Made by a program: the position numbers and the translations under genes
Shown here: piece after piece, positions 1 through 64,000 of the stretch
Position numbering within the stretch: the stretch's first letter is position 1
How the letters are laid out: the number at the start of each line of letters is the position of its first letter
Assembly: GCA_020523905.1 (NCBI GenBank)
Contig: JAJAPZ010000007.1
Span: 1-64,000 of the forward strand
Reading direction: 5' to 3'
DNA length: 64,000 bases
Source of the DNA: Candidatus Obscuribacterium magneticum
GTDB taxonomy: Bacteria > Elusimicrobiota > Elusimicrobia > F11
Notes under the pieces: generated by a model
What the model was told of the DNA's origin: nothing
Database searches by the model: none
Seen by the model: only the letters and a program-made list of their open reading frames with translations

Positions 1-1
1 A

Positions 2-106
2 CTCAAGCAGAGAAACGGCCCCATCGGCGAAATCGATTTGACGTTCGTGGATGAATGCACACGGTTTGTCAATTTGGAACGTGAACTTGAGCCGGCCCAA
101 ACCTAA
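2..106 (+). CDS. dnaB: Replicative DNA helicase DnaB, C-terminal end (partial)
   Basis: Only the last 34 codons and the TAA stop lie in the window. The reading frame gives the segment [14 protein letters not shown], followed by an FVNLE-like tail. This matches the end of the RecA-type helicase domain of DnaB, where the arginine of KQRNG is the conserved arginine-finger region. The protein unwinds DNA ahead of the replication fork as a hexamer. The call rests on this one conserved motif, because the Walker motifs and N-terminal domain are outside the window. The alanine racemase gene follows closely, and a dnaB-alr order is common in bacteria. Confidence 0.8.
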
Positions 107-121
107 CGCTGCGAATTGAAG

Positions 122-1234
122 ATGGCTTTATACCGTCCAACCTGGGTTGAAATTTCCACCGAGGCCTTTTCCTCCAACGTCCGCGCCGTGAAAAAATTCG
201 TCGGCGAGAAGGTGGAGATCCTCGCTGTATTGAAGGCGGATGCCTACGGCCACGGAGCGGACCTTTTATGTTCCCACGCTCTTAAAAATGGGGCGACGCA
301 CCTCGGCGTGTCCAGCCTCGAAGAAGGGCTTCTCCTTCGCCAGCTGAATCCTCAGGTTCCCATCCTTCTTCTCGGAAGCATTTATCCCTTGGAAAACTTT
401 TCTGTCGCGCTGGAAAATGATTTTATTCCCACCGTGGCCAGCCAGGAGGCGTATGCCGCCCTTAAGGCCCAAGCCGCCTCCTCCCGAAAAAATTGGAGCT
501 TTCATCTGGAGGTCGACACCGGCATGGGCCGGATGGGTTTGTCTCTTGAGGCCGCCAAAAAGTTCGTGGAACGGCTGGGGCAGGAAAAAGAGGCGCATCT
601 GGCGGGGCTTTACAGCCATCTGTCCTGCGCGGATTCGGACGAGGCTTTTACGCGCGAGCAGCTCCAGGCCTTTGCAAAACTGAAAGAGTGGATGCAAGCC
701 GCGGGTTTCAAGCGGCTCCTCTTTCATCTGGCGAATTCGGCGGGGATCATGCGCTTTAAAGATTCTCATCACGACATGGTGCGGCCCGGACTTGCCCTTT
801 ATGGCGTGTCCCAAGTCCCTCTGCCCGGGGGGATCGAATTAAAACCGGTTTTAAGCTGGCATACGAAGATTGTTTTTCTTAAAAAGGTGCCCCCTGGAAC
901 GCCCGTTTCTTATGGGCGGACGTTTGTCACCGAGCGCGAGAGCGTTATTGCCACCTTGCCCGTCGGCTATGCCGACGGCGTCCCACGAATGTTGTCCAAT
1001 AAGGGGCGGGTGCTTGTTAAAGGGCAGCGTTGCCCCCTTGTTGGACGGGTGACGATGGATCAGATCATGGCGGATGTGACGGGGCTCCCCGTGAATGTGG
1101 GAGAGGAGGTTGTGTTGATCGGCTCGCAGGGGTCAGGGAGGCTTTCGGCGGAAGAATGGGCGGAGTGGGCGCAGACGATCCCCTATGAAATTTTTTGCGG
1201 CATTTCTAAAAGAGTGCCGCGTGTGAGTGTATGA
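122..1234 (+). CDS. alr: Alanine racemase
   Basis: This PLP enzyme interconverts L- and D-alanine for peptidoglycan synthesis in the cytoplasm. The N-terminal barrel carries the PLP lysine in AVLKADAYGHG near residue 38. The C-terminal domain carries the SYGRTF motif, whose tyrosine is the second catalytic base in the family, and GYADG. The length of about 370 residues is normal. I use ATG 122; an in-frame TTG at 116 would add two residues, and neither start has a clear ribosome-binding site. It follows dnaB by 15 bases. A repeat element separates it from the lipid-transport genes. Confidence 0.95.
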   Translation: MALYRPTWVEISTEAFSSNVRAVKKFVGEKVEILAVLKADAYGHGADLLCSHALKNGATHLGVSSLEEGLLLRQLNPQVPILLLGSIYPLENFSVALENDFIPTVASQEAYAALKAQAASSRKNWSFHLEVDTGMGRMGLSLEAAKKFVERLGQEKEAHLAGLYSHLSCADSDEAFTREQLQAFAKLKEWMQAAGFKRLLFHLANSAGIMRFKDSHHDMVRPGLALYGVSQVPLPGGIELKPVLSWHTKIVFLKKVPPGTPVSYGRTFVTERESVIATLPVGYADGVPRMLSNKGRVLVKGQRCPLVGRVTMDQIMADVTGLPVNVGEEVVLIGSQGSGRLSAEEWAEWAQTIPYEIFCGISKRVPRVSV

Positions 1235-1256
1235 TGGGGCACAGTTGCAAAATGCC

Positions 1257-1325
1257 GTCATTCCGGCGAAAGCCGGAATCCAGTCCGGTGTTCACGTCCT
1301 GGATTCCGGCTTTCGCCGGAATGAC
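1257..1325. repeat. REP-like inverted repeat, GCGAAAGC family, copy 1
   Basis: Two 27-bp arms (1257-1283 and 1299-1325) are perfect inverted copies separated by 15 bases. Each arm is itself palindromic around GCCGGAA/TTCCGGC with a GAAA loop, and each begins GTCATTCCGGCGAAAGCC. Related copies lie at 38211, 41692 and 48284, all between genes. It lies in the alr-mlaE gap and could end alr transcription. Confidence 0.9.
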
Positions 1326-1346
1326 GTGTTTTACGACAAGCTCGAT

Positions 1347-1406
1347 GTCATTGCGAGACCGCCGCGGCGGGCATCCGTGCATGGTTGCTATGATACGCTC
1401 AATGAC
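1347..1406. repeat. Second short inverted repeat (GTCATTGCGAG type)
   Basis: The ends GTCATTGCGAG (1347-1357) and CGCTCAATGAC (1396-1406) are imperfect inverted copies. The interior holds a GC-rich CCGCCGCGGCGGGC palindrome. The ends resemble a widespread bacterial intergenic repeat type that starts GTCATTGCGAG. Only one copy was recognised in this window. It lies directly upstream of the MlaE permease gene. Confidence 0.5.
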
Positions 1407-1423
1407 AGTGAGGTATTATCGGT

Positions 1424-2212
1424 ATGAGATGGATTGAACGATTGGGCGAGATTTTCCTGGAAGTGGCCGAGGCGCTGGGAATGGTCTATGCGCTTTGGCG
1501 GGAAACCCTCCTTCAATTGCTGAAAGGGCAATGGGCTCCCCAGTTGAGCATCGCCCAGATGTACGAGATCGGAGTCCGGTCCTTCGCCGTCGTCAGTCTC
1601 ACCTCTCTTTTCACCGGCATGGTCCTCGCTTTTCAAAGCGGATTTTCCTTCATTAAAGTGTTCAATGAACCCCTCTATGTGGGATCGGTGGTGGGGCTTT
1701 CTCTCGTGAAGGAATTGGGGCCCGTTCTCACCTCGGTGGTGTTGGCGGGCCGGGTGGGGGCGGCGATCACGGCGGAGTTGGGGACCATGAACGTCACCGA
1801 GCAGCTGGATGCCCTCTATACTTTGGGGACGACCCCGGTGCGGTATTTGGCGTTGCCTCGGATTGTCGCCATGATGGTGATGACGCCCATTCTGGCGGCT
1901 TTGTCCGATATCATCGGCGTCTTCGGAGGTTTTTTGGTCGCCAGTCTTCAACTCAAAATTGCCTCCAGCGTCTATTGGCAGGAGGTCACCACCTTCGTGG
2001 ACTTAAACGAGGTCGCTCATGGGATTATCAAAGCCTTCTTCTTCGGTCTCATCATTGTGACCACCTCCGTATACAAGGGCTTCACCTGTGGAGGCGGCGC
2101 GGAAGGCGTGGGGCGGGCCACAACGTCGGCGGTGGTGATCTCGATGGTTCTCATTTTGGTGGGCGATTACTTTTTGAGTGCCCTCCTGGTCGCCTTTGGG
2201 ATCGGCGCATGA
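1424..2212 (+). CDS. mlaE: MlaE-family lipid ABC transporter permease
   Basis: This inner-membrane permease belongs to the Mla/Tgd/Mce type of lipid transporter, which moves phospholipids between inner and outer membranes. The 262-residue protein has an amphipathic N-terminus followed by about five hydrophobic helices. It contains the family segments LVKELGPVLTSVVLAGRVGA and ELGTMNVTEQLDALYTLG. Length and motifs are typical. The start ATG has GAGG about 10 bases upstream. Its stop overlaps the start of the ATPase gene (ATGA), and the MCE-domain gene follows, so the three form one transporter operon. Confidence 0.93.
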   Translation: MRWIERLGEIFLEVAEALGMVYALWRETLLQLLKGQWAPQLSIAQMYEIGVRSFAVVSLTSLFTGMVLAFQSGFSFIKVFNEPLYVGSVVGLSLVKELGPVLTSVVLAGRVGAAITAELGTMNVTEQLDALYTLGTTPVRYLALPRIVAMMVMTPILAALSDIIGVFGGFLVASLQLKIASSVYWQEVTTFVDLNEVAHGIIKAFFFGLIIVTTSVYKGFTCGGGAEGVGRATTSAVVISMVLILVGDYFLSALLVAFGIGA

Positions 2213-2973
2213 TTAAGATTACGGGCTTGGAAAAATCTTTCGGAACCAATCATGTCCTGCGGGGGCTGGACCTGGAGATCCAAGACGGGGAGACCATCAC
2301 CATCATGGGCGGCTCCGGAACAGGCAAGAGCGTTTTATTGAAGCACATTGTGGGCCTCATGGAACCGAACCGGGGGCGCGTTTTCGTTGACAACGTTGAA
2401 ATCACGAAGCTGGAAGAAGAGGCCCTGAGTCACGTTCAAAAAAGGTTCGGCTACCTCTTCCAAGGGGGAGCTCTCTTCGATTCGCTGACGGTGGGGGAAA
2501 ACATCGCTTTCGGCATTCACAACATGCGCCCGGATTTGGAACCTCGTTTGAAGGCGCTGGTGGCGGAGAAACTCGGGCATGTGGGGCTGACGCCGGAAAT
2601 CGCGGACTTAAAACCGGCTGAACTTTCGGGCGGCATGAAAAAAAGAGTCGCCCTGGCCCGGGCCATTGCCTACGAACCGGATTATATTCTGTATGATGAG
2701 CCGACGACGGGACTCGATCCCATCATGGCGGACGTAATTAATGAGCTGATTATTAGCCTTCAGAAAAATTTAAGTGTAACCTCCATTGTCGTGACGCATG
2801 ATTTAACGTCGGCCTACAAAGTGTCGAACCGGATGGCGATGCTTTATCAGGGAAAAATCGTGGCCCTGGGGACGCCGAATCAAATCAAAACGTCGACCGA
2901 TCCCCTCGTCAAACAATTTATTACCGGTTCGTCGCATGGGCCCATTCAGATGCAAGTCAAGGCGTTTGAGTAG
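2209..2973 (+). CDS. mlaF: MlaF-family ABC transporter ATPase
   Basis: This is the ATPase partner of the upstream MlaE permease. The 254-residue protein has Walker A GGSGTGKSVLLKH near residue 38, a Q-loop in YLFQGGALFDSLTV, the signature LSGGMKKRVALARA, Walker B YILYDEPTTGLDP and an H-loop in VVTHD. The signature GGM and the QGGALFDS segment are typical of MlaF rather than of importer ATPases. The ATG at 2209 overlaps the MlaE stop; a longer reading frame upstream in the same frame lies inside mlaE and is not used. The next gene begins 8 bases after the stop. Confidence 0.94.
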   Translation: MIKITGLEKSFGTNHVLRGLDLEIQDGETITIMGGSGTGKSVLLKHIVGLMEPNRGRVFVDNVEITKLEEEALSHVQKRFGYLFQGGALFDSLTVGENIAFGIHNMRPDLEPRLKALVAEKLGHVGLTPEIADLKPAELSGGMKKRVALARAIAYEPDYILYDEPTTGLDPIMADVINELIISLQKNLSVTSIVVTHDLTSAYKVSNRMAMLYQGKIVALGTPNQIKTSTDPLVKQFITGSSHGPIQMQVKAFE

Positions 2974-2981
2974 ATAAGTTT

Positions 2982-4337
2982 ATGAGCCAAGAAACCAAGG
3001 TTGGGATGTTTTTGATCGCCGCGATCGCGGCGATATTGGCCTCCATATTGTTCTTGGGGGACGTTCACCTCCTCACCCGGCGGCCGACGTACACCATCGA
3101 TTTTGAGGACGTGGAAGCCCTTCCCCCGAAAGCGGCGGTGAAGATGTCCGGCGTCGAAGTGGGCAAGGTCAAGCGAGTGCAGTTGATCAACGGGCGGGCC
3201 CGCGTGACCGTCGGCATCAACGCGGGGATTCCTCTTTACCTGAATGCATCGGCGACCGTCGGCACAACCGGCATCATCGGAACCCGTTTCGTTCAAATGG
3301 ATCCCGGCACACCGGACGCAGGCCCGTTAAAGCCGGGGGGAATGATCCAGGGGCTTAAAGGGACGACGATCAACAACGCCTTCGACCGGATCGCCTCCCT
3401 CTTTGATGAGGACAAGAAATACGGCAGCGCCGTCTTGAATCTCAAGGCCACGATTTACAACATCCGGCGGGTTTCGGAATCGTTGAATACGGCGCTGGGG
3501 AATCATGCCCTCGAGCTGGAAGAAATCGTCATGAATCTTCGCGATTTGTCCCACAACACGAAAGTGTTGATGGCCAATCTGGCGGATATCAGCACCGAAA
3601 AGAAACAGGATCTGCGGATCATGATTGAAAAATTGAAGGATGTCAGCGTCAAGTTGGACGACATCATGACGAAGATCCAAAAGGGCGAGGGCACCATCGG
3701 CGCGTTGGTGTCGGATAAGCAAACGGCGGAAAATGTGAAAGGCGCCGTCGCTTCCATCAAGGAGACGGCCGACTCGGCCAAAAAAGTATTGGGACACTTT
3801 ACGCGAATTACGACGTATTGGAATTATCGATATCGATACAGTAATCGCGATGAGGAAGGACGCTCCGATGCGGGGATTTATTTTGTTCCCCGCGAGGGGA
3901 AATTTTATTACGTCGGCGCGAGCCATGTGGGTGTGGTGCCGGAGGACGAAAAACACACCAAGTTTGAGCGGAAAAACCGTTTCGATGCGCTGTTGGGATA
4001 TACCTGGGGACCTTTGACGGGTTTTGGCGGCGTGATGCGCTCCAGCGGGGGAGCGGGATTGAAATTGAAGCCCTTGTGGGGAATTAAAAATTGGGCCGAC
4101 CGATTTGAACTCTCGGCCGAAATCAATCAATTCAGCCGTGATCGCGAGGTTCAGGGACACCTGTTGGACCGGGCCTTTGTGGCCTTAGGGGCTCAATTCG
4201 CGCTGACACGGTGGCTGTGGGTGGGGGTACGGGATGAAGAAATCTTGGAGCGGCCCGATGTGATGGGATATGCCAATGTCGTTCTTAAAGACGAGGACTT
4301 GGCTTATCTCTTGGGATTGGCGAGTTTTGCCCGATGA
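2982..4337 (+). CDS. mlaD: MlaD-like MCE-domain protein with extended C-terminal domain
   Basis: This is the substrate-binding part of the lipid transporter. An N-terminal membrane anchor (about residues 7-27) is followed by one MCE domain (about 37-115; TYTIDFEDVEALPPKAAVKMSGVEVGKV). A long helical stretch with MlaD-like heptad character runs to about 270. The remaining 180 residues are not helical. They are rich in alternating aromatic residues (YWNYRYRYSN, GKFYYVGASHVG, LLGYTWGPL) and look like outer-membrane-type beta strands. At 451 residues it is much longer than E. coli MlaD (about 180). It may span the periplasm. The barrel reading is inference from the strand pattern. Its stop overlaps the next start. 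Confidence 0.85.
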   Translation: MSQETKVGMFLIAAIAAILASILFLGDVHLLTRRPTYTIDFEDVEALPPKAAVKMSGVEVGKVKRVQLINGRARVTVGINAGIPLYLNASATVGTTGIIGTRFVQMDPGTPDAGPLKPGGMIQGLKGTTINNAFDRIASLFDEDKKYGSAVLNLKATIYNIRRVSESLNTALGNHALELEEIVMNLRDLSHNTKVLMANLADISTEKKQDLRIMIEKLKDVSVKLDDIMTKIQKGEGTIGALVSDKQTAENVKGAVASIKETADSAKKVLGHFTRITTYWNYRYRYSNRDEEGRSDAGIYFVPREGKFYYVGASHVGVVPEDEKHTKFERKNRFDALLGYTWGPLTGFGGVMRSSGGAGLKLKPLWGIKNWADRFELSAEINQFSRDREVQGHLLDRAFVALGAQFALTRWLWVGVRDEEILERPDVMGYANVVLKDEDLAYLLGLASFAR

Positions 4338-4870
4338 GTGACCGAAAAACGAAGGTCACCCGGCTTTATTCATTGTCCCAGGTTGGAGGACAATGTGTCA
4401 TGGTGCTGGAAGAGGTGAACGGCCCGCGGCTTCTGCCCGTCTGGATTGGGCTCTATGAGGGCGGGGCCATCGGGATGGCTCTGGCGGGACAGAAGTTCCC
4501 GCGGCCCCTCACCCACGACCTCTTCTTGAGCGTGGTCAATGAGCTCGGCGGACGGATCAAGCATGTGACCATCACGGAACTGAAGGACTCCACCTTTTTT
4601 GCGGAGATTTGTTTGGAATCCAAGGGACAGGAGATCACCGTCGACGCCCGTCCGAGCGACTCGGTGGCCTTGGCCGTCCGCGTGAATTGCCCCATTTTGG
4701 TCGGCGATCAGGTGTATGAGTCCTGCCCGGAACTTCTGAAGCCCATCACGGAAGATGAGGTCAGTGACTTTAAAAAGAAGCTGGAACACATGAGGCCGGA
4801 AGATTTTTTCAAGGACTTGAAAGAGCGGGAGCACCGCCCCCCGAATGAGCCGCCGCACGGGGAAAGCTAG
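4334..4870 (+). CDS. Bifunctional nuclease (BFN/DUF151) family protein
   Basis: The 178-residue protein has the BFN/DUF151 domain over about residues 8-135, with VMVLEEVNGPRLLPVWIG near the start, then FPRPLTHDLF and a conserved core ending in DARPSDSVALAVRVNCPI. Family members in plants and bacteria have been linked to nuclease activity, but the cellular role in bacteria is not settled. The C-terminus is charged and probably flexible (EREHRPPNEPPH). It overlaps the MCE-protein stop by four bases, so it is cotranscribed with the lipid transporter. A functional link to lipid transport is not implied by sequence. Confidence 0.88.
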   Translation: MSDRKTKVTRLYSLSQVGGQCVMVLEEVNGPRLLPVWIGLYEGGAIGMALAGQKFPRPLTHDLFLSVVNELGGRIKHVTITELKDSTFFAEICLESKGQEITVDARPSDSVALAVRVNCPILVGDQVYESCPELLKPITEDEVSDFKKKLEHMRPEDFFKDLKEREHRPPNEPPHGES

Positions 4871-4891
4871 ATTAAGGAGATTTAAAAACCC

Positions 4892-5929
4892 ATGTTTAAC
4901 GTGATGCGGATTCTTGTCGTTCTCGTCGGACCCTTCATTGGATATTTTTTTGTTGAAAAGACCTATGTCGGCATGCTGATCGGCCTGGGGCTGTCCGCCA
5001 TTATCATCTCGATCGAAATCCTGATCGAGATGATCAAGCTGGACGTTCTTGTGTTTGGTCTGATTGGCGCCGCGATCGGCCTCTTTTTTGCCTGGCTGGT
5101 TCGGTTTTTGTCCTACCGGATTGACAATCCGCTGTTGTTCTCCTTCGTGGATCGTTTCTCGGCGCTCATCACCGTTTTCCTCATTGTGCTGGGGGTGATG
5201 ATCGCCATCCGCAAGAAGGGGGAGTTGGATTTATTGGACAAAGATATTGTTGTCAGAGGGAAGAAAAACAAAGACATAAAAATTTTGGACACCTGCGTGC
5301 TGATCGATGGGCGGATCGCCGACATTGTGGAAACCGGGTTTCTGTCGGGGAAATTTATTGTGCCGCGGTTTGTTCTTCACGAGCTGCAAATGGTGGCGGA
5401 CTCCTCCGATACAACAAAGCGGCAGCGCGGCCGGCGGGGGATGGACATTTTGAAGCGGCTCCAGGAGGTTCCCGATATCACGATCAAAATATATGACCGT
5501 GATTTTTCCCATATCAAAGAAGTGGATTCAAAATTATTGGAATTGGCGAAAGAATTGGGGGCCAAAGTCGCCACCACCGATTATAACTTGAACAAAGTGG
5601 CCGCCCTGCAAGGGATTTCGGTTCTCAACGTCAACGATTTGGCCGGCGCCTTGAAGCCCGTGGTTTTGCCCGGCGATTCCCTGACGATCTTTTTGGTCAA
5701 AGAAGGGAAGGAAAAAGCGCAGGCCGTCGGCTACTTGGACGATGGCACCATGATCGTCGTGGATGAGGCGCGAAAACACATCGGCAAGCGCGTCGGGGTG
5801 CTTGTCAACTCCATTCTCCAAACCTCGGCCGGCCGGATGATTTTTGCCCGCCTTCAAGAAGGACGGGAAGCGGAGGTGGAAGTGAAACCCCCTTCCATTC
5901 CGGAGATAACCCACCCCCCCTCCGCCTAG
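4892..5929 (+). CDS. Membrane-anchored PIN-TRAM domain protein (YacL type)
   Basis: The first 110 residues form four hydrophobic helices. A PIN nuclease domain follows from about residue 127, with the acidic residues expected of the family: LDTCVLIDGR, LHELQMVAD, KEVDSKLLELAKELGAKVATTDYN. A TRAM domain (about 258-330; LPGDSLTIFLVKEGKEKAQAVGYLDDGTMIVVDEA) ends the protein. The architecture matches the YacL family of Gram-positive bacteria and related proteins elsewhere. These are predicted RNases, though the substrate is unknown. Start ATG 4892 has AAGGAG about 10 bases upstream. ispD begins 3 bases after the stop, and a PIN-TRAM gene next to ispD/ispF is a familiar arrangement. Confidence 0.92.
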   Translation: MFNVMRILVVLVGPFIGYFFVEKTYVGMLIGLGLSAIIISIEILIEMIKLDVLVFGLIGAAIGLFFAWLVRFLSYRIDNPLLFSFVDRFSALITVFLIVLGVMIAIRKKGELDLLDKDIVVRGKKNKDIKILDTCVLIDGRIADIVETGFLSGKFIVPRFVLHELQMVADSSDTTKRQRGRRGMDILKRLQEVPDITIKIYDRDFSHIKEVDSKLLELAKELGAKVATTDYNLNKVAALQGISVLNVNDLAGALKPVVLPGDSLTIFLVKEGKEKAQAVGYLDDGTMIVVDEARKHIGKRVGVLVNSILQTSAGRMIFARLQEGREAEVEVKPPSIPEITHPPSA

Positions 5930-5932
5930 CCC

Positions 5933-6607
5933 ATGTCCACCGGCGTTGTTTTATTGGCCGCCGGATCCAGTCGTCGGTTTGGAGGCCTTTTACCGAAGCA
6001 ATTTATTTCGTTGGCGGGCGAACCCCTATTTCTGAAGTCATTTCATCTTTTTCACCGCATTTCTTCGGTGGGAGAGATTGTCGTCGTGGTGTCTCAAAAA
6101 GATTGGGACCGCGCGAATCGCTGGGTCCAACGGACGCCGCTTTCAAAAAGGGTGGCTGTCGTCGTGGGGGGTCGGCACCGCGGCCAGTCAGTCCAGAAAG
6201 GGCTCGTTGCCCTTTCGGAGAAGGCCGATGTTGTTCTCATCCATGACGCGGCCCGGCCCTTGGTGACGACCGAGGTCATCCGGCGCGTCGAGCGGGCGGC
6301 CCGAAAGCATGGGGCCGCCCTGGCGGCGTGGCCCCTCCCGGATACTTTGAAACTGGCCGGAGCGGGAGCGTGGGTGAAAAAGACCATTCCTCGAAAGGGT
6401 CTGTGGTTGGCGCAGACTCCGCAGGGGTTCCGCCGGGAGGTGGCGATGAAATGCTTGCGAGCCCCCACTCCGACCGCCACGGATGATGTCGAACTGGCCG
6501 AGCGCCGCGGGTTTAAAGTGAAGATTGTGCGAGGCGACATGAAAAATATCAAAGTCACCTATCCGGCGGATCTGGATTTGTGCCGGGCGTGGGGACAGAA
6601 AAGATGA
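5933..6607 (+). CDS. ispD: 2-C-methyl-D-erythritol 4-phosphate cytidylyltransferase
   Basis: IspD transfers CMP from CTP to MEP in the non-mevalonate isoprenoid pathway. The nucleotide-binding motif LLAAGSSRRFGGLLPKQFI lies at residues 5-24. The conserved IHDAARPLV segment is near 102, and TDDVELAERRG follows near the C-terminus. The length of 224 residues is normal. The gene overlaps ispF by four bases, so two pathway steps are translationally coupled. The enzyme between them (IspE) is not in the window. Confidence 0.95.
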   Translation: MSTGVVLLAAGSSRRFGGLLPKQFISLAGEPLFLKSFHLFHRISSVGEIVVVVSQKDWDRANRWVQRTPLSKRVAVVVGGRHRGQSVQKGLVALSEKADVVLIHDAARPLVTTEVIRRVERAARKHGAALAAWPLPDTLKLAGAGAWVKKTIPRKGLWLAQTPQGFRREVAMKCLRAPTPTATDDVELAERRGFKVKIVRGDMKNIKVTYPADLDLCRAWGQKR

Positions 6608-7107
6608 GCTCTCCTCCTTTTCGGATAGGTTTTGGCTTTGACGCCCATGAATTCGGCGATCGTGGGTCATTGGTGTTAGGAGGCTTGCGGTTTAAAGGGC
6701 TTCCGGCCTTGGCGGGTCATTCGGACGGCGACGCCCTTCTTCACGCCCTCATTGATGCCCTTCTTGGAGCCGCCGGTCTCGGCGACATTGGAGACTTTTT
6801 CCCGGATACCGCGAAGAGATATAAAGGCATCTCCAGCCTAAAACTGTTGAAAAGGGTTCTGGACCGAGTTTTAAGAAAAGGATTCAAGCCGGGTCAGGTG
6901 GATGTCACCGTCATGGCGGACCGGCCTCGTTTGACGCCAGTGAAAAAACGGATGAGGGCCCTTTTGGCGCGGCATCTGAAGATCCCCGTTGATTTGATCA
7001 GCATTAAAGCCAAGACCTCAGAAGGGACCCGGCTTGTGAGTCTGAGAGGCGGGGTGGCCGTTTGGGCTCTCGCCACCCTTGTCCCGAGGCGCGAGGGCCG
7101 TTCATGA
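6604..7107 (+). CDS. ispF: 2-C-methyl-D-erythritol 2,4-cyclodiphosphate synthase
   Basis: IspF cyclises CDP-ME 2-phosphate to MEcPP in the non-mevalonate pathway. The zinc-binding Asp and His are seen in GFGFDAHEFG near residue 10. The family segment AGHSDGDALLHALIDALLGA, with its metal-binding histidine, is followed by GDIGDFFPD, and KAKTSEGTRLVS lies near the end. The 167-residue length fits. ATG 6604 overlaps the ispD stop (ATGA) and is preferred over an in-frame start at 6580 inside ispD. The stop overlaps the cysS start. Confidence 0.95.
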   Translation: MSSPPFRIGFGFDAHEFGDRGSLVLGGLRFKGLPALAGHSDGDALLHALIDALLGAAGLGDIGDFFPDTAKRYKGISSLKLLKRVLDRVLRKGFKPGQVDVTVMADRPRLTPVKKRMRALLARHLKIPVDLISIKAKTSEGTRLVSLRGGVAVWALATLVPRREGRS

Positions 7108-8516
7108 ATCAGCCAGACCTTCTCCTCCACAACACCCTCACGGGCCGGAAGGAACCGTTTGTTCCCTTAAAAAAAGGGGAGGTCGGGATGTACGTCTGCG
7201 GCATCACGCCTTATGACGACGTTCACCTGGGCCACGCCCGCTGTTACGTCGTCTTTGATGTCGTTAGGCGCGTTTTGGAAAGCCGGGGTTTTAAGGTCCG
7301 GTTCATACAAAACTTCACCGATGTCGATGACAAAATCATCGAGCAGGCCAAAAAACAGAATAAAGATCCTCTCCAATTCCCAGAGCCTCTTATTAAGAGT
7401 TACTTTCAGATGATGGATCTGCTCAATGTGAAGAAAGCCGACGCTTATCCCCGTGTGACACAATCCATCCCGATCATCATCGATCTCATCCAAAAACTTG
7501 TGCAGCGGGGGATGGCCTATGAGGCCGTTGGATCGGTCTACTACGCGGTCCGAAAATTTTCCGCCTACGGCCAGCTCTCCAAAAGAAAAATCGATGAATT
7601 GGAGTCGGGAGCGCGCGTGGAGGTGGACACGAATAAAAAAGACGCGCTGGATTTTGCCTTGTGGAAAGCATCCAAGGAAGGGGAGCCGTCCTGGCCGTCT
7701 CCCTGGGGTCCGGGGCGGCCCGGGTGGCATATCGAATGTTCGGCCATGTCCATGCAACACCTGGGAGAGGAGTTTGATATTCACGGCGGCGGCCAGGACT
7801 TGATTTTTCCGCATCACGAGAACGAAATCGCCCAGTCGGTGGGGGGGACAGGAAAACCTTTCGTCCACACGTGGCTGCACAACGGTTTTGTGACCATCAA
7901 CAAGGAGAAGATGTCGAAATCTCTCGGCAACTTTTTTGCTCTTAAAGATATTTTCGCGAAAGTGGAACCAATGGTCGTCCGCTATTTCCTCCTCACCCAA
8001 CATTATCGGCACCCTCTCAATTTTTCCGATGCAGACCTGGCCGCGGCCGAATCCGCCTGGACACAGCGCATCGGGGGGGCGTTCCGTCTTGTCATGGAAC
8101 ACGAAAAAGGAGTCAAAAGCACCGCCTCCGCCTCTTCTTTTGATTCCGTCACGAAAGGCATTCTGGAGGAATTTGATCGCGCATTAAATGATGATGTCAA
8201 TACGCCGGGTGCTTTGGGAGCCCTCAATAAATTATGTTCTTTGGTATTTGAACTCGATCAGGCAGCCGGAAAGGCCCCCAAAACACGCTGGGGATCGATG
8301 AAGAGGGCGATGACGACGATGCTGGACGTTTTGGGACTGAAGGTTCCGGTTGAGGAGACCTGGGACAAAGCCGTCCTGGATCTGGTCGCCCAGCGTGAGG
8401 AAGCGCGCCGCCAGAAAAATTGGGCCAAAAGCGATGAAATCCGGCAGGCCTTGAAGGCCCGGGGCGTTGCCATCGACGATACCGCGACGACACCCCGGCT
8501 GAAGCGAATTCATTGA
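7104..8516 (+). CDS. cysS: Cysteinyl-tRNA synthetase
   Basis: This class I enzyme charges tRNA-Cys. The HIGH-type motif is HLGHA in YVCGITPYDDVHLGHA, and KMSKS is intact in KEKMSKSLGN. Zinc ligands are visible: the cysteine of YVCG, the cysteine of HIECSAM and the histidines of FPHHENE. At 470 residues the length is normal. ATG 7104 overlaps the ispF stop by four bases. The isp-cysS-rlmB order is common in bacteria. The C-terminal helical domain ends in AIDDT, usual for CysS, plus a short basic tail. Confidence 0.97.
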   Translation: MNQPDLLLHNTLTGRKEPFVPLKKGEVGMYVCGITPYDDVHLGHARCYVVFDVVRRVLESRGFKVRFIQNFTDVDDKIIEQAKKQNKDPLQFPEPLIKSYFQMMDLLNVKKADAYPRVTQSIPIIIDLIQKLVQRGMAYEAVGSVYYAVRKFSAYGQLSKRKIDELESGARVEVDTNKKDALDFALWKASKEGEPSWPSPWGPGRPGWHIECSAMSMQHLGEEFDIHGGGQDLIFPHHENEIAQSVGGTGKPFVHTWLHNGFVTINKEKMSKSLGNFFALKDIFAKVEPMVVRYFLLTQHYRHPLNFSDADLAAAESAWTQRIGGAFRLVMEHEKGVKSTASASSFDSVTKGILEEFDRALNDDVNTPGALGALNKLCSLVFELDQAAGKAPKTRWGSMKRAMTTMLDVLGLKVPVEETWDKAVLDLVAQREEARRQKNWAKSDEIRQALKARGVAIDDTATTPRLKRIH

Positions 8517-9259
8517 TGGATCGGGCGAACTCAGCGGATTTGATTTACGGCCGGTGGCCGGTTCGCGAAGCGTTGGGGAATGGCACCGTGGCCAAGATTT
8601 TGTTGGCCGAGGGAGTCCACGGGAAGCCGGTCGATGAAATTTTAGAGTTGGCCCGGCAAAAGAAAGTCCCCTTTCATTGGGCGCCGCGTTTCCAGCTGGA
8701 CCGCCTGGTGGGGGGGCCTCATCAGGGCGTGATCGCCCACGTGGCGGCCGCCCGGCTTTTGGAATTGGAGGCCCTTTGGGAGGTGGCCCTCTCCCCCTCG
8801 ACGCAGGGAGCGTCCGTCCTTTTTTTGGACGGGATCACCGATCCTCAAAACCTCGGCTCCATTTTGCGGACAGCGGCGTTTTTTGGTGTCCCGGCGGTGG
8901 TTATCCCTCGATGGCGTTCGGCGACGTTGACGGGATCCGTCGTGAAAGCCTCCGCGGGAGCGGCCCGGCTTCTTAGCATCGCCCAGGTTTCGAATTTGGC
9001 ACAGGCTCTGGAGCGGGCAAAAGAGAAGGGCTTGTGGATCGTCGGGGCGGATCCCGACGGTCGTGACATTCGGTCGGCGGATATCCCGCGGCCCTTTGGA
9101 TTGGTCTTGGGCGCCGAGGGCCCAGGGCTCCATCAATTGGTGAAGCGGCGTTGCGACATGATCGTCTCCATCTCGAGGCGGCGTGAAGAACCCGGCATCG
9201 ATTCCCTTAACGTAGGAGCCGCCTGCGCTGTTTTGCTCCATCAACTGGGGGTACGATAA
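8516..9259 (+). CDS. rlmB: 23S rRNA (guanosine-2'-O-)-methyltransferase RlmB / TrmH-family SPOUT enzyme
   Basis: This SPOUT-class methyltransferase has an N-terminal substrate-binding domain (YGRWPVREALGN) and a C-terminal knotted domain with three motifs: FLDGITDPQNLGSILRTAAFF, FGLVLGAEGPGL and IDSLNVGAACAVLLHQL. The last is a slight variant of the usual SLNVSVA. In E. coli RlmB methylates G2251 of 23S rRNA. Family members can modify other sites, so the exact target is inferred. ATG 8516 shares one base with the cysS stop (TGATG), and a TTG three bases earlier is less likely. tRNA-Thr follows, as often seen after rlmB. Confidence 0.9.
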   Translation: MDRANSADLIYGRWPVREALGNGTVAKILLAEGVHGKPVDEILELARQKKVPFHWAPRFQLDRLVGGPHQGVIAHVAAARLLELEALWEVALSPSTQGASVLFLDGITDPQNLGSILRTAAFFGVPAVVIPRWRSATLTGSVVKASAGAARLLSIAQVSNLAQALERAKEKGLWIVGADPDGRDIRSADIPRPFGLVLGAEGPGLHQLVKRRCDMIVSISRRREEPGIDSLNVGAACAVLLHQLGVR

Positions 9260-9291
9260 TTTGGCATAATTAGAATCCGGTTGTCGTTCGT

Positions 9292-9363
9292 GCCGATGTA
9301 GCTCAACGGTAGAGCATCCGCTTTGTAAGCGGAGGGTTGTGGGTTCAAATCCCTCCATCGGCT
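9292..9363 (+). tRNA. tRNA-Thr (anticodon TGT)
   Basis: The acceptor stem GCCGATG/CATCGGC pairs perfectly. The D stem is GCTC/GAGC. The anticodon stem TCCGC/GCGGA encloses the loop TTTGTAA, giving anticodon TGT for threonine. The T arm GTGGG-TTCAAAT-CCCTC has one T-T mismatch. The discriminator base is T and CCA is not encoded. It lies 32 bases after rlmB. Confidence 0.96.
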
Positions 9364-9396
9364 AGACCGGAATTTCAGAAAAAGGAAATCGATCCA

Positions 9397-10701
9397 ATGA
9401 AACGAAGCGCTGTCGCCGGCCTTATCGTAGGTTTTCTCGTCGGACTTTTATTTTTAACGGCCTGCCAAAAACGGCCGGGGACGTCAGGCCCATCTCTTGT
9501 TGTTTGGCATTGGATGACGGATCGGGAGGAGGCCTTTCTGGAAATGGCCCGCCGTTATAAGGAACAGACCGGCGTCACTGTTGAATTTCAATTGTTTGCT
9601 CCCTCCGATACCTATGCCCAGAAAGTGCGCGTGGGGGCCCAGACGAACAGCCTCCCCGATATCTACGGCATCCTGGACGAGGCCCGGGTGGCGGCCAGTT
9701 TCATCGAAGCGGGGCACGTCGAAAATTTAACCGTTGCCTTGGGTGAGGGACCCGGCTCCTGGAAAGAGACCTTTTTTGACGCCGCATTGGAAACCGGTCA
9801 GTTTAAAAAAGACAACATCTATCACGTCCCCGCCGGCTACTACGGCATTCCGCTGGATATGACGAACATCCCCATGATCTATAACAAAAAGCTGTTTCGG
9901 CAGGCGGGGCTGGATCCCAGTAAGCCCCCCAAGACCTGGGATGAATTCCTTACGGTTGGATCAAAGCTCAAGAAAGTCGGCGTCACCGGGTTTGTCAGCG
10001 GTTGGGCGGAAAAGTGGCTGATTTATTCTTTCGCCACCGACTTGGCCCACAATTTGATGGGGGCGGACAAAGTCATGGAGTCCTTTCGCGGCAACGTCCC
10101 TTACACCGATCCCCAATGGGTTCAGGTCTTTGAGGCGTTTGAGAAAATGCAAAAGGCCGGGTTTGCCGATCCGAGCCTGGTGACGCTCGACAATAAAAGC
10201 GCGGAGCAAGCCTTCTCTTCCGAGCGGTCCGGAATGACGTTTAACGGCTCCTGGGCGGTCAACGTGTTTGCCAGCATGAATCCCGAGCTGGACTATGCGC
10301 CCTTTTACCCGCCGGCGTTGAACATGAAGAATCCCCGATACGTGTGGGGCGGGGCCGGCAGCATTTTTTATATCAACGCCAAATCCCCCCAAAAAGACAA
10401 GGCCTTGACGTTCTTGAGGTGGCTTACATCGAGAGAGCAGGCTTCCTATCTTGTGAACGCAACGAAAAATCTGCCATCGGTGAAAGGCCTCAGTGATAAA
10501 AGTATTTTTCCGAGGCTAAAACCCTTTGCTTCCATCATCGAGCACACCATTCATCCGAATCGCTTCCCGGCGTCGGAGGACCCGCGGGTTCAGGAATTGA
10601 TCAGCAAGGGAATCCAGTCCATTCTTATTGGAGAAAAGACGCCGGTCCAAATCGCGGGAGACGTCCAGCATTTAAAGGCCAAATTGTCAGCTCTCAAATA
10701 A
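9397..10701 (+). CDS. Sugar ABC transporter substrate-binding lipoprotein
   Basis: This 434-residue family 1 extracellular solute-binding protein begins with a lipoprotein signal (hydrophobic stretch, lipobox LTAC, acylated cysteine about residue 23). Segments such as LVVWHWMTDREEAFLEMARRYKEQTG and the later IPMIYNKKLFRQAGLDPSKPPKTWDEF are typical of carbohydrate-binding members. The tryptophan-rich character suggests an oligosaccharide ligand, but the sugar cannot be read from sequence. ATG 9397 has an AAAGGAAA ribosome-binding site. Two MalF/MalG-type permeases follow at once. No ATPase gene is nearby, so a shared MsmK/UgpC-type ATPase elsewhere is likely. Confidence 0.9.
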   Translation: MKRSAVAGLIVGFLVGLLFLTACQKRPGTSGPSLVVWHWMTDREEAFLEMARRYKEQTGVTVEFQLFAPSDTYAQKVRVGAQTNSLPDIYGILDEARVAASFIEAGHVENLTVALGEGPGSWKETFFDAALETGQFKKDNIYHVPAGYYGIPLDMTNIPMIYNKKLFRQAGLDPSKPPKTWDEFLTVGSKLKKVGVTGFVSGWAEKWLIYSFATDLAHNLMGADKVMESFRGNVPYTDPQWVQVFEAFEKMQKAGFADPSLVTLDNKSAEQAFSSERSGMTFNGSWAVNVFASMNPELDYAPFYPPALNMKNPRYVWGGAGSIFYINAKSPQKDKALTFLRWLTSREQASYLVNATKNLPSVKGLSDKSIFPRLKPFASIIEHTIHPNRFPASEDPRVQELISKGIQSILIGEKTPVQIAGDVQHLKAKLSALK

Positions 10702-10705
10702 TGTC

Positions 10706-11629
10706 ATGACACCCGATCATCCGAATCCCCTTCTTCGTGCCATTCAAGTCCTTCGCTGGTCGGTCTTAAGCAACTATTTCTTTGTCCTGCCGGCGTTGGC
10801 GTTGTTTCTGACCTTCAATGTCTATCCCTTTTACGAGGTTTTTCGGTTGTCTTTTTTTGATTGGAACGGCCTCTCTCCATCGGGGGGGGCCTTTGTGGGG
10901 CTCTGGAATTACAAGGATATTCTTTGGGACAATCCGACGTGGTGGCTGTCCATGAAGAACGCGGCTTACATTACGGGGCTCGCGTTGACCCTGCAAAACG
11001 GCCTGGCCCTGTTGCTGGCGTGGCTGGTGGACCGGGACATCAAAGGGGGGCAGATCTACCGCTCCATTTTCTTTCTGCCGCCCATTTTGTCCGGGATCGT
11101 GGTGGGGCTGATCTGGAACTGGATTTATCGTGGGGATCATGGCCTCTTGAACAATCTTTTGGAACGGATGAGACTGGGCGTTCTGACGCACGCCTGGCTG
11201 GCCGAGCCCAGGACGGCGCTCACCTCGCTGGCCGTTGTCCATATGTGGAAGGGATTTGGGTGGGGTTTCATCATTTTTTTGGCCGGACTTCAGGGCATCC
11301 CGCGCGAATTGTATGAAGCGGCTCGCGTGGACGGGGCCGGCGAGTGGCGGATTTTTTGGAGAATTACGGTGCCGCTCATGATCCCGGTCTTTATTTTGGT
11401 GAGCGTCCTGACGATTTTGGGAACGATGCAGATCTATGATTTGGTGATTACCACGGCCCGTGGCGGCCCGGGGTTCCACACGGAAGTGCCCATGAAGCGG
11501 ATCATTGATGAAATCAGCCCCGGGTCACGCCTTGGCTATGCCTCGGCCATGGGTGTTGTGTTCGGTGTTATCCTTTTATGCATTTCCATCTTCCAAATCC
11601 AGGTTTCGAAACGGACCAAGCAGGAGTAA
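10706..11629 (+). CDS. Sugar ABC transporter permease, MalF/UgpA type
   Basis: This inner-membrane permease of 307 residues has six predicted helices. The cytoplasmic EAA loop is visible as ELYEAARVDGAGEWRIFWRITVPL near residue 205, with the glycine in the usual place. The N-terminus has the YPFYEVFRLSFFDWNG segment common to MalF-type permeases. It starts 4 bases after the binding-protein stop and precedes its partner permease by 5 bases, which indicates one importer operon. Confidence 0.93.
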   Translation: MTPDHPNPLLRAIQVLRWSVLSNYFFVLPALALFLTFNVYPFYEVFRLSFFDWNGLSPSGGAFVGLWNYKDILWDNPTWWLSMKNAAYITGLALTLQNGLALLLAWLVDRDIKGGQIYRSIFFLPPILSGIVVGLIWNWIYRGDHGLLNNLLERMRLGVLTHAWLAEPRTALTSLAVVHMWKGFGWGFIIFLAGLQGIPRELYEAARVDGAGEWRIFWRITVPLMIPVFILVSVLTILGTMQIYDLVITTARGGPGFHTEVPMKRIIDEISPGSRLGYASAMGVVFGVILLCISIFQIQVSKRTKQE

Positions 11630-11634
11630 CGGGA

Positions 11635-12540
11635 ATGACCCCCGCCGACCTTCAAACCCCACCATTTTTGACCCCGCCCCGCCGGCGATTCTCGAAAGAA
11701 AGAGTCGGTTTAAAACTGATCCGCTTCTTTCGGAGTACAGTGAAGCACACGATTCTCGTCACAGTGGCGGTCAGCTGCCTATTTCCCTTGGTGTGGATGG
11801 TGTCATCGGCGTTGAAAACGCAGGCGACCGTCTTCACCGATATGAGTCTCTTCCCGGCCCATCCTCATTTTCTCAATTTTGCCGAAGCCTGGACAAAAGG
11901 GAAATTCGGCGTTTATTTTTTCAACTCGGTCTTCTACACCTTGGTTTGTGTCGTGGTGGTGCTTTTGATTTCTTCTCTGGCGGCCTACGCCTTCGCCCGT
12001 TTGGAATTTCCCGGGAAAAATATCATCTACTTCGCCTTTTTGGCGACGTTGATGATTCCCATCCCCAGTGCCATCGTGGCCCTGTTTGTCTTGATTCGGG
12101 AGCTGGGCCTCATCGACACGCGGTTGGGTTATGTTCTTCCGCAGATTAACGGCGGGTTGGCGCTTGGACTTTTTATATTGCGCCCCTTTTTTGAACGGAT
12201 CCCCAAGGACCTGGAAGATGCCGCGCGCATTGACGGCTGCGGGCGCCTGGGAATTTACTGGCACGTTTGCATGCCCTTGGCCAAGCCGGCCCTGGCGGTG
12301 GTGGCTCTTTTTACCAGTTTGAGCGTGTGGAATGAGTACATGCTCGCCTTTCTGGTCCTTCAGTCCCAAAAGCTCATGCCGCTTCAGTTGGGATTGGTGA
12401 AGTTTTGGGGCGGGACGATCACGGAATATCCGCTCCTCATGGCCGGCATGTCCATTTCGATTTTCCCCATCATTCTGGCGTACATCTTTTTACAGCGCCA
12501 CATTATCGCCGGGGCCACGGCCGGCGCCTTAAAAGGATAA
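11635..12540 (+). CDS. Sugar ABC transporter permease, MalG/UgpE type
   Basis: This is the second permease of the importer, with 301 residues. Its first 35 residues are a proline- and arginine-rich cytoplasmic extension. The EAA loop reads DLEDAARIDGCGRLGIYWHVCMPL. MalG-type features are FPLVWMVSSALK at the start and a WNEYMLAFL segment late in the protein. The start ATG 11635 has CAGGAG upstream; an earlier in-frame ATG at 11578 lies inside the previous gene. An inverted-repeat element begins right after the stop and may act as a transcription end. Confidence 0.92.
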   Translation: MTPADLQTPPFLTPPRRRFSKERVGLKLIRFFRSTVKHTILVTVAVSCLFPLVWMVSSALKTQATVFTDMSLFPAHPHFLNFAEAWTKGKFGVYFFNSVFYTLVCVVVVLLISSLAAYAFARLEFPGKNIIYFAFLATLMIPIPSAIVALFVLIRELGLIDTRLGYVLPQINGGLALGLFILRPFFERIPKDLEDAARIDGCGRLGIYWHVCMPLAKPALAVVALFTSLSVWNEYMLAFLVLQSQKLMPLQLGLVKFWGGTITEYPLLMAGMSISIFPIILAYIFLQRHIIAGATAGALKG

Positions 12541-12600
12541 AAAGGAGTCACGTGCTTTTTTGGGCCTACCCAATATGCCCGTTATTTCATAGACTCCTTT
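12541..12600. repeat. Inverted-repeat element with AAAGGAGTC ends
   Basis: AAAGGAGTC (12541-12549) and GACTCCTTT (12592-12600) are perfect inverted ends around a 42-base interior. The left end continues as AAAGGAGTCACGTG. The same 14 bases occur once more at 46621-46634, inside the loop of a larger inverted repeat. It lies immediately after the permease stop, between two transcription units. Confidence 0.6.
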
Positions 12601-12656
12601 CTCCCCTCTCCCTATGTTTTCGTCGAGAAAACGTCCCTAACCGGAGACAAATACTC

Positions 12657-14606
12657 ATGAAACATGTCATTCGGTGCGGGATTAAAAGAAAAGGCCAAAG
12701 GTGGTGGGTGATGGGGTTTTTAACCCCTCTTCTACTCAACTCTTCCCCTCTTTATCCCTCTACGGGCGTTCTTTTTCCCCTCCATGATGCCGGTCAAGAC
12801 GCTTTTATTAATTACACGAAGTACGGCCGTTTTGAAAATCGCCGGACCGCGGACTATCGCTACGTTCTTGAGAATGAGGAAGGCTTGGCCAAAGCGGCGG
12901 GCGAAGGCATCTATCCCAATGAGACAAGCCTGGAGGAAGATCCTCATTTCATCGAGCTCTTCAATTCAAAGCGTTTGGAGGGTCCGCAGGGTGACTTTAC
13001 CCCCTACCTGGATCCCGAGCTGGGTTTCTTCAAATGGGCGTCTCTCAAAGGCATTCCGAATAAGGGCCTTCGGCTCTTCAATATCGCCAAGAGCTTGGAG
13101 CTTGGGGGCTACCCCGAACACGCTTTGAAAGCTTATTATGCCATTGTCGTGCATTTTCCGAAGGAAGTGTGTTGGCTGGAGGGGAGGCCCTGGTATGTGG
13201 GCGTCTCCGCGCTGGATGCGGTCAATCGGTTGTTGGAGGAGCATCCGCAGTGGCCCGTTCATTTGGAGGGGGCCTCGATCACCGTAGAAAATGGTTTTGA
13301 CCGGAAAGGGACCAATGATGTCTTCCGGGTGGACCCGGGCCGGTGGGTGCCGGGGGCGAAAGTGGAAGAGAAGGCCGTTGAAATAGGTCCGGCACAGAGG
13401 ATGATCGGACAGGGGAACGTTCGGCTTGTGCAGGGGACGAGCGGCCATTGGCAGCTTATCGTCGATGGAGAACCGTTTGTGATCCGCGGGATGTGCTATT
13501 CCCCGACGCCGGTCGGACGGAGCCCGGATTTGGATGGGTACAAACCTTATGTCGACTGGATGTTTTTGGATCTAAACAACAACAGTCTTGTGGACGGGCC
13601 TCACGAGGCGTGGTTGGATGTCAATCGGAACAACCAAAAGGATAGGAACGAGAAAAACGTCGGCGATTTCACCTTGATGAAGGAGATGGGGGTCAACACC
13701 GTGCGTCTTTATCATCACGGCGATAACAAGGTTTTACTGAGAGACATGTATAACAAGTACGGCATCACCTTTTTAATGGGCGATTTGTTGGGGGCTTATG
13801 CCATTGGTTCCGGGGCCGCCTGGGAAGCGGGGACGGATTATGGCAACATGGATCAACAGGAGAAGATGCGGGAGAGCGTTCGTCGCATGGTCAAGATGCA
13901 CAAAATGGAACCGTATGTGCTCCTGTGGGTCTTGGGGAACGAAAACAATTATGGCTATGGAAATAATGCCGTAAAAAATCCATTGGCTTTTTATAAATTT
14001 GCCAACGATATCGCTCGGATGGTGCATGCCTTGGATCCGGATCATCCCGTGGCCTTGTCCAATGGCGATCTGGAAAATCTGGATTTAATAGCGCAGTCGT
14101 GCCCGGATGTGGATGTCCTTTCGGTGAATGTGTACCGGGGAAGTGAGGGGATGGGAACGAGTTTTTGGTCGTCGATAAAAGAGGTATGGAAAAAGCCGGT
14201 TCTCATCGGGGAGTTCGGTTGCCCGGCGTATCACTGCCGAAAGGGCTTGATTCAAGGCGAGAAAGAACAGGCGGATTATCTTCTCGCCAATTGGGAGGAT
14301 CTCGCGGATCATATCGCCGGCAAGGGAACCGGCCTCTGCTTGGGGGGCGTCATTTTTGAGTGGGTGGATGAATGGTGGAAATCCGGGCCCCAATATGAGG
14401 CGTGGATTCAGGACAAAGAGCATCAATCAAACGGACCTTTTCCCGACGGGCATTTTCACGAGGAGTGGATGGGAGTCCTTTCCCAGGGGTCGGGGCGGCA
14501 CACGCCCTTTATGAGGCAGCCACGCTTGGTTTATTATAAGTTTCGGAACGGGCCCTGGAAGGCCGGTCGAAAGGCCTATGAACGCCACCTGTCAAACCGT
14601 GAGTAG
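12657..14606 (+). CDS. Exported glycoside hydrolase-like protein (clan GH-A, GH2-type barrel)
   Basis: This 649-residue protein has a basic N-terminus and a hydrophobic signal-like segment (about 18-36). An alpha-helical N-terminal half (to about 250) is followed by a TIM-barrel domain entered by LIVDGEPFVIRGMCYSP. The acid/base glutamate is probably E429 in WVLGNENN, and the nucleophile E519 in PVLIGEFG. That pair and spacing fit clan GH-A enzymes such as beta-glucuronidases and beta-mannosidases. An Asp/Asn-rich insertion (DLNNNSLVDG, DVNRNNQKD) resembles calcium-binding loops. ATG 12657 has GGAG upstream. Substrate specificity is unknown. Its position between a sugar importer and an outer-membrane protein suggests glycan degradation. 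Confidence 0.8.
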   Translation: MKHVIRCGIKRKGQRWWVMGFLTPLLLNSSPLYPSTGVLFPLHDAGQDAFINYTKYGRFENRRTADYRYVLENEEGLAKAAGEGIYPNETSLEEDPHFIELFNSKRLEGPQGDFTPYLDPELGFFKWASLKGIPNKGLRLFNIAKSLELGGYPEHALKAYYAIVVHFPKEVCWLEGRPWYVGVSALDAVNRLLEEHPQWPVHLEGASITVENGFDRKGTNDVFRVDPGRWVPGAKVEEKAVEIGPAQRMIGQGNVRLVQGTSGHWQLIVDGEPFVIRGMCYSPTPVGRSPDLDGYKPYVDWMFLDLNNNSLVDGPHEAWLDVNRNNQKDRNEKNVGDFTLMKEMGVNTVRLYHHGDNKVLLRDMYNKYGITFLMGDLLGAYAIGSGAAWEAGTDYGNMDQQEKMRESVRRMVKMHKMEPYVLLWVLGNENNYGYGNNAVKNPLAFYKFANDIARMVHALDPDHPVALSNGDLENLDLIAQSCPDVDVLSVNVYRGSEGMGTSFWSSIKEVWKKPVLIGEFGCPAYHCRKGLIQGEKEQADYLLANWEDLADHIAGKGTGLCLGGVIFEWVDEWWKSGPQYEAWIQDKEHQSNGPFPDGHFHEEWMGVLSQGSGRHTPFMRQPRLVYYKFRNGPWKAGRKAYERHLSNRE

Positions 14607-14622
14607 GAAGGAGCCGAGGAAG

Positions 14623-16578
14623 ATGAGTGCGAGAAGATGCGGGCGATGGATGATGGCCTTTTTCTTATGGGGGCTGGCTTCCTTATCGCACGCGTTTGTG
14701 CCGACCGATTTGACGCCCGGAACCTTCCGGATGGCCAATGAAGCGGGTCTGGAAGCTGTTCTCCACCAGTTGCAGCCCGGCTGGTCCGTCGAGGACAGCG
14801 GGCTGGGCAAATCCTTCAGTCCGGGGGGAAGCGAAAAACGACCGTGGGAAACGAATTGGGGCCAGTATTTGAAGACGGATTTTTCCGCCCGGTTCTCCCC
14901 CTCGGTGACGGGACGTGCTTTCTTTGAAGCGCAGGGAAATTACGCCGATCGGTATTGGCGTCCTTTAAACATCAATCATTATGAGGACCGGCAGGACAAT
15001 CATGTCTTTTTGCGCCAGGCCGAGGCTCGCCTCGATCGGCCTCATTGGTTCGTGCATGGATTTTCAGGGGTGGGACATGGGGACTGGAAGGGCCGCGGCG
15101 ATTTCTTCGGGCTTTATCCCGAATCCTTTCCCGACAACAGTTACATGGGGTCCTCCGGTTATTTCGGGGTGTACCCTTCCCGCTGGCAGCAGGACACCTT
15201 TTTAAATATCAGTCATCGGAATGTTCCCCGGGGATTGGAGGCGGGCGCCAACCTTTTGGGAACGGATGCTTCGTTGGCCTATGGAAAAGAGTTGGCATGG
15301 GGATACGGCACGTCGGGTTATGGCCGGTGGCGGGTGCCGATCGGATTTACAAAACTTACCTTCGTCTACAAAGACGAAGGGATTCCCTTCCAGGTTTATG
15401 ATGATTTTTCGAAGCGGCGCCAGGCCGGAGCGTTGGCATGGGCGGTTCCCTTTGAAGCGGGGCATCGCCTTGAGATCGGCGTCCTTTATCAACCTTATCT
15501 CGCGGGAAAGAACTACACCGTTGATCGGAAAGTGAGTGCCGGGAGCGGCCTCTTGGGATCGTCACATTCCCTTTCCCAGAAGACCGCCTTGAAAGAAGAT
15601 GGACTCGGGGGGCGCGTCCGAATGGAGTTGCGACCGGTCCTCTTTGATAAATTGTGGACGACATCGGTCGATCTCACACACTTGGGGATTCTGGCCGGAA
15701 ACCGTCAACAGGCGGATGCATCCCTGGGAGCGACTTTAAGCCCGGAGGTAAGCTTTGATTTGCAGTATACGTATCGGCGTCCCGTTGAAGGACCCATCCC
15801 CCTTCTTTATGAAGGGACGCCGCAAAACATGGGAGCCATCGCGGCCAATCCGCGGGGCCCGGAGTCCCCTTTTGTCGTCGATGGGTCCAACCGGGAAGCG
15901 GTTTTTTTAACGGCCACTGTTTGGATTGACCCCACACCGGGATCACGGATGTTTCTCTACGACCCGCATGAGATTGAGGGATGGAACGTCAATCCGGAGG
16001 AAACGTCTCCTTTGACCGCCGTCCTTCAAGGCCGGATGCGGGATTACCGCACCGCCACCGACCGCCAGAATTATTATGATGAGAACGGGGATGTGGTTTG
16101 GGAACCCGCGGGGCATACCGGGGCCTGGCCGACGGCAAAACCTCTCTATGAATGCCGAGTCATGGGTTTTGGGAAACTGGATGTCGGGCGGTGGGTGCTG
16201 GGCTTGGCTGGAGGTCAGGCGCCAGCCGCCTCAGGGCTTGCCTATTCACACGATCCGAGCCGGAGTAAGCCCATCACGGAGTATTACTCCTTGGAAGGAC
16301 GCCTGGAGCGCTGGCCCGTCGCCCTCTGGGGCCATTACGGAACCGGCCTGTGGGGACCGGAAATGAACATTCACCCCTTTTGGGGGTATGTTTTCGATCG
16401 ATTGTGGGGAATCGGAGTAAGTTATAGCATTACCGTCAATACCACCTGGGATGTGAGTTACCTCGCTGCTCGGGAAGACGATGGGATGTTTGTGGCCCCG
16501 GATCTGGGTTCGTATGAAGAAATCCGAACGATGCTGTCCCATCGTTTTGGTTTTGATTTCAAATTTCAAGAAGAATAG
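14623..16578 (+). CDS. Large outer-membrane beta-barrel-like protein
   Basis: This 651-residue protein has a clear signal peptide (WMMAFFLWGLASLSHA, cleavage before FVPT). The mature part is dense in alternating aromatic and polar residues with short turns, as in outer-membrane barrels. No named family is recognised, and neither a TonB plug nor an OmpA domain is seen. ATG 14623 has AAGGAG and GAGGAAG upstream; an earlier in-frame ATG at 14578 lies inside the hydrolase gene. It lies 16 bases after the hydrolase and before the secreted CBM-like genes, so a role in glycan passage or anchoring is plausible but inferred. Confidence 0.6.
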   Translation: MSARRCGRWMMAFFLWGLASLSHAFVPTDLTPGTFRMANEAGLEAVLHQLQPGWSVEDSGLGKSFSPGGSEKRPWETNWGQYLKTDFSARFSPSVTGRAFFEAQGNYADRYWRPLNINHYEDRQDNHVFLRQAEARLDRPHWFVHGFSGVGHGDWKGRGDFFGLYPESFPDNSYMGSSGYFGVYPSRWQQDTFLNISHRNVPRGLEAGANLLGTDASLAYGKELAWGYGTSGYGRWRVPIGFTKLTFVYKDEGIPFQVYDDFSKRRQAGALAWAVPFEAGHRLEIGVLYQPYLAGKNYTVDRKVSAGSGLLGSSHSLSQKTALKEDGLGGRVRMELRPVLFDKLWTTSVDLTHLGILAGNRQQADASLGATLSPEVSFDLQYTYRRPVEGPIPLLYEGTPQNMGAIAANPRGPESPFVVDGSNREAVFLTATVWIDPTPGSRMFLYDPHEIEGWNVNPEETSPLTAVLQGRMRDYRTATDRQNYYDENGDVVWEPAGHTGAWPTAKPLYECRVMGFGKLDVGRWVLGLAGGQAPAASGLAYSHDPSRSKPITEYYSLEGRLERWPVALWGHYGTGLWGPEMNIHPFWGYVFDRLWGIGVSYSITVNTTWDVSYLAAREDDGMFVAPDLGSYEEIRTMLSHRFGFDFKFQEE

Positions 16579-16628
16579 CTGGCTTTCTTGAAGGAAGAAT
16601 GGAAGTTATTAACACGAGGAGGAAAAAC

Positions 16629-17318
16629 ATGCGTCAGCATTTCGTTGTTACAGCACTGGCTGTGAGCGTTGGATTGGTGGTGGGGTCGGTGAGTTGGGCC
16701 GCCACGCCAGCCAAAAAGAAATCCGTCTCGGAAGGAGACGTGTTTTATGTTTACACCGAAGGGGGGTCGCGGTTGAACCATTACATTCCCTCCGGGTGGA
16801 TGGGCGATTACGGGGATCTGAGAATGGATCAACGGTGGAGTAAGGGCGTGGGAAAGCCGAAGCTGAAAGAAGGGAAAGCCGCCTCGAAAGCCAAGGCGCC
16901 CGACGTGCTTGCGGAGGATAAAACCTGCATCCGGGTCATCTACACCGCCGAGCGAAAGCAAGGGGCTGGATGGGGAGGCGTCTACTGGCAGTATCCGCAG
17001 AACAATTGGGGCGACAAGAAGGGGGGCTATGATCTCACCGGTTACAACAAGCTGACCTTCTGGGCCAAAGGCGAAAAGGGCGATGAAGTGGTCGATAAGT
17101 TTTTTATGGGTGGCATTACCGGCCAGACGGAAGAGGGCGATTCGGATGAGGCGTCCATTAGTCCCGTGAAACTGACCAAGGAGTGGCAGAAGTTTGAGAT
17201 TCCTTTGACGGGCCTTGATCTGAGCCACATCGTTGGAGGCTTTGGGTTTGCGTCCAATGCAGATGCCAATCCGGAGGGCTTTACGGTCTATATCGACGAA
17301 ATTCGATACGAAAAATAA
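16629..17318 (+). CDS. Secreted jelly-roll (CBM-like) protein, paralogue 1
   Basis: A 229-residue protein starts with a signal peptide (VVTALAVSVGLVVGSVSWAA). It has one beta-sandwich-like domain with FYVYTEGGSRLNHYIPSGW, a WGGVYWQYPQNNWG core, LTFWAKGEKG and a C-terminal YIDEIRYEK. The pattern resembles carbohydrate-binding modules of the CBM11/galactose-binding type. The next gene shares NNWG, FWxxGEKG and the DEI ending, so they are paralogues. ATG 16629 has GAGGAGG upstream. No catalytic residues are evident, and sugar binding is inferred from fold pattern and neighbours. Confidence 0.65.
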   Translation: MRQHFVVTALAVSVGLVVGSVSWAATPAKKKSVSEGDVFYVYTEGGSRLNHYIPSGWMGDYGDLRMDQRWSKGVGKPKLKEGKAASKAKAPDVLAEDKTCIRVIYTAERKQGAGWGGVYWQYPQNNWGDKKGGYDLTGYNKLTFWAKGEKGDEVVDKFFMGGITGQTEEGDSDEASISPVKLTKEWQKFEIPLTGLDLSHIVGGFGFASNADANPEGFTVYIDEIRYEK

Positions 17319-17346
17319 TCGCACCGAGACGTTTTTTTGTTGACCG

Positions 17347-17379
17347 CCCTCTCTCCCCTTCAAAAGAGGGGAGAGAGGG
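17347..17379. terminator. Strong hairpin, possible terminator or processing site
   Basis: CCCTCTCTCCCCT (17347-17359) and AGGGGAGAGAGGG (17367-17379) are perfect 13-bp inverted copies around a 7-base loop. Only TTTC follows on the plus strand. A run of seven T lies about 15 bases upstream of the hairpin. It sits in the gap between paralogues 1 and 2 and may lower downstream expression. Confidence 0.5.
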
Positions 17380-17412
17380 TTTCGATGACGGTAGCAGCGT
17401 GAGGGGTGTGCT

Positions 17413-18147
17413 ATGAGGACGAGAAGTAAAATCTTTCCGTTGGTTTTGGGATTGCTCCTGTTCACCTCTCCAGGTTTTTCCAAAGCACAAAAGCCCCAGC
17501 CCACCAAACGTTACCAGCGGTATTCGCTCTCGCGGGGGGAACCCATCGAAATCCCTGCCCGAAAAGCCATTCTGCCTTTTGTTATCTATGGAGATGAGAT
17601 GAAGGGGGCCACCGCCTATGTTCCCAGCGGCTACATCGGCGATGCCTCGGCCCTCAGTGTATCGCCGATCTATGAGTCCGCCCCCTTGGCGTCGGGAAAG
17701 CCCGGGCGCACGGCTCTTAAAATCACCTATTTTCCGAAGGGATCTGAGGGGTGGGCGGGCATCTTTTGGCTTACGCCCCCCAACAATTGGGGCACGGTCA
17801 AAGGCGCCGGGTATGATCTGAGCCAGGCCAAACGGCTTACCTTTTGGGTTCGCGGGGAGAAGGGAGGCGAAATCATCACCGAAGTGAAATTGGGCGGGAT
17901 CGCGGGCGGCCCCTATCCGGATTCCGACATGGCCTCCCTGGGGCCCTTGGAATTGTCTACGGATTGGGATCAATACGCCATCGATTTATCCGGGAAGGAT
18001 CTGCGGCATATTATTGCCGGATTCGCCTTTGTGGTCCGTCGGGCGGACAATCCCCGCGGAGCCGTGTTTTATTTTGATGAAATCGTTTTTGAAGGGGAGG
18101 CCCCGTCGCCGGCGGCCACACCAACAACCCCTGAAAAATCTCCATGA
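17413..18147 (+). CDS. Secreted jelly-roll (CBM-like) protein, paralogue 2
   Basis: This 244-residue protein has a signal peptide (FPLVLGLLLFTSPGFSKA) and one domain parallel to its upstream neighbour. Shared elements are AYVPSGYIGD, GWAGIFWLTPPNNWG, LTFWVRGEKGGE, LGGIAG and FYFDEIVFE. The C-terminus is a short Pro/Ala/Thr tail. It probably binds a glycan or is part of a surface complex; this is inference. Its stop overlaps the next gene by four bases (ATGA). Confidence 0.65.
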   Translation: MRTRSKIFPLVLGLLLFTSPGFSKAQKPQPTKRYQRYSLSRGEPIEIPARKAILPFVIYGDEMKGATAYVPSGYIGDASALSVSPIYESAPLASGKPGRTALKITYFPKGSEGWAGIFWLTPPNNWGTVKGAGYDLSQAKRLTFWVRGEKGGEIITEVKLGGIAGGPYPDSDMASLGPLELSTDWDQYAIDLSGKDLRHIIAGFAFVVRRADNPRGAVFYFDEIVFEGEAPSPAATPTTPEKSP

Positions 18148-18824
18148 GGCGGATTCCAATCACTCCGTTTTTACTTCTGTTATTTTCAATGACCGCTGCC
18201 CTTAGCGTCAGCGGCTGTCGGCGCAATCCGATTGAACGATTGTCGGATCCCTTGCCGGACGGGGCCGTCCCCAATTCCAGCGGCGTTTATGTCATCTATG
18301 ATGATGAGCTGAAGACGGGAGGCGGAATGATGTTCATCCCGGGCGGTGAAAATCAAAATATCAATTTTCTCGATCAAGGGGCGGCCCCTCAGGGATTTGC
18401 CAATATCAGCTATTCTTGGAATGGCGCCGATGTGATGAATTCCACCACCCCGCAGCATTTGTATGCCGGCTTCTCTTTAATCGTCAGCTCGAGCGCCAGT
18501 CAATTGGATTTTGTCCCCGGCAAGAACCTTTCGGGGCCCGGCTATTTAAATCTGAAATTGTATGTTCGGGGAAGTCTTTCCACGGCCACACGTTTACGCA
18601 TCGAAGGACCGAGCGATGGCACCGGTTTGACGACACCTGCGCGAACCGAATTATTAAGTTTGGGTTCAAGTTGGCAAGAAGTCACCTTGCCTGTTCCGGC
18701 GGCTGATTTTGCCAACGTGAAAGTGTTTGTCACCATTTCTTTCCAATATGACCAGCCCCCGCGCACGACCAATCCCGGCAACGGCGGTATCGTTTATGTG
18801 GATTATCTTCGATATGAGCTCTAG
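18144..18824 (+). CDS. CBM-like lipoprotein, paralogue 3
   Basis: A 226-residue protein begins with a lipoprotein signal (LLLLFSMTAALSVSGC), placing it in a membrane facing the periplasm or surface. One divergent jelly-roll domain follows, with YVIYDDELKTGGG at the start, a LNLKLYVRGS strand in the position of the FWxxGE strand of its neighbours, and IVYVDYLRYEL at the end. The general layout but few exact residues are shared with paralogues 1 and 2. It overlaps both neighbours, showing tight coupling. Confidence 0.6.
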   Translation: MRRIPITPFLLLLFSMTAALSVSGCRRNPIERLSDPLPDGAVPNSSGVYVIYDDELKTGGGMMFIPGGENQNINFLDQGAAPQGFANISYSWNGADVMNSTTPQHLYAGFSLIVSSSASQLDFVPGKNLSGPGYLNLKLYVRGSLSTATRLRIEGPSDGTGLTTPARTELLSLGSSWQEVTLPVPAADFANVKVFVTISFQYDQPPRTTNPGNGGIVYVDYLRYEL

Positions 18825-19407
18825 ACGATTGTTTGCGATACTGTGCGTCTTGGCCTTGTGTTTGGCGGGCGGACATGTGAGGGCCGGCGAGACAGGGGAG
18901 GCCCCCTATGGAGACGCTGTCCCCAGCCTTTCGCCCATGGGAGAAGCGACCGCCTCCCTATTTGACCGTGTGCTTGGCCGCAAGGGGGAGGCAGCCAACA
19001 TCAATTACCTGGTCGTTGAACTTCATCAACACGGGCCCGGCCATGCGTCTTTGCGATCGGCGCTTGTCCCCGGTTGGGGGCAGATCTTCAATCAACAACC
19101 CGGGAAGGGAACCCTGTTTTTTGTGACCTTTTCGGCGGCTCTGGCGGGCAGTATCACCACGTATCATGACGCTCGACAGAAATATGCGGATTACCAGGAC
19201 CAGGGACAGAAGAATAATTCCCTTTTCGAAGATTACGAAAACAGAAGGACCCAATCTTTTATTTTAGGCGGCGCCGCCGCCCTTCTCTGGGGTGTCTCGA
19301 TCGTCGACGCCTATCAACACGGGTATTCGCCGCTCTGGTCCGGTTCAAACATTCAGTTGGCGGTTGATTCGGAGGGTGCCGGGGTGATGTGGAGGAGGAG
19401 ATTTTGA
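18814..19407 (+). CDS. DUF5683-like membrane-associated protein
   Basis: This 197-residue protein has a signal peptide (LFAILCVLALCLAGGHVRA) and the segment SLRSALVPGWGQIFNQQPGK near residue 70. That segment resembles the DUF5683 motif (LPGWGQ-x-YN). Two hydrophobic segments follow, before and after a charged YENRR stretch. DUF5683 proteins are of unknown function. ATG 18814 lies 11 bases inside the previous gene, and the stop overlaps the next start, so it belongs to the same operon. Confidence 0.6.
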   Translation: MSSRRLFAILCVLALCLAGGHVRAGETGEAPYGDAVPSLSPMGEATASLFDRVLGRKGEAANINYLVVELHQHGPGHASLRSALVPGWGQIFNQQPGKGTLFFVTFSAALAGSITTYHDARQKYADYQDQGQKNNSLFEDYENRRTQSFILGGAAALLWGVSIVDAYQHGYSPLWSGSNIQLAVDSEGAGVMWRRRF

Positions 19408-20267
19408 CGGCCCACGAACGTTATTTAACATACGGGATTTGCGTTGTTTTTTTGCTTTTCTTCGGATGTCATAAAAAGGATCGATTGAGTGAGAATACCT
19501 ATACGCTGGCCATTGATCCGCCGGCGGTGGCGGTTGTTAAAGAAGGGTCCCAGACCTTCACCGCGCGCGCCGTGTCCGCCGCCGGGAATTTCAATGTCAG
19601 TCCGACCTGGTCCGTTTCCCCGCCCGCCATGGATTTTTTGAGTTCTCATATCGGAAATCCCGTCATCTTTCAGCCCACGGAACTGGGGGACGCGGTGATT
19701 ACCGCCACCTTTGAAGGGACCCAGGCGAACGCTCAGGTGGCGGTCGTCACGTATCAACCGAACAGCAACACCTTTGATGTCTACACCGATCTTTTACCGA
19801 CGGGAGCGGATATCGACAGCGATATTTTTCTCTTTTCCGGGAATATAACCGTCACCGAAATGACGTCGGGCTATACGCCGCAGGGCGTGAAATACCAGAG
19901 GGCGGTCCCCTCAATCTCAGGGGCTTTTTGGGGCGTGACATTGGATAAGGTTGCCCTTGGCAAGAGCAAGAATCTTCAAGAATTTTCGAGCGGGAGTTTG
20001 GAATTTTCCATTCGGCTCAGCCGTCAGTTGACAACCGATGGGGTCAATATTTTTATAAATAACATTGCCGGTTCAACGGGGACCGTCGTGTTGGCGTCGA
20101 GTCACAACTTTCTCAATACCGTTTCGGATGATTGGCAGGAGGTCTCCATTCCCATTTCAGAATTCGCAATTGATACGAGTTTCATCAAAGTTCCGTTTGG
20201 AATCAAAATAGACCCGTTAGTCAGTTCGTTGACCTTTGACGTTGATGCGGTCCGATGGCAAAAATGA
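19404..20267 (+). CDS. Lipoprotein with Ig-like and CBM-like domains, paralogue 4
   Basis: A 287-residue lipoprotein has a signal ending FLLFFGC. A BIG2-like Ig domain follows (LAIDPPAVAVVKEGSQTFTARAVS, with SPTWSVSPP). A jelly-roll domain starting TFDVYTDLLPTG ends in VDAVRWQK. This BIG-CBM pairing and the TFDVYTD opening recur in the 1310-residue protein at 29506 (TFNVYSD). I chose TTG 19404, which overlaps the previous stop (TTGA) and has GGAGGAGGAG just upstream; GTG 19389 would add five residues. It is the last gene before a new promoter. Confidence 0.65.
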   Translation: MTAHERYLTYGICVVFLLFFGCHKKDRLSENTYTLAIDPPAVAVVKEGSQTFTARAVSAAGNFNVSPTWSVSPPAMDFLSSHIGNPVIFQPTELGDAVITATFEGTQANAQVAVVTYQPNSNTFDVYTDLLPTGADIDSDIFLFSGNITVTEMTSGYTPQGVKYQRAVPSISGAFWGVTLDKVALGKSKNLQEFSSGSLEFSIRLSRQLTTDGVNIFINNIAGSTGTVVLASSHNFLNTVSDDWQEVSIPISEFAIDTSFIKVPFGIKIDPLVSSLTFDVDAVRWQK

Positions 20268-20275
20268 AGCATGAA

Positions 20276-20303
20276 TTGTAAAAAAAACGGGGGATGCTAT
20301 ACT
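20276..20303 (+). promoter_or_regulatory. Sigma-70-type promoter of the SBP-GGDEF pair
   Basis: TTGTAA (20276-20281) and TATACT (20298-20303) are separated by 16 bases. They lie just after the stop of paralogue 4 and about 40 bases before the next start. An A-run and G-run fill the spacer. No ribosome-binding site precedes the ATG at 20342. Confidence 0.55.
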
Positions 20304-20341
20304 TATTCAAGCGCTTTAATTTCATTATTATTGGTTTTTGA

Positions 20342-21649
20342 ATGCTATTAAAGATTGGTAAAAAATCGGGCAAAAAGACCTTGAACTTCTGGATTATGCC
20401 GAACGCCGGATTTGCGACAAGAGGCATTCTCCAGAAATACCTTGATGAATTTGAGCGGCGGTGGCCGGACGTGACGATTCATCTCACCATTCACCCGTGG
20501 AGCCTGGCCTGGAACCGGCTGATGGAGGTCGTGAAGGGCCGATACATGGGATCGTTGCCGGATGTCATTCAGGTCGGGACGACATGGGTAGCCACCCTGG
20601 CCTATCTGGGCGCCTTGGAAAAAATTCCATACGAAAAAGTATTGCCGCATGACGATAAAACATCTGCCTACATATGGGATCCCGGGGCTCAGAGTGAATC
20701 CGGGAAAGAACTTTTTTGCGTCCCCTGGTTTATTGACATCAGGGTCCTCTATTACCGGCGGGATATTTTTGATGCGATCGGGGTCGGGCCTGGTTTGATC
20801 AACGATTGGGTGGGGTTTCACCAGGCGTGTGTGGAGGTGCGAAAATATTTAAGCCGGGGAGGGCCGGTGTCCAGGGTGGTGGCACCTCTGGCCATCCCGG
20901 GACAGAAAGTGGGTGTTCTCATGCATGATTTGGCCCCTTTCATCTGGGAGGCCGGCGGGGATTTTTGTTCCGATGATCTGCAACGGGGCAACTTGAATAG
21001 CCCCGCCACGATGCGCGGCTGTGAATTTTATTTTGACCTTATTCATCAGGGCTGCATGCCCATCCCCTCCACCGACGTGCCATCCGGCAATTTTTTCACC
21101 GGCAATACCGCTATGCAGTTTTCGGGGACGTGGCCGATTGAGACATTCCTCAATCCGGATTACCCCTTCAGGTCGCGCGAGGTGACGGACCATTTTTCCG
21201 TCGCCATGTTTCCGTCGGGCCCTCAGGGGCGCTACACTTTTCTGGGTGGGAGCAATTTGGCCGTTGCCGCGGTGTCCCCGCAGAAAGAGATGGCCTTGGA
21301 ACTCATTCACTTTTTGACCGAGCCCTCTCGGCAATTGGACCATGCGCGCTCGACCGGCACCTTGACCGCCCGCGTGGCCAGCATGGAGAAGTTGTTTGAG
21401 AAAGCTCCCGAAGCCAAAAAGGTCTTCTGGGATTCCTTGGGGCACGCCCGGCGGCTGCCGCGCCTCATTCCCCTGGGATCGGTGGAGCAGATTATCACAA
21501 AGATGTCCCGCCGTATTCTGGCCTTCATCCGGGCGGGAACCTACAACCACAAAAAACTCTACGATGAGATGATCAAGGCCAATGACGATATCAACACCGT
21601 CCTCTCGTTGCACCGTTATGGAGACAGCGGATCGGGGGTTTCGTCGTGA
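20342..21649 (+). CDS. Solute-binding-protein homologue without signal peptide (probable cytoplasmic sensor)
   Basis: This 435-residue protein has the family 1 sugar-binding-protein fold signature: LNFWIMPNAG at the first strand, ILQKYLDEFERRWPDVTIHLTIHPWSLAWNRL, PDVIQVGTTWV, and a late FLGGSNLAVAA. The N-terminus MLLKIGKKSGKK lacks a hydrophobic segment or lipobox, and an in-frame TGA sits directly before the ATG, so no longer form exists. It should stay in the cytoplasm. Its stop overlaps the GGDEF gene (GTGA). The likely role is sensing an imported or metabolised sugar and acting on the diguanylate cyclase; this is inference. A pseudogenised importer protein is less likely because the frame is intact. 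Confidence 0.75.
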   Translation: MLLKIGKKSGKKTLNFWIMPNAGFATRGILQKYLDEFERRWPDVTIHLTIHPWSLAWNRLMEVVKGRYMGSLPDVIQVGTTWVATLAYLGALEKIPYEKVLPHDDKTSAYIWDPGAQSESGKELFCVPWFIDIRVLYYRRDIFDAIGVGPGLINDWVGFHQACVEVRKYLSRGGPVSRVVAPLAIPGQKVGVLMHDLAPFIWEAGGDFCSDDLQRGNLNSPATMRGCEFYFDLIHQGCMPIPSTDVPSGNFFTGNTAMQFSGTWPIETFLNPDYPFRSREVTDHFSVAMFPSGPQGRYTFLGGSNLAVAAVSPQKEMALELIHFLTEPSRQLDHARSTGTLTARVASMEKLFEKAPEAKKVFWDSLGHARRLPRLIPLGSVEQIITKMSRRILAFIRAGTYNHKKLYDEMIKANDDINTVLSLHRYGDSGSGVSS

Positions 21650-23157
21650 TCGCTTTACGCGCCCTCATCATTTACGAAGAGCTGCTCCGGGAGTTTTTGG
21701 GGGAATTGTCCCGTGCGGTGGGGTTGGAGGAATCCCTTGAGTTGGGACTGGGTTATCTCTCCCGGCGGTTGCGGTTGGAAAACGCCGCCCTTTTTTGGTG
21801 GGACGATTCCCGGCAAGCCCTGACGATGCAGTACGTGTTTCAGGACGACACCCTGATGGAAGGCGAGGAGGAAATTCTCGTCAATGCCTCGAGCCAGCTC
21901 CACATGCTGATCCAGGAGCTCAGACCCGTCATTGTTTCCAAAGGGACGCCCTGGTTGGTCTATTTGCCGCTGACGTCGAAAGGGACATTGATCGGCGCCC
22001 TTCGTTTAACTCGGAAGCGTCCCATCCCGCGGGGGCGTGTTTTGGAGAAGCTCCCGCCCCTGCGAGCGCAACGGCGGTCCGCGATTCGGGAATATCCACT
22101 TCTGGAGGACGTCTCCAATATTTTATCGACGAAATTGCAGGAGGTTTTCCACGAACAGACGCATCGGAAAAAAGAAGAGTATTTTCAAGCCGGTGCGGAG
22201 GTGGCCACGGCCGTCATGGAAACACCGCGGCTGAAGGAGATGCTGGAGGCGGTGTGCCGGAGTCTGGTGGTCCACTTAGGGTTCGATCGCATCCGTTTTT
22301 ATCTCATCCATCCGGGACGGGATGTGTTGGCAGGGATCGTCGGCTTGCAGATTCCGGGGCGCTGTCTCAACATCGAATCGGAATCGTATCCCATCAAGTC
22401 CGGCGTCAATCCCCTGGTCGATGTGATTCTGGCGGGGCGAAGCGACGTTCAAGTGGATGCGGCGGGCCCGCGGGTGGTTTATGTGCCGATTGTCATTCGC
22501 GGGCAGGTGGTCGGGTGCATGTCGGTGGACAATCTCTTAAGTCAACAGGAGATCGATGGGGAACAGCAGTCCGTGCTAAAAACCCTGGCCGGGCAGATCG
22601 GCATGGCCATCGCCAACGCCAAACTCTTCGAAGACATCGAGCAGCAGGCCATCACCGACGGGCTCACCAAGCTCTACGTGTACCGCTATTTCCAGCAGCG
22701 GTTGAAAGAAGAAATGGACCGGGCCGACCGGTATTCCTACAGCGTGGCCTTGATCATGATGGATGTGGATAATTTTAAAAAGTTCAACGACACCTACGGA
22801 CATCCCCTGGGGGATAAAGTCCTGGAATTTCTGGCCCATACGATACGAAGCAACATACGACGGATCGACCTGGCGTCGCGCTACGGAGGGGACGAGTTTA
22901 TCCTTCTTCTTCCCGAGATCACCGAGCAGGAAGCCTGGCTCATGGCGGCCCGCCTCCTCAGTGCCTTGAAGACGTGCACGTTGCGTGCGCCCAGCGGAGA
23001 CCCCATCAAAGTGACCGTCACCATGGGGGCCGCGCTTTACCCCTCCGATGCCGCCAACGCCCGCGATCTTATTGAGTTCGCCGACAAAGCCATGTACTGG
23101 GCCAAGCGCAACAATCGCGGCGATATCGCCTTTCACCGCGTCGTCAGCGAAAAATAA
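21646..23157 (+). CDS. GAF-GAF-GGDEF diguanylate cyclase
   Basis: This 503-residue cytoplasmic protein has two GAF-like sensory regions (about 15-120 and 190-325) and a GGDEF domain (about 335-500). The active site YGGDEF is intact at 414-418. The inhibitory-site RxxD (RRID) lies five residues before it, so c-di-GMP synthesis with product inhibition is expected. LIMMDVDNFKKFNDTYGHPLGD carries the metal-binding aspartate. No membrane segment is seen. The GTG start overlaps the stop of the signal-less binding protein, which suggests the two work together. Confidence 0.92.
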   Translation: MIALRALIIYEELLREFLGELSRAVGLEESLELGLGYLSRRLRLENAALFWWDDSRQALTMQYVFQDDTLMEGEEEILVNASSQLHMLIQELRPVIVSKGTPWLVYLPLTSKGTLIGALRLTRKRPIPRGRVLEKLPPLRAQRRSAIREYPLLEDVSNILSTKLQEVFHEQTHRKKEEYFQAGAEVATAVMETPRLKEMLEAVCRSLVVHLGFDRIRFYLIHPGRDVLAGIVGLQIPGRCLNIESESYPIKSGVNPLVDVILAGRSDVQVDAAGPRVVYVPIVIRGQVVGCMSVDNLLSQQEIDGEQQSVLKTLAGQIGMAIANAKLFEDIEQQAITDGLTKLYVYRYFQQRLKEEMDRADRYSYSVALIMMDVDNFKKFNDTYGHPLGDKVLEFLAHTIRSNIRRIDLASRYGGDEFILLLPEITEQEAWLMAARLLSALKTCTLRAPSGDPIKVTVTMGAALYPSDAANARDLIEFADKAMYWAKRNNRGDIAFHRVVSEK

Positions 23158-23196
23158 GTCTTCCGGGGCTCCCCCGCCCGTTAAAAAATGGGATGA

Positions 23197-24912
23197 TTGT
23201 TTGACCCAACCCAACTGTCCATGCAGAAAGCTATTCGACTTGTCATCGTGGCGGGGTTGATTCTCCTTTTCGCGGGCCTGCTCGTTTCGACCGCCCGGCA
23301 AAAGTCGTTGGTGTTCGATGAGGTGATCTATTCCGCGGTCGGCGTCCTTTATTGGACCACCGGGAACCTTCATTGGAACATCATCCACCCGCCTCTCCAG
23401 AAATATATTTCTGCGCTGCCGCTTCTCACCCAAAAACTGAAGATCCCGCAGGATCTTCAGCCCGACGGAACCGATGAATGGCGGGCCGGCTATCAACTGT
23501 TTTTTCAAAGCCCCACGCCCGCGCCCCGCCTCCTATTTTTAAGCCGCCTTCCGTCGATTCTGGTGACACTTCTGTTGGGGGGTGTCCTGTTTGTGGTCGG
23601 CTGGAAAGGGGGGAGATTCCTTTCCGGCCTTTTGGTGTTGGGCGTTTTTTCTTTGGATCCTTTGGTTTTGGGCAACGGCTCATTGGCCATGAATGATATC
23701 TTTGTCACCGCCTTCTTCTTTTTTACCGTGATGGCTTTTTACGGGTGGACTCAAGGGAAGCGCGGGGCGGGCGTCGGGTGCGGGGTCTTGATGGGCTTGA
23801 CGGTGCTCATGAAATCCTCGGGACTTTTGTTGATACCGGTCATTCTCCTTCTCTATGGGTTCAATTGTCGATTGTTGCGGCGAAGGAAAGGGAGCCAAGG
23901 CCTCGGCGCGATGGCCCTTATTTTCCTTGTGGCCGGCGTTGTGATTTTTGCTGGTTACCGATTTAATGGCTCCCTTTTAATGGAGTCCTTAAGAGCCCAG
24001 TTTTTTCTGCAAACGTCCCGTCCGGTGACGGGGTATTTGCTGGGGCCGATTTCGGGATTTGCCTCTTGGTATTACTACCCCATTGCGCTGATCATAAAAA
24101 CCCCCTTGCCCTTGTTGCTTTTGTGGGGATTTGCCATAGGCGTCCATCTGAAAAAGCACAGGAAAGACGAGCGTTTTCTTTTTGCTTTTCTCCCCCTCCT
24201 CTGCATTTGGGGGGCGAGCCTCATGAGCCGTAATTGTTTTGGCGTGCGCTATCTTCTGCCGGCGACGCCCTTCCTCGCCATTCTGGTGGGGGGAAGCCTT
24301 TCTCTCCTCAAGAAAAGGGAGCGAATAGCCACTGTTATTTTAATGGGATGGTTGATGACGGAAACCATCTTGGTGCACCCCCATCACATGGCTTATTTTA
24401 ACGAGTTGATCGGGGGCCCACGGGAGGGGCATAAATGGCTGGAAGGGTCCAATCAGGATTGGGGTCAGGATTTGCCGGCCCTGGCCACCTATCTGAGACG
24501 AGAGGGTTCTCCAACGGTCCTCATGGGGTACTGGGGCTCGAATGATCCCGGGGCTTGGGGGATAGAGTACCAGGATGTGTTATCTGCGGCCATCGCCAAT
24601 GCTTTTCGGGCCGAGATCGTTCATCCAATCGACGCGAAAAAGGAATTTCTCGTTGTCAGTGCCCGGCTCCGGCATGACCCGAGTACGCGGGCGGCATACC
24701 AATGGCTGGACCAAAGGAAACCCATCGCGTTTCTCGGCTATACCCTCTTCGTCTATGATGTCAGCCATGATGCCGAGGCGGCACTGAATTTGGCGGATGT
24801 CTATCTGACGATGGGAAGGATAAAATCGGCAAAAAGGCAGCTTGTAAAAGCTCTTCGTACAAATCCAAAAATTCCCCGCGCCCGGGAACTTTTGAAGACG
24901 TTGAAAGTTTAG
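23197..24912 (+). CDS. GT39-type (ArnT/PMT-like) membrane glycosyltransferase
   Basis: This polytopic protein of about 571 residues has a long periplasmic first loop with the FDE motif (SLVFDEVIYSAVG) and HPPLQKYISALPLL, both typical of GT-C enzymes of family 39. These enzymes use lipid-linked sugars on the outer face of the inner membrane. About ten hydrophobic helices follow. A soluble tail includes GSNQDWGQDLPALATYL and ends with a TPR-like unit (ALNLADVYLTMGRIKSAKRQLVKAL). The start is uncertain: TTG 23197 has GGGATGA upstream, and ATG 23221 is the alternative. Protein or glycolipid glycosylation of the surface system is plausible. Confidence 0.8.
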   Translation: MFDPTQLSMQKAIRLVIVAGLILLFAGLLVSTARQKSLVFDEVIYSAVGVLYWTTGNLHWNIIHPPLQKYISALPLLTQKLKIPQDLQPDGTDEWRAGYQLFFQSPTPAPRLLFLSRLPSILVTLLLGGVLFVVGWKGGRFLSGLLVLGVFSLDPLVLGNGSLAMNDIFVTAFFFFTVMAFYGWTQGKRGAGVGCGVLMGLTVLMKSSGLLLIPVILLLYGFNCRLLRRRKGSQGLGAMALIFLVAGVVIFAGYRFNGSLLMESLRAQFFLQTSRPVTGYLLGPISGFASWYYYPIALIIKTPLPLLLLWGFAIGVHLKKHRKDERFLFAFLPLLCIWGASLMSRNCFGVRYLLPATPFLAILVGGSLSLLKKRERIATVILMGWLMTETILVHPHHMAYFNELIGGPREGHKWLEGSNQDWGQDLPALATYLRREGSPTVLMGYWGSNDPGAWGIEYQDVLSAAIANAFRAEIVHPIDAKKEFLVVSARLRHDPSTRAAYQWLDQRKPIAFLGYTLFVYDVSHDAEAALNLADVYLTMGRIKSAKRQLVKALRTNPKIPRARELLKTLKV

Positions 24913-25078
24913 AATTCCGACCCTCTTTACCGTTTTCTTACATAATCCTGACTTGCATTTTCGACGATGATTTTAGTAGAAGAATATAAGGTAAGTTATT
25001 GGTTTCGTGGCCTCTCTTCGTTCGATGTGCTCCTCCCGCGAAGTCAAATATCAAATGAGTGCGTTTTTTCAGTGAAAA

Positions 25079-25128
25079 TTTACAACTTGTTAACAGTTTC
25101 TTAATGCGTTCTTAAGACGGCTTTAAGT
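25079..25128 (+). promoter_or_regulatory. Tandem 11-bp direct repeats, Pho-box-like operator 1
   Basis: Five hexamers start exactly 11 bases apart: TTTACA 25079, TTAACA 25090, TTAATG 25101, TTAAGA 25112 and TTAAGT 25123. This is the layout of PhoP/PhoB and other OmpR-family operators, where the known Bacillus PhoP consensus is TT(A/T/C)ACA every 11 bp. It lies 56 bases before the outer-membrane protein gene at 25184. The upstream 165 bases (24913-25078) show nothing clear. No convincing -10 box was found after it. Confidence 0.65.
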
Positions 25129-25183
25129 AGGATTGGATTGGGATGGAATGTCCCAATGTCGAAGTTGTTTAAGGGAGCAGGAT

Positions 25184-26185
25184 ATGGCTCGGGAAAGCGG
25201 TGTCGAACATAGATACGTCTCCCAATCCAACGGCTTGAAATCGCTTTGTCTTTTCGGAGCGATGCTTCTCTTCTGGCCTGGCCTTTCCCGGGCGGCTTTT
25301 CAGGAAAACCTTTGGGGCGCCCGGCCCGCCAGTCTGGCCGGCGCTTTCACCGCCCTGGCCGATGATGCAAATGCCCCCGTTTACAATCCCGCCGGCATCA
25401 GCCTCACGACGAACAACGAAATTACCCTCATGTACGCCCGCCTGTATTCGGGCCTAAAACTCTACGCCGGCGATAACGACACCTCCCGTTTGGGACTTGG
25501 ATTTTTCAGCTACGTCCCGCAAATTGCGGAAAAACGGTTCGGGAGTTATGGTTTCAGCTGGACCAATTTTACCGCCACCAACCTTTATCGCGAGGACACC
25601 TTTTCACTCACTGTTGCGGATTCCTACCAATTCGATCAATTGTCAGTCAGACCCATTCTATCCTACGGCGCCAATGTGAAGCTTTTGCGGCGGTCCTTTT
25701 CCACGGACGTCCGGACCGATCAAGACGCTGTGTTTCAGAACGGGCGGGACTCGACAGCTTTCACTTTCGATGTGGGACTGATCGCCCAGCCACGATTCTC
25801 GCTTTTACCGGGATTGAAAATCGGGATGGCCGCCCAAAATGTGACGGAACCCGATATCGGGTTGGCCTCCACCGACCGCGTGCCGGCGCGCTATAGCTTC
25901 GGCCTGGCTTACGAGGACCGGCGTTTCCGGTATTTCAATCCCGCGATCGATGTATCCCGCCGGCGGGGGCGGACGCTTGTCTCGGCGGCGTGGGAAGGAT
26001 GGGTGGCCGGGGATACCCTGGCTCTTCGCCTCGGTGGAAACGCCGATCAGTTGGCGGGCGGCATCGGATACCGATTTCGTCTTTCTCGTCAGGTCACGGT
26101 TGGATTGGACTATTCCATTCAGTGGCCGTTTAACGTGGAAGGGACGGATGGAACCCACCGGGTGTCCATCACAACGAATTTTTAG
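25184..26185 (+). CDS. PorV/UPF0164-like outer-membrane protein
   Basis: A protein of about 333 residues has a signal peptide (SLCLFGAMLLFWPGLSRA). The mature start is FQENLWGARPASLAGAFTALADDANAPVYNPAGI, the hallmark opening of the PorV/UPF0164 and FadL-like barrel group. Barrel-like strands run to the C-terminal FNVEGTDGTHRVSITTNF, which ends in an aromatic residue. PorV is a shuttle component of type IX secretion in Bacteroidota, but the wider family has other or unknown roles. ATG 25184 has GGGAGCAGG upstream; an in-frame ATG at 25133 is possible but lies against the operator. It is preceded by the TTAA repeat array. Confidence 0.72.
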   Translation: MARESGVEHRYVSQSNGLKSLCLFGAMLLFWPGLSRAAFQENLWGARPASLAGAFTALADDANAPVYNPAGISLTTNNEITLMYARLYSGLKLYAGDNDTSRLGLGFFSYVPQIAEKRFGSYGFSWTNFTATNLYREDTFSLTVADSYQFDQLSVRPILSYGANVKLLRRSFSTDVRTDQDAVFQNGRDSTAFTFDVGLIAQPRFSLLPGLKIGMAAQNVTEPDIGLASTDRVPARYSFGLAYEDRRFRYFNPAIDVSRRRGRTLVSAAWEGWVAGDTLALRLGGNADQLAGGIGYRFRLSRQVTVGLDYSIQWPFNVEGTDGTHRVSITTNF

Positions 26186-26291
26186 TCTGACAAAGGAGGG
26201 CTAAAAAACATGCATGAAGCACCATGGTTAATGAACGGACACTCCCCTCGGCTGTCCTCTCTAAACAGCTCGATTAGGAGTGAAGTGCCTC

Positions 26292-26353
26292 GCTGGCCGG
26301 AAAACGCGCCAGCTCGGGGTCACATCGCTGAACTTAGCTGGGGTGCTTTCCGG
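26292..26353 (+). promoter_or_regulatory. Structured 5' leader with alternative hairpins
   Basis: The 227-base gap 26186-26412 contains nested pairings: CCGGAAA (26297-26303) with TTTCCGG (26347-26353), and inside it CCAGCT (26309-26314) with AGCTGG (26336-26341). A competing hairpin GCTGGC (26292-26297) with GCCAGC (26308-26313) uses the same bases, so the two folds exclude each other. The gene at 26413 follows with an AAAGGAG site. No known riboswitch consensus was recognised. Confidence 0.4.
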
Positions 26354-26412
26354 TCACAACGTGATGAATCATGCAAAATTAAACGGGGAGAAATCCCTAA
26401 AGGAGTACGACA

Positions 26413-27264
26413 ATGAAGAAAACAAGAGTCATTGTGTTGGCTGCCCTTGTCTGCGCGGTGGGACTCATAACTGCGCCGGCATCGGCGGCCTTCACGAGCT
26501 TACAGACGGCTGTGTCGTCAGCGGTCGTGTCTGTTGGAGGATCGCCGACGGTCAGCTTTTCGTTGGCGCTTCGTGTCCTCACGTCAACGACGACACCCAA
26601 GACCATCATCGACTGGGGTGCTGTTAATGCGGGGACGGGATGGAAAGTCTCATCGACGACCATCATGCTCGATTATTCGGTTACGAATGGGGCGGGTGGC
26701 ATCCAACTCTACACAAACAATAAATCGGCGGGTGGGACTACACTCTATCCCCGGTTTTTTGATCCGACGACAGATCCAAATCCCAATGACATAGCGAACC
26801 ACAACCTGGATTCAAATCCGGCCGGGTTGCTATGGAGTAGCGGTTTGGCGACCTCGTCTCGGACGTTGTCCATGGCTTGGACGATCAAGACGAGCACCAA
26901 GGTTGTGGAGTTGAGTGATCCTGTGAATGGCCTCGGGGCTTCGGATCCGACGTCAGGTCCGATCTCGGGTTATAACAACAGGTTCCAATGGGTGTTTATG
27001 CGTGACAAGCAAACACCGGCCATTGACTTCAACGGCAACGGTACTTGGCCCGATCCCGGTACCGGTGAAGATGCGTTTGTGGATGGCGAAGCAGGTTCCA
27101 CCATCGCCGACAGCAATGGTGTCCACTACGGCCAGGCTCCGACTGAATTCACGGGGCCCAATACCGGCCGAGCGTGGATCTATCTCCAGGCCAGCTTCAA
27201 CACGGCCTTGGCGGGAGCCACGTATCGGACAAACACGGTCACTGTTGAGTCCTTCACTGAGTAA
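26413..27264 (+). CDS. Small secreted subunit-like protein
   Basis: This 283-residue protein has a signal peptide (VIVLAALVCAVGLITAPASAA). The mature protein is Ser/Thr/Gly-rich and strand-rich. Its second half shares an ordered set of motifs with the C-terminus of the 1310-residue protein at 29506: GGIQLYTNN near 95, HNLDSNPAGLL near 130, FQWVFMRD near 190, NGVHYGQAP near 236 and WIYLQASF near 255. No named family is recognised. AAAGGAG precedes the start. A hairpin with a T-run follows the stop, and a chaperone-like gene comes next. A secreted fibre or surface-layer subunit is my best reading. Confidence 0.55.
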   Translation: MKKTRVIVLAALVCAVGLITAPASAAFTSLQTAVSSAVVSVGGSPTVSFSLALRVLTSTTTPKTIIDWGAVNAGTGWKVSSTTIMLDYSVTNGAGGIQLYTNNKSAGGTTLYPRFFDPTTDPNPNDIANHNLDSNPAGLLWSSGLATSSRTLSMAWTIKTSTKVVELSDPVNGLGASDPTSGPISGYNNRFQWVFMRDKQTPAIDFNGNGTWPDPGTGEDAFVDGEAGSTIADSNGVHYGQAPTEFTGPNTGRAWIYLQASFNTALAGATYRTNTVTVESFTE

Positions 27265-27274
27265 CTGATCGCTG

Positions 27275-27301
27275 AACAGACGTCTGTTTGGGAGTTTTTT
27301 T
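27275..27301 (+). terminator. Palindrome plus T-run after the small secreted protein
   Basis: AACAGACGTCTGTT (27275-27288) is a perfect palindrome that can form a 5-bp stem with a 4-base loop. It is followed by TGGGAG and seven T (27295-27301). The short stem suggests a partial terminator that would leave the first gene expressed above the ones downstream. Confidence 0.45.
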
Positions 27302-27316
27302 AGGGGCAACGAGAGG

Positions 27317-27333
27317 CGGGAGGAGCCCTCCCG
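27317..27333 (+). other. Second hairpin in the same gap
   Basis: CGGGAGG (27317-27323) pairs with CCTCCCG (27327-27333) around a 3-base loop, 16 bases after the T-run. It may stabilise the upstream message end or the downstream message start. The chaperone-like gene begins 52 bases later, with GAGGAGG just before its ATG. Confidence 0.35.
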
Positions 27334-27384
27334 GCTTCTCCCCCTCTCTTGCCTTGCCTCCCAACCCGGCGCCGAGGAGGAGAC

Positions 27385-28167
27385 ATGAAACGAATGCGGA
27401 GCTTGAGATTTTGGCTGCTTTGCGGGCTCAGCATGGCGGGCGTTCGTCCGCTGGCAATCTTCGCGATTCAAGTCACGCCGGGCTACCAGGTGATTACCGT
27501 GGCGCCCGGCCAGAAGGCAAAAGTACAGGTGACACTGACCAACACGGAGCCGAACGAATGTAAAGTCTCTCCGGATGTCAAGAACTGGTTTGTCTTGCCG
27601 GCCAACGAAAGCATTAAGGTCGCCGATTGGTTAAAGGTCGTCAAGACTCCTTTTGTGCTTAAACCCGGCCAGACGAAGACCCTGACCTACACAGCCCTGG
27701 CCCCCAAAAATGCCGTCGGTGAACTGGTGGGGATGGCCACTTTCCTGACGGAAGGCCCCGTCGTGCAGACGGTTAATTTGCAGATCAGCGTGGCGATCTA
27801 TGTGGCGGTCAAGGGAACGGAGAAATTCAGCGGAACCGTTGATTCCATTGAGATCATCCCTTCCGATGGTTCCCTAAGAGTTGCCGTCCTCATGAAAAAC
27901 ACGGGCAATGTGCATTTGAGGCTTCGGGGCTTTGTGAGAGTCTGCAACGAATCAGATGTTCCCGTGGTGATGGTGCAAATACCGCCGGGCCGTCCCATTT
28001 ACCCCGGTCGGGATAAAGCGCTGATGGGCGAAGCGAAGGATGCCGTGTTAAACCCCGGCCTTTATATTGTGGATGCTTCTTTTACAGATGAGATCCGTTA
28101 TATGGAAATTTCGACGGACAAAAAGACGTTCAAATTGGAAGGAAAGGAGAAAGTGGTGGTGAAGTAA
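27385..28167 (+). CDS. Fimbrial-chaperone-like secreted protein
   Basis: This 260-residue protein has a hydrophobic signal region. Two Ig-like domains follow. The first carries TPGYQVITVAPGQKAKVQVTLTNTEPNECKVS and a later FVLKPGQTKTLTYTALAPKNAVGELVG. The second begins KFSGTVDSIEIIPSDGSLRVAVLMKNTGNVHL. The layout resembles pilus-assembly chaperones and DUF916-like proteins, though family membership was not confirmed. ATG 27385 has GAGGAGG upstream; an earlier in-frame start at 27349 lacks one. Its place between a secreted subunit and large secreted proteins fits a periplasmic assembly factor. Confidence 0.55.
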   Translation: MKRMRSLRFWLLCGLSMAGVRPLAIFAIQVTPGYQVITVAPGQKAKVQVTLTNTEPNECKVSPDVKNWFVLPANESIKVADWLKVVKTPFVLKPGQTKTLTYTALAPKNAVGELVGMATFLTEGPVVQTVNLQISVAIYVAVKGTEKFSGTVDSIEIIPSDGSLRVAVLMKNTGNVHLRLRGFVRVCNESDVPVVMVQIPPGRPIYPGRDKALMGEAKDAVLNPGLYIVDASFTDEIRYMEISTDKKTFKLEGKEKVVVK

Positions 28168-28180
28168 ACCATCGTCGCTT

Positions 28181-29494
28181 ATGATGCGGAGTCGACGGCT
28201 TCATCGAAGTTTGGTGTGGGCGGTTGGACTGGCCCTCTTTCTTTTGTGCGCGGGAGGGCTGGTGCGGGCCTTTTTGTTTGCTTTCACCAGCGTCCACACC
28301 GAGACCCTGACCGCGGAGGTCTTTATTCGAGAAATCCCTAAGCCGGTCGTCCTTCTGCACACGGTTTTGCGTCGAATATCCCCGGTCACTCACCTGGCGA
28401 TTATTCAAGGGGAAGCCGGCACCAATCCCCGGAATATCCGCATCGCGTTCCCTTCCCGGATTACCGCGGCTTCGAAACGGCCGGCGGCGGCGGGGGATCA
28501 GATTCGGGTGACGGTGTCCTTCAAGATGGTCGGGCCGGGAGAGGAGGAGTCCAGCATCCCTTTAAGTGAGCTTCCTCCCGTGATTGGCCCGGACCCCCTC
28601 GCCTTTGCCTTCCAGGTTCCCGCCAGTTCTATTACCACAGGACAATTCCTTTACAAGATAAGGGCAGAAAGGCTTAAGGATTATGGGTTTGGTTGGGAGT
28701 CGGTCACCGAAACCTGGTATCCGGTTGAGGCCGTCACAAGCACCCGGGCTTACGTCAATGTGGGTATTACAGCCGCGGCCAGTGAGGTGCTCGGCCCTCA
28801 AGGAGGCCGCGTCGTGGTGAATAACGGGAATCCCAATGTCGGGATGACGGCCCTCGATATCCCAGCGGGACTATTACCCACACTGACGACGGTCAATTTG
28901 GATGAACTGGCCGCAACGGATCCGCAGGTCCCGTCGCCGAACGCCTACGTAGGGCCTTTTGCGGTTTACCATCTTGATCTCGGCCCGACGTTTCGGGGGT
29001 ATATGAACCTCTCCCTTTTGTACCCCGATTTTATGTTCCCGGAGGGGCAGCGGGGATTGTTCGACGGCACGGAGATTACGGAAGGCTTGGCGTCAATTGC
29101 CTGGTGGGACGGTTTCAAGTGGCGCCTCGTCGGCGGGAAGGCGGATCCCAACACGAATTTGGTGAGCGTCCGCATCAGCAAAGCCGGCTTGTATGCAGTC
29201 GTGGCCGCGGCGGGGGCCACGCCTCCCGAACGCCGGCCGGCTGAGAAAATCATTACGCCGAATGGAGACGGCATGAACGACACCGCCCAATTCTTTTTCA
29301 ACGATTTGTTTGACAACATTAAGGTTGATATTTTTGATGTTTCCGGCCATCGCGTCCGGACGATGATGAGCAATGAGACCTCGGAATGGGATGGCCGGGA
29401 TGAATCCGGGAAAATCGTGGAGAGCGGCGTTTATATTTATCAATATACGGTCGAAGGAGAACGCGTCAGCGGCGTCATCGCCGTGGCGAAATAA
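28181..29494 (+). CDS. Secreted protein with FlgD/CHU_C-like C-terminal domain
   Basis: This 437-residue protein has an N-terminal membrane or signal segment (VWAVGLALFLLCAGGLVRAFLFAF). A central strand-rich region includes GPQGGRVVVNNGNPNVGMTALDIPAG. The last 80 residues read IITPNGDGMNDTAQFFFND, then KVDIFDVSGHRVRTM, WDGRDESGKIVESGVYIYQY and a final GVIAVAK. This matches FlgD Ig-like and gliding-motility-associated (CHU_C) C-terminal domains, which act as sorting or anchoring modules in Bacteroidota. A sorting role here is inference. It starts 13 bases after the chaperone-like gene and 11 before the large protein. Confidence 0.65.
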   Translation: MMRSRRLHRSLVWAVGLALFLLCAGGLVRAFLFAFTSVHTETLTAEVFIREIPKPVVLLHTVLRRISPVTHLAIIQGEAGTNPRNIRIAFPSRITAASKRPAAAGDQIRVTVSFKMVGPGEEESSIPLSELPPVIGPDPLAFAFQVPASSITTGQFLYKIRAERLKDYGFGWESVTETWYPVEAVTSTRAYVNVGITAAASEVLGPQGGRVVVNNGNPNVGMTALDIPAGLLPTLTTVNLDELAATDPQVPSPNAYVGPFAVYHLDLGPTFRGYMNLSLLYPDFMFPEGQRGLFDGTEITEGLASIAWWDGFKWRLVGGKADPNTNLVSVRISKAGLYAVVAAAGATPPERRPAEKIITPNGDGMNDTAQFFFNDLFDNIKVDIFDVSGHRVRTMMSNETSEWDGRDESGKIVESGVYIYQYTVEGERVSGVIAVAK

Positions 29495-29505
29495 ATCGAA
29501 GATTT

Positions 29506-32500
29506 ATGAATAGAATCGCGCGAAAAATCCCAGGACTATTCTTTTTCGGGATATTCCAGGCTGCATCATTATTTGCTGTGGCGACAATGGAATACACGAC
29601 AGACCTGGGCCCGATTAATGTTTCCACATTCACCTATGGACAATGGGGCACGATAACCGTCAACCAAGATTTTGCCGCGTCGGATGCTCCTGAAGGCATT
29701 AAAGTTCAACAAAATGTTGTTGGTGCCGGCGGTGGTGGATGGTATTTATTGAACACAGTCGGATGGAATGATTGGAATGTCGTGTTACGTGACTTTTCGG
29801 CGTATGATCGTATCCGTTTTTGGTTAAAAAGTAGCGCTGCCGTGGCGATCGAAATTGAGTACCAGACGGGTGCGTCACCTGTGAATGTTTCATCTTCCAT
29901 CGCGAGCACAGGCAATACGTGGAGGGAATTTATTATTCCGCTAGGCACGGGGGGATTCGGCCTCACTCTCGTTCAGATGCAAAATATTCGAGCTCCGTTC
30001 AAGTTTACGTCAGCAGCTGCGGGGACATGGTACATAGATCATGTGCGCTGGACCAAACCTCTCACCAACATTCTTTTCTATCCTACGAGCACGCAGGTCA
30101 ACCCAAACCGTCACCGGCAGTTCACGGTGGAAGGGCGCAATACCACCAACGAGCTGGTCATCGTTTATCCGCAATTTCCGGCTACCAGCGCGGGGACGAT
30201 TGCGGGGACGATTGGTGCGACGGGCAAAAGCCGCTCCATTGTTTTGACCGCCTCCGGTGCCAGCGGAAACATCACCGCCTCGGATAGCGGCATTAACCGA
30301 ACGGCCGGTGTCACGATCACCTCAAACAATCTCGACAGCACCTTTGGGCTTTTAAGCGAGACGATTCCCGGAGCGATCATCGATACCGATTCCAAATTGT
30401 TCATGGAAAACAGTGCGGATGCCAGACAGGTGGAGGTCTTTGACGAAATCAATAGCGACAATCGGGAGGGCCTAAAAAGGTTTAAGACAATCGTCCATCC
30501 CGCCATTACGCCCGGTTCGACAAATTGGACCGGGTGGTTTATCCAGTGGGGCTTTGACGGATCCTCCACGACGACGGTGGACATGTCTAATTATTACGAC
30601 GGTTCAATTCGATTCTGGTTCAAAGGTCCGCCGGCGTTGGCCACAAAACTTGAGGTGGGCGTCCGTTCCAGCAACGTTCCCGAAGGATCCCTGTCCAAAA
30701 CGTTGTTGCGCAATTATGTGGCGTTCGATAATGTGTGGCGTCCCGTCGTCATTCCCATTTCTCTGTTTGCGAAGCCTCCCCCCTATGCCGATCTTTCGAG
30801 AATCAAGGTTTTGTTCAGCGTGTTTGCCTTGGGGGACACCGGTTTGACGGATCAAACCTTTTATATCGATAACTTAAGGTGGGATACGCGGATCCCCGGT
30901 CCGGTGGCGTCTGTGACGGTGAGCCCTTCTTCGACGACCATCCCCACCAATGCCTCCCGTCAGTTTGTCGCCTCTGCCGTCGATGCCGCGAACGTCTCCG
31001 TCGACATGTCAAGTCCCATATGGAATTTGGGGAATGCGTGCTTGGGCACACTCGTCCCCAAAGGCCCGACGGCCATTTTGAACAGCGGTGTGTCCCTCTG
31101 TCACAGTATGATTACCGTTTCATCCAATGCAGTGTCGGCCACCAGTGATGTGACGATCATTGACTATGTCCCAACGCAAACGTTTAACGTTTATTCTGAT
31201 GCGGGAGCTGGTGGAGGAGTCGGCGTCGCCCATAATCCGGAAACCTCCTTTGGCCTCTCCGAACCGAATGATGGAACGGCGCCGGAAGGTGTCAAGTTCA
31301 TGCGTTCGACCTACACGCTGGTTAATACACCGGGTCAAACCAATGCCTACGGTTTGTGGTTTGTTGAATCGGTGAATTTTCCTCAGTTTATGTCTTTCTA
31401 CTCCCCCAGCGATAACGGCTATCTCCAATTTTATGTTCGATCCAGCAAGGATCTGACGGCCGGAATCCGGTCCAATAATATCGCCGCAGGAACGGAACGA
31501 TCGAAGGTGACCATGAGCGAGTTGGGCCTTGTCTTGGATGGGGTCACGTGGAATAAAGTATTTATATCCATGGATTTTTTCGCCCGTCTGGAACCTCTTC
31601 TGGACTTCAGCCAAATCAAGACATTCTTCTATATAGGCCCCCTGGTGAATCAAGCGGGGCTCACGCCCGATCAGCAATTTGACGTGGACAATGTGAAATG
31701 GATGACGAACAGTCCCCGTCAACCCGACGTCAACAAGGTCTATCAAGGATTGGTGGTCAAGCAAGAGCCGTCGGGACTCGTTCGTTCTTATGATGCCTTG
31801 CCTCAATCCGTGACGTATGACAATGCCATCGCCGCCATGAATTTCACCTATCGGAAAGATCTGTACAAAGCCCAGGCGGTGTTCAATGTCTATAAGGCGA
31901 AATATGGCGTCGGCGGGGGATTTGCCGGTTTTCATGATGAGTATGATGTCACGGCCCCCGGCGTCATTCTGGATGCGGATCGCCTGGCCGGCCCCAATGC
32001 TTGGATGCTCCTGGCCCTGGAGCATTATCGGAGCGTGACGAGCTCGACCACCTATGATGCCATGATGAATGGCATTGCCAGCTGGCTCAAGAATAATCTG
32101 CAATCGGGAGATGGCGGTGTCCAGTTCGGTTACGTAAACAACGTGCTCCAAACCAGTAAGTCAACCGAACACAATTTTGATTGTTACGCGGCCTTTAAAG
32201 CCTACGCCCGTATTTTCGGTGACACCCAATTTGATACAGCGGCCAACAACGTTTTAACCTGGTTGACAACGAATAACAAAGGCTGGAATGCGGCCGAGGG
32301 GCGATTCAACGTGGGGACAGATCCTGGGGGAAATGCCGATCCTCGGAAGGCGTTAGATGCCTATTCCTGGGCGCCCCTGGCCCTATCCGGATATTCGTCG
32401 CTCCTCCCCTTGGCAGAAGTGGATTTTTCAACGCATCACGTGTGTGATAGGACGGGGGTGGACGTCACTGGTTTTGATTTTGTCCCCCCCGCCAGCGTGA

Positions 32501-33438
32501 CGCCGGATAAAGTGGCCGTTTGGTTGGAAGGCACCGGCCAGATGGCGCTGGCTTATTTGGTTTCGGGGAGCACGCTATCATGGAGATATTATTTGCAGGA
32601 AATTGAGAAGGCCGTTTCGCCCAACTCTCCGACCAGCCAGGGCATTCCCTATGCCACCAATGCCGGCACGGGATTCGGCGGTTTCACCATGGATTCCCTG
32701 CATCCGGCGGTCAGTGCCATGGGATGGTATCTCTTCGCCAATAATCAGTTTAATCCTTTCAAGCCTGTGTCGGATATTTCTGTTGAATTACGAAATATAT
32801 CGAACGACCAACTGACCAACACCATTGGTTGGACGGTTTCGGCTCCCGCCGGCTGGACACGCGCCGATCAATACATACTCCTCCGGGCCAATCCCGTCTC
32901 CTGGGACCCTTGGGGGGTCCAAATTTACACGGATAATCAAAACGGATCACACCCCATACGGTATGTGGATCCCACCTCCGGAGACCCCCATAACATTGAC
33001 TCCGACCCGGCCGGCCTGCTTCTATATATCGTGGGACATTCAACGACGAGTACGAAGCTTTCCCTGGCTTGGAGCATTAATGATTTGAAAATCCAGGGAC
33101 CACTTTCGGTGGACATGGATGCTTGCCCTCGAAGCCCCGCCTTTTACCAATGGAATATGATGAGAGATTATTCCAGCCCCTCTCTTGTTTTGGACGGGCG
33201 ATGCGGGGGAGTGACCTCCACAACGGCTTTCGCCAGAGATGGGGATTTTGATTCCTCTCTTTTGCTTCACCAGGTAACGTTCAGTGGTCATATCTACGAT
33301 GGCATTCACTATTTACAAGGGCCCAGTTTCTCTACCTCGTATCCCCCCGATTACATTTTTCTCCAAGCCAATTTTGGGTCCGCCGCGGCCCAGTCGAATT
33401 ACCAAGCCCCCATCATCATCGAGTATTACAGCCAGTAG
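29506..33438 (+). CDS. Large secreted multidomain carbohydrate-binding / alpha-toroid protein
   Basis: This 1310-residue protein has a signal peptide (LFFFGIFQAASLFAVA). It carries three jelly-roll (CBM-like) domains at about 30-190, 275-465 and 555-735. The last two are preceded by BIG2-like Ig segments such as VTVSPSSTTIPTNASRQFVAS. Residues about 745-1085 look like an (alpha/alpha)6 toroid of the kind found in some glycosidases (GGFAGFHDEYDV, STEHNFDCYAAFKAYARIF, AVWLEGTGQMALAYL). The last 220 residues match the small secreted protein at 26413. The first domain of the 19404 lipoprotein pair is also related. An adhesin or surface enzyme carried on a fibre is the best inference. Catalytic residues are not proven. 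Confidence 0.65.
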   Translation: MNRIARKIPGLFFFGIFQAASLFAVATMEYTTDLGPINVSTFTYGQWGTITVNQDFAASDAPEGIKVQQNVVGAGGGGWYLLNTVGWNDWNVVLRDFSAYDRIRFWLKSSAAVAIEIEYQTGASPVNVSSSIASTGNTWREFIIPLGTGGFGLTLVQMQNIRAPFKFTSAAAGTWYIDHVRWTKPLTNILFYPTSTQVNPNRHRQFTVEGRNTTNELVIVYPQFPATSAGTIAGTIGATGKSRSIVLTASGASGNITASDSGINRTAGVTITSNNLDSTFGLLSETIPGAIIDTDSKLFMENSADARQVEVFDEINSDNREGLKRFKTIVHPAITPGSTNWTGWFIQWGFDGSSTTTVDMSNYYDGSIRFWFKGPPALATKLEVGVRSSNVPEGSLSKTLLRNYVAFDNVWRPVVIPISLFAKPPPYADLSRIKVLFSVFALGDTGLTDQTFYIDNLRWDTRIPGPVASVTVSPSSTTIPTNASRQFVASAVDAANVSVDMSSPIWNLGNACLGTLVPKGPTAILNSGVSLCHSMITVSSNAVSATSDVTIIDYVPTQTFNVYSDAGAGGGVGVAHNPETSFGLSEPNDGTAPEGVKFMRSTYTLVNTPGQTNAYGLWFVESVNFPQFMSFYSPSDNGYLQFYVRSSKDLTAGIRSNNIAAGTERSKVTMSELGLVLDGVTWNKVFISMDFFARLEPLLDFSQIKTFFYIGPLVNQAGLTPDQQFDVDNVKWMTNSPRQPDVNKVYQGLVVKQEPSGLVRSYDALPQSVTYDNAIAAMNFTYRKDLYKAQAVFNVYKAKYGVGGGFAGFHDEYDVTAPGVILDADRLAGPNAWMLLALEHYRSVTSSTTYDAMMNGIASWLKNNLQSGDGGVQFGYVNNVLQTSKSTEHNFDCYAAFKAYARIFGDTQFDTAANNVLTWLTTNNKGWNAAEGRFNVGTDPGGNADPRKALDAYSWAPLALSGYSSLLPLAEVDFSTHHVCDRTGVDVTGFDFVPPASVTPDKVAVWLEGTGQMALAYLVSGSTLSWRYYLQEIEKAVSPNSPTSQGIPYATNAGTGFGGFTMDSLHPAVSAMGWYLFANNQFNPFKPVSDISVELRNISNDQLTNTIGWTVSAPAGWTRADQYILLRANPVSWDPWGVQIYTDNQNGSHPIRYVDPTSGDPHNIDSDPAGLLLYIVGHSTTSTKLSLAWSINDLKIQGPLSVDMDACPRSPAFYQWNMMRDYSSPSLVLDGRCGGVTSTTAFARDGDFDSSLLLHQVTFSGHIYDGIHYLQGPSFSTSYPPDYIFLQANFGSAAAQSNYQAPIIIEYYSQ

Positions 33439-33562
33439 TTTATAGTTTGATTTATCTCTCATTCCATGCCGTGAATTCAGTTCGTTTTTTAAGTGTGACT
33501 TTTGGCAATACCCGTGGCATTTGTGTGACATCCTCTTTACAATAGAAGGGTGAGGTATCCCG

Positions 33563-34402
33563 ATGGGTATTGATATCATTCACTTGGGCGGCGAGACGCG
33601 GTCCTTCGATCCGGCGATCAAGATCGAAGACTTGGGTTCGCCGGCATTTCAAATGTTTCGTCTTCCCAACCAACCGATGGTCATCTGGATGATGACCAAC
33701 CCGCTCAATAAGACCCCGTTCCCGTGGTGGCCCTATGAAGTGACGATTGACGACGACCTTCGCGACTTGAATCAAACGTGGCGTGTCACAAACCCGCAGA
33801 ATCTTTTTGACATCCTGTTTTTAACGCATCTTCAGAAACAGATGATGGGGAATATGTTTGTTATTTTCCCGGGGAATTTGAAAACCGTGGGCTGGACATC
33901 GCTACGGGAGGTGGACCAAGACACCTATAAACGGGGCCAGGGCTGCGTCTACCATCTTAACAGCGCCTATGATGGCAAGATGAGCGTTAATTGGGTCCCT
34001 TTCTGGGCGCCTCAGAGCATCGTCCGCAATCCTCCCTTTGGGAGCTTGTGGCGGCTTTTTGCCAATAGCGTGGGGGACGAGGAAACGCGCTGCCTCACCT
34101 TTTTGGGATTATCCAATCCGCAGTTTCTGCCGGAGATCGTCAATCTCCTCATCGAGAAGGATGACGAACGGTCGGAGAAGTTGTCCGTCCTTGTGGATTG
34201 GTTTGGGGTTTATTCCTCGCCCTTTAGTCCGAGGAACGCTTCCTCTTTTATTGTTTATACGCGCAACCAAGACGTCCTGAAGAAGTTGGGAAAGTTTCAA
34301 GAAGAATTTTTGGCCTTGTCTCGGCAAATCCAAACGGAATTGCTGATCGATCCCCATCCGAGATCGGTGCTGCGCATTCTCACTCGCCTAGTGGCCTTGT
34401 AA
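33563..34402 (+). CDS. Hypothetical cytoplasmic protein
   Basis: I do not recognise this 279-residue protein. It has no signal peptide or membrane segment. It is rich in aromatic and proline residues in the first third (PNQPMVIWMMTNPLNKTPFPWWPYEV), has a mixed alpha/beta centre and ends in a helical stretch (KKLGKFQEEFLALSRQIQTELL). GGGTGAGG-type sequence lies upstream of ATG 33563. TACAAT at 33538-33543 could be a -10 box, and GTGTGAC occurs twice, 30 bases apart, at 33493 and 33523. It stands alone between the fibre-like cluster and the DUF922 gene. Confidence 0.55.
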   Translation: MGIDIIHLGGETRSFDPAIKIEDLGSPAFQMFRLPNQPMVIWMMTNPLNKTPFPWWPYEVTIDDDLRDLNQTWRVTNPQNLFDILFLTHLQKQMMGNMFVIFPGNLKTVGWTSLREVDQDTYKRGQGCVYHLNSAYDGKMSVNWVPFWAPQSIVRNPPFGSLWRLFANSVGDEETRCLTFLGLSNPQFLPEIVNLLIEKDDERSEKLSVLVDWFGVYSSPFSPRNASSFIVYTRNQDVLKKLGKFQEEFLALSRQIQTELLIDPHPRSVLRILTRLVAL

Positions 34403-34436
34403 AGAAATTTACCTATAATCCCAACCAATACATCTC

Positions 34437-35354
34437 ATGAAAAAAATCTCTTTATTCGTTACCATCCTTTTCGTGTCTTCACTCCTTTCCTTTTTGTCCG
34501 CAATCGCCGACGAAATCGTGTTGAAGGAGGGTAAAACCGTTCGGGGGACGATTACCAAAGAGGATGATAAGGAGGTTGAAATCTTCGTGAGCGGCAATAT
34601 GGTTCTGCGGATCGCGAGAGACAAAATTAAAGAGGTACTCCGGCCAAAAAAGGAGGGGGTCAAAAAGATCCAGGTTCAAACGGTTCCGGGTTCGCCCCCG
34701 GCCCCAACCATAAACCCCACAGAGGCGATACCGCCAACAGGGCCCCCCCCGGTCGCTCCGATACAACCGCAACTCTTTTCGTTCGATGGAAAGCCGGTAA
34801 ATTTATCTGATCAAAAAGGAAACGCACGGCTCTTTTTCACGGTCCGGCGAAGGACCTATCCGGTTCGTGGACTCAACCTCAAGGAAGTGTCGAAAGAGAT
34901 CTCCGACCTGGAGAGTGGGAAAGGCTTTCGTGTGGGTTACAAGCGGGATCCTTCCAAAACGGTCTTGGTGTCGTCCTGGGAGGGCCGCGCCATGGCAGCG
35001 GAGGGTCGGATGCGGTGGGAGGATTTTATTTTGCAGGCCACCATGACGGTGTCGTTGCCTCAGTGGGTGACGGTAAAAACGCCCTCAGCCGAGGCGATTG
35101 ATGAATGGAATACCTTCGCTTTTCAGATCGAGAGGCATGATCAAGGCCATGTGGAAATATATGAAAACGCCCTGAAATCACTGGCCGATTTAATGGGGCA
35201 GCTGACGGCGCCGGATGAGATGACTCTTCGCCTGGAATCGGAGAAACTCTATCAAGAGGGACGTCAGCGGATGGAGAAACAGCAGCAGGGATACGACCGG
35301 CGCCAGAAGTCAAAGCCAAGCTCCCCCCTTTCTATCCCGCCGCAAAAAACCTAA
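34437..35354 (+). CDS. Secreted DUF922-like putative zinc protease
   Basis: This 305-residue protein has a signal peptide (FVTILFVSSLLSFLSAIA). A small N-terminal strand-rich module follows (EIVLKEGKTVRGTITKEDDKEVEI), then a Pro-rich linker at about 85-115. The C-terminal domain contains EWNTFAFQIERHDQGHVEIYENA, which matches DUF922, a predicted metalloprotease family with an HxxxH pair. The segment VRRRTYPVRGLNLKEVSKEI is the usual opening of that domain. The charged C-terminus (QQQGYDRRQKSK) is probably disordered. It lies just upstream of the Tad genes, but a processing role there is only a suggestion. Confidence 0.7.
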   Translation: MKKISLFVTILFVSSLLSFLSAIADEIVLKEGKTVRGTITKEDDKEVEIFVSGNMVLRIARDKIKEVLRPKKEGVKKIQVQTVPGSPPAPTINPTEAIPPTGPPPVAPIQPQLFSFDGKPVNLSDQKGNARLFFTVRRRTYPVRGLNLKEVSKEISDLESGKGFRVGYKRDPSKTVLVSSWEGRAMAAEGRMRWEDFILQATMTVSLPQWVTVKTPSAEAIDEWNTFAFQIERHDQGHVEIYENALKSLADLMGQLTAPDEMTLRLESEKLYQEGRQRMEKQQQGYDRRQKSKPSSPLSIPPQKT

Positions 35355-35433
35355 TATCTAACTCCCTTCGACGTAAACAAGACCCTCTCCAAATAAATCT
35401 CCTCAAAAAGCATTCCCTTCAAAAGGACCTGTT

Positions 35434-35844
35434 TTGAATCGAAAGAGCCGCGGAAACACCACGGTCGAATTTCTTTTCGCCTTCCTCCTCCTTATAATAT
35501 TGTGTTTGGGCGTTCTGGATTTATCTCTCCTGAGCCTGGAGCAATTTCGATTGGAGAGATTTTGCCAGAAAACCGCGCGTGACTTGACGCTTTCTTCCCT
35601 TTTTGACGAAGAACAAATGCGGCGGGCCGTTGATGAAAAGTTGCGCGCGGCCGAGCTTGCCGGTGTCACCTATCAGCTGTTGATCCGGCCTCTTCCCACC
35701 CTTTCGGGCTCCTCTCCTTTGCGAAGCGTAAAGTCTGTGTTTGTTGTCGAATTGGAAATGAGGCGCCAGGGGAGGCTCCGGTTTCTCAAGAACCCCGTTG
35801 TATTAGGAGCCCGGTCATGGGAAGCCGGATTTTGGGATCAATGA
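35434..35844 (+). CDS. TadE-like pseudopilin
   Basis: This 136-residue protein starts RKSRGNTTVEFLFAFLLLIILCLGVLDL, a short basic leader followed by GxxxVEF and one hydrophobic helix, as in TadE-family minor pseudopilins. These are cleaved by a prepilin peptidase and join the Tad pilus machine. The start is TTG 35434 with AAAAGGA upstream. The stop overlaps the next gene (ATGA). Confidence 0.8.
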   Translation: MNRKSRGNTTVEFLFAFLLLIILCLGVLDLSLLSLEQFRLERFCQKTARDLTLSSLFDEEQMRRAVDEKLRAAELAGVTYQLLIRPLPTLSGSSPLRSVKSVFVVELEMRRQGRLRFLKNPVVLGARSWEAGFWDQ

Positions 35845-36629
35845 AACGGGAAAGAGGCCAGGTCCTCATTATGATGCTGTTCGTCAGCGGCCTCCTCTTT
35901 GGGGTGACGTTTTTGGTCTTCAATGTGGCGCGGGCGCACTACCGTCTTGCACGGGCGCAGTCTCTGGCGGATAGCACCTTGATATCGTCATTACGGATTC
36001 GGATCGATGGGCTGGCAAAAATAGCCGAACGATGGGGATCCATTCAATCGTTGTTTTTAAGGGGGGATGACGAGGGGGGAACGGTCCTCGCCGCTCATTG
36101 GCCCGCATTGGAAGAGCAGGCCCGCACGCTGGAACGCGCCCTGCCGGGTTACAAGGGGCGCATCCGGTCCGTCGTCAGCGTGGTGGCTGAAGCCCAAGAC
36201 GAAATGCGGGAGAGCGTCAATATAATCAAGGAAGACGGGTCGTTTCTCGGCGTATCGCCGGAAGCTCTTCAAATTTGTGATGAGAGTGGCCGTACGAGCA
36301 TCATGCGGTCCATCTGGTATCGACGGTTGTGGGCATTGGAGGATGGCGGAGGCGAACCCCAGGAAAGAAGCGTCCATGAAGTGACTCAAACGGTCCCCTT
36401 ATTGACAGGTGGCGGCCTTGATGAGAGGCCCTGGATTCTGAAGGCTTTTGCAAGCGGGCGGGTCGTGGGAGATGTCAATCTTAATCATCCCGTTGTTCAA
36501 AGCCTGGGGAATGGCGGTTTTCCCAGGGTGTGGCCGGAGACCCTTGTCGATGGCCGGGTGGATCCCTTTCGTTATCCGTATTATCGAGCCCGATTGGATG
36601 GCGGTGTGTTTGACTTGGGTTTGCCGTGA
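35841..36629 (+). CDS. TadG-like pilus assembly protein
   Basis: A 262-residue protein opens KRERGQVLIMMLFVSGLLFGVTFLVFNVARA, the Tad-type GQ-x-hydrophobic helix of TadG-like proteins. A long periplasmic domain follows without recognised motifs. It lacks the usual von Willebrand factor domain of full TadG, which makes this a short form. It overlaps both the TadE-like gene before it and the gene after it, so the three are translated together. Confidence 0.65.
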   Translation: MKRERGQVLIMMLFVSGLLFGVTFLVFNVARAHYRLARAQSLADSTLISSLRIRIDGLAKIAERWGSIQSLFLRGDDEGGTVLAAHWPALEEQARTLERALPGYKGRIRSVVSVVAEAQDEMRESVNIIKEDGSFLGVSPEALQICDESGRTSIMRSIWYRRLWALEDGGGEPQERSVHEVTQTVPLLTGGGLDERPWILKAFASGRVVGDVNLNHPVVQSLGNGGFPRVWPETLVDGRVDPFRYPYYRARLDGGVFDLGLP

Positions 36630-37036
36630 GGAAAAACGGTCCTCTTCAAGGAGGTGCCTTGGTTGAATTGGTCTTGGGAATGTGGATTTTCGCTTTTTTT
36701 ATTGGAGCTTTGGTCGCTTCCTCCCGCCTTTATCTTTTGAAGATCCGCTTGCATTCGGTCGCCCGCTTGGGGACGACACTGCAGGGCCTTGCGCTGGTTG
36801 ATGAAGGGGTCATTCAATCCGAGGTCAATGATTATTTATCAAGACAGACTCGTTTTCCCCTTGTCTCGGCCGATATCGTCATGGGCCGGTTTTTAGGGAC
36901 ACCCTCCTCGCGGTTTTACCAGCTCACTATGACCGAGGTTCATGGGCGTTATCAGGACACGTTTTTAAAATGGCTGGGGTTGCCGGAGGTGGCTTTTTCG
37001 GAAAGGACGGTCGTTCAAAAGGAGGGAAATCCATGA
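36626..37036 (+). CDS. Second TadE-like pseudopilin
   Basis: A 136-residue protein begins RKNGPLQGGALVELVLGMWIFAFFIGALVASSRLY. The G-x-LVELV pattern and single N-terminal helix match TadE-like proteins. It starts with GTG 36626, overlapping the previous stop (GTGA), and its own stop overlaps cpaB. The C-terminal part is soluble and strand-rich. It probably forms a minor subunit complex with the two preceding proteins. Confidence 0.7.
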   Translation: MRKNGPLQGGALVELVLGMWIFAFFIGALVASSRLYLLKIRLHSVARLGTTLQGLALVDEGVIQSEVNDYLSRQTRFPLVSADIVMGRFLGTPSSRFYQLTMTEVHGRYQDTFLKWLGLPEVAFSERTVVQKEGNP

Positions 37037-37776
37037 GTCCAAAAGTCCGGTTGTTGGCCTCGTTAATCGGCGGGATCGTGTTGGGTGCGGTCATTTGGTT
37101 GTATTTGGATCATACAGAAAAGAAGATGCATTCCCGGTTTAAAATGGCCACGGTTATGACGGCCCGGCGTTATATCGCCGCCGGGAAGCTCATCACTCCG
37201 GAGCTTGTTGAGGAAACGAGCGTCCCTGCGGCTTTCATTCAACCGCGGGCCTTTTTGGGACGGACAGAGCTCTTGGACAAAAAGAATAAACCCCGCTATC
37301 AAGCCGGGTTGGGCCTCTTGAAAGGAGAACAGTTGACACGGTCGAAGATCCGCGATGTCGAATCGGCTGAAGGATTGTCGTGGGTGATCCCGGAAGGGAA
37401 CACGGCACAGACCCTCCGCTTGTCGTTGGAGCAAGCCGTCGGCGGCCTCCTTCAGCCGGGTGATTTTGTCGATGTGCTGTGGACGGGACGGCTTGAACGC
37501 GGGATCGGGCGCACCTTCTGTCTTTTCCAAAAAATACGGGTGTTGGCCGTCGAAGATCAGATTTGGAATCCAGACCGGGTGGGTTACGAAAAGATTCTTT
37601 TGAAAAGAATGCAAACGGAAAATATCTTAGTTACACTTTGTTTGGCGCCGCGGGATTCGGCTCTTCTGGCATTGGCCAAGGAAGAAGGCCGCGTTAGCTT
37701 GGCGCTGACATCCCCGTTGGATAACACGACGCACGAAATACCACCCGTGGGTGGCGGAGACTTGCAACCGGGTTAA
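37033..37776 (+). CDS. cpaB: CpaB/RcpC-like pilus assembly protein with SAF domain
   Basis: This 247-residue protein has an N-terminal membrane helix (LLASLIGGIVLGAVIWLYL). A SAF domain follows (VMTARRYIAAGKLITPELVEETSVPAAFIQPRAF), then a second domain with LRLSLEQAVGGLLQPGDFVDVLWTG. Both domains are typical of Flp pilus protein CpaB/RcpC, a periplasmic part of the Tad machine that works with the secretin. It overlaps the second TadE-like gene by four bases. Confidence 0.88.
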   Translation: MSPKVRLLASLIGGIVLGAVIWLYLDHTEKKMHSRFKMATVMTARRYIAAGKLITPELVEETSVPAAFIQPRAFLGRTELLDKKNKPRYQAGLGLLKGEQLTRSKIRDVESAEGLSWVIPEGNTAQTLRLSLEQAVGGLLQPGDFVDVLWTGRLERGIGRTFCLFQKIRVLAVEDQIWNPDRVGYEKILLKRMQTENILVTLCLAPRDSALLALAKEEGRVSLALTSPLDNTTHEIPPVGGGDLQPG

Positions 37777-38168
37777 TGAGCATGCCCCAAAAGATAAAGA
37801 AATACGTTGTGACGGACGAACAGATCTGTCCCCAATGCGGGACGGCGAATCCGCATCATGCCTACTGCTGTCTTAATTGTTTCAAGGTCCTGCGTGAAAA
37901 GCCGAAAGTCCCCTTTTGGAAAATGGAAATCCGGTTGGATTTGTTGATCATTGTCGCGGTTTTTGTTGTTTTCGCCGGCATGGCCCTTCTCTTCAAACAG
38001 TGGCTGACCAATGTGGAGGCGGAAGTCACCTTGAATTTGACATCGGCGGAATACAACGTTTCTGTTGTCGCGGACAAAAGGAAGCGATCCGCGTCTCTGG
38101 AATTAAAAAAAGGCGGCAACGATTCGGATTCCACCTCCACGCCCACGGACGATTCTGCCCCGAAATAA
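37776..38168 (+). CDS. Zinc-ribbon membrane protein
   Basis: This 130-residue protein has a cytoplasmic zinc ribbon near the N-terminus (CPQCGTANPHHAYCCLNCF, two CxxC-type pairs) followed by one membrane helix (LLIIVAVFVVFAGMALLF). The external tail is acidic and Ser/Thr-rich and probably disordered. I know no named Tad component with this layout. The ATG shares one base with the cpaB stop, and a second in-frame ATG lies six bases on. It occupies the place where a secretin gene often sits. Confidence 0.65.
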   Translation: MSMPQKIKKYVVTDEQICPQCGTANPHHAYCCLNCFKVLREKPKVPFWKMEIRLDLLIIVAVFVVFAGMALLFKQWLTNVEAEVTLNLTSAEYNVSVVADKRKRSASLELKKGGNDSDSTSTPTDDSAPK

Positions 38169-38210
38169 ATTGGTCGTAATACAAATCCCCTCCTATCGTA
38201 ACCAAAAGCC

Positions 38211-38281
38211 GTCATACCGGCGAAAGCCGGTATCTAGGTCTTAAGGTTCAAAGCCTGGATTCCGGCTTTCGCCGGAATGAC
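38211..38281. repeat. REP-like inverted repeat, GCGAAAGC family, copy 2
   Basis: Arms at 38211-38237 and 38255-38281 are inverted copies with a few differences. The left arm has the pair ACCGGC/GCCGGT where the right has TTCCGGC/GCCGGAA, so each keeps its own stem around GCGAAAGC. It separates the zinc-ribbon gene from the TadA-type gene. Confidence 0.9.
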
Positions 38282-38344
38282 GAATATAATGAGACTCATG
38301 ATTTACCACACTGGCGTTATTCGTTGTTGATGGGAGGTGTCCTG

Positions 38345-40246
38345 ATGTTGCCCCTGCTCATGTTTATCCGGCCGTCCTACGATGATCTTGGAAGTCTTCC
38401 CCTTTTTTGGTCTCTCGTTTTTGCGCTCAAAGAGCGGACCCCTTACGCCGCCTGCCTTGTCCCGGAAGGTCCGGCGTTTCACCGCCTCTGTCCTCGTGTT
38501 TTCACCTTTCCTTGGGCCCAATGGCAAGCTGAAGTCGAGAGCCGCCGGCGGGGACCTCCTTGTCCGGGTGACGATACCGGATTGGTTTCGGATCTCAAGG
38601 GTCGATGGAAGCCTTCGCCCAATGATGTTGTCCTCGTCCCCTATGAATCAGACGTCAAACTCGACGTCCTCCTAACCCTTTTTCCGCAGGTCTTCGGGCC
38701 GACGTTTGTCTTCCTTCGTTCCGACGATATCGACGCTCAAACAAAAGAGGCCTCCTTCGAGGCTGTTTCTTGTTATGTCCTTTTTCTGACGCCGACGTTG
38801 GACAATGTGGATGACGTGAAGCGCCTTCGGGGAAAATTACTGGCGCGGGGTGTTCTCAAGGAACGGATCCGGACGCTTCTTTTCAATGCGGGCCTCCCGG
38901 GCGCGCTCACCCAGAAGACCGTGGAAAAGGAATTGGGGGAACTCGATTTCGTCATACCGTCAGACCTATCTTTACTTCTTCGAGCTCAATCGGAGGGGCA
39001 GCCCGTTCAAACCCTGAAGCCCCGGTCTCCTTTGGCGGAGGGCGTTCGTCAGGCGGCTCAGAGGATGGCCTCTTTTTTCAATGGAGAACATCCTTCCGGT
39101 GAAAAAACATCAGCGCCGCCCATTCCTTTGGCGAACGTTAAAAAGATTGTAATAGAACGATTATGGCGACAATGGGAGGAGGAAAAAAGCCATTCAGCGG
39201 CGGGAGGGGAGACGCTTCACCGGCAGATTGATCGTGAGATCCATGACGTTTTGGTTGAGTGTCGCGTGGGCGATGTCGATCTTGAAGCCATCCAAGAAAT
39301 GCACCAGGCCGTGTTTGATCACCTGGCGGGGCTGGGGCCTTTGGAAAAGTGGCTGCGGGATGAGGCCGTCAGCGATATTATGATCAACGGCCGGGAGCGT
39401 CTCTACCTGGAAAGGGAAGGCCGGATGGAACGAACAGCAGAGACGATTGGGACGGAAGCGCAGCTCAAAGTGATGATCGACCGGATGGTCGGCCAGGCCG
39501 GGCGGCGTGTGGATAAAGCCTCCCCTTTGTGTGATGTGCGATTGAAAAATGGGTCACGCGTGAACGTGGTTTTACCTCCCATTGCGCTTCATGGGCCGGT
39601 GGTCACCGTCCGCCGGTTTCGCGCGGCCTTTATGACCTTTGAGGATTTGATCCGTCAGGGAACCTTGAAAGAGGCCCACGCCGCGCAGTTGATACGAGAC
39701 GTTCGGGGCCGTCATAATATCGTGATTGCCGGAAACAGCGGCTCCGGCAAAACAACACTGCTTAATATTCTTTCCAGTTATATCGAGGAGAACGAGCGGG
39801 TTATCACCATCGAAGATGCGGCGGAATTGAAATTGCAGCAGTCTCATGTGGTGGCGCTGGAATCGCGTCCGCCCAACGCCGAAGGGGAGGGGGAAATCAC
39901 CATGGTTGATTTGGTCGTGAACGCTCTCCGGATGCGGCCCGACCGGATCATTGTCGGAGAGTGCCGGGGCGCCGAGGCGATTCCCATGCTCCAAGCCATG
40001 AACACGGGGCACGACGGTTGCATGACGACCCTCCACGCCAATTCGGCGGAGGAGGCGCTCTGGCGCCTGGAGGCGATGGTTCTCATCGGAGCGCCCCAAT
40101 GGCCTAGTTCAGTGGTCCGGCAGCAGATCGCCTCCGCTTTGGATCTGATTGTTTATTTGAAGCGAATTGGCACCGAGAGGAGATTGACCGAAATGGTGAA
40201 GGTCCAGTATGAGGATGGGCATCTGACGGTCTCTTCAAATTTATGA
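38345..40246 (+). CDS. tadA: TadA/CpaF-type ATPase fused to a TadZ/CpaE-like N-terminal domain
   Basis: This 633-residue protein has a full TadA secretion ATPase from about residue 250 on: [20 protein letters not shown], Walker [12 protein letters not shown] near 462, Walker [13 protein letters not shown] near 531 and the His box CMTTLHANS near 557. The first 245 residues are extra. They match the later part of MinD-like TadZ/CpaE proteins ([70 protein letters not shown]) but lack a P-loop. ATG 38345 has GGGAGG seven bases upstream; earlier in-frame starts at 38324 and 38330 do not. The ATPase powers pilus assembly at the inner membrane. Confidence 0.88.
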
Positions 40247-40908
40247 TGGTCATTCTCTCTATCCTGATGGGACTCTGGGGCATGGGCCTTCTCTGGGATG
40301 CCTTTGGGGATCAGTCCGTCGACTTCTGTCGACGTGTCTTTTTTAACTTCTTGCGCTTTTTGAAAAGTTGTCGGCAGAAAAGGGTCATTAGGCGGCAGTG
40401 GCCGGATGCCGTGCAACTATTGGCCAGCGCCGTTCAAGCGGGATTTTCCATTGAAGGAGCCTTGGATGTGATGGTTCACGGGTCGCCGGACCCCTTGCGC
40501 GCTCATTGGGTTCAAAAAATCTCTGGGGCAAGCGGGTGGTTGCCTTTTGAGGCCCGGGTGCGGCTTCTTTTTGATGATCCCGGACTGTCTCTCATTCAAG
40601 CCACCCTCCTCATGGCTCATGAATCCGGCGGGAGGGCGGCCGATATCATCGAGGCCAGCGCCCGTTTGATGCGAAAAAAAATGGAGTTGAAGGAAAAGAC
40701 GAACGTGTTGACCGCCCAGGGGCGGTTGACCGCCTGGATTGTCGGACTTTCTCCCCTGGGAATGCTCGTGGCGTTGCAGGTGTTCGCTCCTGATTTGGTG
40801 CAACCTCTTTTTACGACCCGCGCCGGAGGAATGATTCTGGCCCTTGCGGCGCTACTGGTGGCGACGGGATTATTTATCGCTCATCGGATTGTCCGTATCG
40901 AGGCCTAA
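40243..40908 (+). CDS. tadB: TadB-like inner-membrane pilus platform protein
   Basis: This 221-residue protein has a hydrophobic N-terminal segment, the type II secretion F domain (RRQWPDAVQLLASAVQAGFSIEGALDVM, then LLMAHESGGRAADIIEASARLMRKKMELKEK) and two C-terminal helices. This is the usual TadB order, though the usual N-terminal region is short. It overlaps the ATPase stop (ATGA), and TadC follows nine bases after it. Confidence 0.85.
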   Translation: MMVILSILMGLWGMGLLWDAFGDQSVDFCRRVFFNFLRFLKSCRQKRVIRRQWPDAVQLLASAVQAGFSIEGALDVMVHGSPDPLRAHWVQKISGASGWLPFEARVRLLFDDPGLSLIQATLLMAHESGGRAADIIEASARLMRKKMELKEKTNVLTAQGRLTAWIVGLSPLGMLVALQVFAPDLVQPLFTTRAGGMILALAALLVATGLFIAHRIVRIEA

Positions 40909-40917
40909 GGAGAGAAG

Positions 40918-41676
40918 ATGGACGGATATTTTGAAATTATTCTGGTGTCGGCGGGGGCGGGGGTGGGCGTTCTTGCGATCCAAGCCTTTTATGATTGGCA
41001 GCGTGAAATTCACCTCCACAAGAAATGGGCGGAAGCCGGATTCAAAAAACTGAGACCTTCCTGGAACGTTAAATACAACGTGGTGGGTTTAGGCAGCATA
41101 GCCGGAGCCCTTGCATTTCTTCTTTTTCTTCCTCAGGAAACATGGCTTAGTTTGTTGGGGGGAATTTTAGGGGGCGGAGTTCCTCTTTATTATTGGCGGG
41201 AGGAGAGACGGCGGCGGCAGTGGAAAAATTATTGCGCCTTCCCCGATTTTCTGGAACTTATCGCCATGGCCTTGAGAGCCGGCCTGGTGTTGGAGAAAGC
41301 ATGGGAACTCGCTTTGCGTTATATGCCGCCTTCACCGCTCAAAGATGAGCTGGAGAAATCCTATCGTCATTTTTCTTCGGGACAGTCGAGAGACGAGCTC
41401 TTTGAGCGATTATTAAAAAGCCTCAACGATGAACGGCTGTCGCCGGCTCTGCGCTTTATCGCCCAATCGATGAGCCAGGGTCTTCCACTCCAGTCCGTCC
41501 TGTTGGAGCAAGCCGACATCCTTCGCACATCGGTCTATCTTTCTTTGGAGAAGAGGGCTCAGACGGCATCCATCCGGATGTTGTTCCCCATCGTTTTTCT
41601 AATCTTTCCCAGCCTTTTCCTCATACTTTTTGGATCGATCGCTCTCCAGTTTGCCCTACACGGCGGCCTTTTCTGA
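40918..41676 (+). CDS. tadC: TadC-like inner-membrane pilus platform protein
   Basis: This 252-residue protein has an N-terminal helix, a central pair of helices, the F domain (FPDFLELIAMALRAGLVLEKAWELAL, then LLEQADILRTSVYLSLEKRAQTASIRMLFPIV) and a C-terminal helix. It is the partner of the TadB-like protein in the Tad platform. The start has AAGGAGAG upstream. No further Tad gene follows; a repeat element ends the unit. Confidence 0.85.
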   Translation: MDGYFEIILVSAGAGVGVLAIQAFYDWQREIHLHKKWAEAGFKKLRPSWNVKYNVVGLGSIAGALAFLLFLPQETWLSLLGGILGGGVPLYYWREERRRRQWKNYCAFPDFLELIAMALRAGLVLEKAWELALRYMPPSPLKDELEKSYRHFSSGQSRDELFERLLKSLNDERLSPALRFIAQSMSQGLPLQSVLLEQADILRTSVYLSLEKRAQTASIRMLFPIVFLIFPSLFLILFGSIALQFALHGGLF

Positions 41677-41691
41677 TACAAAATAAGGACC

Positions 41692-41779
41692 GTCATTCCC
41701 GCGAAAGCGGGAATCCAGTTTGTAAACTTTTCTTTGAAAGAAGGCTTGAAGCCTGGATCCCCGCTTTCGCGGGGATGAC
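41692..41779. repeat. REP-like inverted repeat, GCGAAAGC family, copy 3
   Basis: Arms at 41692-41718 and 41753-41779 flank a 34-base interior. The stems are TTCCCGC/GCGGGAA and CCCCGC/GCGGGG around GAAA or TTTC. The base pairs differ from copies 1 and 2 but pairing is kept. It sits just after tadC and before the nucleotide-sugar enzyme gene. Confidence 0.9.
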
Positions 41780-41859
41780 GACCACTGATTGCCACATCAC
41801 TTTCTGGCGTTTGTATTCGTCGTCCGTATTAGTTATCTTTACTTAGAGTCTTTTCTCCC

Positions 41860-42834
41860 ATGAGTCTGAAGATATTGAAAAACAAAAGAATTCTTGTGAC
41901 GGGGGGCGCCGGGTTTTTGGGGAGCCACCTCTGCGAACGGCTCATCGAATTGGGGGCCCACGTCATCTGCGTCGACAATTTTCTGACCGGGTCGGCGGAC
42001 AATATCGCGCATTTGGTGGGGCACCCCCGTTTTTCTTTCATCAAACACGACGTCACCAATGACCTTTATGTTTCCCAGCCCATTTTTGCGGTCCTCCATT
42101 TTGCCTCGCCCGCCAGTCCCAAGGATTATTTGGAATTGCCCATTCAAACCCTGAAGGTGGGCGCCTTGGGCGCCCATAAAATGCTGGGTTTGGCCAAGGC
42201 CAAGAAGGCGCGCTTTCTTTTGGCCTCAACGTCGGAAGTCTATGGGGATCCCCAGGTCCATCCTCAACCCGAGACCTATTGGGGGCACGTCAACCCCGTG
42301 GGGCCCCGCGGGGTGTATGATGAAGCCAAGCGTTTTGCCGAGGCGATCACCATGGCCTACCACCGGGTGCACGGCGTCCCTGTGCGGATTGCCCGCATCT
42401 TCAACACCTACGGCCCGCGCATGAGGCCGGATGACGGGCGGGCCATCCCCGCGTTCATTTCGCAAGCGATGGCGGGTAAACCGGTGACTGTTTTTGGGAG
42501 CGGCCGACAGACGCGATCTTTTTGCTACATCGATGACGAAGTGGAAGGGCTTTTGAGGCTCCTCATCTCGAATTATGCGGGGCCGGTGAACGTCGGGAAT
42601 CCCTCGGAGATGACCGTCGAATCCATGGCGCGCCTCATCATTAAACTCTGCGATAGCCGGAGTCGAATCGTTTATAAGAAATTGCCCACGGATGATCCCA
42701 AAGTGCGCCAGCCGGACGTGCATTTGGCGAGGAAAGTGCTCCGGTGGACGCCGGGCGTCCGGCCCGAGGTCGGCCTCAAACGGACCATCGAATGGTTTAA
42801 AATGACGCAGTTGAAAAATCGGGCGAAAGGGTGA
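41860..42834 (+). CDS. UDP-glucuronate decarboxylase-like NAD-dependent epimerase/dehydratase
   Basis: This extended short-chain dehydrogenase of 324 residues has the NAD-binding [16 protein letters not shown], the segment [21 protein letters not shown], and the catalytic Tyr-x3-Lys in [11 protein letters not shown]. The region [22 protein letters not shown] is typical of UDP-xylose synthase (UXS), which converts UDP-glucuronate to UDP-xylose. [16 protein letters not shown] is also a UXS hallmark. The threonine of the family triad lies in [11 protein letters not shown]. The product would feed cell-surface glycan synthesis. The cyclase gene starts 3 bases after the stop. Confidence 0.88.
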
Positions 42835-42837
42835 TCT

Positions 42838-44883
42838 ATGTGGAAAAACCATAACGTGCGGAGCTTTTTGATTTGTTTGGGTTTGACTCTCTTGGTTTTG
42901 TTGGCCTACTTGAGAACAGGGTGGCTGGATGCCCTGGAGTTGAAGGCCATCGATTTTCGGTTTCAGTGGCGGGGAAACCGGGTGATCAACCCGGACATTG
43001 CGGTCATTGAGATCGACGAGAAGTCCATTGATCAGCTGGGCCGCTGGCCGTGGAAGAGGGAGCAGCATGGGAGGCTTCTGGAGATCCTCAAAAAAGCCGG
43101 AGCCAAGGTGGTGGCCTTCGATACGTTGTTCACGGAAAAGGATTTGGAAAACAGAGAATCCGATCTGGCATTGGCCCGCGTCGTGAAAGAGGTGGGAAAC
43201 GTCGTGTCCGCCTTTTTCTTTAAAGGAGGGATTCAGGAAGCCATGGGATTGGATCCTCTCTATCCCTATGAGCCGCTCTATTCCAACGGCCGCGTGGGCT
43301 TTGTCAATTTGGACCCCGATACGGACGGCGTCACAAGGCGCGCGGCTCTTTTTGCCTTTGAGAAGGTGAAAGAAGGCGAGGTCCGCATCCGCCCCTCCCT
43401 GGCCGTGGCAGCCTTGGCTTTGAGCCGCCACCAATCTCTGGAAGAATTGCTGCCGGACTTGCCCGCCACCATCGACAAAGAGGATTTGAACCTCTCGCAG
43501 AACCGGCTTTTCATCAATTTCGCCTTCGATCAAAAAAGTCCCACGGGCTACGCTTACCCGATTTATTCCTATGTGGATGTGATCAAGGGAGCTGTTGACG
43601 CCGCGAAATTATTTAAGGGAAAAATGATTTTCGTCGGGGCCACCGCCGCCGCGCTTTATGATTTGAAAGCGATTCCCTTTGTTTCGATTCATCCCGGCGT
43701 GATGGTTCACGCTAATGTGGTGGACAATCTCATCAATCGCAATTTTATACGCGAGGCCCCGGTGGAACTGACGCTTCTTTGTGTGCTGTTGATGGGCCTC
43801 TTCTTTGGATTGGTTTTGCCGCAAATCAAACCCTGGTCCAAGCTGGGGATCTTTGCCGCGGCGGTCGCCGGGTGGCTGGGCTTGAGCTTGTGGCTTTTTG
43901 CCTCCAAGAATTATGTTCTTCCCCTGGTCCCGCCTCTGGTCACCGCCGTCGGTTGTTACGGTGGCGTCATCTTTTACCGGTTGCTCATAGAAGAGCGCGA
44001 AAAACGGAAGATCAAAGGGAGCTTTAAGCAGTATCTCTCACCCAAGATCATCGACATCATCACAAAAGATCCGGCAAAGCTGAAGCTCGGCGGAGAAGAG
44101 CGCGAGGTCTCGATCTTCTTTCTCGATATCGCGGGGTTTACCACCATGTCGGAGGCCCTCAAACCGGCGCAATTGGTGGAAGTGATGAACCAATGCCTCA
44201 CCGTCTTTTCGGGGCTCATTTTCAAATACGAAGGGCTCATTAACAAATATATCGGCGATTGCATCATGGCGTTCTGGAATGCTCCTATTGATCAGCCCGG
44301 CCATGCCGGCCAGGCTTGTTTGGCCGCTTTGGGTTGCATCAATGCCCTTCCGGACTTGAACCGTCAGTTGGAATCCCGGGGCCTGCCCCGGATCGACTGC
44401 CGTGTCGGCATCAACACGGGGGTGGTCGTGGTCGGGAACATGGGATCGAACGAGCGGTTTGACTACACCGTCATGGGGGATGCCGTCAATTTGGCGTCGC
44501 GCCTGGAGGGAGCCAACAAGGAGTACCATAGCCACGCCATGATTTCGGACGTGACATTCCAGCAGGCCTCAGGGGAAATTGAGGCCCGGGATCTGGACTT
44601 GATCCGCGTGAAGGGGAAGAAGGAGCCCCGGAAGGTGTTTGAGCTTCTCTGCAAGAAAGGGGAGATGTCCGAGGAGTTGCGGGAAGGGCGGGACGTGTAT
44701 CACAAAGGCCTGGGGTTTTATCGGCGGCGCAATTTCCCGGAAGCCCTGAAATGTTTTGAGCAGGTGTTCGCCACCTTGCCGGATGACCACATCACGAAGG
44801 TCTATCTCGATAGGACCCAAGCTTTCATTAAGAATCCGCCGCCGGATACCTGGGACGGCGTCTTCGAAATGACGCATAAATAA
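42838..44883 (+). CDS. CHASE2-domain class III adenylate cyclase
   Basis: This 681-residue protein has an N-terminal helix, an extracytoplasmic CHASE2 sensor (about 35-310; INPDIAVIEIDEKSIDQLGRWPWKRE), three helices (about 315-385) and a class III cyclase domain. Metal aspartates are D430 (FLDIAGFT) and D474 (YIGDCIMAFW). K470 and D548 (VMGDAVN) fit ATP rather than GTP. N551 and R555 complete the transition-state residues. A short TPR-like tail follows. The signal detected is unknown. It lies directly after the UXS-like gene and may share its transcript. An inverted repeat begins at its stop codon. Confidence 0.92.
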   Translation: MWKNHNVRSFLICLGLTLLVLLAYLRTGWLDALELKAIDFRFQWRGNRVINPDIAVIEIDEKSIDQLGRWPWKREQHGRLLEILKKAGAKVVAFDTLFTEKDLENRESDLALARVVKEVGNVVSAFFFKGGIQEAMGLDPLYPYEPLYSNGRVGFVNLDPDTDGVTRRAALFAFEKVKEGEVRIRPSLAVAALALSRHQSLEELLPDLPATIDKEDLNLSQNRLFINFAFDQKSPTGYAYPIYSYVDVIKGAVDAAKLFKGKMIFVGATAAALYDLKAIPFVSIHPGVMVHANVVDNLINRNFIREAPVELTLLCVLLMGLFFGLVLPQIKPWSKLGIFAAAVAGWLGLSLWLFASKNYVLPLVPPLVTAVGCYGGVIFYRLLIEEREKRKIKGSFKQYLSPKIIDIITKDPAKLKLGGEEREVSIFFLDIAGFTTMSEALKPAQLVEVMNQCLTVFSGLIFKYEGLINKYIGDCIMAFWNAPIDQPGHAGQACLAALGCINALPDLNRQLESRGLPRIDCRVGINTGVVVVGNMGSNERFDYTVMGDAVNLASRLEGANKEYHSHAMISDVTFQQASGEIEARDLDLIRVKGKKEPRKVFELLCKKGEMSEELREGRDVYHKGLGFYRRRNFPEALKCFEQVFATLPDDHITKVYLDRTQAFIKNPPPDTWDGVFEMTHK

Positions 44884-44973
44884 GGGGTCAGGTCTCCAGT
44901 ACTAGAGAGATTGGGCTGAGATAAAAGTGGCCCATCTTTTCTTGCTCTCTCTAGTACTGGAGACTTGACCCCT
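44883..44973. repeat. GGGGTCA-type inverted repeat between convergent genes
   Basis: AGGGGTCAGGTCTCCAGTAC... (44883-44910) and its inverted copy (44946-44973) form a 28-bp stem with two mismatched positions at most and a 35-base loop. The element starts on the last base of the cyclase stop and ends inside the stop of the minus-strand permease. It can serve as a two-way transcription end. Similar ends occur at 46579. Confidence 0.85.
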
Positions 44974-45787
44974 AGTAATGCCCCAGCGTCCCATCTCGCT
45001 GGGATCGGTGCAGCGCGATTTTGAAGACGTAAATTCCAACCGGCCAAATCACCAGCGTAAAACCAGCCAGATAAATGAGGTTGTATCCAATCTCATTAAA
45101 TCCCGCGTTGTTGAGAAGGCTCTGCCTTAACGCCGCCAGGGCGTGGGTCATCGGGATCCAGTCCGAGATGGATTTGATCCAATCGGGGAGGATTTGCACG
45201 GGAAAATAGACGCCTCCCAAGAGTTCGCTGGCCGTTGCAATCAGCCAGGCCACGGGATTTCCCTTTTTAAAACGCAGGATGAAGGCCGCCGCCAGGATGC
45301 CCAGTCCCATGAAAGAGGAGATCGTCAAAAAGAGGGCGGCCAAGGCCGGGAGGATGTGGGCTTGAGGCAGAACGAGTCCGAACACGAAGACGCCCAGCGT
45401 AAAGTAGAGAAGGACCTCGAGCGTTGTGTAGAGAAAGTCCCACAGGGCCGAGCCGGCGAGAAACGTAGTGATATTGATGGGGTTGACCAGCACCGATTCC
45501 AGGGTCCCAAGGTATTGTTCCTGCCGCAGGGATTGCGCGAAAGAATTGAGTCCGATCGATTGGTAGGTGGAAAAAGCGAGACCAATGATAACGAAGGGGA
45601 AGTAAGATCCACCGTAATTGGAAAACAGATGTGACGGGCCGGCGTCAATCAGTTTGGCCACAAAGTAGAAGGTCGCCGCGTTGAAAAAGACGCTGGCCAT
45701 GTCCAGGAAAAACGCCAGGCGGTAGCTCAGGGTTTGCCGGGCATCCCTTTTGAGAAAAGCGTAAAGAACCCGGCCGTTAAGAATCAC
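44972..45787 (-). CDS. ABC-2-type transporter permease
   Basis: This minus-strand protein of 271 residues has six predicted helices in the ABC-2 pattern, with SLRQEQYLGTLESVLVNPI in the first loop and ELLGGVYFPVQILPDWIKSISDWIPMTHALAALRQ before the last helix. These resemble NodJ/DrrB-type exporters of drugs or polysaccharides. The substrate is not evident. The gene overlaps the ATPase gene by 11 bases, forming an exporter pair. Confidence 0.88.
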   Translation of the reverse strand: MILNGRVLYAFLKRDARQTLSYRLAFFLDMASVFFNAATFYFVAKLIDAGPSHLFSNYGGSYFPFVIIGLAFSTYQSIGLNSFAQSLRQEQYLGTLESVLVNPINITTFLAGSALWDFLYTTLEVLLYFTLGVFVFGLVLPQAHILPALAALFLTISSFMGLGILAAAFILRFKKGNPVAWLIATASELLGGVYFPVQILPDWIKSISDWIPMTHALAALRQSLLNNAGFNEIGYNLIYLAGFTLVIWPVGIYVFKIALHRSQRDGTLGHY

Positions 45788-46553
45788 TTTTCTCCTCCCA
45801 GGCGATGGTTTTTAAATAAAGCTCTTCGACCGTTGCGTGTTGGAGCTCTTTGTTGAGTTCCCGCGAATCGATGGTTTTAACGATCTCTCCTTTGTTGAGG
45901 ATGATGAGGACATCCGCCAGACGCCGGGCTTCTTCCAAGAGATGCGTCGATAGGAGAACCGTCTTTTTATGGATCCTTGTGATGTGGTCTTTGAGGAGGC
46001 GTCTTAGGCGCAAAACGGTATGGGGATCGAGGTTGCGGAAGGGTTCATCCAGAACAAGGACGGAGGGGTTGTGAAGAAGCGCCCGCATGAGGCCTATTTT
46101 CTGGCGCCCCCCGCCGGAGACACGGAGCATCCTCTGGTCCAGATCGTCGTGCAGATCCAGTTGAATGGCGAGATTGCCGATGAGGCGCTGCATTTCGGAG
46201 GTGGGGATATTTTGGAGGGTGGCAAAAAACTCCAGGTTTTGTCGACCGCTCAGGCGTCCGTAGAAGCCGCTTCGGTCCTCCGCCGGCATCCAGCCGATGT
46301 GGGAGCGCGCCGCCAAGGGTTGTGTTCTCATATCATACCCCATGACCGAGACAGACCCCTCCGTCGGTTCCAGGAGACCCGCGACGGATTTAAGGAGTGT
46401 TGTTTTCCCGGATCCGTTGGGGCCCAGGAGGCAGACGATGTGTCCCAGGGTCACCTGAAGGGAGATGTTTTTGACGGCGTCGGGCGCCCCTTTTTTGTGG
46501 GAATATCGTTTGGTGAGGTTTTTTACATCGATGGCAATGGGGACGGCTTCCAT
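45777..46553 (-). CDS. ABC-2-type transporter ATPase
   Basis: This minus-strand protein of 258 residues has Walker [16 protein letters not shown], a Q-loop-region variant (IGWMPAEDRSGFYGRLSGRQNLEFFATL), the signature VSGGGRQKIGLMRAL in place of LSGGQ, Walker B VLVLDEPFRNLDP and an H-loop in LLSTHLLEEA. It is the energy source for the adjoining ABC-2 permease. The start ATG lies at 46553, and an inverted repeat occupies the upstream gap. Confidence 0.92.
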   Translation of the reverse strand: MEAVPIAIDVKNLTKRYSHKKGAPDAVKNISLQVTLGHIVCLLGPNGSGKTTLLKSVAGLLEPTEGSVSVMGYDMRTQPLAARSHIGWMPAEDRSGFYGRLSGRQNLEFFATLQNIPTSEMQRLIGNLAIQLDLHDDLDQRMLRVSGGGRQKIGLMRALLHNPSVLVLDEPFRNLDPHTVLRLRRLLKDHITRIHKKTVLLSTHLLEEARRLADVLIILNKGEIVKTIDSRELNKELQHATVEELYLKTIAWEEKSDS

Positions 46554-46578
46554 ACCCGCCCATTGTGGTAAACAACGC

Positions 46579-46670
46579 TGAAGGGGTCAAGTCGCGACAT
46601 ACGACATTTTTTTAGATGTTAAAGGAGTCACGTGTGAAAAAATGTCGTATGTCGCGACTTGACCCCTTCA
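46579..46670. repeat. GGGGTCAAGTC-type inverted repeat, 34-bp perfect stem
   Basis: Arms 46579-46612 and 46637-46670 are perfect inverted copies that begin TGAAGGGGTCAAGTCGCG. The 24-base loop contains AAAGGAGTCACGTG, identical to the start of the element at 12541. Neither arm encodes protein, and no transposase is nearby. The element sits between two minus-strand genes. Confidence 0.9.
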
Positions 46671-46672
46671 CT

Positions 46673-47224
46673 TCACCTTATCTGGAAGTGGACGGGAGAG
46701 ACGAGGGCGTTGGATTTGACGCCGGCGTTACGGGTGTAAACGACGAGGAAGACTTTCAGATGGGCGGACGAAGGGCATATGTCAGCCGGGATGTCGTAAA
46801 GGGTTGAGTACACGTAGTCCTGCCCCGGGGCGATCGGGGTATTGTAGACCGGCGACAGGGGCGCCCCTGGAAGGCGGCTGCCGTAGGAGTACGTTTTACC
46901 GGTGCATTCCATTCCGTCGGAATGAAGAGACGACTGGATTTCCACGCGAGACGGGGATTCATTGGTCAGGTTTTTAATCCGGATCCGGTAGGTGAGGGGC
47001 TTTCCCTTCTCGTATATGTATTCTCCTCTATTGGAGATGGATGAGAAGTTATCAAATTCCACCCACGCGCCAAGCCCCTGGAATTCGCCCACATAAATGG
47101 GATGGCTCGCTCCATAGGAGATGGCCACCAGAACCATTTCCATTAATATAAGGCCCGTCCAAAGGAGCCAGCGGGCCCGCGGCGTCGAATTGGCTTTCAT
47201 CGGGGTGTCTGTCATCTCGCCCAT
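46673..47224 (-). CDS. Hypothetical single-pass membrane or exported protein
   Basis: I do not recognise this minus-strand protein of about 183 residues. It has a basic N-terminus, one membrane helix (LLWTGLILMEMVLVAISYGA) and an external strand-rich domain (YIYEKGKPLTYRIRIKNLTNESPSRVEIQSSLHSDG) resembling Ig-like or DUF11-type domains. A cysteine lies in MECTGK and another in DICPSS, which could pair. The start is uncertain: ATG at 47224, 47215 or 47200 is possible, none with a strong ribosome-binding site. Confidence 0.5.
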   Translation of the reverse strand: MGEMTDTPMKANSTPRARWLLWTGLILMEMVLVAISYGASHPIYVGEFQGLGAWVEFDNFSSISNRGEYIYEKGKPLTYRIRIKNLTNESPSRVEIQSSLHSDGMECTGKTYSYGSRLPGAPLSPVYNTPIAPGQDYVYSTLYDIPADICPSSAHLKVFLVVYTRNAGVKSNALVSPVHFQIR

Positions 47225-47332
47225 AGCAATCTTTAGTTTAACGGGAGGCCCATGACAGGCCTGTGGCATTTCAAAGACAAATTAAGGAAAATGGAACACG
47301 TCGGTGCCATTTTTAGAAGGGAGGTTTTATTT

Positions 47333-48277
47333 ATGCGTAAATTTCAGATCGTTTTCGTATTGACTGTTTTCGGCCTATCCCTCAGGGGATCTCGAGCGGC
47401 CGAGGTGATACCCGCTGAAGAATTCCATGTCACGCTGGCGGAAGGGCGGGCGGGTCTCGTTCCGGCCGATGCAAGGAAAGCGTCTCCGGCGCGGAAAGGG
47501 ATTCTGATTTTGCCGGGAGACCGCCTGATCACTGGGAAGAACGGGCGGGTTCAGATGGCGACCCGAGAGGGAAGCGTGTTGGAAATCCGGGAAGAGTCGA
47601 ATCTCCTGGTGGAAGAAATTTCCGACCGGACAAAAATGTTTTTCCTCAAAGTGGGGAAGTTATTGGGTCGGATTGCCTCCCTTAAAGAGAGGAAGAATAA
47701 ATCTCCCTACCGCATCCGCACCCCGGTGGTTTTGGCCTGCGCTCGGGGGACGGAGCTGGCCCTTAACGTCGACGAAAATCAAGAGCTTCAGGCCGGCGTC
47801 ATGGAGGGCGAAGTCGAATTTGAAAAAGAGAGGATTGAGGAGGAGCCGGCTGAAGAGTTGAAGCCTGTCGAGGTGCTTTCTTCCGCAACAGTGACCTCCT
47901 CCACCGCTGCAGAAGTGGCACCCGAAGGAACGGCTCCGGAAGGTCCTTCGAAAGTCGTCGTCGGAAAATCCGAAGGACTCATCGCAAACCCGGGGAAACC
48001 GATTGTCAAGACGAACGAAATCCCGCCTTTGCTTGTGAGTTCGCTTGATTGGTTTAAGCAAATCCGTGAACAGATCCCAACCCTTAAGGAAGAATGGAAA
48101 GCTCTCGATTATCCCAGCCGGATGAAGCTTCGCCAGGGAGTGTTGAGAGAAAACATCACCTGGGAAGTGCCGAAGAAATTAGGTCTGGATCTCGAGCCGC
48201 CTTCCAAGCAACTTGAGAAGAAACCAAGTCCCGCGCGCATTGCTCCGCCCAAACGCGACATTCCCAAACCTCGCTGA
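47333..48277 (+). CDS. FecR-domain exported protein
   Basis: This 314-residue protein has a signal peptide (FQIVFVLTVFGLSLRGSRAA). A FecR-type domain follows (about 25-170): GDRLITGKNGRVQMATREGSVLEIREESNLLVEEI, then PYRIRTPVVLACARGTELALNV and QAGVMEGEVEFEK. These domains often lie in the periplasm as sensors or structural modules. The rest is a Ser/Glu/Pro-rich linker and a C-terminal helical stretch (SSLDWFKQIREQIPTLKEEW). ATG 47333 has AAGGGAGG upstream; earlier in-frame starts lack it. The giant gene lies 358 bases downstream. Confidence 0.75.
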   Translation: MRKFQIVFVLTVFGLSLRGSRAAEVIPAEEFHVTLAEGRAGLVPADARKASPARKGILILPGDRLITGKNGRVQMATREGSVLEIREESNLLVEEISDRTKMFFLKVGKLLGRIASLKERKNKSPYRIRTPVVLACARGTELALNVDENQELQAGVMEGEVEFEKERIEEEPAEELKPVEVLSSATVTSSTAAEVAPEGTAPEGPSKVVVGKSEGLIANPGKPIVKTNEIPPLLVSSLDWFKQIREQIPTLKEEWKALDYPSRMKLRQGVLRENITWEVPKKLGLDLEPPSKQLEKKPSPARIAPPKRDIPKPR

Positions 48278-48283
48278 CATATC

Positions 48284-48401
48284 ATCCCAACGAAAGCCGG
48301 TGTCCAGATGCCCGTCATTCCGGCGAAAGCCGGAATCCAGGCTTTGAACTCGTATTTTAAAGAATGTTTAAGATCTGGACCCCTGCTTTCGCAGGGGTGA
48401 C
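48284..48401. repeat. REP-like inverted repeats, GCGAAAGC family, copy 4 plus a partial arm
   Basis: A lone arm (48284-48306) precedes a full element with arms 48314-48340 and 48375-48401. The left arm has the TTCCGGC stem; the right has CCCCTGC/GCAGGGG. Each arm keeps internal pairing although the two arms no longer match each other. It follows the FecR-domain gene. Confidence 0.85.
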
Positions 48402-48495
48402 GACATTATTGTAACACGGCCTGACTGCTGCGCCCTACACGCACATAAGGCGTGGATGTCATGTTGCGACCCACCCGAATACGTCCCCGTAATTC

Positions 48496-48558
48496 TTAAT
48501 AGCTTTTTAACCCCGCCTTAAGGCTAACTTAATACTCCCCGTTTACAATTTGTTTACA
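48496..48558 (+). promoter_or_regulatory. Tandem 11-bp direct repeats, Pho-box-like operator 2
   Basis: TTAA cores start exactly 11 bases apart at 48496, 48507, 48518 and 48529. Two further TTTACA hexamers lie 11 bases apart at 48542 and 48553, matching the PhoP-type TT(A/T/C)ACA-N5 pattern. The array ends 7 bases before a TATAAC box. It repeats the architecture seen at 25079. In the 357-base gap (48278-48634) the rest holds repeat copy 4 and a short stretch (48402-48495) with nothing clear. Confidence 0.65.
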
Positions 48559-48571
48559 GCCAATTTATAAC
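48542..48571 (+). promoter_or_regulatory. Sigma-70-type promoter of the giant gene
   Basis: TTTACA (48542-48547) and TATAAC (48566-48571) are separated by 18 bases. The operator overlaps the -35 box and spacer, as expected for activator-dependent promoters of the OmpR-family type. The start codon at 48635 lies about 64 bases after the -10 box. Confidence 0.5.
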
Positions 48572-48634
48572 AGAGATTTCACTGACTTATCACGGGGTGT
48601 AATTAAGATAAAGGGGAAATAGCAACGAAACGCC

Positions 48635-51600
48635 ATGAACCCACGCGCCAAGGATAAAATACGTAAATTCATAGCGATTTTGGTAGCGGTTGCCCAGCTC
48701 CAAACGCAGGTGGCTTTTGCCGGCTTGCCGGGAACGATGGGCCTCCCTCCCGGATTCGATAAACTTCCCTTCGCCACCAAGTCCCTCGCCAAAAAACTTC
48801 TCTCCCAAGGCCTCGTTCTCTTCCGATCCCTCCCTTACTACCAGTTTCTCGAACCCCAGAGAAAGTCGGATCTGCCGGAAGAGTCGCGGACGACCCCGGA
48901 ACAGGCCTTGAGCCGCGACGAAAAGCAGATGAGCCTCTTGAGACAGCTGGAGGAGCTCCAGATCTTCCAGCAGGAGACCTTCAAGAACCGTCCGAAACTC
49001 CCCAACACCCCCATTGAGATCCTGGATGGCATCTCCACCTACAAGCTGAACGTCAATATCGCCAAAGAGATGAAGAAGGTCTACGAGGGCCGGGCTCAAT
49101 CCGAAAAGGAAATGAAAGAGGAGCTCGCATCCATGAAAAAAGCCATCAACGGCGCCGGCGGGTCCGTGCGCACCGAAAAAGACGGCTCCCACTCCTTCTT
49201 CCTTCATGGTCTCATGGTGGCCAACCGGGGAGCAAAGTATCTGGATGGAAACGGCCAGATCACCATCGTCGACACCCGCCGCATCAAGTACGACAAAGAG
49301 AAAAAGCTCCAGCGGGGCACCACCCGTATTTCCAAAGACAGCCTGGGGAATGTCTCCGTCACGGTGCGGTCGGACATCGAATACACCGATGACTCCAACC
49401 CCCACGGCAAGCAGATTGTGACCTCCTACAAAGACACGATCATGGATCCCAACGGGAACGTGCAGATTGTCGAGCGCGACAACATCAAATACCTGGAAGG
49501 GGCCGGGGTGGAGAAAAAGCAGCGCGGCCAGTTTGAGGTCTCCTACGACGAAGTCCGGACCGATTCCTTCAACAACAAGACGACGAAACGCTGGGAAAAC
49601 GGCGCCTATGTGAAACTCGGCGAGGAGTGGTACCTCACCGGCTACGATCAAAAAGAGACCGATGCCGACAAAAATACCAACCTCATCCACTGGCGCAGCG
49701 GCACCTATGCCTTTAACCCCAATTACAAGAAATACAAGACCATCAACTCCACCCGCCAGGAATATCTCCTCACCGGTTATGTGCAAGAGGTCACCGATCC
49801 CAAAGGGTTAAAGCGGACGGAAGTGTGGTCCGATGGAACCTACGACAGCCGCGACAATCTCGTATCTTTCGACCAGAGAGACTTAAACGCCGCGGGGGAA
49901 CTCCCCACCCTCATCCAATTCCGCAACGGTCGGTTCGACGCGTGGGGCCGTCAGATCGGCTATGAACGGAAGGAAACCAATGCCGACGGCTCTTACGTCA
50001 AAACGGTCCGATTGGACACCACCTACAACAAGCTCGGCGATGTGACCTCGTACTCCGACCGGATTGAAGGTTCGGACGGATCGCGCTATCGCGTGGACCG
50101 CTTTGGGATTGATTACAACCGGAAGCGCCAGCAGGTCGCTTACAAACAAACCACCATCGGTGAAGAGGGTCGGGTGACCTCGGTCACCTGGTCGGCCCTC
50201 CAGGAAGGTTTGAACAAGGAAGCGATTGCCGGGCCGGGCGAGAAGGGTTACGACGAGAATGGCCGACTTAAGGGGTATGAGGAAACCACCGAGGTCGACG
50301 GCCTCGTCATGGCCCGTCTTGTGACCGACATCACCTACGTGAAAGGGGATCAGGCCAGCTCCAAGGAGGTCACTCACACAACGGGACTCATGAACGGCGA
50401 GGATGTGGACGTCACCCGGACCGTCGACACCCAGCGCCTTTCCACCTCCTGCGGCAAAGATGGCGATGCCGCGGACTGCAGCGACGAGGGGGCCCAGGTG
50501 ATTGCCTATGTCGACCGGGTCACCGATTGGGGCATCGATAACAGGAGCAAAACCATCCTCCGCGACTTGCTCATGGAGATTGTCCGGAATTCGATCACCG
50601 TGGAGGGATTTTTTGAGAGGAAGACCACCACGGGAGGCTCCCAGCGGCGCGACGCCGGCCAGGATGATTCGGAAATCATCAACACGGTGAACACCACCCT
50701 CCAGACCAACACGGTCTACGGGGGTAGCGGCCGCGTGAACAGCTATACCCAAGTCACGACGGATTCCACAAATCCGGAGAAAGTCACCACCAGCCGATTC
50801 TCCCATCTTCTCTACAACCCGGCGGGCCAGCTGATCCAATCCCTTGAGCAAGCCCGCATTTCCTTCTTGAATGATCTGAACGATGTGAAGGATGGCGACC
50901 GGGGTTACGACATGGAAACCGAGCGGTCCAAAATCGCCTACGACGCCTTTAATCGCATATCCGATGTTCACACGGTCACCCGGACGATGACGCGTGAAAC
51001 GGATATCACCACCGTCGCCGACCGGACCAACGTGACCTATAACGGAATGGGAGACGTCGCCCGCTACACGGAACAAGTGGTGACCAACAGCACTCCCGGT
51101 TTGACCGAAACGACCCATTGGCAGGGAAAAGACTACAGCGCCCTGGGCCGGCTGCGGGAGTCGGTCCAAGAAGTGCAAAGTACGGGTGTCGACGAGCAAG
51201 GTTTTCGGTTGGATTCGTTGAGGTCCATCCATACCTCCGGCATGCAGTACGACGACCGGAACCGCCTGATCGGTTACAGGGAGGTGATCCGTAGTTCCGA
51301 TGCTCCCGGCGTGACAACGACCCATACCGTGGGAGATCCTCAAACTGGCGAAGCGGGAATCTTCTACGACACCCGCGATCATCAGTTGGTGTTAAAAGAG
51401 GTGACCGTTCGTGAAGGGGTGGGCGTGCAGGAACAAACGATCACCGAAAGGAATATGTGGCAGGTCGTGATCGATGAGGCTGGCATATTGCGGGGGTATA
51501 CGGAGGTTACCGAAACCTTATCGGACCCCGACGATTTGGTGACCACAAATGTGATCTCCAACATCCTTTGGTCGGATTGGGGAATGAATGAGCAGATCCG

Positions 51601-54600
51601 ATCCCGCCATACGGACACGACAAGCAATGAGGCAGAGGCGGTGGTGACGGCCGTCGATTATGATGTGACACAATTCGATGTTTATGGCCGGGCCATTGAA
51701 ACGCGCGAAGACATCCGTCGCACCACACTTGAAGACATCCGCCATACCAGTTCTGCGGTTGACATCCATACGATACGTTCGATCAATACCACGTTTAACG
51801 GCTTGGGCCAGGTGGGATTGAAGGTGGAGGTGACCCAGAATCCGGAGACCGGCGTCACCACACTTGTTAAGCAATCTTCATCTTATGACACCGAGGGCCG
51901 GTTGGCTGATCAAGTCGAGGAGAGTACGACGCGGGGAGCCAACCCCGCTTTCGAGAAGACCGTGACCACCCACAGTTCTCTTTATACTTACGATGCCGGC
52001 TCAGGACGGGTCCTGGGCTATGTTCAAGAGGTGACCTCGACCGACGCCCCCCTCCTGGTCACCACCACCCAGCGCTCTGGGATCGACTACAACCTTGAAG
52101 GGCAGCAGCTCGGTTGGAAGGATTTCGTTCATGAGATCGGAGGGGATATCGACCATACCTTTACCACCGAAAGAAGCGATATGGCTTATAACCGGAACCG
52201 CCTCGTGAAGTTTAAGGATGTGACTTACGATGGCGAAAAACAGGAACCCAATGAATTGACCCGAACACAAACCCTGGAAACGTTTTTTAACGAGGAAACC
52301 GGCCTTGTGATGCAGACAGAGCAACGGACGACCGAAACAGGTCTCATGACAACGCCGGAGACGGGGCCGTCCGGTACGGGAGCTCTCCTTAATCATATCC
52401 GCGAGGTAATCCGCTCTGACATCGAATACAACACCCAGGGGCAGGAGACCGATTACCGGGAAACCATCCATGACAACCAGACGCCGGAGCTCACCGAAGA
52501 GACGGCTCGTACCAATGCCGTTTATACAGGCGGACTTCTCACCTCCTATACCGAGACTTCACACCGCTTTTCGGCGGATGAGTCCTTCGATACCACCGTT
52601 CGGGTTGATCATACGCTTGGTTATGACGGCTTTGGGAGGCTACAGGAGGACATAAACACCGAACACGACGCTTATGGCGCCGTTCTAGATCATATCCGAC
52701 GTCAGTGGTACGATGGAACAGGCCGGAACAATAAGACGTGGGAGGAAACAAAACGTCGAGGCACCGACGTTGTCCAGACCGTTCACCGGTCGAATATCCG
52801 CTACACCCAAAGAGGGGATCAAGCTTCCTACACCGAAACGCAGCAATCAACCGAGCGGCCGGATGTGACCGTCACCGTCGAGTGGCAGGCCCGCGGGGGG
52901 ACGCGGGAGGGCTACAATGAAATGGGTCAGTTGGTTGGATTCCATCAAGTGGAGACAAGCGAAGGAGAAACGCTCAACCGGGCCGTGGAAACCGACCGCT
53001 CCCAAATCCAGTACACGAACGTGGGCCAAATCGCCCGCTATAACGAGGTTCGGCACGACAGCGCAACGCCGGACCTAGAAGAGCAGGTCCTTTGGACGGG
53101 AGACTATAACGGCAAAGGCCTTCTGGCACAAAATAACGTGACGACACATCGACTCGACCGGTCACCGGGGGGGACTCTTTTGGATGTGACGGTTGAACAG
53201 GATATTCAAAATAGTTACGACGCGCTCGGCCGGATCAACCACAGCATCACCGAAAGCCATGAGACCTCTCCCGGTAGTATTATTAACGCAACGACCCGTG
53301 AGGAGAAATTCGACATTCAGTACCTTCAAGATCAGCAGGTCGGTTACGCCCTTCGCAACTGGGATGCCTACAATATCTCCCACAATATCTTCAGTACCAC
53401 CATCCGCCGGAACGTTGTTTATGACGATTTAAGACGCCTCATGGAATATGACGAAGAAGTGGATGCCCCGGTTTACGACGGTTCAAATAAATTGTTGCCG
53501 CGGCTCACCCATTGGAGTGCCGAGGATTATAACAGCGACGGGCAACTGACGGGTTTCGTGAAAGATGAAATAGAGTATGACGAAGTGGAGCCCGTTCAAT
53601 TCAACCCCGCCGAAATGACGCCCCGTTCCGAAACGCAAACCGTTCACAGCCGAGTTCAATACAACACGGACGGAACCGAGGCCTCTTATTATGAATCCAG
53701 TCACCAAACATGGCGGGATGGGGCCGAGACGTTGTCGGAGGTGACCCGGTCCGGGATTCACAACAATGGGTTGGGGCAGATGTCGGCGTGGCGGGAGATG
53801 GGCACAAACACCACCTTCCAAGACGGCGTGCTTCTGCGCGAATTGGCCGTTGACACCACGTGGAAAGCCGGCGGACCGGGCTGTGAAGGCGGATATCTTC
53901 GGAGTGGCCGCATGGGAGCGTATCAGCAGGTTGTCAATCAGGTCTCTCTGCGGGATATTTTCCAGGTCACTGAAACCACCCAATGGTCGGGGGCGGTGTA
54001 TAACAAGGAAGGATCCCTCGTCACCTACAATCAAAACGTCCTGAGACGGGGTTTGAGTCAGGAAAAAATGATCATCCCTACGGAATGGAGCCTTTTGTCC
54101 GAGCTTCAAAAGGCCGAATACCTGAGCCGTTTCGTGTATGTATTGGATGACGGCCGCGCCGTCGCGTGGCGGGATCTTCCGACACTGGCCCGGGTGGATT
54201 TGGTGGCCATTGGGCGCGCCCGAATCAACGGGAAAGACGTCCGACTGCGGGCCATGGTCGTTCAAAGTCGCCTGGATTCCACGGTGGAAACCCAGCGTCT
54301 TACAACCCTCTATAACGAAATGGGCCTCACGAAGGAGTACAACGAGTTGGTGAAAGAGAACTCACTCAAAACCAACCGCGAATGGAAGGGACTCGCTTTC
54401 AACGCCAAAGGGCAGGCCATGCAGGTTCACGAAGTCACCGAAGGGCCGACCGGAGAGATCACCACGGCCGATCGCGACCGGATCCAATACGATCTTCACA
54501 ACCGCATGCTGGGCTACCGGGAGGAGTCGCATTCTGATTTTTCTCCGGCCTTAACGACCCGACAGATTGTTTTAAACAGTTATGACGCGTTGGGGCGGCT

Positions 54601-57600
54601 CTCCGATCAGGAGCGGTCTGTTCATGAATCCGGCGGGGGGCTCGATCGGCACTCGACGGTTATTTTGCGGGATGTTTCCTACGACCGGTTCGACCGTCAG
54701 CAGGGTTACAACCAGGTGCAGTTCGACGGGTTGGCGGTTGTGATCGGACCCCGGAGCTATCAATGGGATGACCGGTTTAATGAAGCCAAAAGAAATATGG
54801 ATGTTTCCCCAGACTGGGGAGACCTTTTCTTTTATGGGGATAGTTTGGGCGACGCCGATCGCCGCACTCTCACCGCGGGTCGAGCTTTGGCGGATCATTT
54901 GGTCACGGTCACCGCCATGCGGGGGATCAATTATGACCTTATGGGCAACCAGTGGGGCTACTTAAGAGTTCAGCGTCAGGCGGGACATCAAGCCGGCGGC
55001 ACAACCGGCGGAGCCGCCGTTTTTGAATCGGCCCAGTCTACCGTGCGGTCCGGCTCGCAGTATTACCATTCGGGGCGGCAGGCGGGGTTGGCGAGCGGCT
55101 ATAAAGAGGTCACAAGGACAAACGCCTCCGCCATCGAAACCATTTCCCAAACACGCGGCATTCAATACGACAAGGGCCGCCAGACAAGCCTCTCCATTCA
55201 GACAGAGCTTAAAGGGGAGGTCGTTGTCAGGGGCGAGAGGAAGGAGATCCAGAAAAAGACGACGACGGCCCGGCACGGCATCCTGTACAACGCCGCCGGA
55301 CTTCAGTCCTATTCCATTGATGACACGGTGGAGAACGGCCTTCGCAGCACAACCGTTACCGAGAACCTTCAATTTGACGCCAAGGGGCGCGTGATGAAAA
55401 CGGAATCCACGACGTGGGTGGAAGGGGAGACCACGCGCTTGGCCTATTTCCTGGATGATCAGGAGATCGATCCCTCCCTTGTCGCCCTGTTGGAGAAAAA
55501 TCCCGACCTGCCCATCCAAGGCATTGAAATCCGCGAGGTACCCCACCGGGTGAGCGAGAAAACCGTCGTCACCCGCCAGGCGATTGAATACGACGCCTTG
55601 GATCGCCAGGTGGCGTACACGGAGGTGACCCGTTCTCCCGGGGGTGTCCTCACAGTCACAAAAGTAGAAGGCGTTGAATTCGACAAGTTTGGCCGCCAGA
55701 CCCGTTATCATTCGGTGACGCAAACCGAAGGGTGGGATCTGACCTATTACATTGACGGCGTCGAAGTGGACGCGAAGACGCTCCTCGATCTGTTGAACGG
55801 CCGGACGGCCCTTCAGGATTTTCTGGATGGGGCGGAGCTCGATCCCCAGATCCTCATCGATCAGTTGGATGGGGGGAGCGTCCTGGATTTATTGCCGACG
55901 GGACAGATGACGATTTGGCAAGCCCTTTCACTCGGACTCATTGTCACGGGACGGAAAAAGACCCGCATCGAAGATCCCGACCATTTGGATCCGGATCGGG
56001 CCAAGGACTCCACCCGTTACGATATTGAGTATGACGCGAATGGGAACATGTCCCGTTACCAAGAAATAATGACGGATTTCAAATCGGGGATTCTGAGCCA
56101 GGAGACCCAAGTCCGGATGACGTATAACGAATTCAACAAGGTGGACTCCCAAGTTTCCGCCACCGAGACCTCTTACGGCGTTCATCAGGACGGACAACCC
56201 GATGTCCCTCCTCAATCCCAGAGTTTTATGGAGAGTCGTATTTTTTATGTTTATGACGGACGGGGAAACCTGAAAGGCGCCGGCGGGGGTTCCGTCACCA
56301 CCAGCGAAGATTTTGTCGCAGAAAGTCGCACCCGCCAGGTCAGCGAGGATTACTTCAGCCTGATCGGCTCCCAGGCGAAGAACGTGTTCTCCAAAGTGAC
56401 GTCCCGGACCGTGAATGGGGACGGCGTCGTCATTGAAGGGAAGGCCACGCGCTTGAACTCCTACGACCTCCGGGATGGTTCCGCTCTGGCGTCTTATGAG
56501 ATTGGGACATCCGATACATACGATGCGGTGGCGAAGACCTTGACCCACACCAAGAGCCGGCAGATTTCAACAGCGGTCAACGGCGAACTGAAAACGTTAT
56601 TGACTCTCAACGACAACCTGACCTCTTACCCTGACAAATCGGAGCGGAAGAACCAGCGCGTGAGCCAGTCGTCTATGGTGAATCATTATGGTGAGGATGG
56701 CCACCTCGCCTATGCCGACGGCTTCGAAGGTGCCTTCGCCAATGACGGTCATGACAACTTGACCTATAGCCGCTCTCAACAAACTTATGAAGCCGTGGGC
56801 GATCGGGCGCGATTGAAGACCGTGCGCAATGATTCTTTGGGTGAACGTGCGGATGGGAAAAGCCTTTCCCGAAACCACAGCGTGATCGATTACGACCTAC
56901 ACCAGAGCGGGCCCCTCATCGGGGTCGTGAAAAGCGCGCTGGAGACGGGCCACTTCGCCAATCGCGAGTGGGTCATCACCACGGATGAAACCGGCAAGAT
57001 TAAAGACAGTGGTTATCTGTTTTCGAAAGGAGACATCACAAATCTCTACGATGAGGTCTATTTGGGGGAGGCGAAATTGACCCGCTCCGTTGTGAAGACG
57101 GATTCCTGGAGAGCCGACGGGACCTTCACGCACGATGAAAAGTTTACGGAGTATTTCTATGACAGGCTGGGTCATGTGACAGGGGCGGAAGGGGCGGGTG
57201 AGGATACCCGGCATCGCGAGCTGGAAGATGGGGAACTGAGCTCTGGGGGTGTCAGCACAACGAGCGTGTATAACGAGAAAGGGGATCTTTACACCCTGAC
57301 CACCACCCACACGCTGATGTATTACCAAGATGTTATCAACAACCAAGCACGCCTGACGAAGTCCGTCTCTGATTCAGATACGGTTTATCCGTTTGGTTCG
57401 GTAGCGGACACTCAGCATATCGAGGTGACTTACGGAAATGACCTCGACACCGGGGAGGTTCTCGAGGCCCGGGGCACGGGACATTTCAATAATCACGAAT
57501 GGGGCTATTCGGATGGAGTGATCGTCAATGTCAGCAATACAATGAACGGGCAGATTCGGCAGGCCTACGAGGTCATCCGCGGCGAAGCGAAGCTGGTCAA

Positions 57601-60600
57601 AACAACCTCCTGGAGTACCACCAACAACCGGGACGGTTCGTACGTCATCATCGATGAGGCCAATCCCAGCGTCACGACCTATGTTTATAACGACAAGGGT
57701 CAGCTTGTGGGTGGCCAGTCCTCCAGCCGTTCCCGTTCAAACGAAATGGGGACAAGAAACGCCGCGGATCCCGCGGCCATTGAAATCAGCCAGACGGTCA
57801 CCGTGACGCAACAGAAGATTGTGGCCATCATGGGAGAGACCCGCACCCTGTGGTCGGAATCGGCGTCGGACTCCGTCCAATTGGATGCCAATGGAGATCC
57901 CCTGGGGTCACGCACAGGGGATCCGGAAGGATCCAAATCCCATCAAAAGATCCGCGTGGATTACACCTACGACATGAAGACGAGCCGGGTCCTCGGGGGC
58001 CGGGGCCACGGGACGACTCAATCGATGGATTATTATGGGAATGTGTCCTTGGGAACCATCGATCAGGAATTTATCGGCAAGGCCAACCAGGCCCGCTTGT
58101 TTAAATCCACCACTGTCACGGACACGGAAAATGTGGACCGGACCTACAGTCATCAGCAGACGGAGATGGTGAATAATTATGACGACAATGGCTTGTTGAT
58201 GGGGGCTTCTTCCATGGGGGCCTTTGTCAATGTGAATGAGTCGGGCGATACATCAGACGGGCAGATTTCCCAAACCTTCCGCGTGTTGAACGGGCAGGCC
58301 AAGCTCAACACCAACACCACCATCACAAATTCGGCGGGGTCCGATGGGGGGACGAGCTATCAAGCGGTGACGGTGCGTTATTCCTATAACGGGTTGGGAT
58401 ATCTCACCGGGGCCCATGTGGGGGAAGGCGACGGCTATTTGGAATCGACGGACTCCGAAGGCAACCAGACCCGCGGCAACATTCGCCAGACGTATGAAAT
58501 CATACTCAACCAGGCCCGCCTGACCTCCTCCACCACCGTCACCCGCATGGAGCATGTCGATGGGGCCTTTACCGATCAGACCCTGGTGATCTTTTATGAA
58601 AACGATTCCATCAAAGGCTTGCTCCAAAACGCCTACAGCCGGGATCCCCTAGATCCCACTACACCGGAGGGTGAAAACCACTGGGAGACCTGGTACATCG
58701 ATGGAGAGGGCCACAGGCAGGAAGTCCATGGGACAATCGTCCAGACCTTTGATCTCAACGTCATCACTCGCACAGGTCAGGCCAAGGTGGTGGAGTCCAA
58801 GAGCTTGGCGGATAGGGTGACCTACAACACCTTGACCCATGAATTTGGAGGAGAGCTTCCCATCCATCCGCACATGAATAGCTATTCGTTGAATACCTAC
58901 GATGAGCGGGGATCCCTCACCAGCGCCTTCTCCGACTCCCGGCGTGTCAACATGGCAGGAGAGATCACCCGCCAAATCCAAATCGCCCTTTATACGACGG
59001 ACGGCGACGGAAATCGCGTTTCGGGTCACATTTATGGGTCCACCTATCGCGAGGGCGCGGATGCAACGGGCACGGGCACAACGAGAATCGAATCGACCGA
59101 TTTTGACACGACCGAGGAGTACACCCTTCTTCCCTACAAAACCTTTATGGGTCAAATGGTGGAGCGCGCCCGCCGCACCAAATCCTTCACCCGCTCAACG
59201 ACCGACAGCATGGATGGCTCCGACAACCACACGGAAACCGAGGTCTTTTACGCGTATAACCGGGACGGCCGCATGGTCGAGGAAAACGAATCGGGTTTCA
59301 GGACCTATGGCCGGGGGTTCTCCATTGGCCATTCGGGGTTTGGTTCTGACCGCAATCCTTGGGATGAGGTCCGCACCGTCATCGATCAGGCGTATGAGAT
59401 CATTCCCATCGGGATCGGCGTGGCGAAACTGAAGAAGAACGTTTCAACGTCCAATACCTATCACTACCGCTTGGATGCGGCCGGCCAGCCGGCCGCCTGG
59501 TTGGGAATGTTGGGAATGAGGAGCCGCCTGGAGGCGCGGCATGGACGGCTCGGCCGGAATGGCGAAACCATCGAGCCGACGACGTTGGACGGAATCGATC
59601 CTCCATTCGGACCCACCGGCCTTAGGCTGGCCATCGAAGGGGGGCGGGACGGCACGACCAACCGGCAAATCCTGACCGTGACGTATGAGAACAGCCGAAG
59701 CGCCCGGGTATTGAGGGGGCAGGGGATTGGCGAGTTCCATCAGGAAGACCGCTACGGAAACCGGACCGAGGGGAAGATTTATCAGGATTATGCGGGGATC
59801 GCCAATCAGGCGCGGTTGAGAACAAACCGGACGATCACAGACACGATCAACCGGGACGACTCCACCAATCACCAGGAAATTGTGACCGAGTACCGGTTGA
59901 ATCAACGGACGGGCCGCATCTTAAACGTTCGGGGCACCGGAGACTTCAATTCCAATGATGGCCATGGGAATGTCACCGTGGGGAGCCTCCAGCAGACTTA
60001 TCACCCGGGCTTTATCGACCGGTATCAGCTCGCCCGCGTCCTTTCCACGATCACCGACAGCACCTCCTCCAATCGAGACGGGTCGCTGACCGTCTCCCAT
60101 AATGTCGTGGATAATACCTATGACGAAACGGATCACGTGGGCCTCTTAATCGGAGTCGATGGATACGGAAACAGCACCACCAACGATCACGGGAATATCA
60201 CCGAGACTTCTCAAATTCAATTGTACGACCTCACCCTGTTGCGTGAGACCGGCCAGGCGCGCGTCCGGGAGCAGAGGTCCCATTCCACCACCACCAACCG
60301 GGATCGTTCCCGCAGTTATCAATCTATGTTGATCACCAACGATTACGATGCCTTTGATGCGAGCCTGGAGAATACGGAAGGGCATGGCCTCCTTCGAACC
60401 GATGATGACCGCGGAGGGTTTACAGTGGGTCTCATTACTCAGATCTATGATCAGGACGTCCTCGATGCGACGGGCCAGCCCAAAGTCTCGAAGACACTAA
60501 CAGAGGTTGTCACCGCGGACGAGACGGATTTTGATAGCGCCACTTTTCAGCCCGCTTTGAGAGCGGATGTGCCGGCTGATGATTACAACCAGAGGGCAGC

Positions 60601-63600
60601 CTTTGAGGGTATTGTCAACCATCTGAAACAGTATAACCCGGACGATCCGACCCATAGAAATTCGGATCGGACTTGGGTCTTTCAAAGTTCGACCGTTGAA
60701 TACGGATACGACGGCTTGGGGCGTCTTAAATCCGCCACGGGGAGCGGGTCCAGCCTGAGTGACGACGGCTTCAGCCGCGACGGCATTCACAACATCACCG
60801 TCGGCACCGTTCAGCAGATTTATTCCATTATCAACAATCAGGCGAAAGTGGTGGAGAACCGGTCGCACACCACAACGCACGCCACCGATCAGGTAGAAGG
60901 AGACCGCAATGTGCAGGATGTCACGGTTTATAACGCCTATGATGACAATGGCGTCCTCATGGCGGTTCGGGCCTCCGGCCTGTTCACCTCCATCGACACG
61001 TCCCGTAACGTCACCCGCGGGCTCCTCACCCAGATTTATGATCAGGAGCTTCTTAAGAACACGGGCCAAGCTAAAGTGAAAGACAGCATCACCCATAGTT
61101 GGGGCTTCAACCGGGATGGATCCATTGTCAAGCAGAAGATGGTCGTCACGACCCGTTACGACGAAGATGGGAGGATTCTAGATGACTCCGATGGAAAGGG
61201 GAACTTTATCGGCGTCCGGGGCGAAGGGACATCGGAAGCGGACGACGGGTTTGGAAACATCACGTTTTCAAATGTCACCCAGTACTATAACCGGGAGTTA
61301 ACTATTCAGTTGGGCCGCGGGATACTTCGGAATACCAAGACCGGAGGGACGGCGTACAACCGGGATGGGTCCTCCGCCGTCATCGAATCAAACCAGGAGA
61401 ACGCCTACACCCCGGGGGGAAAACTAAGCAACGCGACGGGCTGGTCCAGCAGTCTCCTCGATGATGGGTTTGGCAATTACACGTTAAGCTACACGAATCA
61501 GGAATACGACGAAATTATTTTGAGCCGGACCGGACTTTTGCGTGTATCCAAGGCCGTCACCAGCACGAACCCGGCGCGAGGCGATGGAACGACGGCAGGG
61601 GCCAAAAATCAGGACGGCTCATATACAGTACAAAATATGACCGTCACGTACGCCTACGATGCGAGTGGCGTGGCGGTGATGGAAGGGGGCCAAGGCCGCG
61701 AAGGCCGGACCTCCGGCATCGGCGATGGATTCAGCGATGATGGTTACGGGAATAAAAATGCGTCCGTCATTAATCAGACCTATGTGATCCTCAACAATGC
61801 GGCCCGAGTCAGCGGAACGGATTCCCAAAACTTCACCTTGGATTCCAATTATGTGGACGGTCAGGCTCGCGTTCTTGGGCTCAACCGGGACCGGACCTGG
61901 AGTCTGCAGTGGAGCCACACGGACAACTTTTACAATGCGGACGGGAAGCTCGTCGCCAGCGATGGGTGGGTGAAAGGCGTTTCTTCCGACAGTTGGGGAT
62001 CCCTGGCGGAAGGGCAGGCCATCAAGACAATGGGTTGGGACAATGCTGTTGGTACGGTTGCTTCAGGCCATCTCACATGGTCAGAGTCGGATCAGGTCTA
62101 TACCGGTCTCTTCGGTCAGCCCAAGCTCATTCGCCAGACAACCAATTCCTGGTCCACTTCGGTGGACGATGTGGATTCCTTCCAGCGGGTGACGGTGTCC
62201 TACGAGTACGATCCCTCGGGGCAGATGCAGGGAGCCAAAGGCGAAGGTTTTACGCAGAGTGAGGATCACTACGAGAACACAACCTTTGGGACACTGGAGC
62301 AAACGTTCTTAGGAATTCGGGGACAGGCGAGACTGGTGGAGTCCCGAAGCGAGATTGACAACCGGAATGTCGATGGGTCATCTGGTCACCAAAGCATGAC
62401 GGTCACGACGTCGTACGATGCTCTCGGCCGTTACGAATCGGCCGTCGGGCGTGGGACCTCCGACAGCGATGATGGTTACGGGAACATCACCACGGGGTCC
62501 ACCGTCCAAGAATATGATCGGAACCTTCTCACCGTCTACGGCCAGATGAAGGTATTAAAAACCACATCGCAATCTTTCACCCAGAACCATGACAAATCAT
62601 CCACGCGCCAGACGGCCGTCGTCGACTATGAATATAGCGCTGAAGAAGATGTTGTATCGGGATACCTGGTGAATGCGGGATTGTTGGTAGGGGCTCACGG
62701 GACCGTCGATTTCAACTCTGATGATGGCTCGAAGAATATAACCACCGGCTACACATTGCAGGATTATGACCTGGCTTTGCTTGGAAACACGGGCCTTCTT
62801 CGTGTGAAGAAGGCGTCGACCTATGCCAGAACCGACAATTTGGACAGAAGCGTTATGACGCAAGTGACCATTGTCGATTACGCCTACGATGGGCAAGGGG
62901 GAATTCGAGCCGATCGCACCACCGGCCAAACCGCTTCTATCGCTTACGATGGATTCGGGAATACGACGAGATCAGGAGCGTTTGTCCAAGAGCCGGGGTC
63001 ACGGGAGCTCACGATTACAGATGTTGGAGGGACACAGACGTATGGCGAATTCATGGGTCAGGCTCGCCTTGTTCAATCCATCACCACTTCACATACGTTG
63101 GACGATTGGGATCCCCACGGGGCGACGAATGATCAAACCACCGTTTTGACCAACACCTATGATTCGCGGGGCCGCTTGGTGGCGGCCTATGGCTCGGGTG
63201 GATTCACCTCCCATTCCGGCACTGCCCCCGACAACATCGCCTTTGACACGACCACGGGTCAAGTGCGGCAGTTTTACGTCATCCTGAACGGCCAGGCCAA
63301 ACTCCAGGCCGCTGAGACATCAACGGCCACGCAAGCCCGAGACCGATCCCGCTCCGATCAAAGGATGGTCGTCACTTATTCCTATAATAATGACGGCGTG
63401 CTCGAAGGGGCCGCCGGCACCGGAGAAGGGACCGGTGACGACGGCTATGGGAATGTCACCGTCTCCCGGATTTTTCAGTTCTATGAAATCCTTTTGGGCC
63501 AGGCTCGCCTCACAAGGTCCGTCACAGACACGACCTCCACTAACCGGGATGGGTCCTCCAATGTCCAGATCCAAACCCTGGACAATCGTTATCAAGAGTC

Positions 63601-64000
63601 AACGGGGCTTCTGGCGGCTGCCCTCGGCCAGGCGCAGTTCACCTCAAACGACGGATACGACAACATAACCCTGGGAACGGTGAGCCAGACCTACTTCATC
63701 CACCGCAATCAGGCCAAGATTTTGGAAACCCGCACCTTGAGTGACACGCGTAACCTCAATAAATCCACTCAGCACGCCGAAACAACAGTTCATTACACCT
63801 ATCAACCCCTCAGCGGGGAACCGAGAGCGCTGCGATTGGTTGATGCCGATGGCCAGGTGGATTTCACCTCCCGCGATCAATATGGAAACAGAACCGTCGG
63901 CCACACCGAGCAGGATTACGATGAAGGCGTCTTGGCCACGACGAACCAGGCCAAAGTCAATTGGACCAGAACCATTTCGGACACCACCAACTTGGATGGA
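48635..64000 (+). CDS. Giant YD-repeat-like exported protein (partial, at least 5122 codons)
   Basis: One frame stays open from ATG 48635 to the window edge without a stop. A signal peptide (FIAILVAVAQLQTQVAFA, cleavage before GLPG) is followed by a helical region to about residue 170. From about 49.2 to 56.3 kb come repeats with cores such as YDALGRL, YNTQGQ, YDKFGRQ and partners such as GYREVT and YTEVT, like YD/RHS repeats. From about 56.6 kb the units change to NGQAKL/NNQARL, NRDGS, YSYNGLGYLTGA and GNVTVG motifs every 70-90 residues, at least 20 copies. Cysteine is nearly absent. The ribosome-binding site is weak (AGGGG about 18 bases upstream). It is probably a surface fibre or shell. 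The C-terminus is unseen. Confidence 0.85.
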   Translation, partial: MNPRAKDKIRKFIAILVAVAQLQTQVAFAGLPGTMGLPPGFDKLPFATKSLAKKLLSQGLVLFRSLPYYQFLEPQRKSDLPEESRTTPEQALSRDEKQMSLLRQLEELQIFQQETFKNRPKLPNTPIEILDGISTYKLNVNIAKEMKKVYEGRAQSEKEMKEELASMKKAINGAGGSVRTEKDGSHSFFLHGLMVANRGAKYLDGNGQITIVDTRRIKYDKEKKLQRGTTRISKDSLGNVSVTVRSDIEYTDDSNPHGKQIVTSYKDTIMDPNGNVQIVERDNIKYLEGAGVEKKQRGQFEVSYDEVRTDSFNNKTTKRWENGAYVKLGEEWYLTGYDQKETDADKNTNLIHWRSGTYAFNPNYKKYKTINSTRQEYLLTGYVQEVTDPKGLKRTEVWSDGTYDSRDNLVSFDQRDLNAAGELPTLIQFRNGRFDAWGRQIGYERKETNADGSYVKTVRLDTTYNKLGDVTSYSDRIEGSDGSRYRVDRFGIDYNRKRQQVAYKQTTIGEEGRVTSVTWSALQEGLNKEAIAGPGEKGYDENGRLKGYEETTEVDGLVMARLVTDITYVKGDQASSKEVTHTTGLMNGEDVDVTRTVDTQRLSTSCGKDGDAADCSDEGAQVIAYVDRVTDWGIDNRSKTILRDLLMEIVRNSITVEGFFERKTTTGGSQRRDAGQDDSEIINTVNTTLQTNTVYGGSGRVNSYTQVTTDSTNPEKVTTSRFSHLLYNPAGQLIQSLEQARISFLNDLNDVKDGDRGYDMETERSKIAYDAFNRISDVHTVTRTMTRETDITTVADRTNVTYNGMGDVARYTEQVVTNSTPGLTETTHWQGKDYSALGRLRESVQEVQSTGVDEQGFRLDSLRSIHTSGMQYDDRNRLIGYREVIRSSDAPGVTTTHTVGDPQTGEAGIFYDTRDHQLVLKEVTVREGVGVQEQTITERNMWQVVIDEAGILRGYTEVTETLSDPDDLVTTNVISNILWSDWGMNEQIRSRHTDTTSNEAEAVVTAVDYDVTQFDVYGRAIETREDIRRTTLEDIRHTSSAVDIHTIRSINTTFNGLGQVGLKVEVTQNPETGVTTLVKQSSSYDTEGRLADQVEESTTRGANPAFEKTVTTHSSLYTYDAGSGRVLGYVQEVTSTDAPLLVTTTQRSGIDYNLEGQQLGWKDFVHEIGGDIDHTFTTERSDMAYNRNRLVKFKDVTYDGEKQEPNELTRTQTLETFFNEETGLVMQTEQRTTETGLMTTPETGPSGTGALLNHIREVIRSDIEYNTQGQETDYRETIHDNQTPELTEETARTNAVYTGGLLTSYTETSHRFSADESFDTTVRVDHTLGYDGFGRLQEDINTEHDAYGAVLDHIRRQWYDGTGRNNKTWEETKRRGTDVVQTVHRSNIRYTQRGDQASYTETQQSTERPDVTVTVEWQARGGTREGYNEMGQLVGFHQVETSEGETLNRAVETDRSQIQYTNVGQIARYNEVRHDSATPDLEEQVLWTGDYNGKGLLAQNNVTTHRLDRSPGGTLLDVTVEQDIQNSYDALGRINHSITESHETSPGSIINATTREEKFDIQYLQDQQVGYALRNWDAYNISHNIFSTTIRRNVVYDDLRRLMEYDEEVDAPVYDGSNKLLPRLTHWSAEDYNSDGQLTGFVKDEIEYDEVEPVQFNPAEMTPRSETQTVHSRVQYNTDGTEASYYESSHQTWRDGAETLSEVTRSGIHNNGLGQMSAWREMGTNTTFQDGVLLRELAVDTTWKAGGPGCEGGYLRSGRMGAYQQVVNQVSLRDIFQVTETTQWSGAVYNKEGSLVTYNQNVLRRGLSQEKMIIPTEWSLLSELQKAEYLSRFVYVLDDGRAVAWRDLPTLARVDLVAIGRARINGKDVRLRAMVVQSRLDSTVETQRLTTLYNEMGLTKEYNELVKENSLKTNREWKGLAFNAKGQAMQVHEVTEGPTGEITTADRDRIQYDLHNRMLGYREESHSDFSPALTTRQIVLNSYDALGRLSDQERSVHESGGGLDRHSTVILRDVSYDRFDRQQGYNQVQFDGLAVVIGPRSYQWDDRFNEAKRNMDVSPDWGDLFFYGDSLGDADRRTLTAGRALADHLVTVTAMRGINYDLMGNQWGYLRVQRQAGHQAGGTTGGAAVFESAQSTVRSGSQYYHSGRQAGLASGYKEVTRTNASAIETISQTRGIQYDKGRQTSLSIQTELKGEVVVRGERKEIQKKTTTARHGILYNAAGLQSYSIDDTVENGLRSTTVTENLQFDAKGRVMKTESTTWVEGETTRLAYFLDDQEIDPSLVALLEKNPDLPIQGIEIREVPHRVSEKTVVTRQAIEYDALDRQVAYTEVTRSPGGVLTVTKVEGVEFDKFGRQTRYHSVTQTEGWDLTYYIDGVEVDAKTLLDLLNGRTALQDFLDGAELDPQILIDQLDGGSVLDLLPTGQMTIWQALSLGLIVTGRKKTRIEDPDHLDPDRAKDSTRYDIEYDANGNMSRYQEIMTDFKSGILSQETQVRMTYNEFNKVDSQVSATETSYGVHQDGQPDVPPQSQSFMESRIFYVYDGRGNLKGAGGGSVTTSEDFVAESRTRQVSEDYFSLIGSQAKNVFSKVTSRTVNGDGVVIEGKATRLNSYDLRDGSALASYEIGTSDTYDAVAKTLTHTKSRQISTAVNGELKTLLTLNDNLTSYPDKSERKNQRVSQSSMVNHYGEDGHLAYADGFEGAFANDGHDNLTYSRSQQTYEAVGDRARLKTVRNDSLGERADGKSLSRNHSVIDYDLHQSGPLIGVVKSALETGHFANREWVITTDETGKIKDSGYLFSKGDITNLYDEVYLGEAKLTRSVVKTDSWRADGTFTHDEKFTEYFYDRLGHVTGAEGAGEDTRHRELEDGELSSGGVSTTSVYNEKGDLYTLTTTHTLMYYQDVINNQARLTKSVSDSDTVYPFGSVADTQHIEVTYGNDLDTGEVLEARGTGHFNNHEWGYSDGVIVNVSNTMNGQIRQAYEVIRGEAKLVKTTSWSTTNNRDGSYVIIDEANPSVTTYVYNDKGQLVGGQSSSRSRSNEMGTRNAADPAAIEISQTVTVTQQKIVAIMGETRTLWSESASDSVQLDANGDPLGSRTGDPEGSKSHQKIRVDYTYDMKTSRVLGGRGHGTTQSMDYYGNVSLGTIDQEFIGKANQARLFKSTTVTDTENVDRTYSHQQTEMVNNYDDNGLLMGASSMGAFVNVNESGDTSDGQISQTFRVLNGQAKLNTNTTITNSAGSDGGTSYQAVTVRYSYNGLGYLTGAHVGEGDGYLESTDSEGNQTRGNIRQTYEIILNQARLTSSTTVTRMEHVDGAFTDQTLVIFYENDSIKGLLQNAYSRDPLDPTTPEGENHWETWYIDGEGHRQEVHGTIVQTFDLNVITRTGQAKVVESKSLADRVTYNTLTHEFGGELPIHPHMNSYSLNTYDERGSLTSAFSDSRRVNMAGEITRQIQIALYTTDGDGNRVSGHIYGSTYREGADATGTGTTRIESTDFDTTEEYTLLPYKTFMGQMVERARRTKSFTRSTTDSMDGSDNHTETEVFYAYNRDGRMVEENESGFRTYGRGFSIGHSGFGSDRNPWDEVRTVIDQAYEIIPIGIGVAKLKKNVSTSNTYHYRLDAAGQPAAWLGMLGMRSRLEARHGRLGRNGETIEPTTLDGIDPPFGPTGLRLAIEGGRDGTTNRQILTVTYENSRSARVLRGQGIGEFHQEDRYGNRTEGKIYQDYAGIANQARLRTNRTITDTINRDDSTNHQEIVTEYRLNQRTGRILNVRGTGDFNSNDGHGNVTVGSLQQTYHPGFIDRYQLARVLSTITDSTSSNRDGSLTVSHNVVDNTYDETDHVGLLIGVDGYGNSTTNDHGNITETSQIQLYDLTLLRETGQARVREQRSHSTTTNRDRSRSYQSMLITNDYDAFDASLENTEGHGLLRTDDDRGGFTVGLITQIYDQDVLDATGQPKVSKTLTEVVTADETDFDSATFQPALRADVPADDYNQRAAFEGIVNHLKQYNPDDPTHRNSDRTWVFQSSTVEYGYDGLGRLKSATGSGSSLSDDGFSRDGIHNITVGTVQQIYSIINNQAKVVENRSHTTTHATDQVEGDRNVQDVTVYNAYDDNGVLMAVRASGLFTSIDTSRNVTRGLLTQIYDQELLKNTGQAKVKDSITHSWGFNRDGSIVKQKMVVTTRYDEDGRILDDSDGKGNFIGVRGEGTSEADDGFGNITFSNVTQYYNRELTIQLGRGILRNTKTGGTAYNRDGSSAVIESNQENAYTPGGKLSNATGWSSSLLDDGFGNYTLSYTNQEYDEIILSRTGLLRVSKAVTSTNPARGDGTTAGAKNQDGSYTVQNMTVTYAYDASGVAVMEGGQGREGRTSGIGDGFSDDGYGNKNASVINQTYVILNNAARVSGTDSQNFTLDSNYVDGQARVLGLNRDRTWSLQWSHTDNFYNADGKLVASDGWVKGVSSDSWGSLAEGQAIKTMGWDNAVGTVASGHLTWSESDQVYTGLFGQPKLIRQTTNSWSTSVDDVDSFQRVTVSYEYDPSGQMQGAKGEGFTQSEDHYENTTFGTLEQTFLGIRGQARLVESRSEIDNRNVDGSSGHQSMTVTTSYDALGRYESAVGRGTSDSDDGYGNITTGSTVQEYDRNLLTVYGQMKVLKTTSQSFTQNHDKSSTRQTAVVDYEYSAEEDVVSGYLVNAGLLVGAHGTVDFNSDDGSKNITTGYTLQDYDLALLGNTGLLRVKKASTYARTDNLDRSVMTQVTIVDYAYDGQGGIRADRTTGQTASIAYDGFGNTTRSGAFVQEPGSRELTITDVGGTQTYGEFMGQARLVQSITTSHTLDDWDPHGATNDQTTVLTNTYDSRGRLVAAYGSGGFTSHSGTAPDNIAFDTTTGQVRQFYVILNGQAKLQAAETSTATQARDRSRSDQRMVVTYSYNNDGVLEGAAGTGEGTGDDGYGNVTVSRIFQFYEILLGQARLTRSVTDTTSTNRDGSSNVQIQTLDNRYQESTGLLAAALGQAQFTSNDGYDNITLGTVSQTYFIHRNQAKILETRTLSDTRNLNKSTQHAETTVHYTYQPLSGEPRALRLVDADGQVDFTSRDQYGNRTVGHTEQDYDEGVLATTNQAKVNWTRTISDTTNLDG

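Follow-up and report, generated by a model that had tools for sequence, protein, structure and literature searches.

Several described surface systems use parts that resemble those of the locus analysed here. In chaperone-usher pili (FimH/FimA/FimC, and the archaic Csu and CupE types) a PapD-type chaperone and an outer-membrane usher are combined with subunits in a donor/acceptor layout. The type V pili of Bacteroidales (FimA/Mfa1), likewise donor-strand fibres, consist of subunit, anchor and tip and do without an usher; their subunits are made as lipoproteins that a protease matures, and they are not known to have a chaperone of their own. Usher-less donor-strand filaments are also formed by TasA and TapA in Bacillus, where TapA is the filament starter and donates an N-terminal strand only (PMC10151520). 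In the WxL clusters of Firmicutes a small protein and a larger one, which also has N-terminal binding domains, have a common C-terminal domain, and a strand of their two-domain Ig-like partner, WxLIP, is predicted to complete the WxL domain (PMC10599100). Finally, proteins with a C-terminal domain (CTD) of the type-B class of the type IX secretion system (T9SS) are held at the surface of Bacteroidota by PorP-like barrels (PMC9143113).

Here, we describe a module of five genes on the forward strand (25133-33438) that encodes an outer-membrane barrel, a subunit, a chaperone, an anchor and a tip protein, found in a window of 64,000 nucleotides from Candidatus Obscuribacterium magneticum, a MAG that is 71% complete and 13% contaminated. 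The module is real and apparently undescribed, probably a variant of the donor-strand fibre systems, and we found no description of such a system in the open-licence literature. Our main reading, to which we assign a probability of about 0.6, is that the products of the five genes assemble by donor-strand complementation into a surface fibre that binds sugars. Its chaperone would be of the WxLIP/PapD type, no usher would take part, and the anchor would only donate a strand and sit on the barrel.

The module shares parts with each of the known systems. Like chaperone-usher pili, it has a PapD-type chaperone fold, a weak likeness in the subunit fold, a tip that joins a binding domain to a subunit domain, and a putative donor/acceptor layout; unlike them, it has an anchor with a T9SS-type CTD and a barrel of its own, lacks a detectable usher, and has a chaperone whose closest relative is WxLIP. 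With the WxL clusters it has in common the small and the large protein sharing a C-terminal domain and the two-domain Ig-like partner, the nearest homologue of the chaperone, but it contains neither a WxL domain nor a transmembrane helix, and no barrel or type-B CTD has been described in those clusters. Having no usher and no WxL domain, the module is a member of neither group and would work in part like both. The TasA/TapA fibres resemble the proposed fibre in being usher-less donor-strand filaments with a donor-only starter, the role that we propose for the anchor; they are Gram-positive, have neither a two-domain chaperone nor a tip adhesin, and show no sequence family match. Type V pili offer the same usher-less combination of subunit, anchor and tip, again without any family match in the module: the Pfam profiles of the TasA/camelysin and type V pilus families matched none of 51 members.

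The four reading frames between 26413 and 33438 lie where the preliminary description had placed them, and the domain that it had proposed for both the 283-residue protein and the last ~220 residues of the 1310-residue protein is confirmed by BLASTP, which gives a single long alignment between residues 45-283 and 1087-1310 (29% identity, E=3e-17), all remaining pairings being at noise level. The five motifs listed there can be read in the same order in both proteins. In its own genome the 283-residue protein matches only itself and the C-terminus of the large protein, and an iterated profile recovers the domain in about 55 proteins of relatives, either as a subunit or at the C-terminal end of large proteins. 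The subunit (26413..27264, forward strand, as are all features below) consists of a signal peptide, an N-terminal extension and the shared domain (26545..27261), and its structure model (pLDDT 78.7, core above 90) contains a well-defined beta domain preceded by a stretch of about residues 22-42 with pLDDT below 50 in the monomer.

Neither the subunit nor the tip sequence has a match in Pfam, NCBIfam or the PDB, and Foldseek found none for the subunit model below E=0.1. In a VIA comparison, 33 of the 37 best rows were proteins that we take to be donor-strand fibre subunits (TasA-like, FimH, PapG, Caf1, CfaB, CsuA/B and CanA; Z 3.4-5.7), a result to which we give little weight because the list was preselected and because these low Z-scores are of a size reached by common sandwich folds, tied with some unrelated beta-sandwiches. 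As an internal check, the subunit and chaperone models pick, respectively, subunit chains and chaperone chains in several of the same PDB entries (1qun, 3dsn, 6k73 and 1p5u). The models weakly suggest that the predicted fold of the subunit is closest to donor-strand fibre subunits.

The N-termini give an indication of how these proteins may fit together. The mature subunit and anchor, two otherwise unrelated proteins, have similar N-terminal segments within the same locus (residues 26-44 of the subunit, 26488..26544, and residues 34-52 of the anchor, 28280..28336, in the window), as illustrated by the pairs FQSVGRSTFTAGLTTGG and FQSRGKQSFAAGLVTGG in L012, ATPVAGSARVFLASATTGG and ASPVPGSAQVFTAGVTVGG in L014, and IFRAEISFAS and LFRAEVSFEE in L065 (subunit and anchor, respectively). 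Over 19 loci, the mean score was 33.8 for the own locus against 18.3 for other loci, 16.9 for shuffled segments and 15.2 for the subunit with its own tip, with a permutation p=1e-5 that was the same when partners were permuted inside families only. Because the segment starts had been placed by hand, a second version of the test set them automatically; it gave 38.2 for the own locus versus 21.8 (p=5e-5, the lowest value that this version can reach), whereas three control windows further downstream and the comparison of subunit with tip showed no signal.

The subunit carries both the segment and the shared domain, the anchor the segment without the domain, and the tip the domain without the segment; as a sequence layout, this fits a donor-strand arrangement in most of the 19 loci. 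It is not universal, because four anchors have an acceptor-like domain fused to them and no donor segment (L055, L068, L071 and L078), the anchor of L066 has no matching segment, and in G032, L061, L062, L070b and L072 the match is little above background. The simplest reading of the sequences would be that both N-terminal segments fit the same groove. The shared domain is probably the acceptor, and the N-terminal segment, which only subunit and anchor have in common, would then probably serve as the donor strand. The earlier suggestion that the shared domain could be a polymerisation module has in this way gained a specific mechanism, with acceptor and donor probably lying in separate parts of the protein, and polymerisation is what we infer from it.

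According to the mechanism that we propose, the subunit would be exported to the periplasm, where a strand of the chaperone would complete its incomplete beta-sandwich until, during assembly, the N-terminal strand of the following subunit takes the place of the chaperone strand. The tip would lie at the far end of the fibre, as it has the acceptor domain and no donor strand, presenting its CBM-like sugar-binding domains; the anchor, having the donor strand and no acceptor domain, would end the chain at the cell, where its T9SS type-B CTD would hold it on the neighbouring outer-membrane barrel.

The chaperone (27385..28167) most likely starts at the ATG at 27385 and not at the TTG at 27349, because the latter lies inside an RNA hairpin and the corresponding ATG is the start codon in the relatives. 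The AlphaFold2 model of this 260-residue protein (pLDDT 91.3) has a two-domain Ig-like fold whose best structural match is Enterococcus faecium WxLIP (Z 14.3 and 13.8), ahead of the PapD-type chaperones SafB, FimC and Caf1M (Z ~12.4, ~180 residues); Foldseek ranks them in the same way (WxLIP, E=1.9e-10; PapD-type chaperones, E=2.4e-8 and weaker). At the sequence level, a profile of 22 chaperone relatives finds WxLIP in the PDB with E=8e-5, and four of the 22 match WxLIP_PGBD at E<0.01, the window protein staying below the curated cut-off; no chaperone matched the PapD families of Pfam. By sequence profile and predicted fold, the protein is nearest to WxLIP and then to PapD-type chaperones. An alternating hydrophobic strand is retained at the position of the donating G1 strand of PapD-type chaperones, and the site of their conserved A1-strand arginine is occupied by a basic residue in 11 of the 22 aligned chaperones, that of the window not being among them. 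In MAGs of Saccharibacteria and Chloroflexi (L057, L058 and L059), WxLIP-like genes lie next to genes for small secreted proteins, possibly another WxL-like system; kinship of those small proteins with the subunit domain was rejected by profile comparison.

The gap between the subunit and chaperone genes (27265..27384) contains the strong hairpin mentioned above (z -3.5 to -4.2). In all 11 loci the hairpin of this gap has z below -3 (median -5.4), whereas such values occur in 19 of 59 other gaps between genes on one strand (median -1.1; Mann-Whitney p=7e-5). Hairpins behind pilin genes raise the share of the subunit and, by analogy, this one fits an excess expression of the subunit. A consensus scan for an extra promoter ahead of the module gave matches at chance level.

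The anchor (28181..29494, 437 residues) has the donor-like N-terminal segment, a middle region and a C-terminal domain (29243..29491) that scores above the cut-off with both TIGR04131, the T9SS type-B model (35.8 bits, cut-off 35), and CHU_C (44.2 bits, cut-off 27; E=2e-11); the type-B model is matched by 11 of 17 anchors. Immediately upstream of the subunit gene lies the barrel gene (25133..26185), whose product is the probable partner of the anchor and which we count as a member of the module because it is linked to it across the phylum. In the window this protein reaches 29.6 bits with PorP_SprF of Pfam (cut-off 22.3) and 46.2 bits with PorV_fam of NCBIfam, below the cut-off of the latter; we call the barrels PorP/PorV/UPF0164-like because, among 15 module barrels, PorP_SprF matches only that of the window and UPF0164 matches four.

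As regards export, an outer-membrane usher (PF00577) was found in none of 17 module genomes while the E. coli control was positive, and we therefore reject usher-based assembly. Type-B adhesins of the T9SS that are paired with PorP-like barrels (SprB-SprF and PG1035-PorP) resemble the module in that a gene for a type-B CTD lies beside one for an outer-membrane barrel and in the presence of a SprA-like translocon in the phylum; they differ from it in that what is anchored here is a chaperoned subunit system and in that a PorU-type C25 peptidase is absent from 16 of the 17 genomes, the exception being the contaminated MAG of the window itself. In this MAG, one contig (C126) carries a C25 peptidase together with several CHU_C proteins and may be foreign. 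Descriptions of the T9SS usually confine it to Bacteroidota. A SprA-like protein of ~1800 residues was found in 297 of the 340 genomes of the phylum, three of them in the family of the window, and among the 191 good genomes it was found in 183; its TIGR04189 score is below the equivalog cut-off. Among the matches listed, it occurs in all of the 42 module genomes except G321 and the 71%-complete assembly of the window. A search for GldM gave no match and its positive control was equally silent; with PorU missing as well, we do not claim a full T9SS. Exit of the fibre through the SprA-like translocon of the phylum would be the likeliest route and is a reasoned guess, because PorU is missing and the SprA match is below the cut-off and absent from the own MAG. 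In several loci (L080-L084), the SprA/Sov-like gene adjoins gap, pgk and lptF/lptG-like genes.

The tip protein (29506..33438, 1310 residues) has three CBM-like domains (29617..30048, 30430..30879 and 31186..31698), followed by a strongly conserved middle region (31801..32775; 69% mean column identity among three relatives) and the shared C-terminal domain (32764..33435). The profile of the jelly-roll-like domain, of which nearly every tip examined has at least one copy ahead of the shared domain, matches entries that we take to be CBM44 (E=2.5e-9) and the CBM4 module of a xylanase (E=4e-4). The tip of L052 has F5/8 type C domains in its place, and in general the N-terminal cargo varies greatly (CBM, GH-like, F5/8 type C) around a constant C-terminal domain. 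The middle region has no PDB, Pfam or structure match; it is possible that it is an alpha/alpha-toroid glycan enzyme. Small secreted proteins with the CBM-like domain of the tip are also encoded at 17413-18144, 18144-18824 and 19389-20267 of the window, with similar ones near the module in L013, L060, L062, L073 and L077, and proteins of ~1270-1330 residues with the acceptor domain, possibly extra tips, are found on contigs away from the module in five genomes (G291, G293, G294, G295 and G297). An Elusimicrobia population with a minimal set of CBMs has been described as ~500-fold enriched on cellulose particles and probably unable to degrade cellulose (PMC7031533), and by analogy a tip that binds plant polysaccharide would fit this enrichment.

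The same run of genes recurs in many Elusimicrobiota genomes, so the gene order on which the preliminary description had staked its proposal is conserved. Among 147 relatives, a search recovered the subunit/tip pair a few kb apart in three genomes (G001, G002 and G007), and three others had one of its two members; those relatives of the locus that bear a name are MAGs of Elusimicrobia, and the loci that were read have the order of the window, from barrel through subunit, chaperone and anchor to tip. Other classes have the tip gene ahead of the anchor gene and the barrel gene last (subunit, chaperone, tip, anchor, barrel), and some of their loci have two sets or three tandem subunits. Across the phylum, the chaperone profile finds 46 of 340 genomes (27 genera), the subunit profile 48, and the two lists intersect in 42. 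A contig labelled Bacteroidales (L056) has a close copy of the module of Proruminimicrobium (Elusimicrobiota) and is probably misbinned. The four-gene interpretation proposed at the outset is partly supported and was largely right: the genes between subunit and tip do encode a pilus-chaperone-like and a CHU_C/FlgD-type protein, their roles as chaperone and anchor agree with the PapD/WxLIP-type fold and with the type-B CTD beside a barrel gene, and the CBM44 match argues for the predicted glycan-binding domains of the large protein. It was incomplete in that it noticed neither the barrel gene nor how near the chaperone is to WxLIP, nor that an usher is lacking. Directly downstream of the module, the window contains a Tad/Flp pilus locus (35434-41676) with TadE-like, RcpC/CpaB, T2SSE and two T2SSF proteins, as does G002 (L013), and from 48635 to its end at 64000 a giant reading frame, still open, of more than 5122 residues with degenerate short repeats.

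The same parts could also form a non-polymeric surface complex of the WxL kind, in which the strand of the WxLIP-type partner stays inserted and holds the small and the large protein together without any fibre. The kinship of the chaperone with WxLIP, in sequence as in fold, speaks for it, and so does the identical logic of the WxL clusters; however, no WxL domain was matched in 51 members, WxLIP has a C-terminal transmembrane helix and the chaperone of the window ends without one, and the matched donor-like N-termini, the tandem extra subunits and the hairpin behind the subunit gene all point to a repeating subunit. We regard such a complex as the main rival of the fibre, but as unlikely. Still less probable, in our opinion, is that the shared domain serves as a tag for secretion or docking, which the chaperone and a SprA/barrel exporter would recognise on the way of carbohydrate-binding proteins to the surface, with the small protein as an accessory and not a polymer. 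This would agree with the variable cargo in front of a constant C-terminal domain, with the unlinked large proteins that carry the domain and with the near universality of the SprA-like protein in the phylum, but it leaves unexplained why subunit and anchor match at their N-termini and why the tip does not.

The Tad/Flp locus downstream of the module, in the window and in one relative, could finally mean that the module supplies an adhesin to that pilus. As other genomes have the module without an adjoining Tad locus, and no Tad protein is common to both, we consider this very improbable. A donor-strand fibre remains our preferred reading. The broader claim that chaperone-assisted donor-strand fibres with usher-less export through a SprA-type translocon, a donor-only anchor on its own barrel and polysaccharide binding constitute a previously undescribed pilus pathway across Elusimicrobiota is one that we advance tentatively, as a possibility and with some doubt. 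If our main reading is true, there would be a donor-strand fibre with a PapD/WxLIP-type chaperone and no usher in a phylum of the Gram-negative type, linking three systems that have been seen as separate, namely chaperone-usher pili, Gram-positive WxL clusters and T9SS type-B anchoring, and suggesting how Elusimicrobiota may hold on to plant fibre.

What the first reader, a model, noticed from the sequence alone, without database searches (positions are those of the whole stretch)
48635..64000. Giant exported repeat protein of more than 5100 residues, still open at the window edge
The sequence shows a single uninterrupted plus-strand frame with a signal peptide and dozens of tyrosine/glycine repeats. 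Giant proteins have been reported in Omnitrophota and some predatory or symbiotic bacteria. Inference: this is a surface structure, perhaps for attachment, adhesion or prey/host contact. YD/RHS proteins often end in a toxin or other effector, so the unseen C-terminus matters. It is one of the most unusual objects in the window.
Basis: partly seen in the sequence, partly recalled or inferred. Interest (0 to 1): 0.88.

Follow-up and report, generated by a model that had tools for sequence, protein, structure and literature searches.

The report
Giant secreted YD-like beta-ribbon protein
An uncultured Elusimicrobiota bacterium carries a real, evolutionarily conserved gene for a secreted protein of more than 10,500 amino acids (18,143 in a relative), built almost entirely of tyrosine/glycine beta-hairpin repeats and apparently ending in an enzyme-like tip, probably for acting on neighbouring cells.

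Summary
The frame opening at 48635 stays open through the window edge to the end of its contig (at least 10,524 aa), with no stop, no Ns and no DNA-level tandem repeats. A relative with a 100%-complete genome carries the whole gene: 18,143 aa, stop included, aligning with all of ours (43% identity). Every 500-aa window is conserved (39-53%), and 74 of 81 repeats match the repeat at the same position best, so length and repeat order are under selection. The 3' end of our gene sits at the start of another contig (C88), identified by homology and conserved downstream synteny. Host phylum: Elusimicrobiota, not Omnitrophota. Anatomy: Sec signal peptide; conserved N-terminal domain; ~35-aa YDxxGRL hairpins; at least 84 copies of a 69-aa four-strand unit (AlphaFold pLDDT 84; best PDB match a teneurin); a non-repeat C-terminus with a JAMM-like E...HTH...[ST]xxD motif that recurs near the C-termini of giants from another family. 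RHS core and immunity gene are absent. A Tad-pilus locus lies upstream. Best reading: a secreted giant YD-like scaffold carrying a C-terminal hydrolase for cell contact, perhaps predation. Existence and conservation are shown; enzyme and role are inferred.

The parts
48635..48721 (+). Sec signal peptide of the giant protein (residues 1-29, predicted cleavage AFA|G)
   Evidence: Sequence; sole hydrophobic segment; conserved with its QTQxxFAG-type end in the same-family copies
48722..49711 (+). Conserved N-terminal domain (about residues 30-359), no Pfam or NCBIfam match
   Evidence: 48-68% identity among five same-family copies; related N-termini in other families of the class; no family
49712..56137 (+). 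N-terminal repeat array (residues ~360-2500): ~35-aa YD-type hairpins, consensus YDxxGRLxGYxEVTxSxxxxxxTTTxRSxI
   Evidence: Self-built HMM, 20 hits; Y[DN]xxG[RKQ][LIVM] 22 in the whole 10,524-aa protein vs 0.1 expected
56138..64000 (+). Main repeat array inside the window (residues 2502-5122, continues to residue 10524 on the contig): 69-aa units, consensus GQARLVKSTTESDTSNRDGSYSHQESTVTYAYDRNGRLVGASGTGTSLSNDGFGNLTVGEITQTYDVIN
   Evidence: 84 HMM copies on the contig; AlphaFold pLDDT 84 for five units; repeat found in 16 of 341 phylum genomes
48635..64000 (+). Whole giant ORF as seen in the window; open at the edge, continues 16,207 bp to the contig end; its 3' end lies on contig C88
47252..48277 (+). 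FecR-domain protein immediately upstream, syntenic with G002
   Evidence: Pfam PF04773 E=8.6e-11; synteny
36626..41676 (+). Tad/Flp pilus locus: TadE-like (weak), RcpC/CpaB, TadA-type ATPase, two T2SSF (TadB/TadC-type) proteins; syntenic with G001 and G002 beside the giant gene
   Evidence: Pfam; synteny

Best explanation
The gene encodes a Sec-exported giant protein (expected length about 18,000 aa from its orthologue) whose bulk is a continuous up-and-down beta-sheet made of long YD-type beta-hairpins: a ribbon or wide tube with perhaps ten times the strand number of a teneurin shell. It works as a cell-surface or extracellular scaffold that carries a C-terminal JAMM-like hydrolase (most likely a peptidase) to neighbouring cells, used together with the adjacent Tad pilus during contact, attachment or predation. 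Shown: the ORF, its conservation, signal peptide, repeats, orthologues, C-terminal motif and synteny. Predicted: the beta-sheet fold. Inferred: tube shape, enzymatic activity, target, export route across the outer membrane, and predatory use.
For: At least 10,524-aa frame; complete 18,143-aa orthologue aligned with all of it; 39-53% identity in every full 500-aa window, third codon position differing 0.65 vs 0.36 at the second; 74/81 repeats best-match the colinear repeat; signal peptide and no TM helix; YD motif 22 vs 0.1 expected; 5-repeat model pLDDT 84, four ~13-residue strands per unit; top PDB fold match a teneurin-2 structure, E 1.8e-5, and RHS protein YenC2 among the weak sequence matches (E 0.14); C-terminal HTH...T..D invariant in four genera; single such motifs within 627 aa of the C-terminus in three giants of another family, and single HExxH within 812 aa in four giants; related giants of G001 end in Ntox10 or an alpha/beta-hydrolase region with a weak Tle3 match; Tad locus and c-di-GMP/PilB genes on the two sides, syntenic.
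Against: No Pfam or NCBIfam family fits the repeats robustly; Foldseek TM to teneurin is only 0.12, so global shape is not established; no RHS core. Pfam JAB models do not recognise the C-terminus and its AlphaFold model failed (pLDDT 34). No expression, secretion or predation data. The middle of our gene is missing from the assembly, so joining C115 and C88 rests on homology and synteny.
Confidence: 0.5

Rival explanations
1. A purely structural surface coat or adhesin: the giant beta-ribbon attaches the cell to surfaces or partners, and the C-terminal domain is an anchor, processing peptidase or cell-wall tether rather than an effector.
For: Only a signal peptide and repeats are certain; giant adhesin-like ORFs are proposed in Omnitrophota (PMC10066038); the C-terminal domain is conserved rather than polymorphic among orthologues; Tad pili are adhesion organelles.
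Against: Catalytic-type residues HxH and T..D are invariant; peptidase-like motifs recur at the C-termini of several repeat giants; sibling giants end in Ntox10 or lipase-like domains.
Confidence: 0.27
2. A classical polymorphic RHS-type toxin: repeats form a closed shell around a C-terminal toxin that kills competitors, with an immunity gene for self-protection.
For: YD motif and YD-like local fold; RHS-linked JAB toxins with E, H[ST]H, S, D are described (Tox-JAB-2, PMC3482391); Ntox10 in a sibling giant.
Against: No RHS core or DPxG motif; the next gene downstream is a convergent response regulator in three genera, no immunity gene; the C-terminus is conserved across genera rather than swapped.
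Confidence: 0.13
3. Gliding/T9SS-type giant adhesin comparable with SprB, exported by a type IX system.
For: PorP/SprF-like (25133-26185) and CHU_C-domain (28181-29494) genes lie upstream.
Against: SprA_N (PF14349) has no hit over cut-off in seven genomes of the class; the C-terminus of the orthologues matches no T9SS sorting domain.
Confidence: 0.06
4. Assembly artefact or decaying gene: stops lost by misassembly, or the frame no longer used.
For: MAG is 71% complete, 13% contaminated; the contig ends inside the gene.
Against: Independent full-length orthologue in another genus, purifying selection throughout, colinear synteny, no near-identical DNA repeats to collapse.
Confidence: 0.01

Closest known systems
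YD/RHS-repeat proteins (TcB-TcC, Rhs effectors, teneurins)
   Same: Y[DN]xxGRL hairpin signature; predicted continuous up-and-down antiparallel sheet; a teneurin-2 structure is the top PDB fold match; effector-like domain after the repeats
   Different: Hairpins of ~35 aa (RHS units are about 20 aa, own knowledge); ~17-19 residues per strand-plus-turn against ~10 in teneurin (78 strands in ~800 residues, PMC5851990); an order of magnitude larger; below the Pfam cut-off; no RHS core, no immunity gene
Omnitrophota giant ORFs (e.g. Velamenicoccus archaeovorus, 39,678 aa; PMC10066038)
   Same: Single ORF above 20 kb, few annotated domains, Tad systems in the same genomes, predatory/symbiotic context proposed
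   Different: Different phylum; no TM helices besides the signal peptide (V. archaeovorus giant has 42); conserved between genera, whereas most Velamenicoccia giant ORFs are described as poorly conserved
Huge proteins of Elusimicrobiota counted in UniProtKB (PMC11573180)
   Same: Phylum noted as enriched in proteins above 5000 aa
   Different: That survey could assign no COG to the huge proteins of this phylum; repeat architecture, frozen repeat order and C-terminal motif are described here
RHS-linked toxin JAB domains (Tox-JAB-1/-2, PMC3482391)
   Same: E, H[ST]H, [ST]xxD residues at the C-terminus after YD-type repeats
   Different: No match to DUF4329 (PF14220) or Prok-JAB (PF14464); longer HTH-to-TxxD spacing in this family; conserved rather than polymorphic
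SprB-type T9SS giant adhesins (own knowledge)
   Same: Giant secreted repeat protein; SprF-like gene in the neighbourhood
   Different: No T9SS sorting domain, no SprA found over cut-off

Membership tests
YD/RHS repeat proteins | YD signature (Y[DN]xxG[RKQ][LIVM]) repeated far above chance | tested here: met
   22 vs 0.1 expected; E. coli RhsA control 6 vs 0.0
YD/RHS repeat proteins | Match to curated models PF05593 / TIGR01643 over cut-off | tested here: inconclusive
   PF05593 15.1 bits vs 22 cut-off (not met); TIGR01643 15.9 vs 15.8 in one segment only, E 0.014; RhsA profile comparison probability 16%
YD/RHS repeat proteins | Up-and-down beta-sheet spiral (YD shell) | tested here: inconclusive
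   Confident antiparallel sheet; teneurin-2 best hit E 1.8e-5, probability 0.82, but TM 0.12
YD/RHS repeat proteins | RHS-associated core domain / autoproteolytic DPxG motif closing the shell | tested here: not met
   No NCBIfam RHS core in the last 4,354 aa of the G001 orthologue or in the G002/G003 C-termini; no DPxG[hydrophobic] motif
Polymorphic toxins | Immunity gene directly downstream | tested here: not met
   Next gene is a convergent response regulator in G000, G002, G003; in G001 other ORFs intervene and were not annotated
Polymorphic toxins | Related N-terminus and repeats with different C-terminal effectors | tested here: inconclusive
   Three G001 giants share related N-terminal repeats but end in JAMM-like, Ntox10 or alpha/beta-hydrolase regions; orthologues however keep one C-terminus
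JAMM/JAB metallo-hydrolases | E ... H[ST]H ... [ST]xxD residues | tested here: met
   HTH and T..D invariant in four genera; the upstream E of E-x-AG seen by eye in all four, not aligned in G002 because of an insertion; motif also at the C-termini of G022, G015, G006 giants
JAMM/JAB metallo-hydrolases | Match to Pfam Prok-JAB or DUF4329 | tested here: not met
   No hit on the giant C-terminus at E up to 10
JAMM/JAB metallo-hydrolases | JAB fold | tested here: inconclusive
   Model from two sequences, pLDDT 34; not usable
Omnitrophota-type giant ORFs | Multiple transmembrane helices in a >20-kb ORF | tested here: not met
   ORF >31 kb, but only the signal peptide is hydrophobic
T9SS giant adhesins (SprB type) | T9SS translocon and sorting domain | tested here: not met
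   No SprA_N over cut-off in 7 genomes; no sorting domain at the orthologues' C-termini

The most novel reading that the evidence does not exclude
These Elusimicrobiota proteins form a distinct class of giant YD-derived scaffolds (up to at least 18,984 aa): long-hairpin beta-sheets in which hundreds of strands have individually conserved positions, forming a ribbon of several hundred nanometres or a tube of about 100 nm that presents or delivers a C-terminal metallo-peptidase, a contact weapon working with Tad pili and unlike closed Rhs cocoons.
Probability: 0.2. Interest if true: 0.88.

Novelty: new variant of a known kind. Interest (0 to 1): 0.68.

Why it matters
Giant bacterial proteins are mostly known as counts of long ORFs without function or even proof of conservation. 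Here a single family has a full-length orthologue, whole-length purifying selection, position-by-position conserved repeats, a confidently predicted local fold, conserved gene neighbours and a specific C-terminal residue set to test, which turns 'what are giant bacterial proteins for' into testable questions. The YD link would extend a fold known as a closed toxin shell to structures an order of magnitude larger.

Tried and rejected
An N-terminal scan of genome contigs with a single protein found nothing; the C-terminal alignment found two named records. Search for the missing middle of the gene in the own assembly found only C115 itself. A staggered self-alignment for AlphaFold aligned by overlap, not by repeat register, and was dropped for a non-overlapping one. 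AlphaFold of the C-terminus failed. PDB sequence searches with C-terminal or repeat profiles gave only chance-level hits, apart from the suggestive YenC2 at E 0.14, which ranked below unrelated Homer chains. Plasmid search: no match. T9SS export and Tox-JAB-2 model membership were tested and not met. Contig C122, a second N-terminus in the own assembly, was considered as a paralogue; same gene order and 68% identity to G003 (closer than to C115) point to a contaminating relative. The frame break in G002 is a gap of unknown bases, not a shown frameshift. Lambda K was fetched as a possible JAB yardstick and not used.

Full report
OBSERVATION. The reported frame is real. From ATG 48635 the + strand reads 5122 codons to the window edge without a stop. 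The window is the first 64,000 bp of an 80,207-bp contig; on the extended contig the frame is still open at the end, giving at least 10,524 aa with no N. Given the GC of 56%, the chance of no stop is about 1e-175. TRF finds no DNA-level tandem repeats in this region or in the corresponding stretches of two relatives, so repeat collapse or false joining is not a natural explanation.

FULL LENGTH IN RELATIVES. Searching relatives with the first 600 aa found the same gene in three other genera of the family (63, 53 and 53% identity) and more distant forms in other families of the class. In G001, a genome rated 100% complete, it is one uninterrupted ORF of 18,143 aa (C10:215939-270367, minus). Our 10,524 aa align with its residues 2-9968 in one piece at 42.9% identity. 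Identity lies between 39 and 53% in every full 500-aa window, and codon positions differ 0.42/0.36/0.65, with four-fold sites at conserved residues differing at 66%: the whole length is selected as protein. For 74 of 81 repeats the best-matching repeat in G001 is the one at the same position, and for 75 of 83 the best G001 match scores higher than any other repeat of the same protein. Repeat order has therefore been kept since before the genera split.

THE MISSING END. The G001 C-terminus detects C88:468-1067 in our own assembly, at the very start of that contig; the same domain is in ORFs at contig starts of G002 (C23) and G003 (C521). Downstream genes follow in the same order: response regulator, histidine kinase, response regulator-GGDEF, MshEN-PilB ATPase, HD-GYP-type protein, PilZ-like (G001 has extra ORFs in between, and in G003 only the first three genes were read). 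Upstream, the order of genes from 33.5 to 46.6 kb is shared with G001 and G002, and with G002 up to the gene directly before the giant. So C115 and C88 carry the two ends of one locus; the middle (about 7,000 aa in G001) was not found in this 71%-complete assembly. That joining is inference from homology and synteny.

HOST. The host is thus in Elusimicrobiota, not Omnitrophota. The 69-aa repeat occurs in 16 of 341 genomes of the phylum, all in the same class, in five families, in frames of up to 18,984 aa (G015:C20) and 17,466 aa (G006:C22), which begin at contig edges and may be longer.

ANATOMY. Residues 1-29: Sec signal peptide, conserved among five copies; there is no other hydrophobic segment in 10,524 aa. 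Residues ~30-359: conserved domain without a family match. Residues ~360-2500: a repeat of ~35-aa units, consensus YDxxGRLxGYxE...TTTxRSxI. Residues 2502-10524: 84 copies of a 69-aa unit, each apparently two such hairpins (reading by eye). The motif Y[DN]xxG[RKQ][LIVM] occurs 22 times against 0.1 expected from composition. AlphaFold on five units with six window rows gives pLDDT 84 and pTM 0.73: antiparallel strands of about 13 residues, four per unit. Foldseek's best PDB match is a teneurin-2 structure (E 1.8e-5, probability 0.82), but TM is 0.12, so only local geometry is shared with any confidence; most other matches are beta-barrel proteins with similarly long strands.

IS IT YD/RHS? By signature and local fold it resembles one; by curated models it is not a clear member: PF05593 stays at 15.1 bits (cut-off 22), TIGR01643 reaches 15.9 (cut-off 15.8) once, YenC2 appears at E 0.14, RhsA at 16% probability. 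The RHS core is absent. Teneurin's shell has 78 strands in ~800 residues (PMC5851990); at about 18.8 residues per strand the G001 protein would have roughly 830 strands in its ~15,600 repeat residues (my estimate).

C-TERMINUS. After the repeats come about 1-2 thousand non-repeat residues. The last ~180 aa hold the most conserved stretch, PFHTHxGxPxxFxGxARFAPTxxD, preceded by E-x-AG: the residue set of JAMM/JAB metallo-hydrolases. Pfam JAB families do not detect it and its model failed. Independent support: giants of another family sharing these repeats (G022, G015, G006) each hold exactly one H[ST]H...[ST]xxD in 15-19 thousand residues, 265-627 residues from the C-terminus (HTHPKGNFASQTAQD, HTHPDSPMPTARD, HTHPDLPMPTAED), against 0.02-0.08 expected; and G022, G015, G006, G008 each hold exactly one HExxH, all within 812 residues of the C-terminus. 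Two further G001 giants with the ~35-aa repeat end in Ntox10, above the Pfam cut-off, or carry an alpha/beta-hydrolase region with a weak Tle3 match. The pattern is a repeat scaffold with hydrolase-like C-termini. JAB domains behind RHS repeats are described as toxins (PMC3482391), but here no immunity gene follows and the domain is conserved rather than swapped.

CONTEXT AND ROLE. About 7 kb upstream lies a Tad pilus locus (RcpC/CpaB, TadA-type ATPase, two T2SSF proteins), syntenic in G001 and G002; downstream are c-di-GMP and PilB genes. Tad systems plus giant ORFs are features highlighted for predatory or symbiotic Omnitrophota (PMC10066038), and a Tad pilus kills prey by contact in Myxococcus (PMC12075869). 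This makes contact-dependent use plausible, not shown. The route across the outer membrane is unknown; a type IX system is not supported.

VERDICT. A genuine, conserved giant secreted protein; a new, very large variant of YD-type repeat proteins, with a probable C-terminal metallo-hydrolase. That Elusimicrobiota are rich in huge proteins was known (PMC11573180); I found no description of this family in the papers searched, though the giant-gene preprint cited by others is not in the library.

Noticed in passing
G000:C122 (L048) 5780-7642: A second giant-gene N-terminus in the same assembly, with a gene order like window 44975-48635 but 68% identical to G003 and 53% to the window copy: probably a contaminating relative (MAG contamination 13%).
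   Followed up: yes
L050 3957-6956 (G001:C6:178957-208887): A 9,977-aa giant of G001 with the ~35-aa repeat carries an Ntox10 polymorphic-toxin domain (E 4.9e-7, above cut-off) within its last 1000 aa, followed by a further enzyme-like stretch.
   Followed up: partly
L052 3-6764 (G001:C17:23341-46764): A 7,808-aa giant of G001 with the ~35-aa repeat and an alpha/beta-hydrolase region with a weak Tle3 phospholipase match in its C-terminal part.
   Followed up: partly
L101-L103 (G015:C20:2-56953) and L105-L108 (G006:C22:93995-146392): Open frames of 18,984 and 17,466 aa truncated by contig edges, with the 69-aa repeat and C-terminal HTHP...PTxxD plus HExxH motifs.
   Followed up: partly
window 25133-26185 and 28181-29494: PorP/SprF-like membrane protein and a CHU_C (type IX signal) domain protein upstream, although SprA_N was not found over cut-off in seven genomes of the class: which system uses the CHU_C domain is unclear.
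   Followed up: partly
window 42838-44883: CHASE2-adenylate/guanylate cyclase, 60-73% conserved in G001 and G002 beside the giant locus; possible cyclic-nucleotide control.
   Followed up: no
window 29506-33438: 1,310-aa protein without any Pfam match, 40% identical to a G002 protein in the same place beside the Tad locus; possible pilus-associated surface protein.
   Followed up: no
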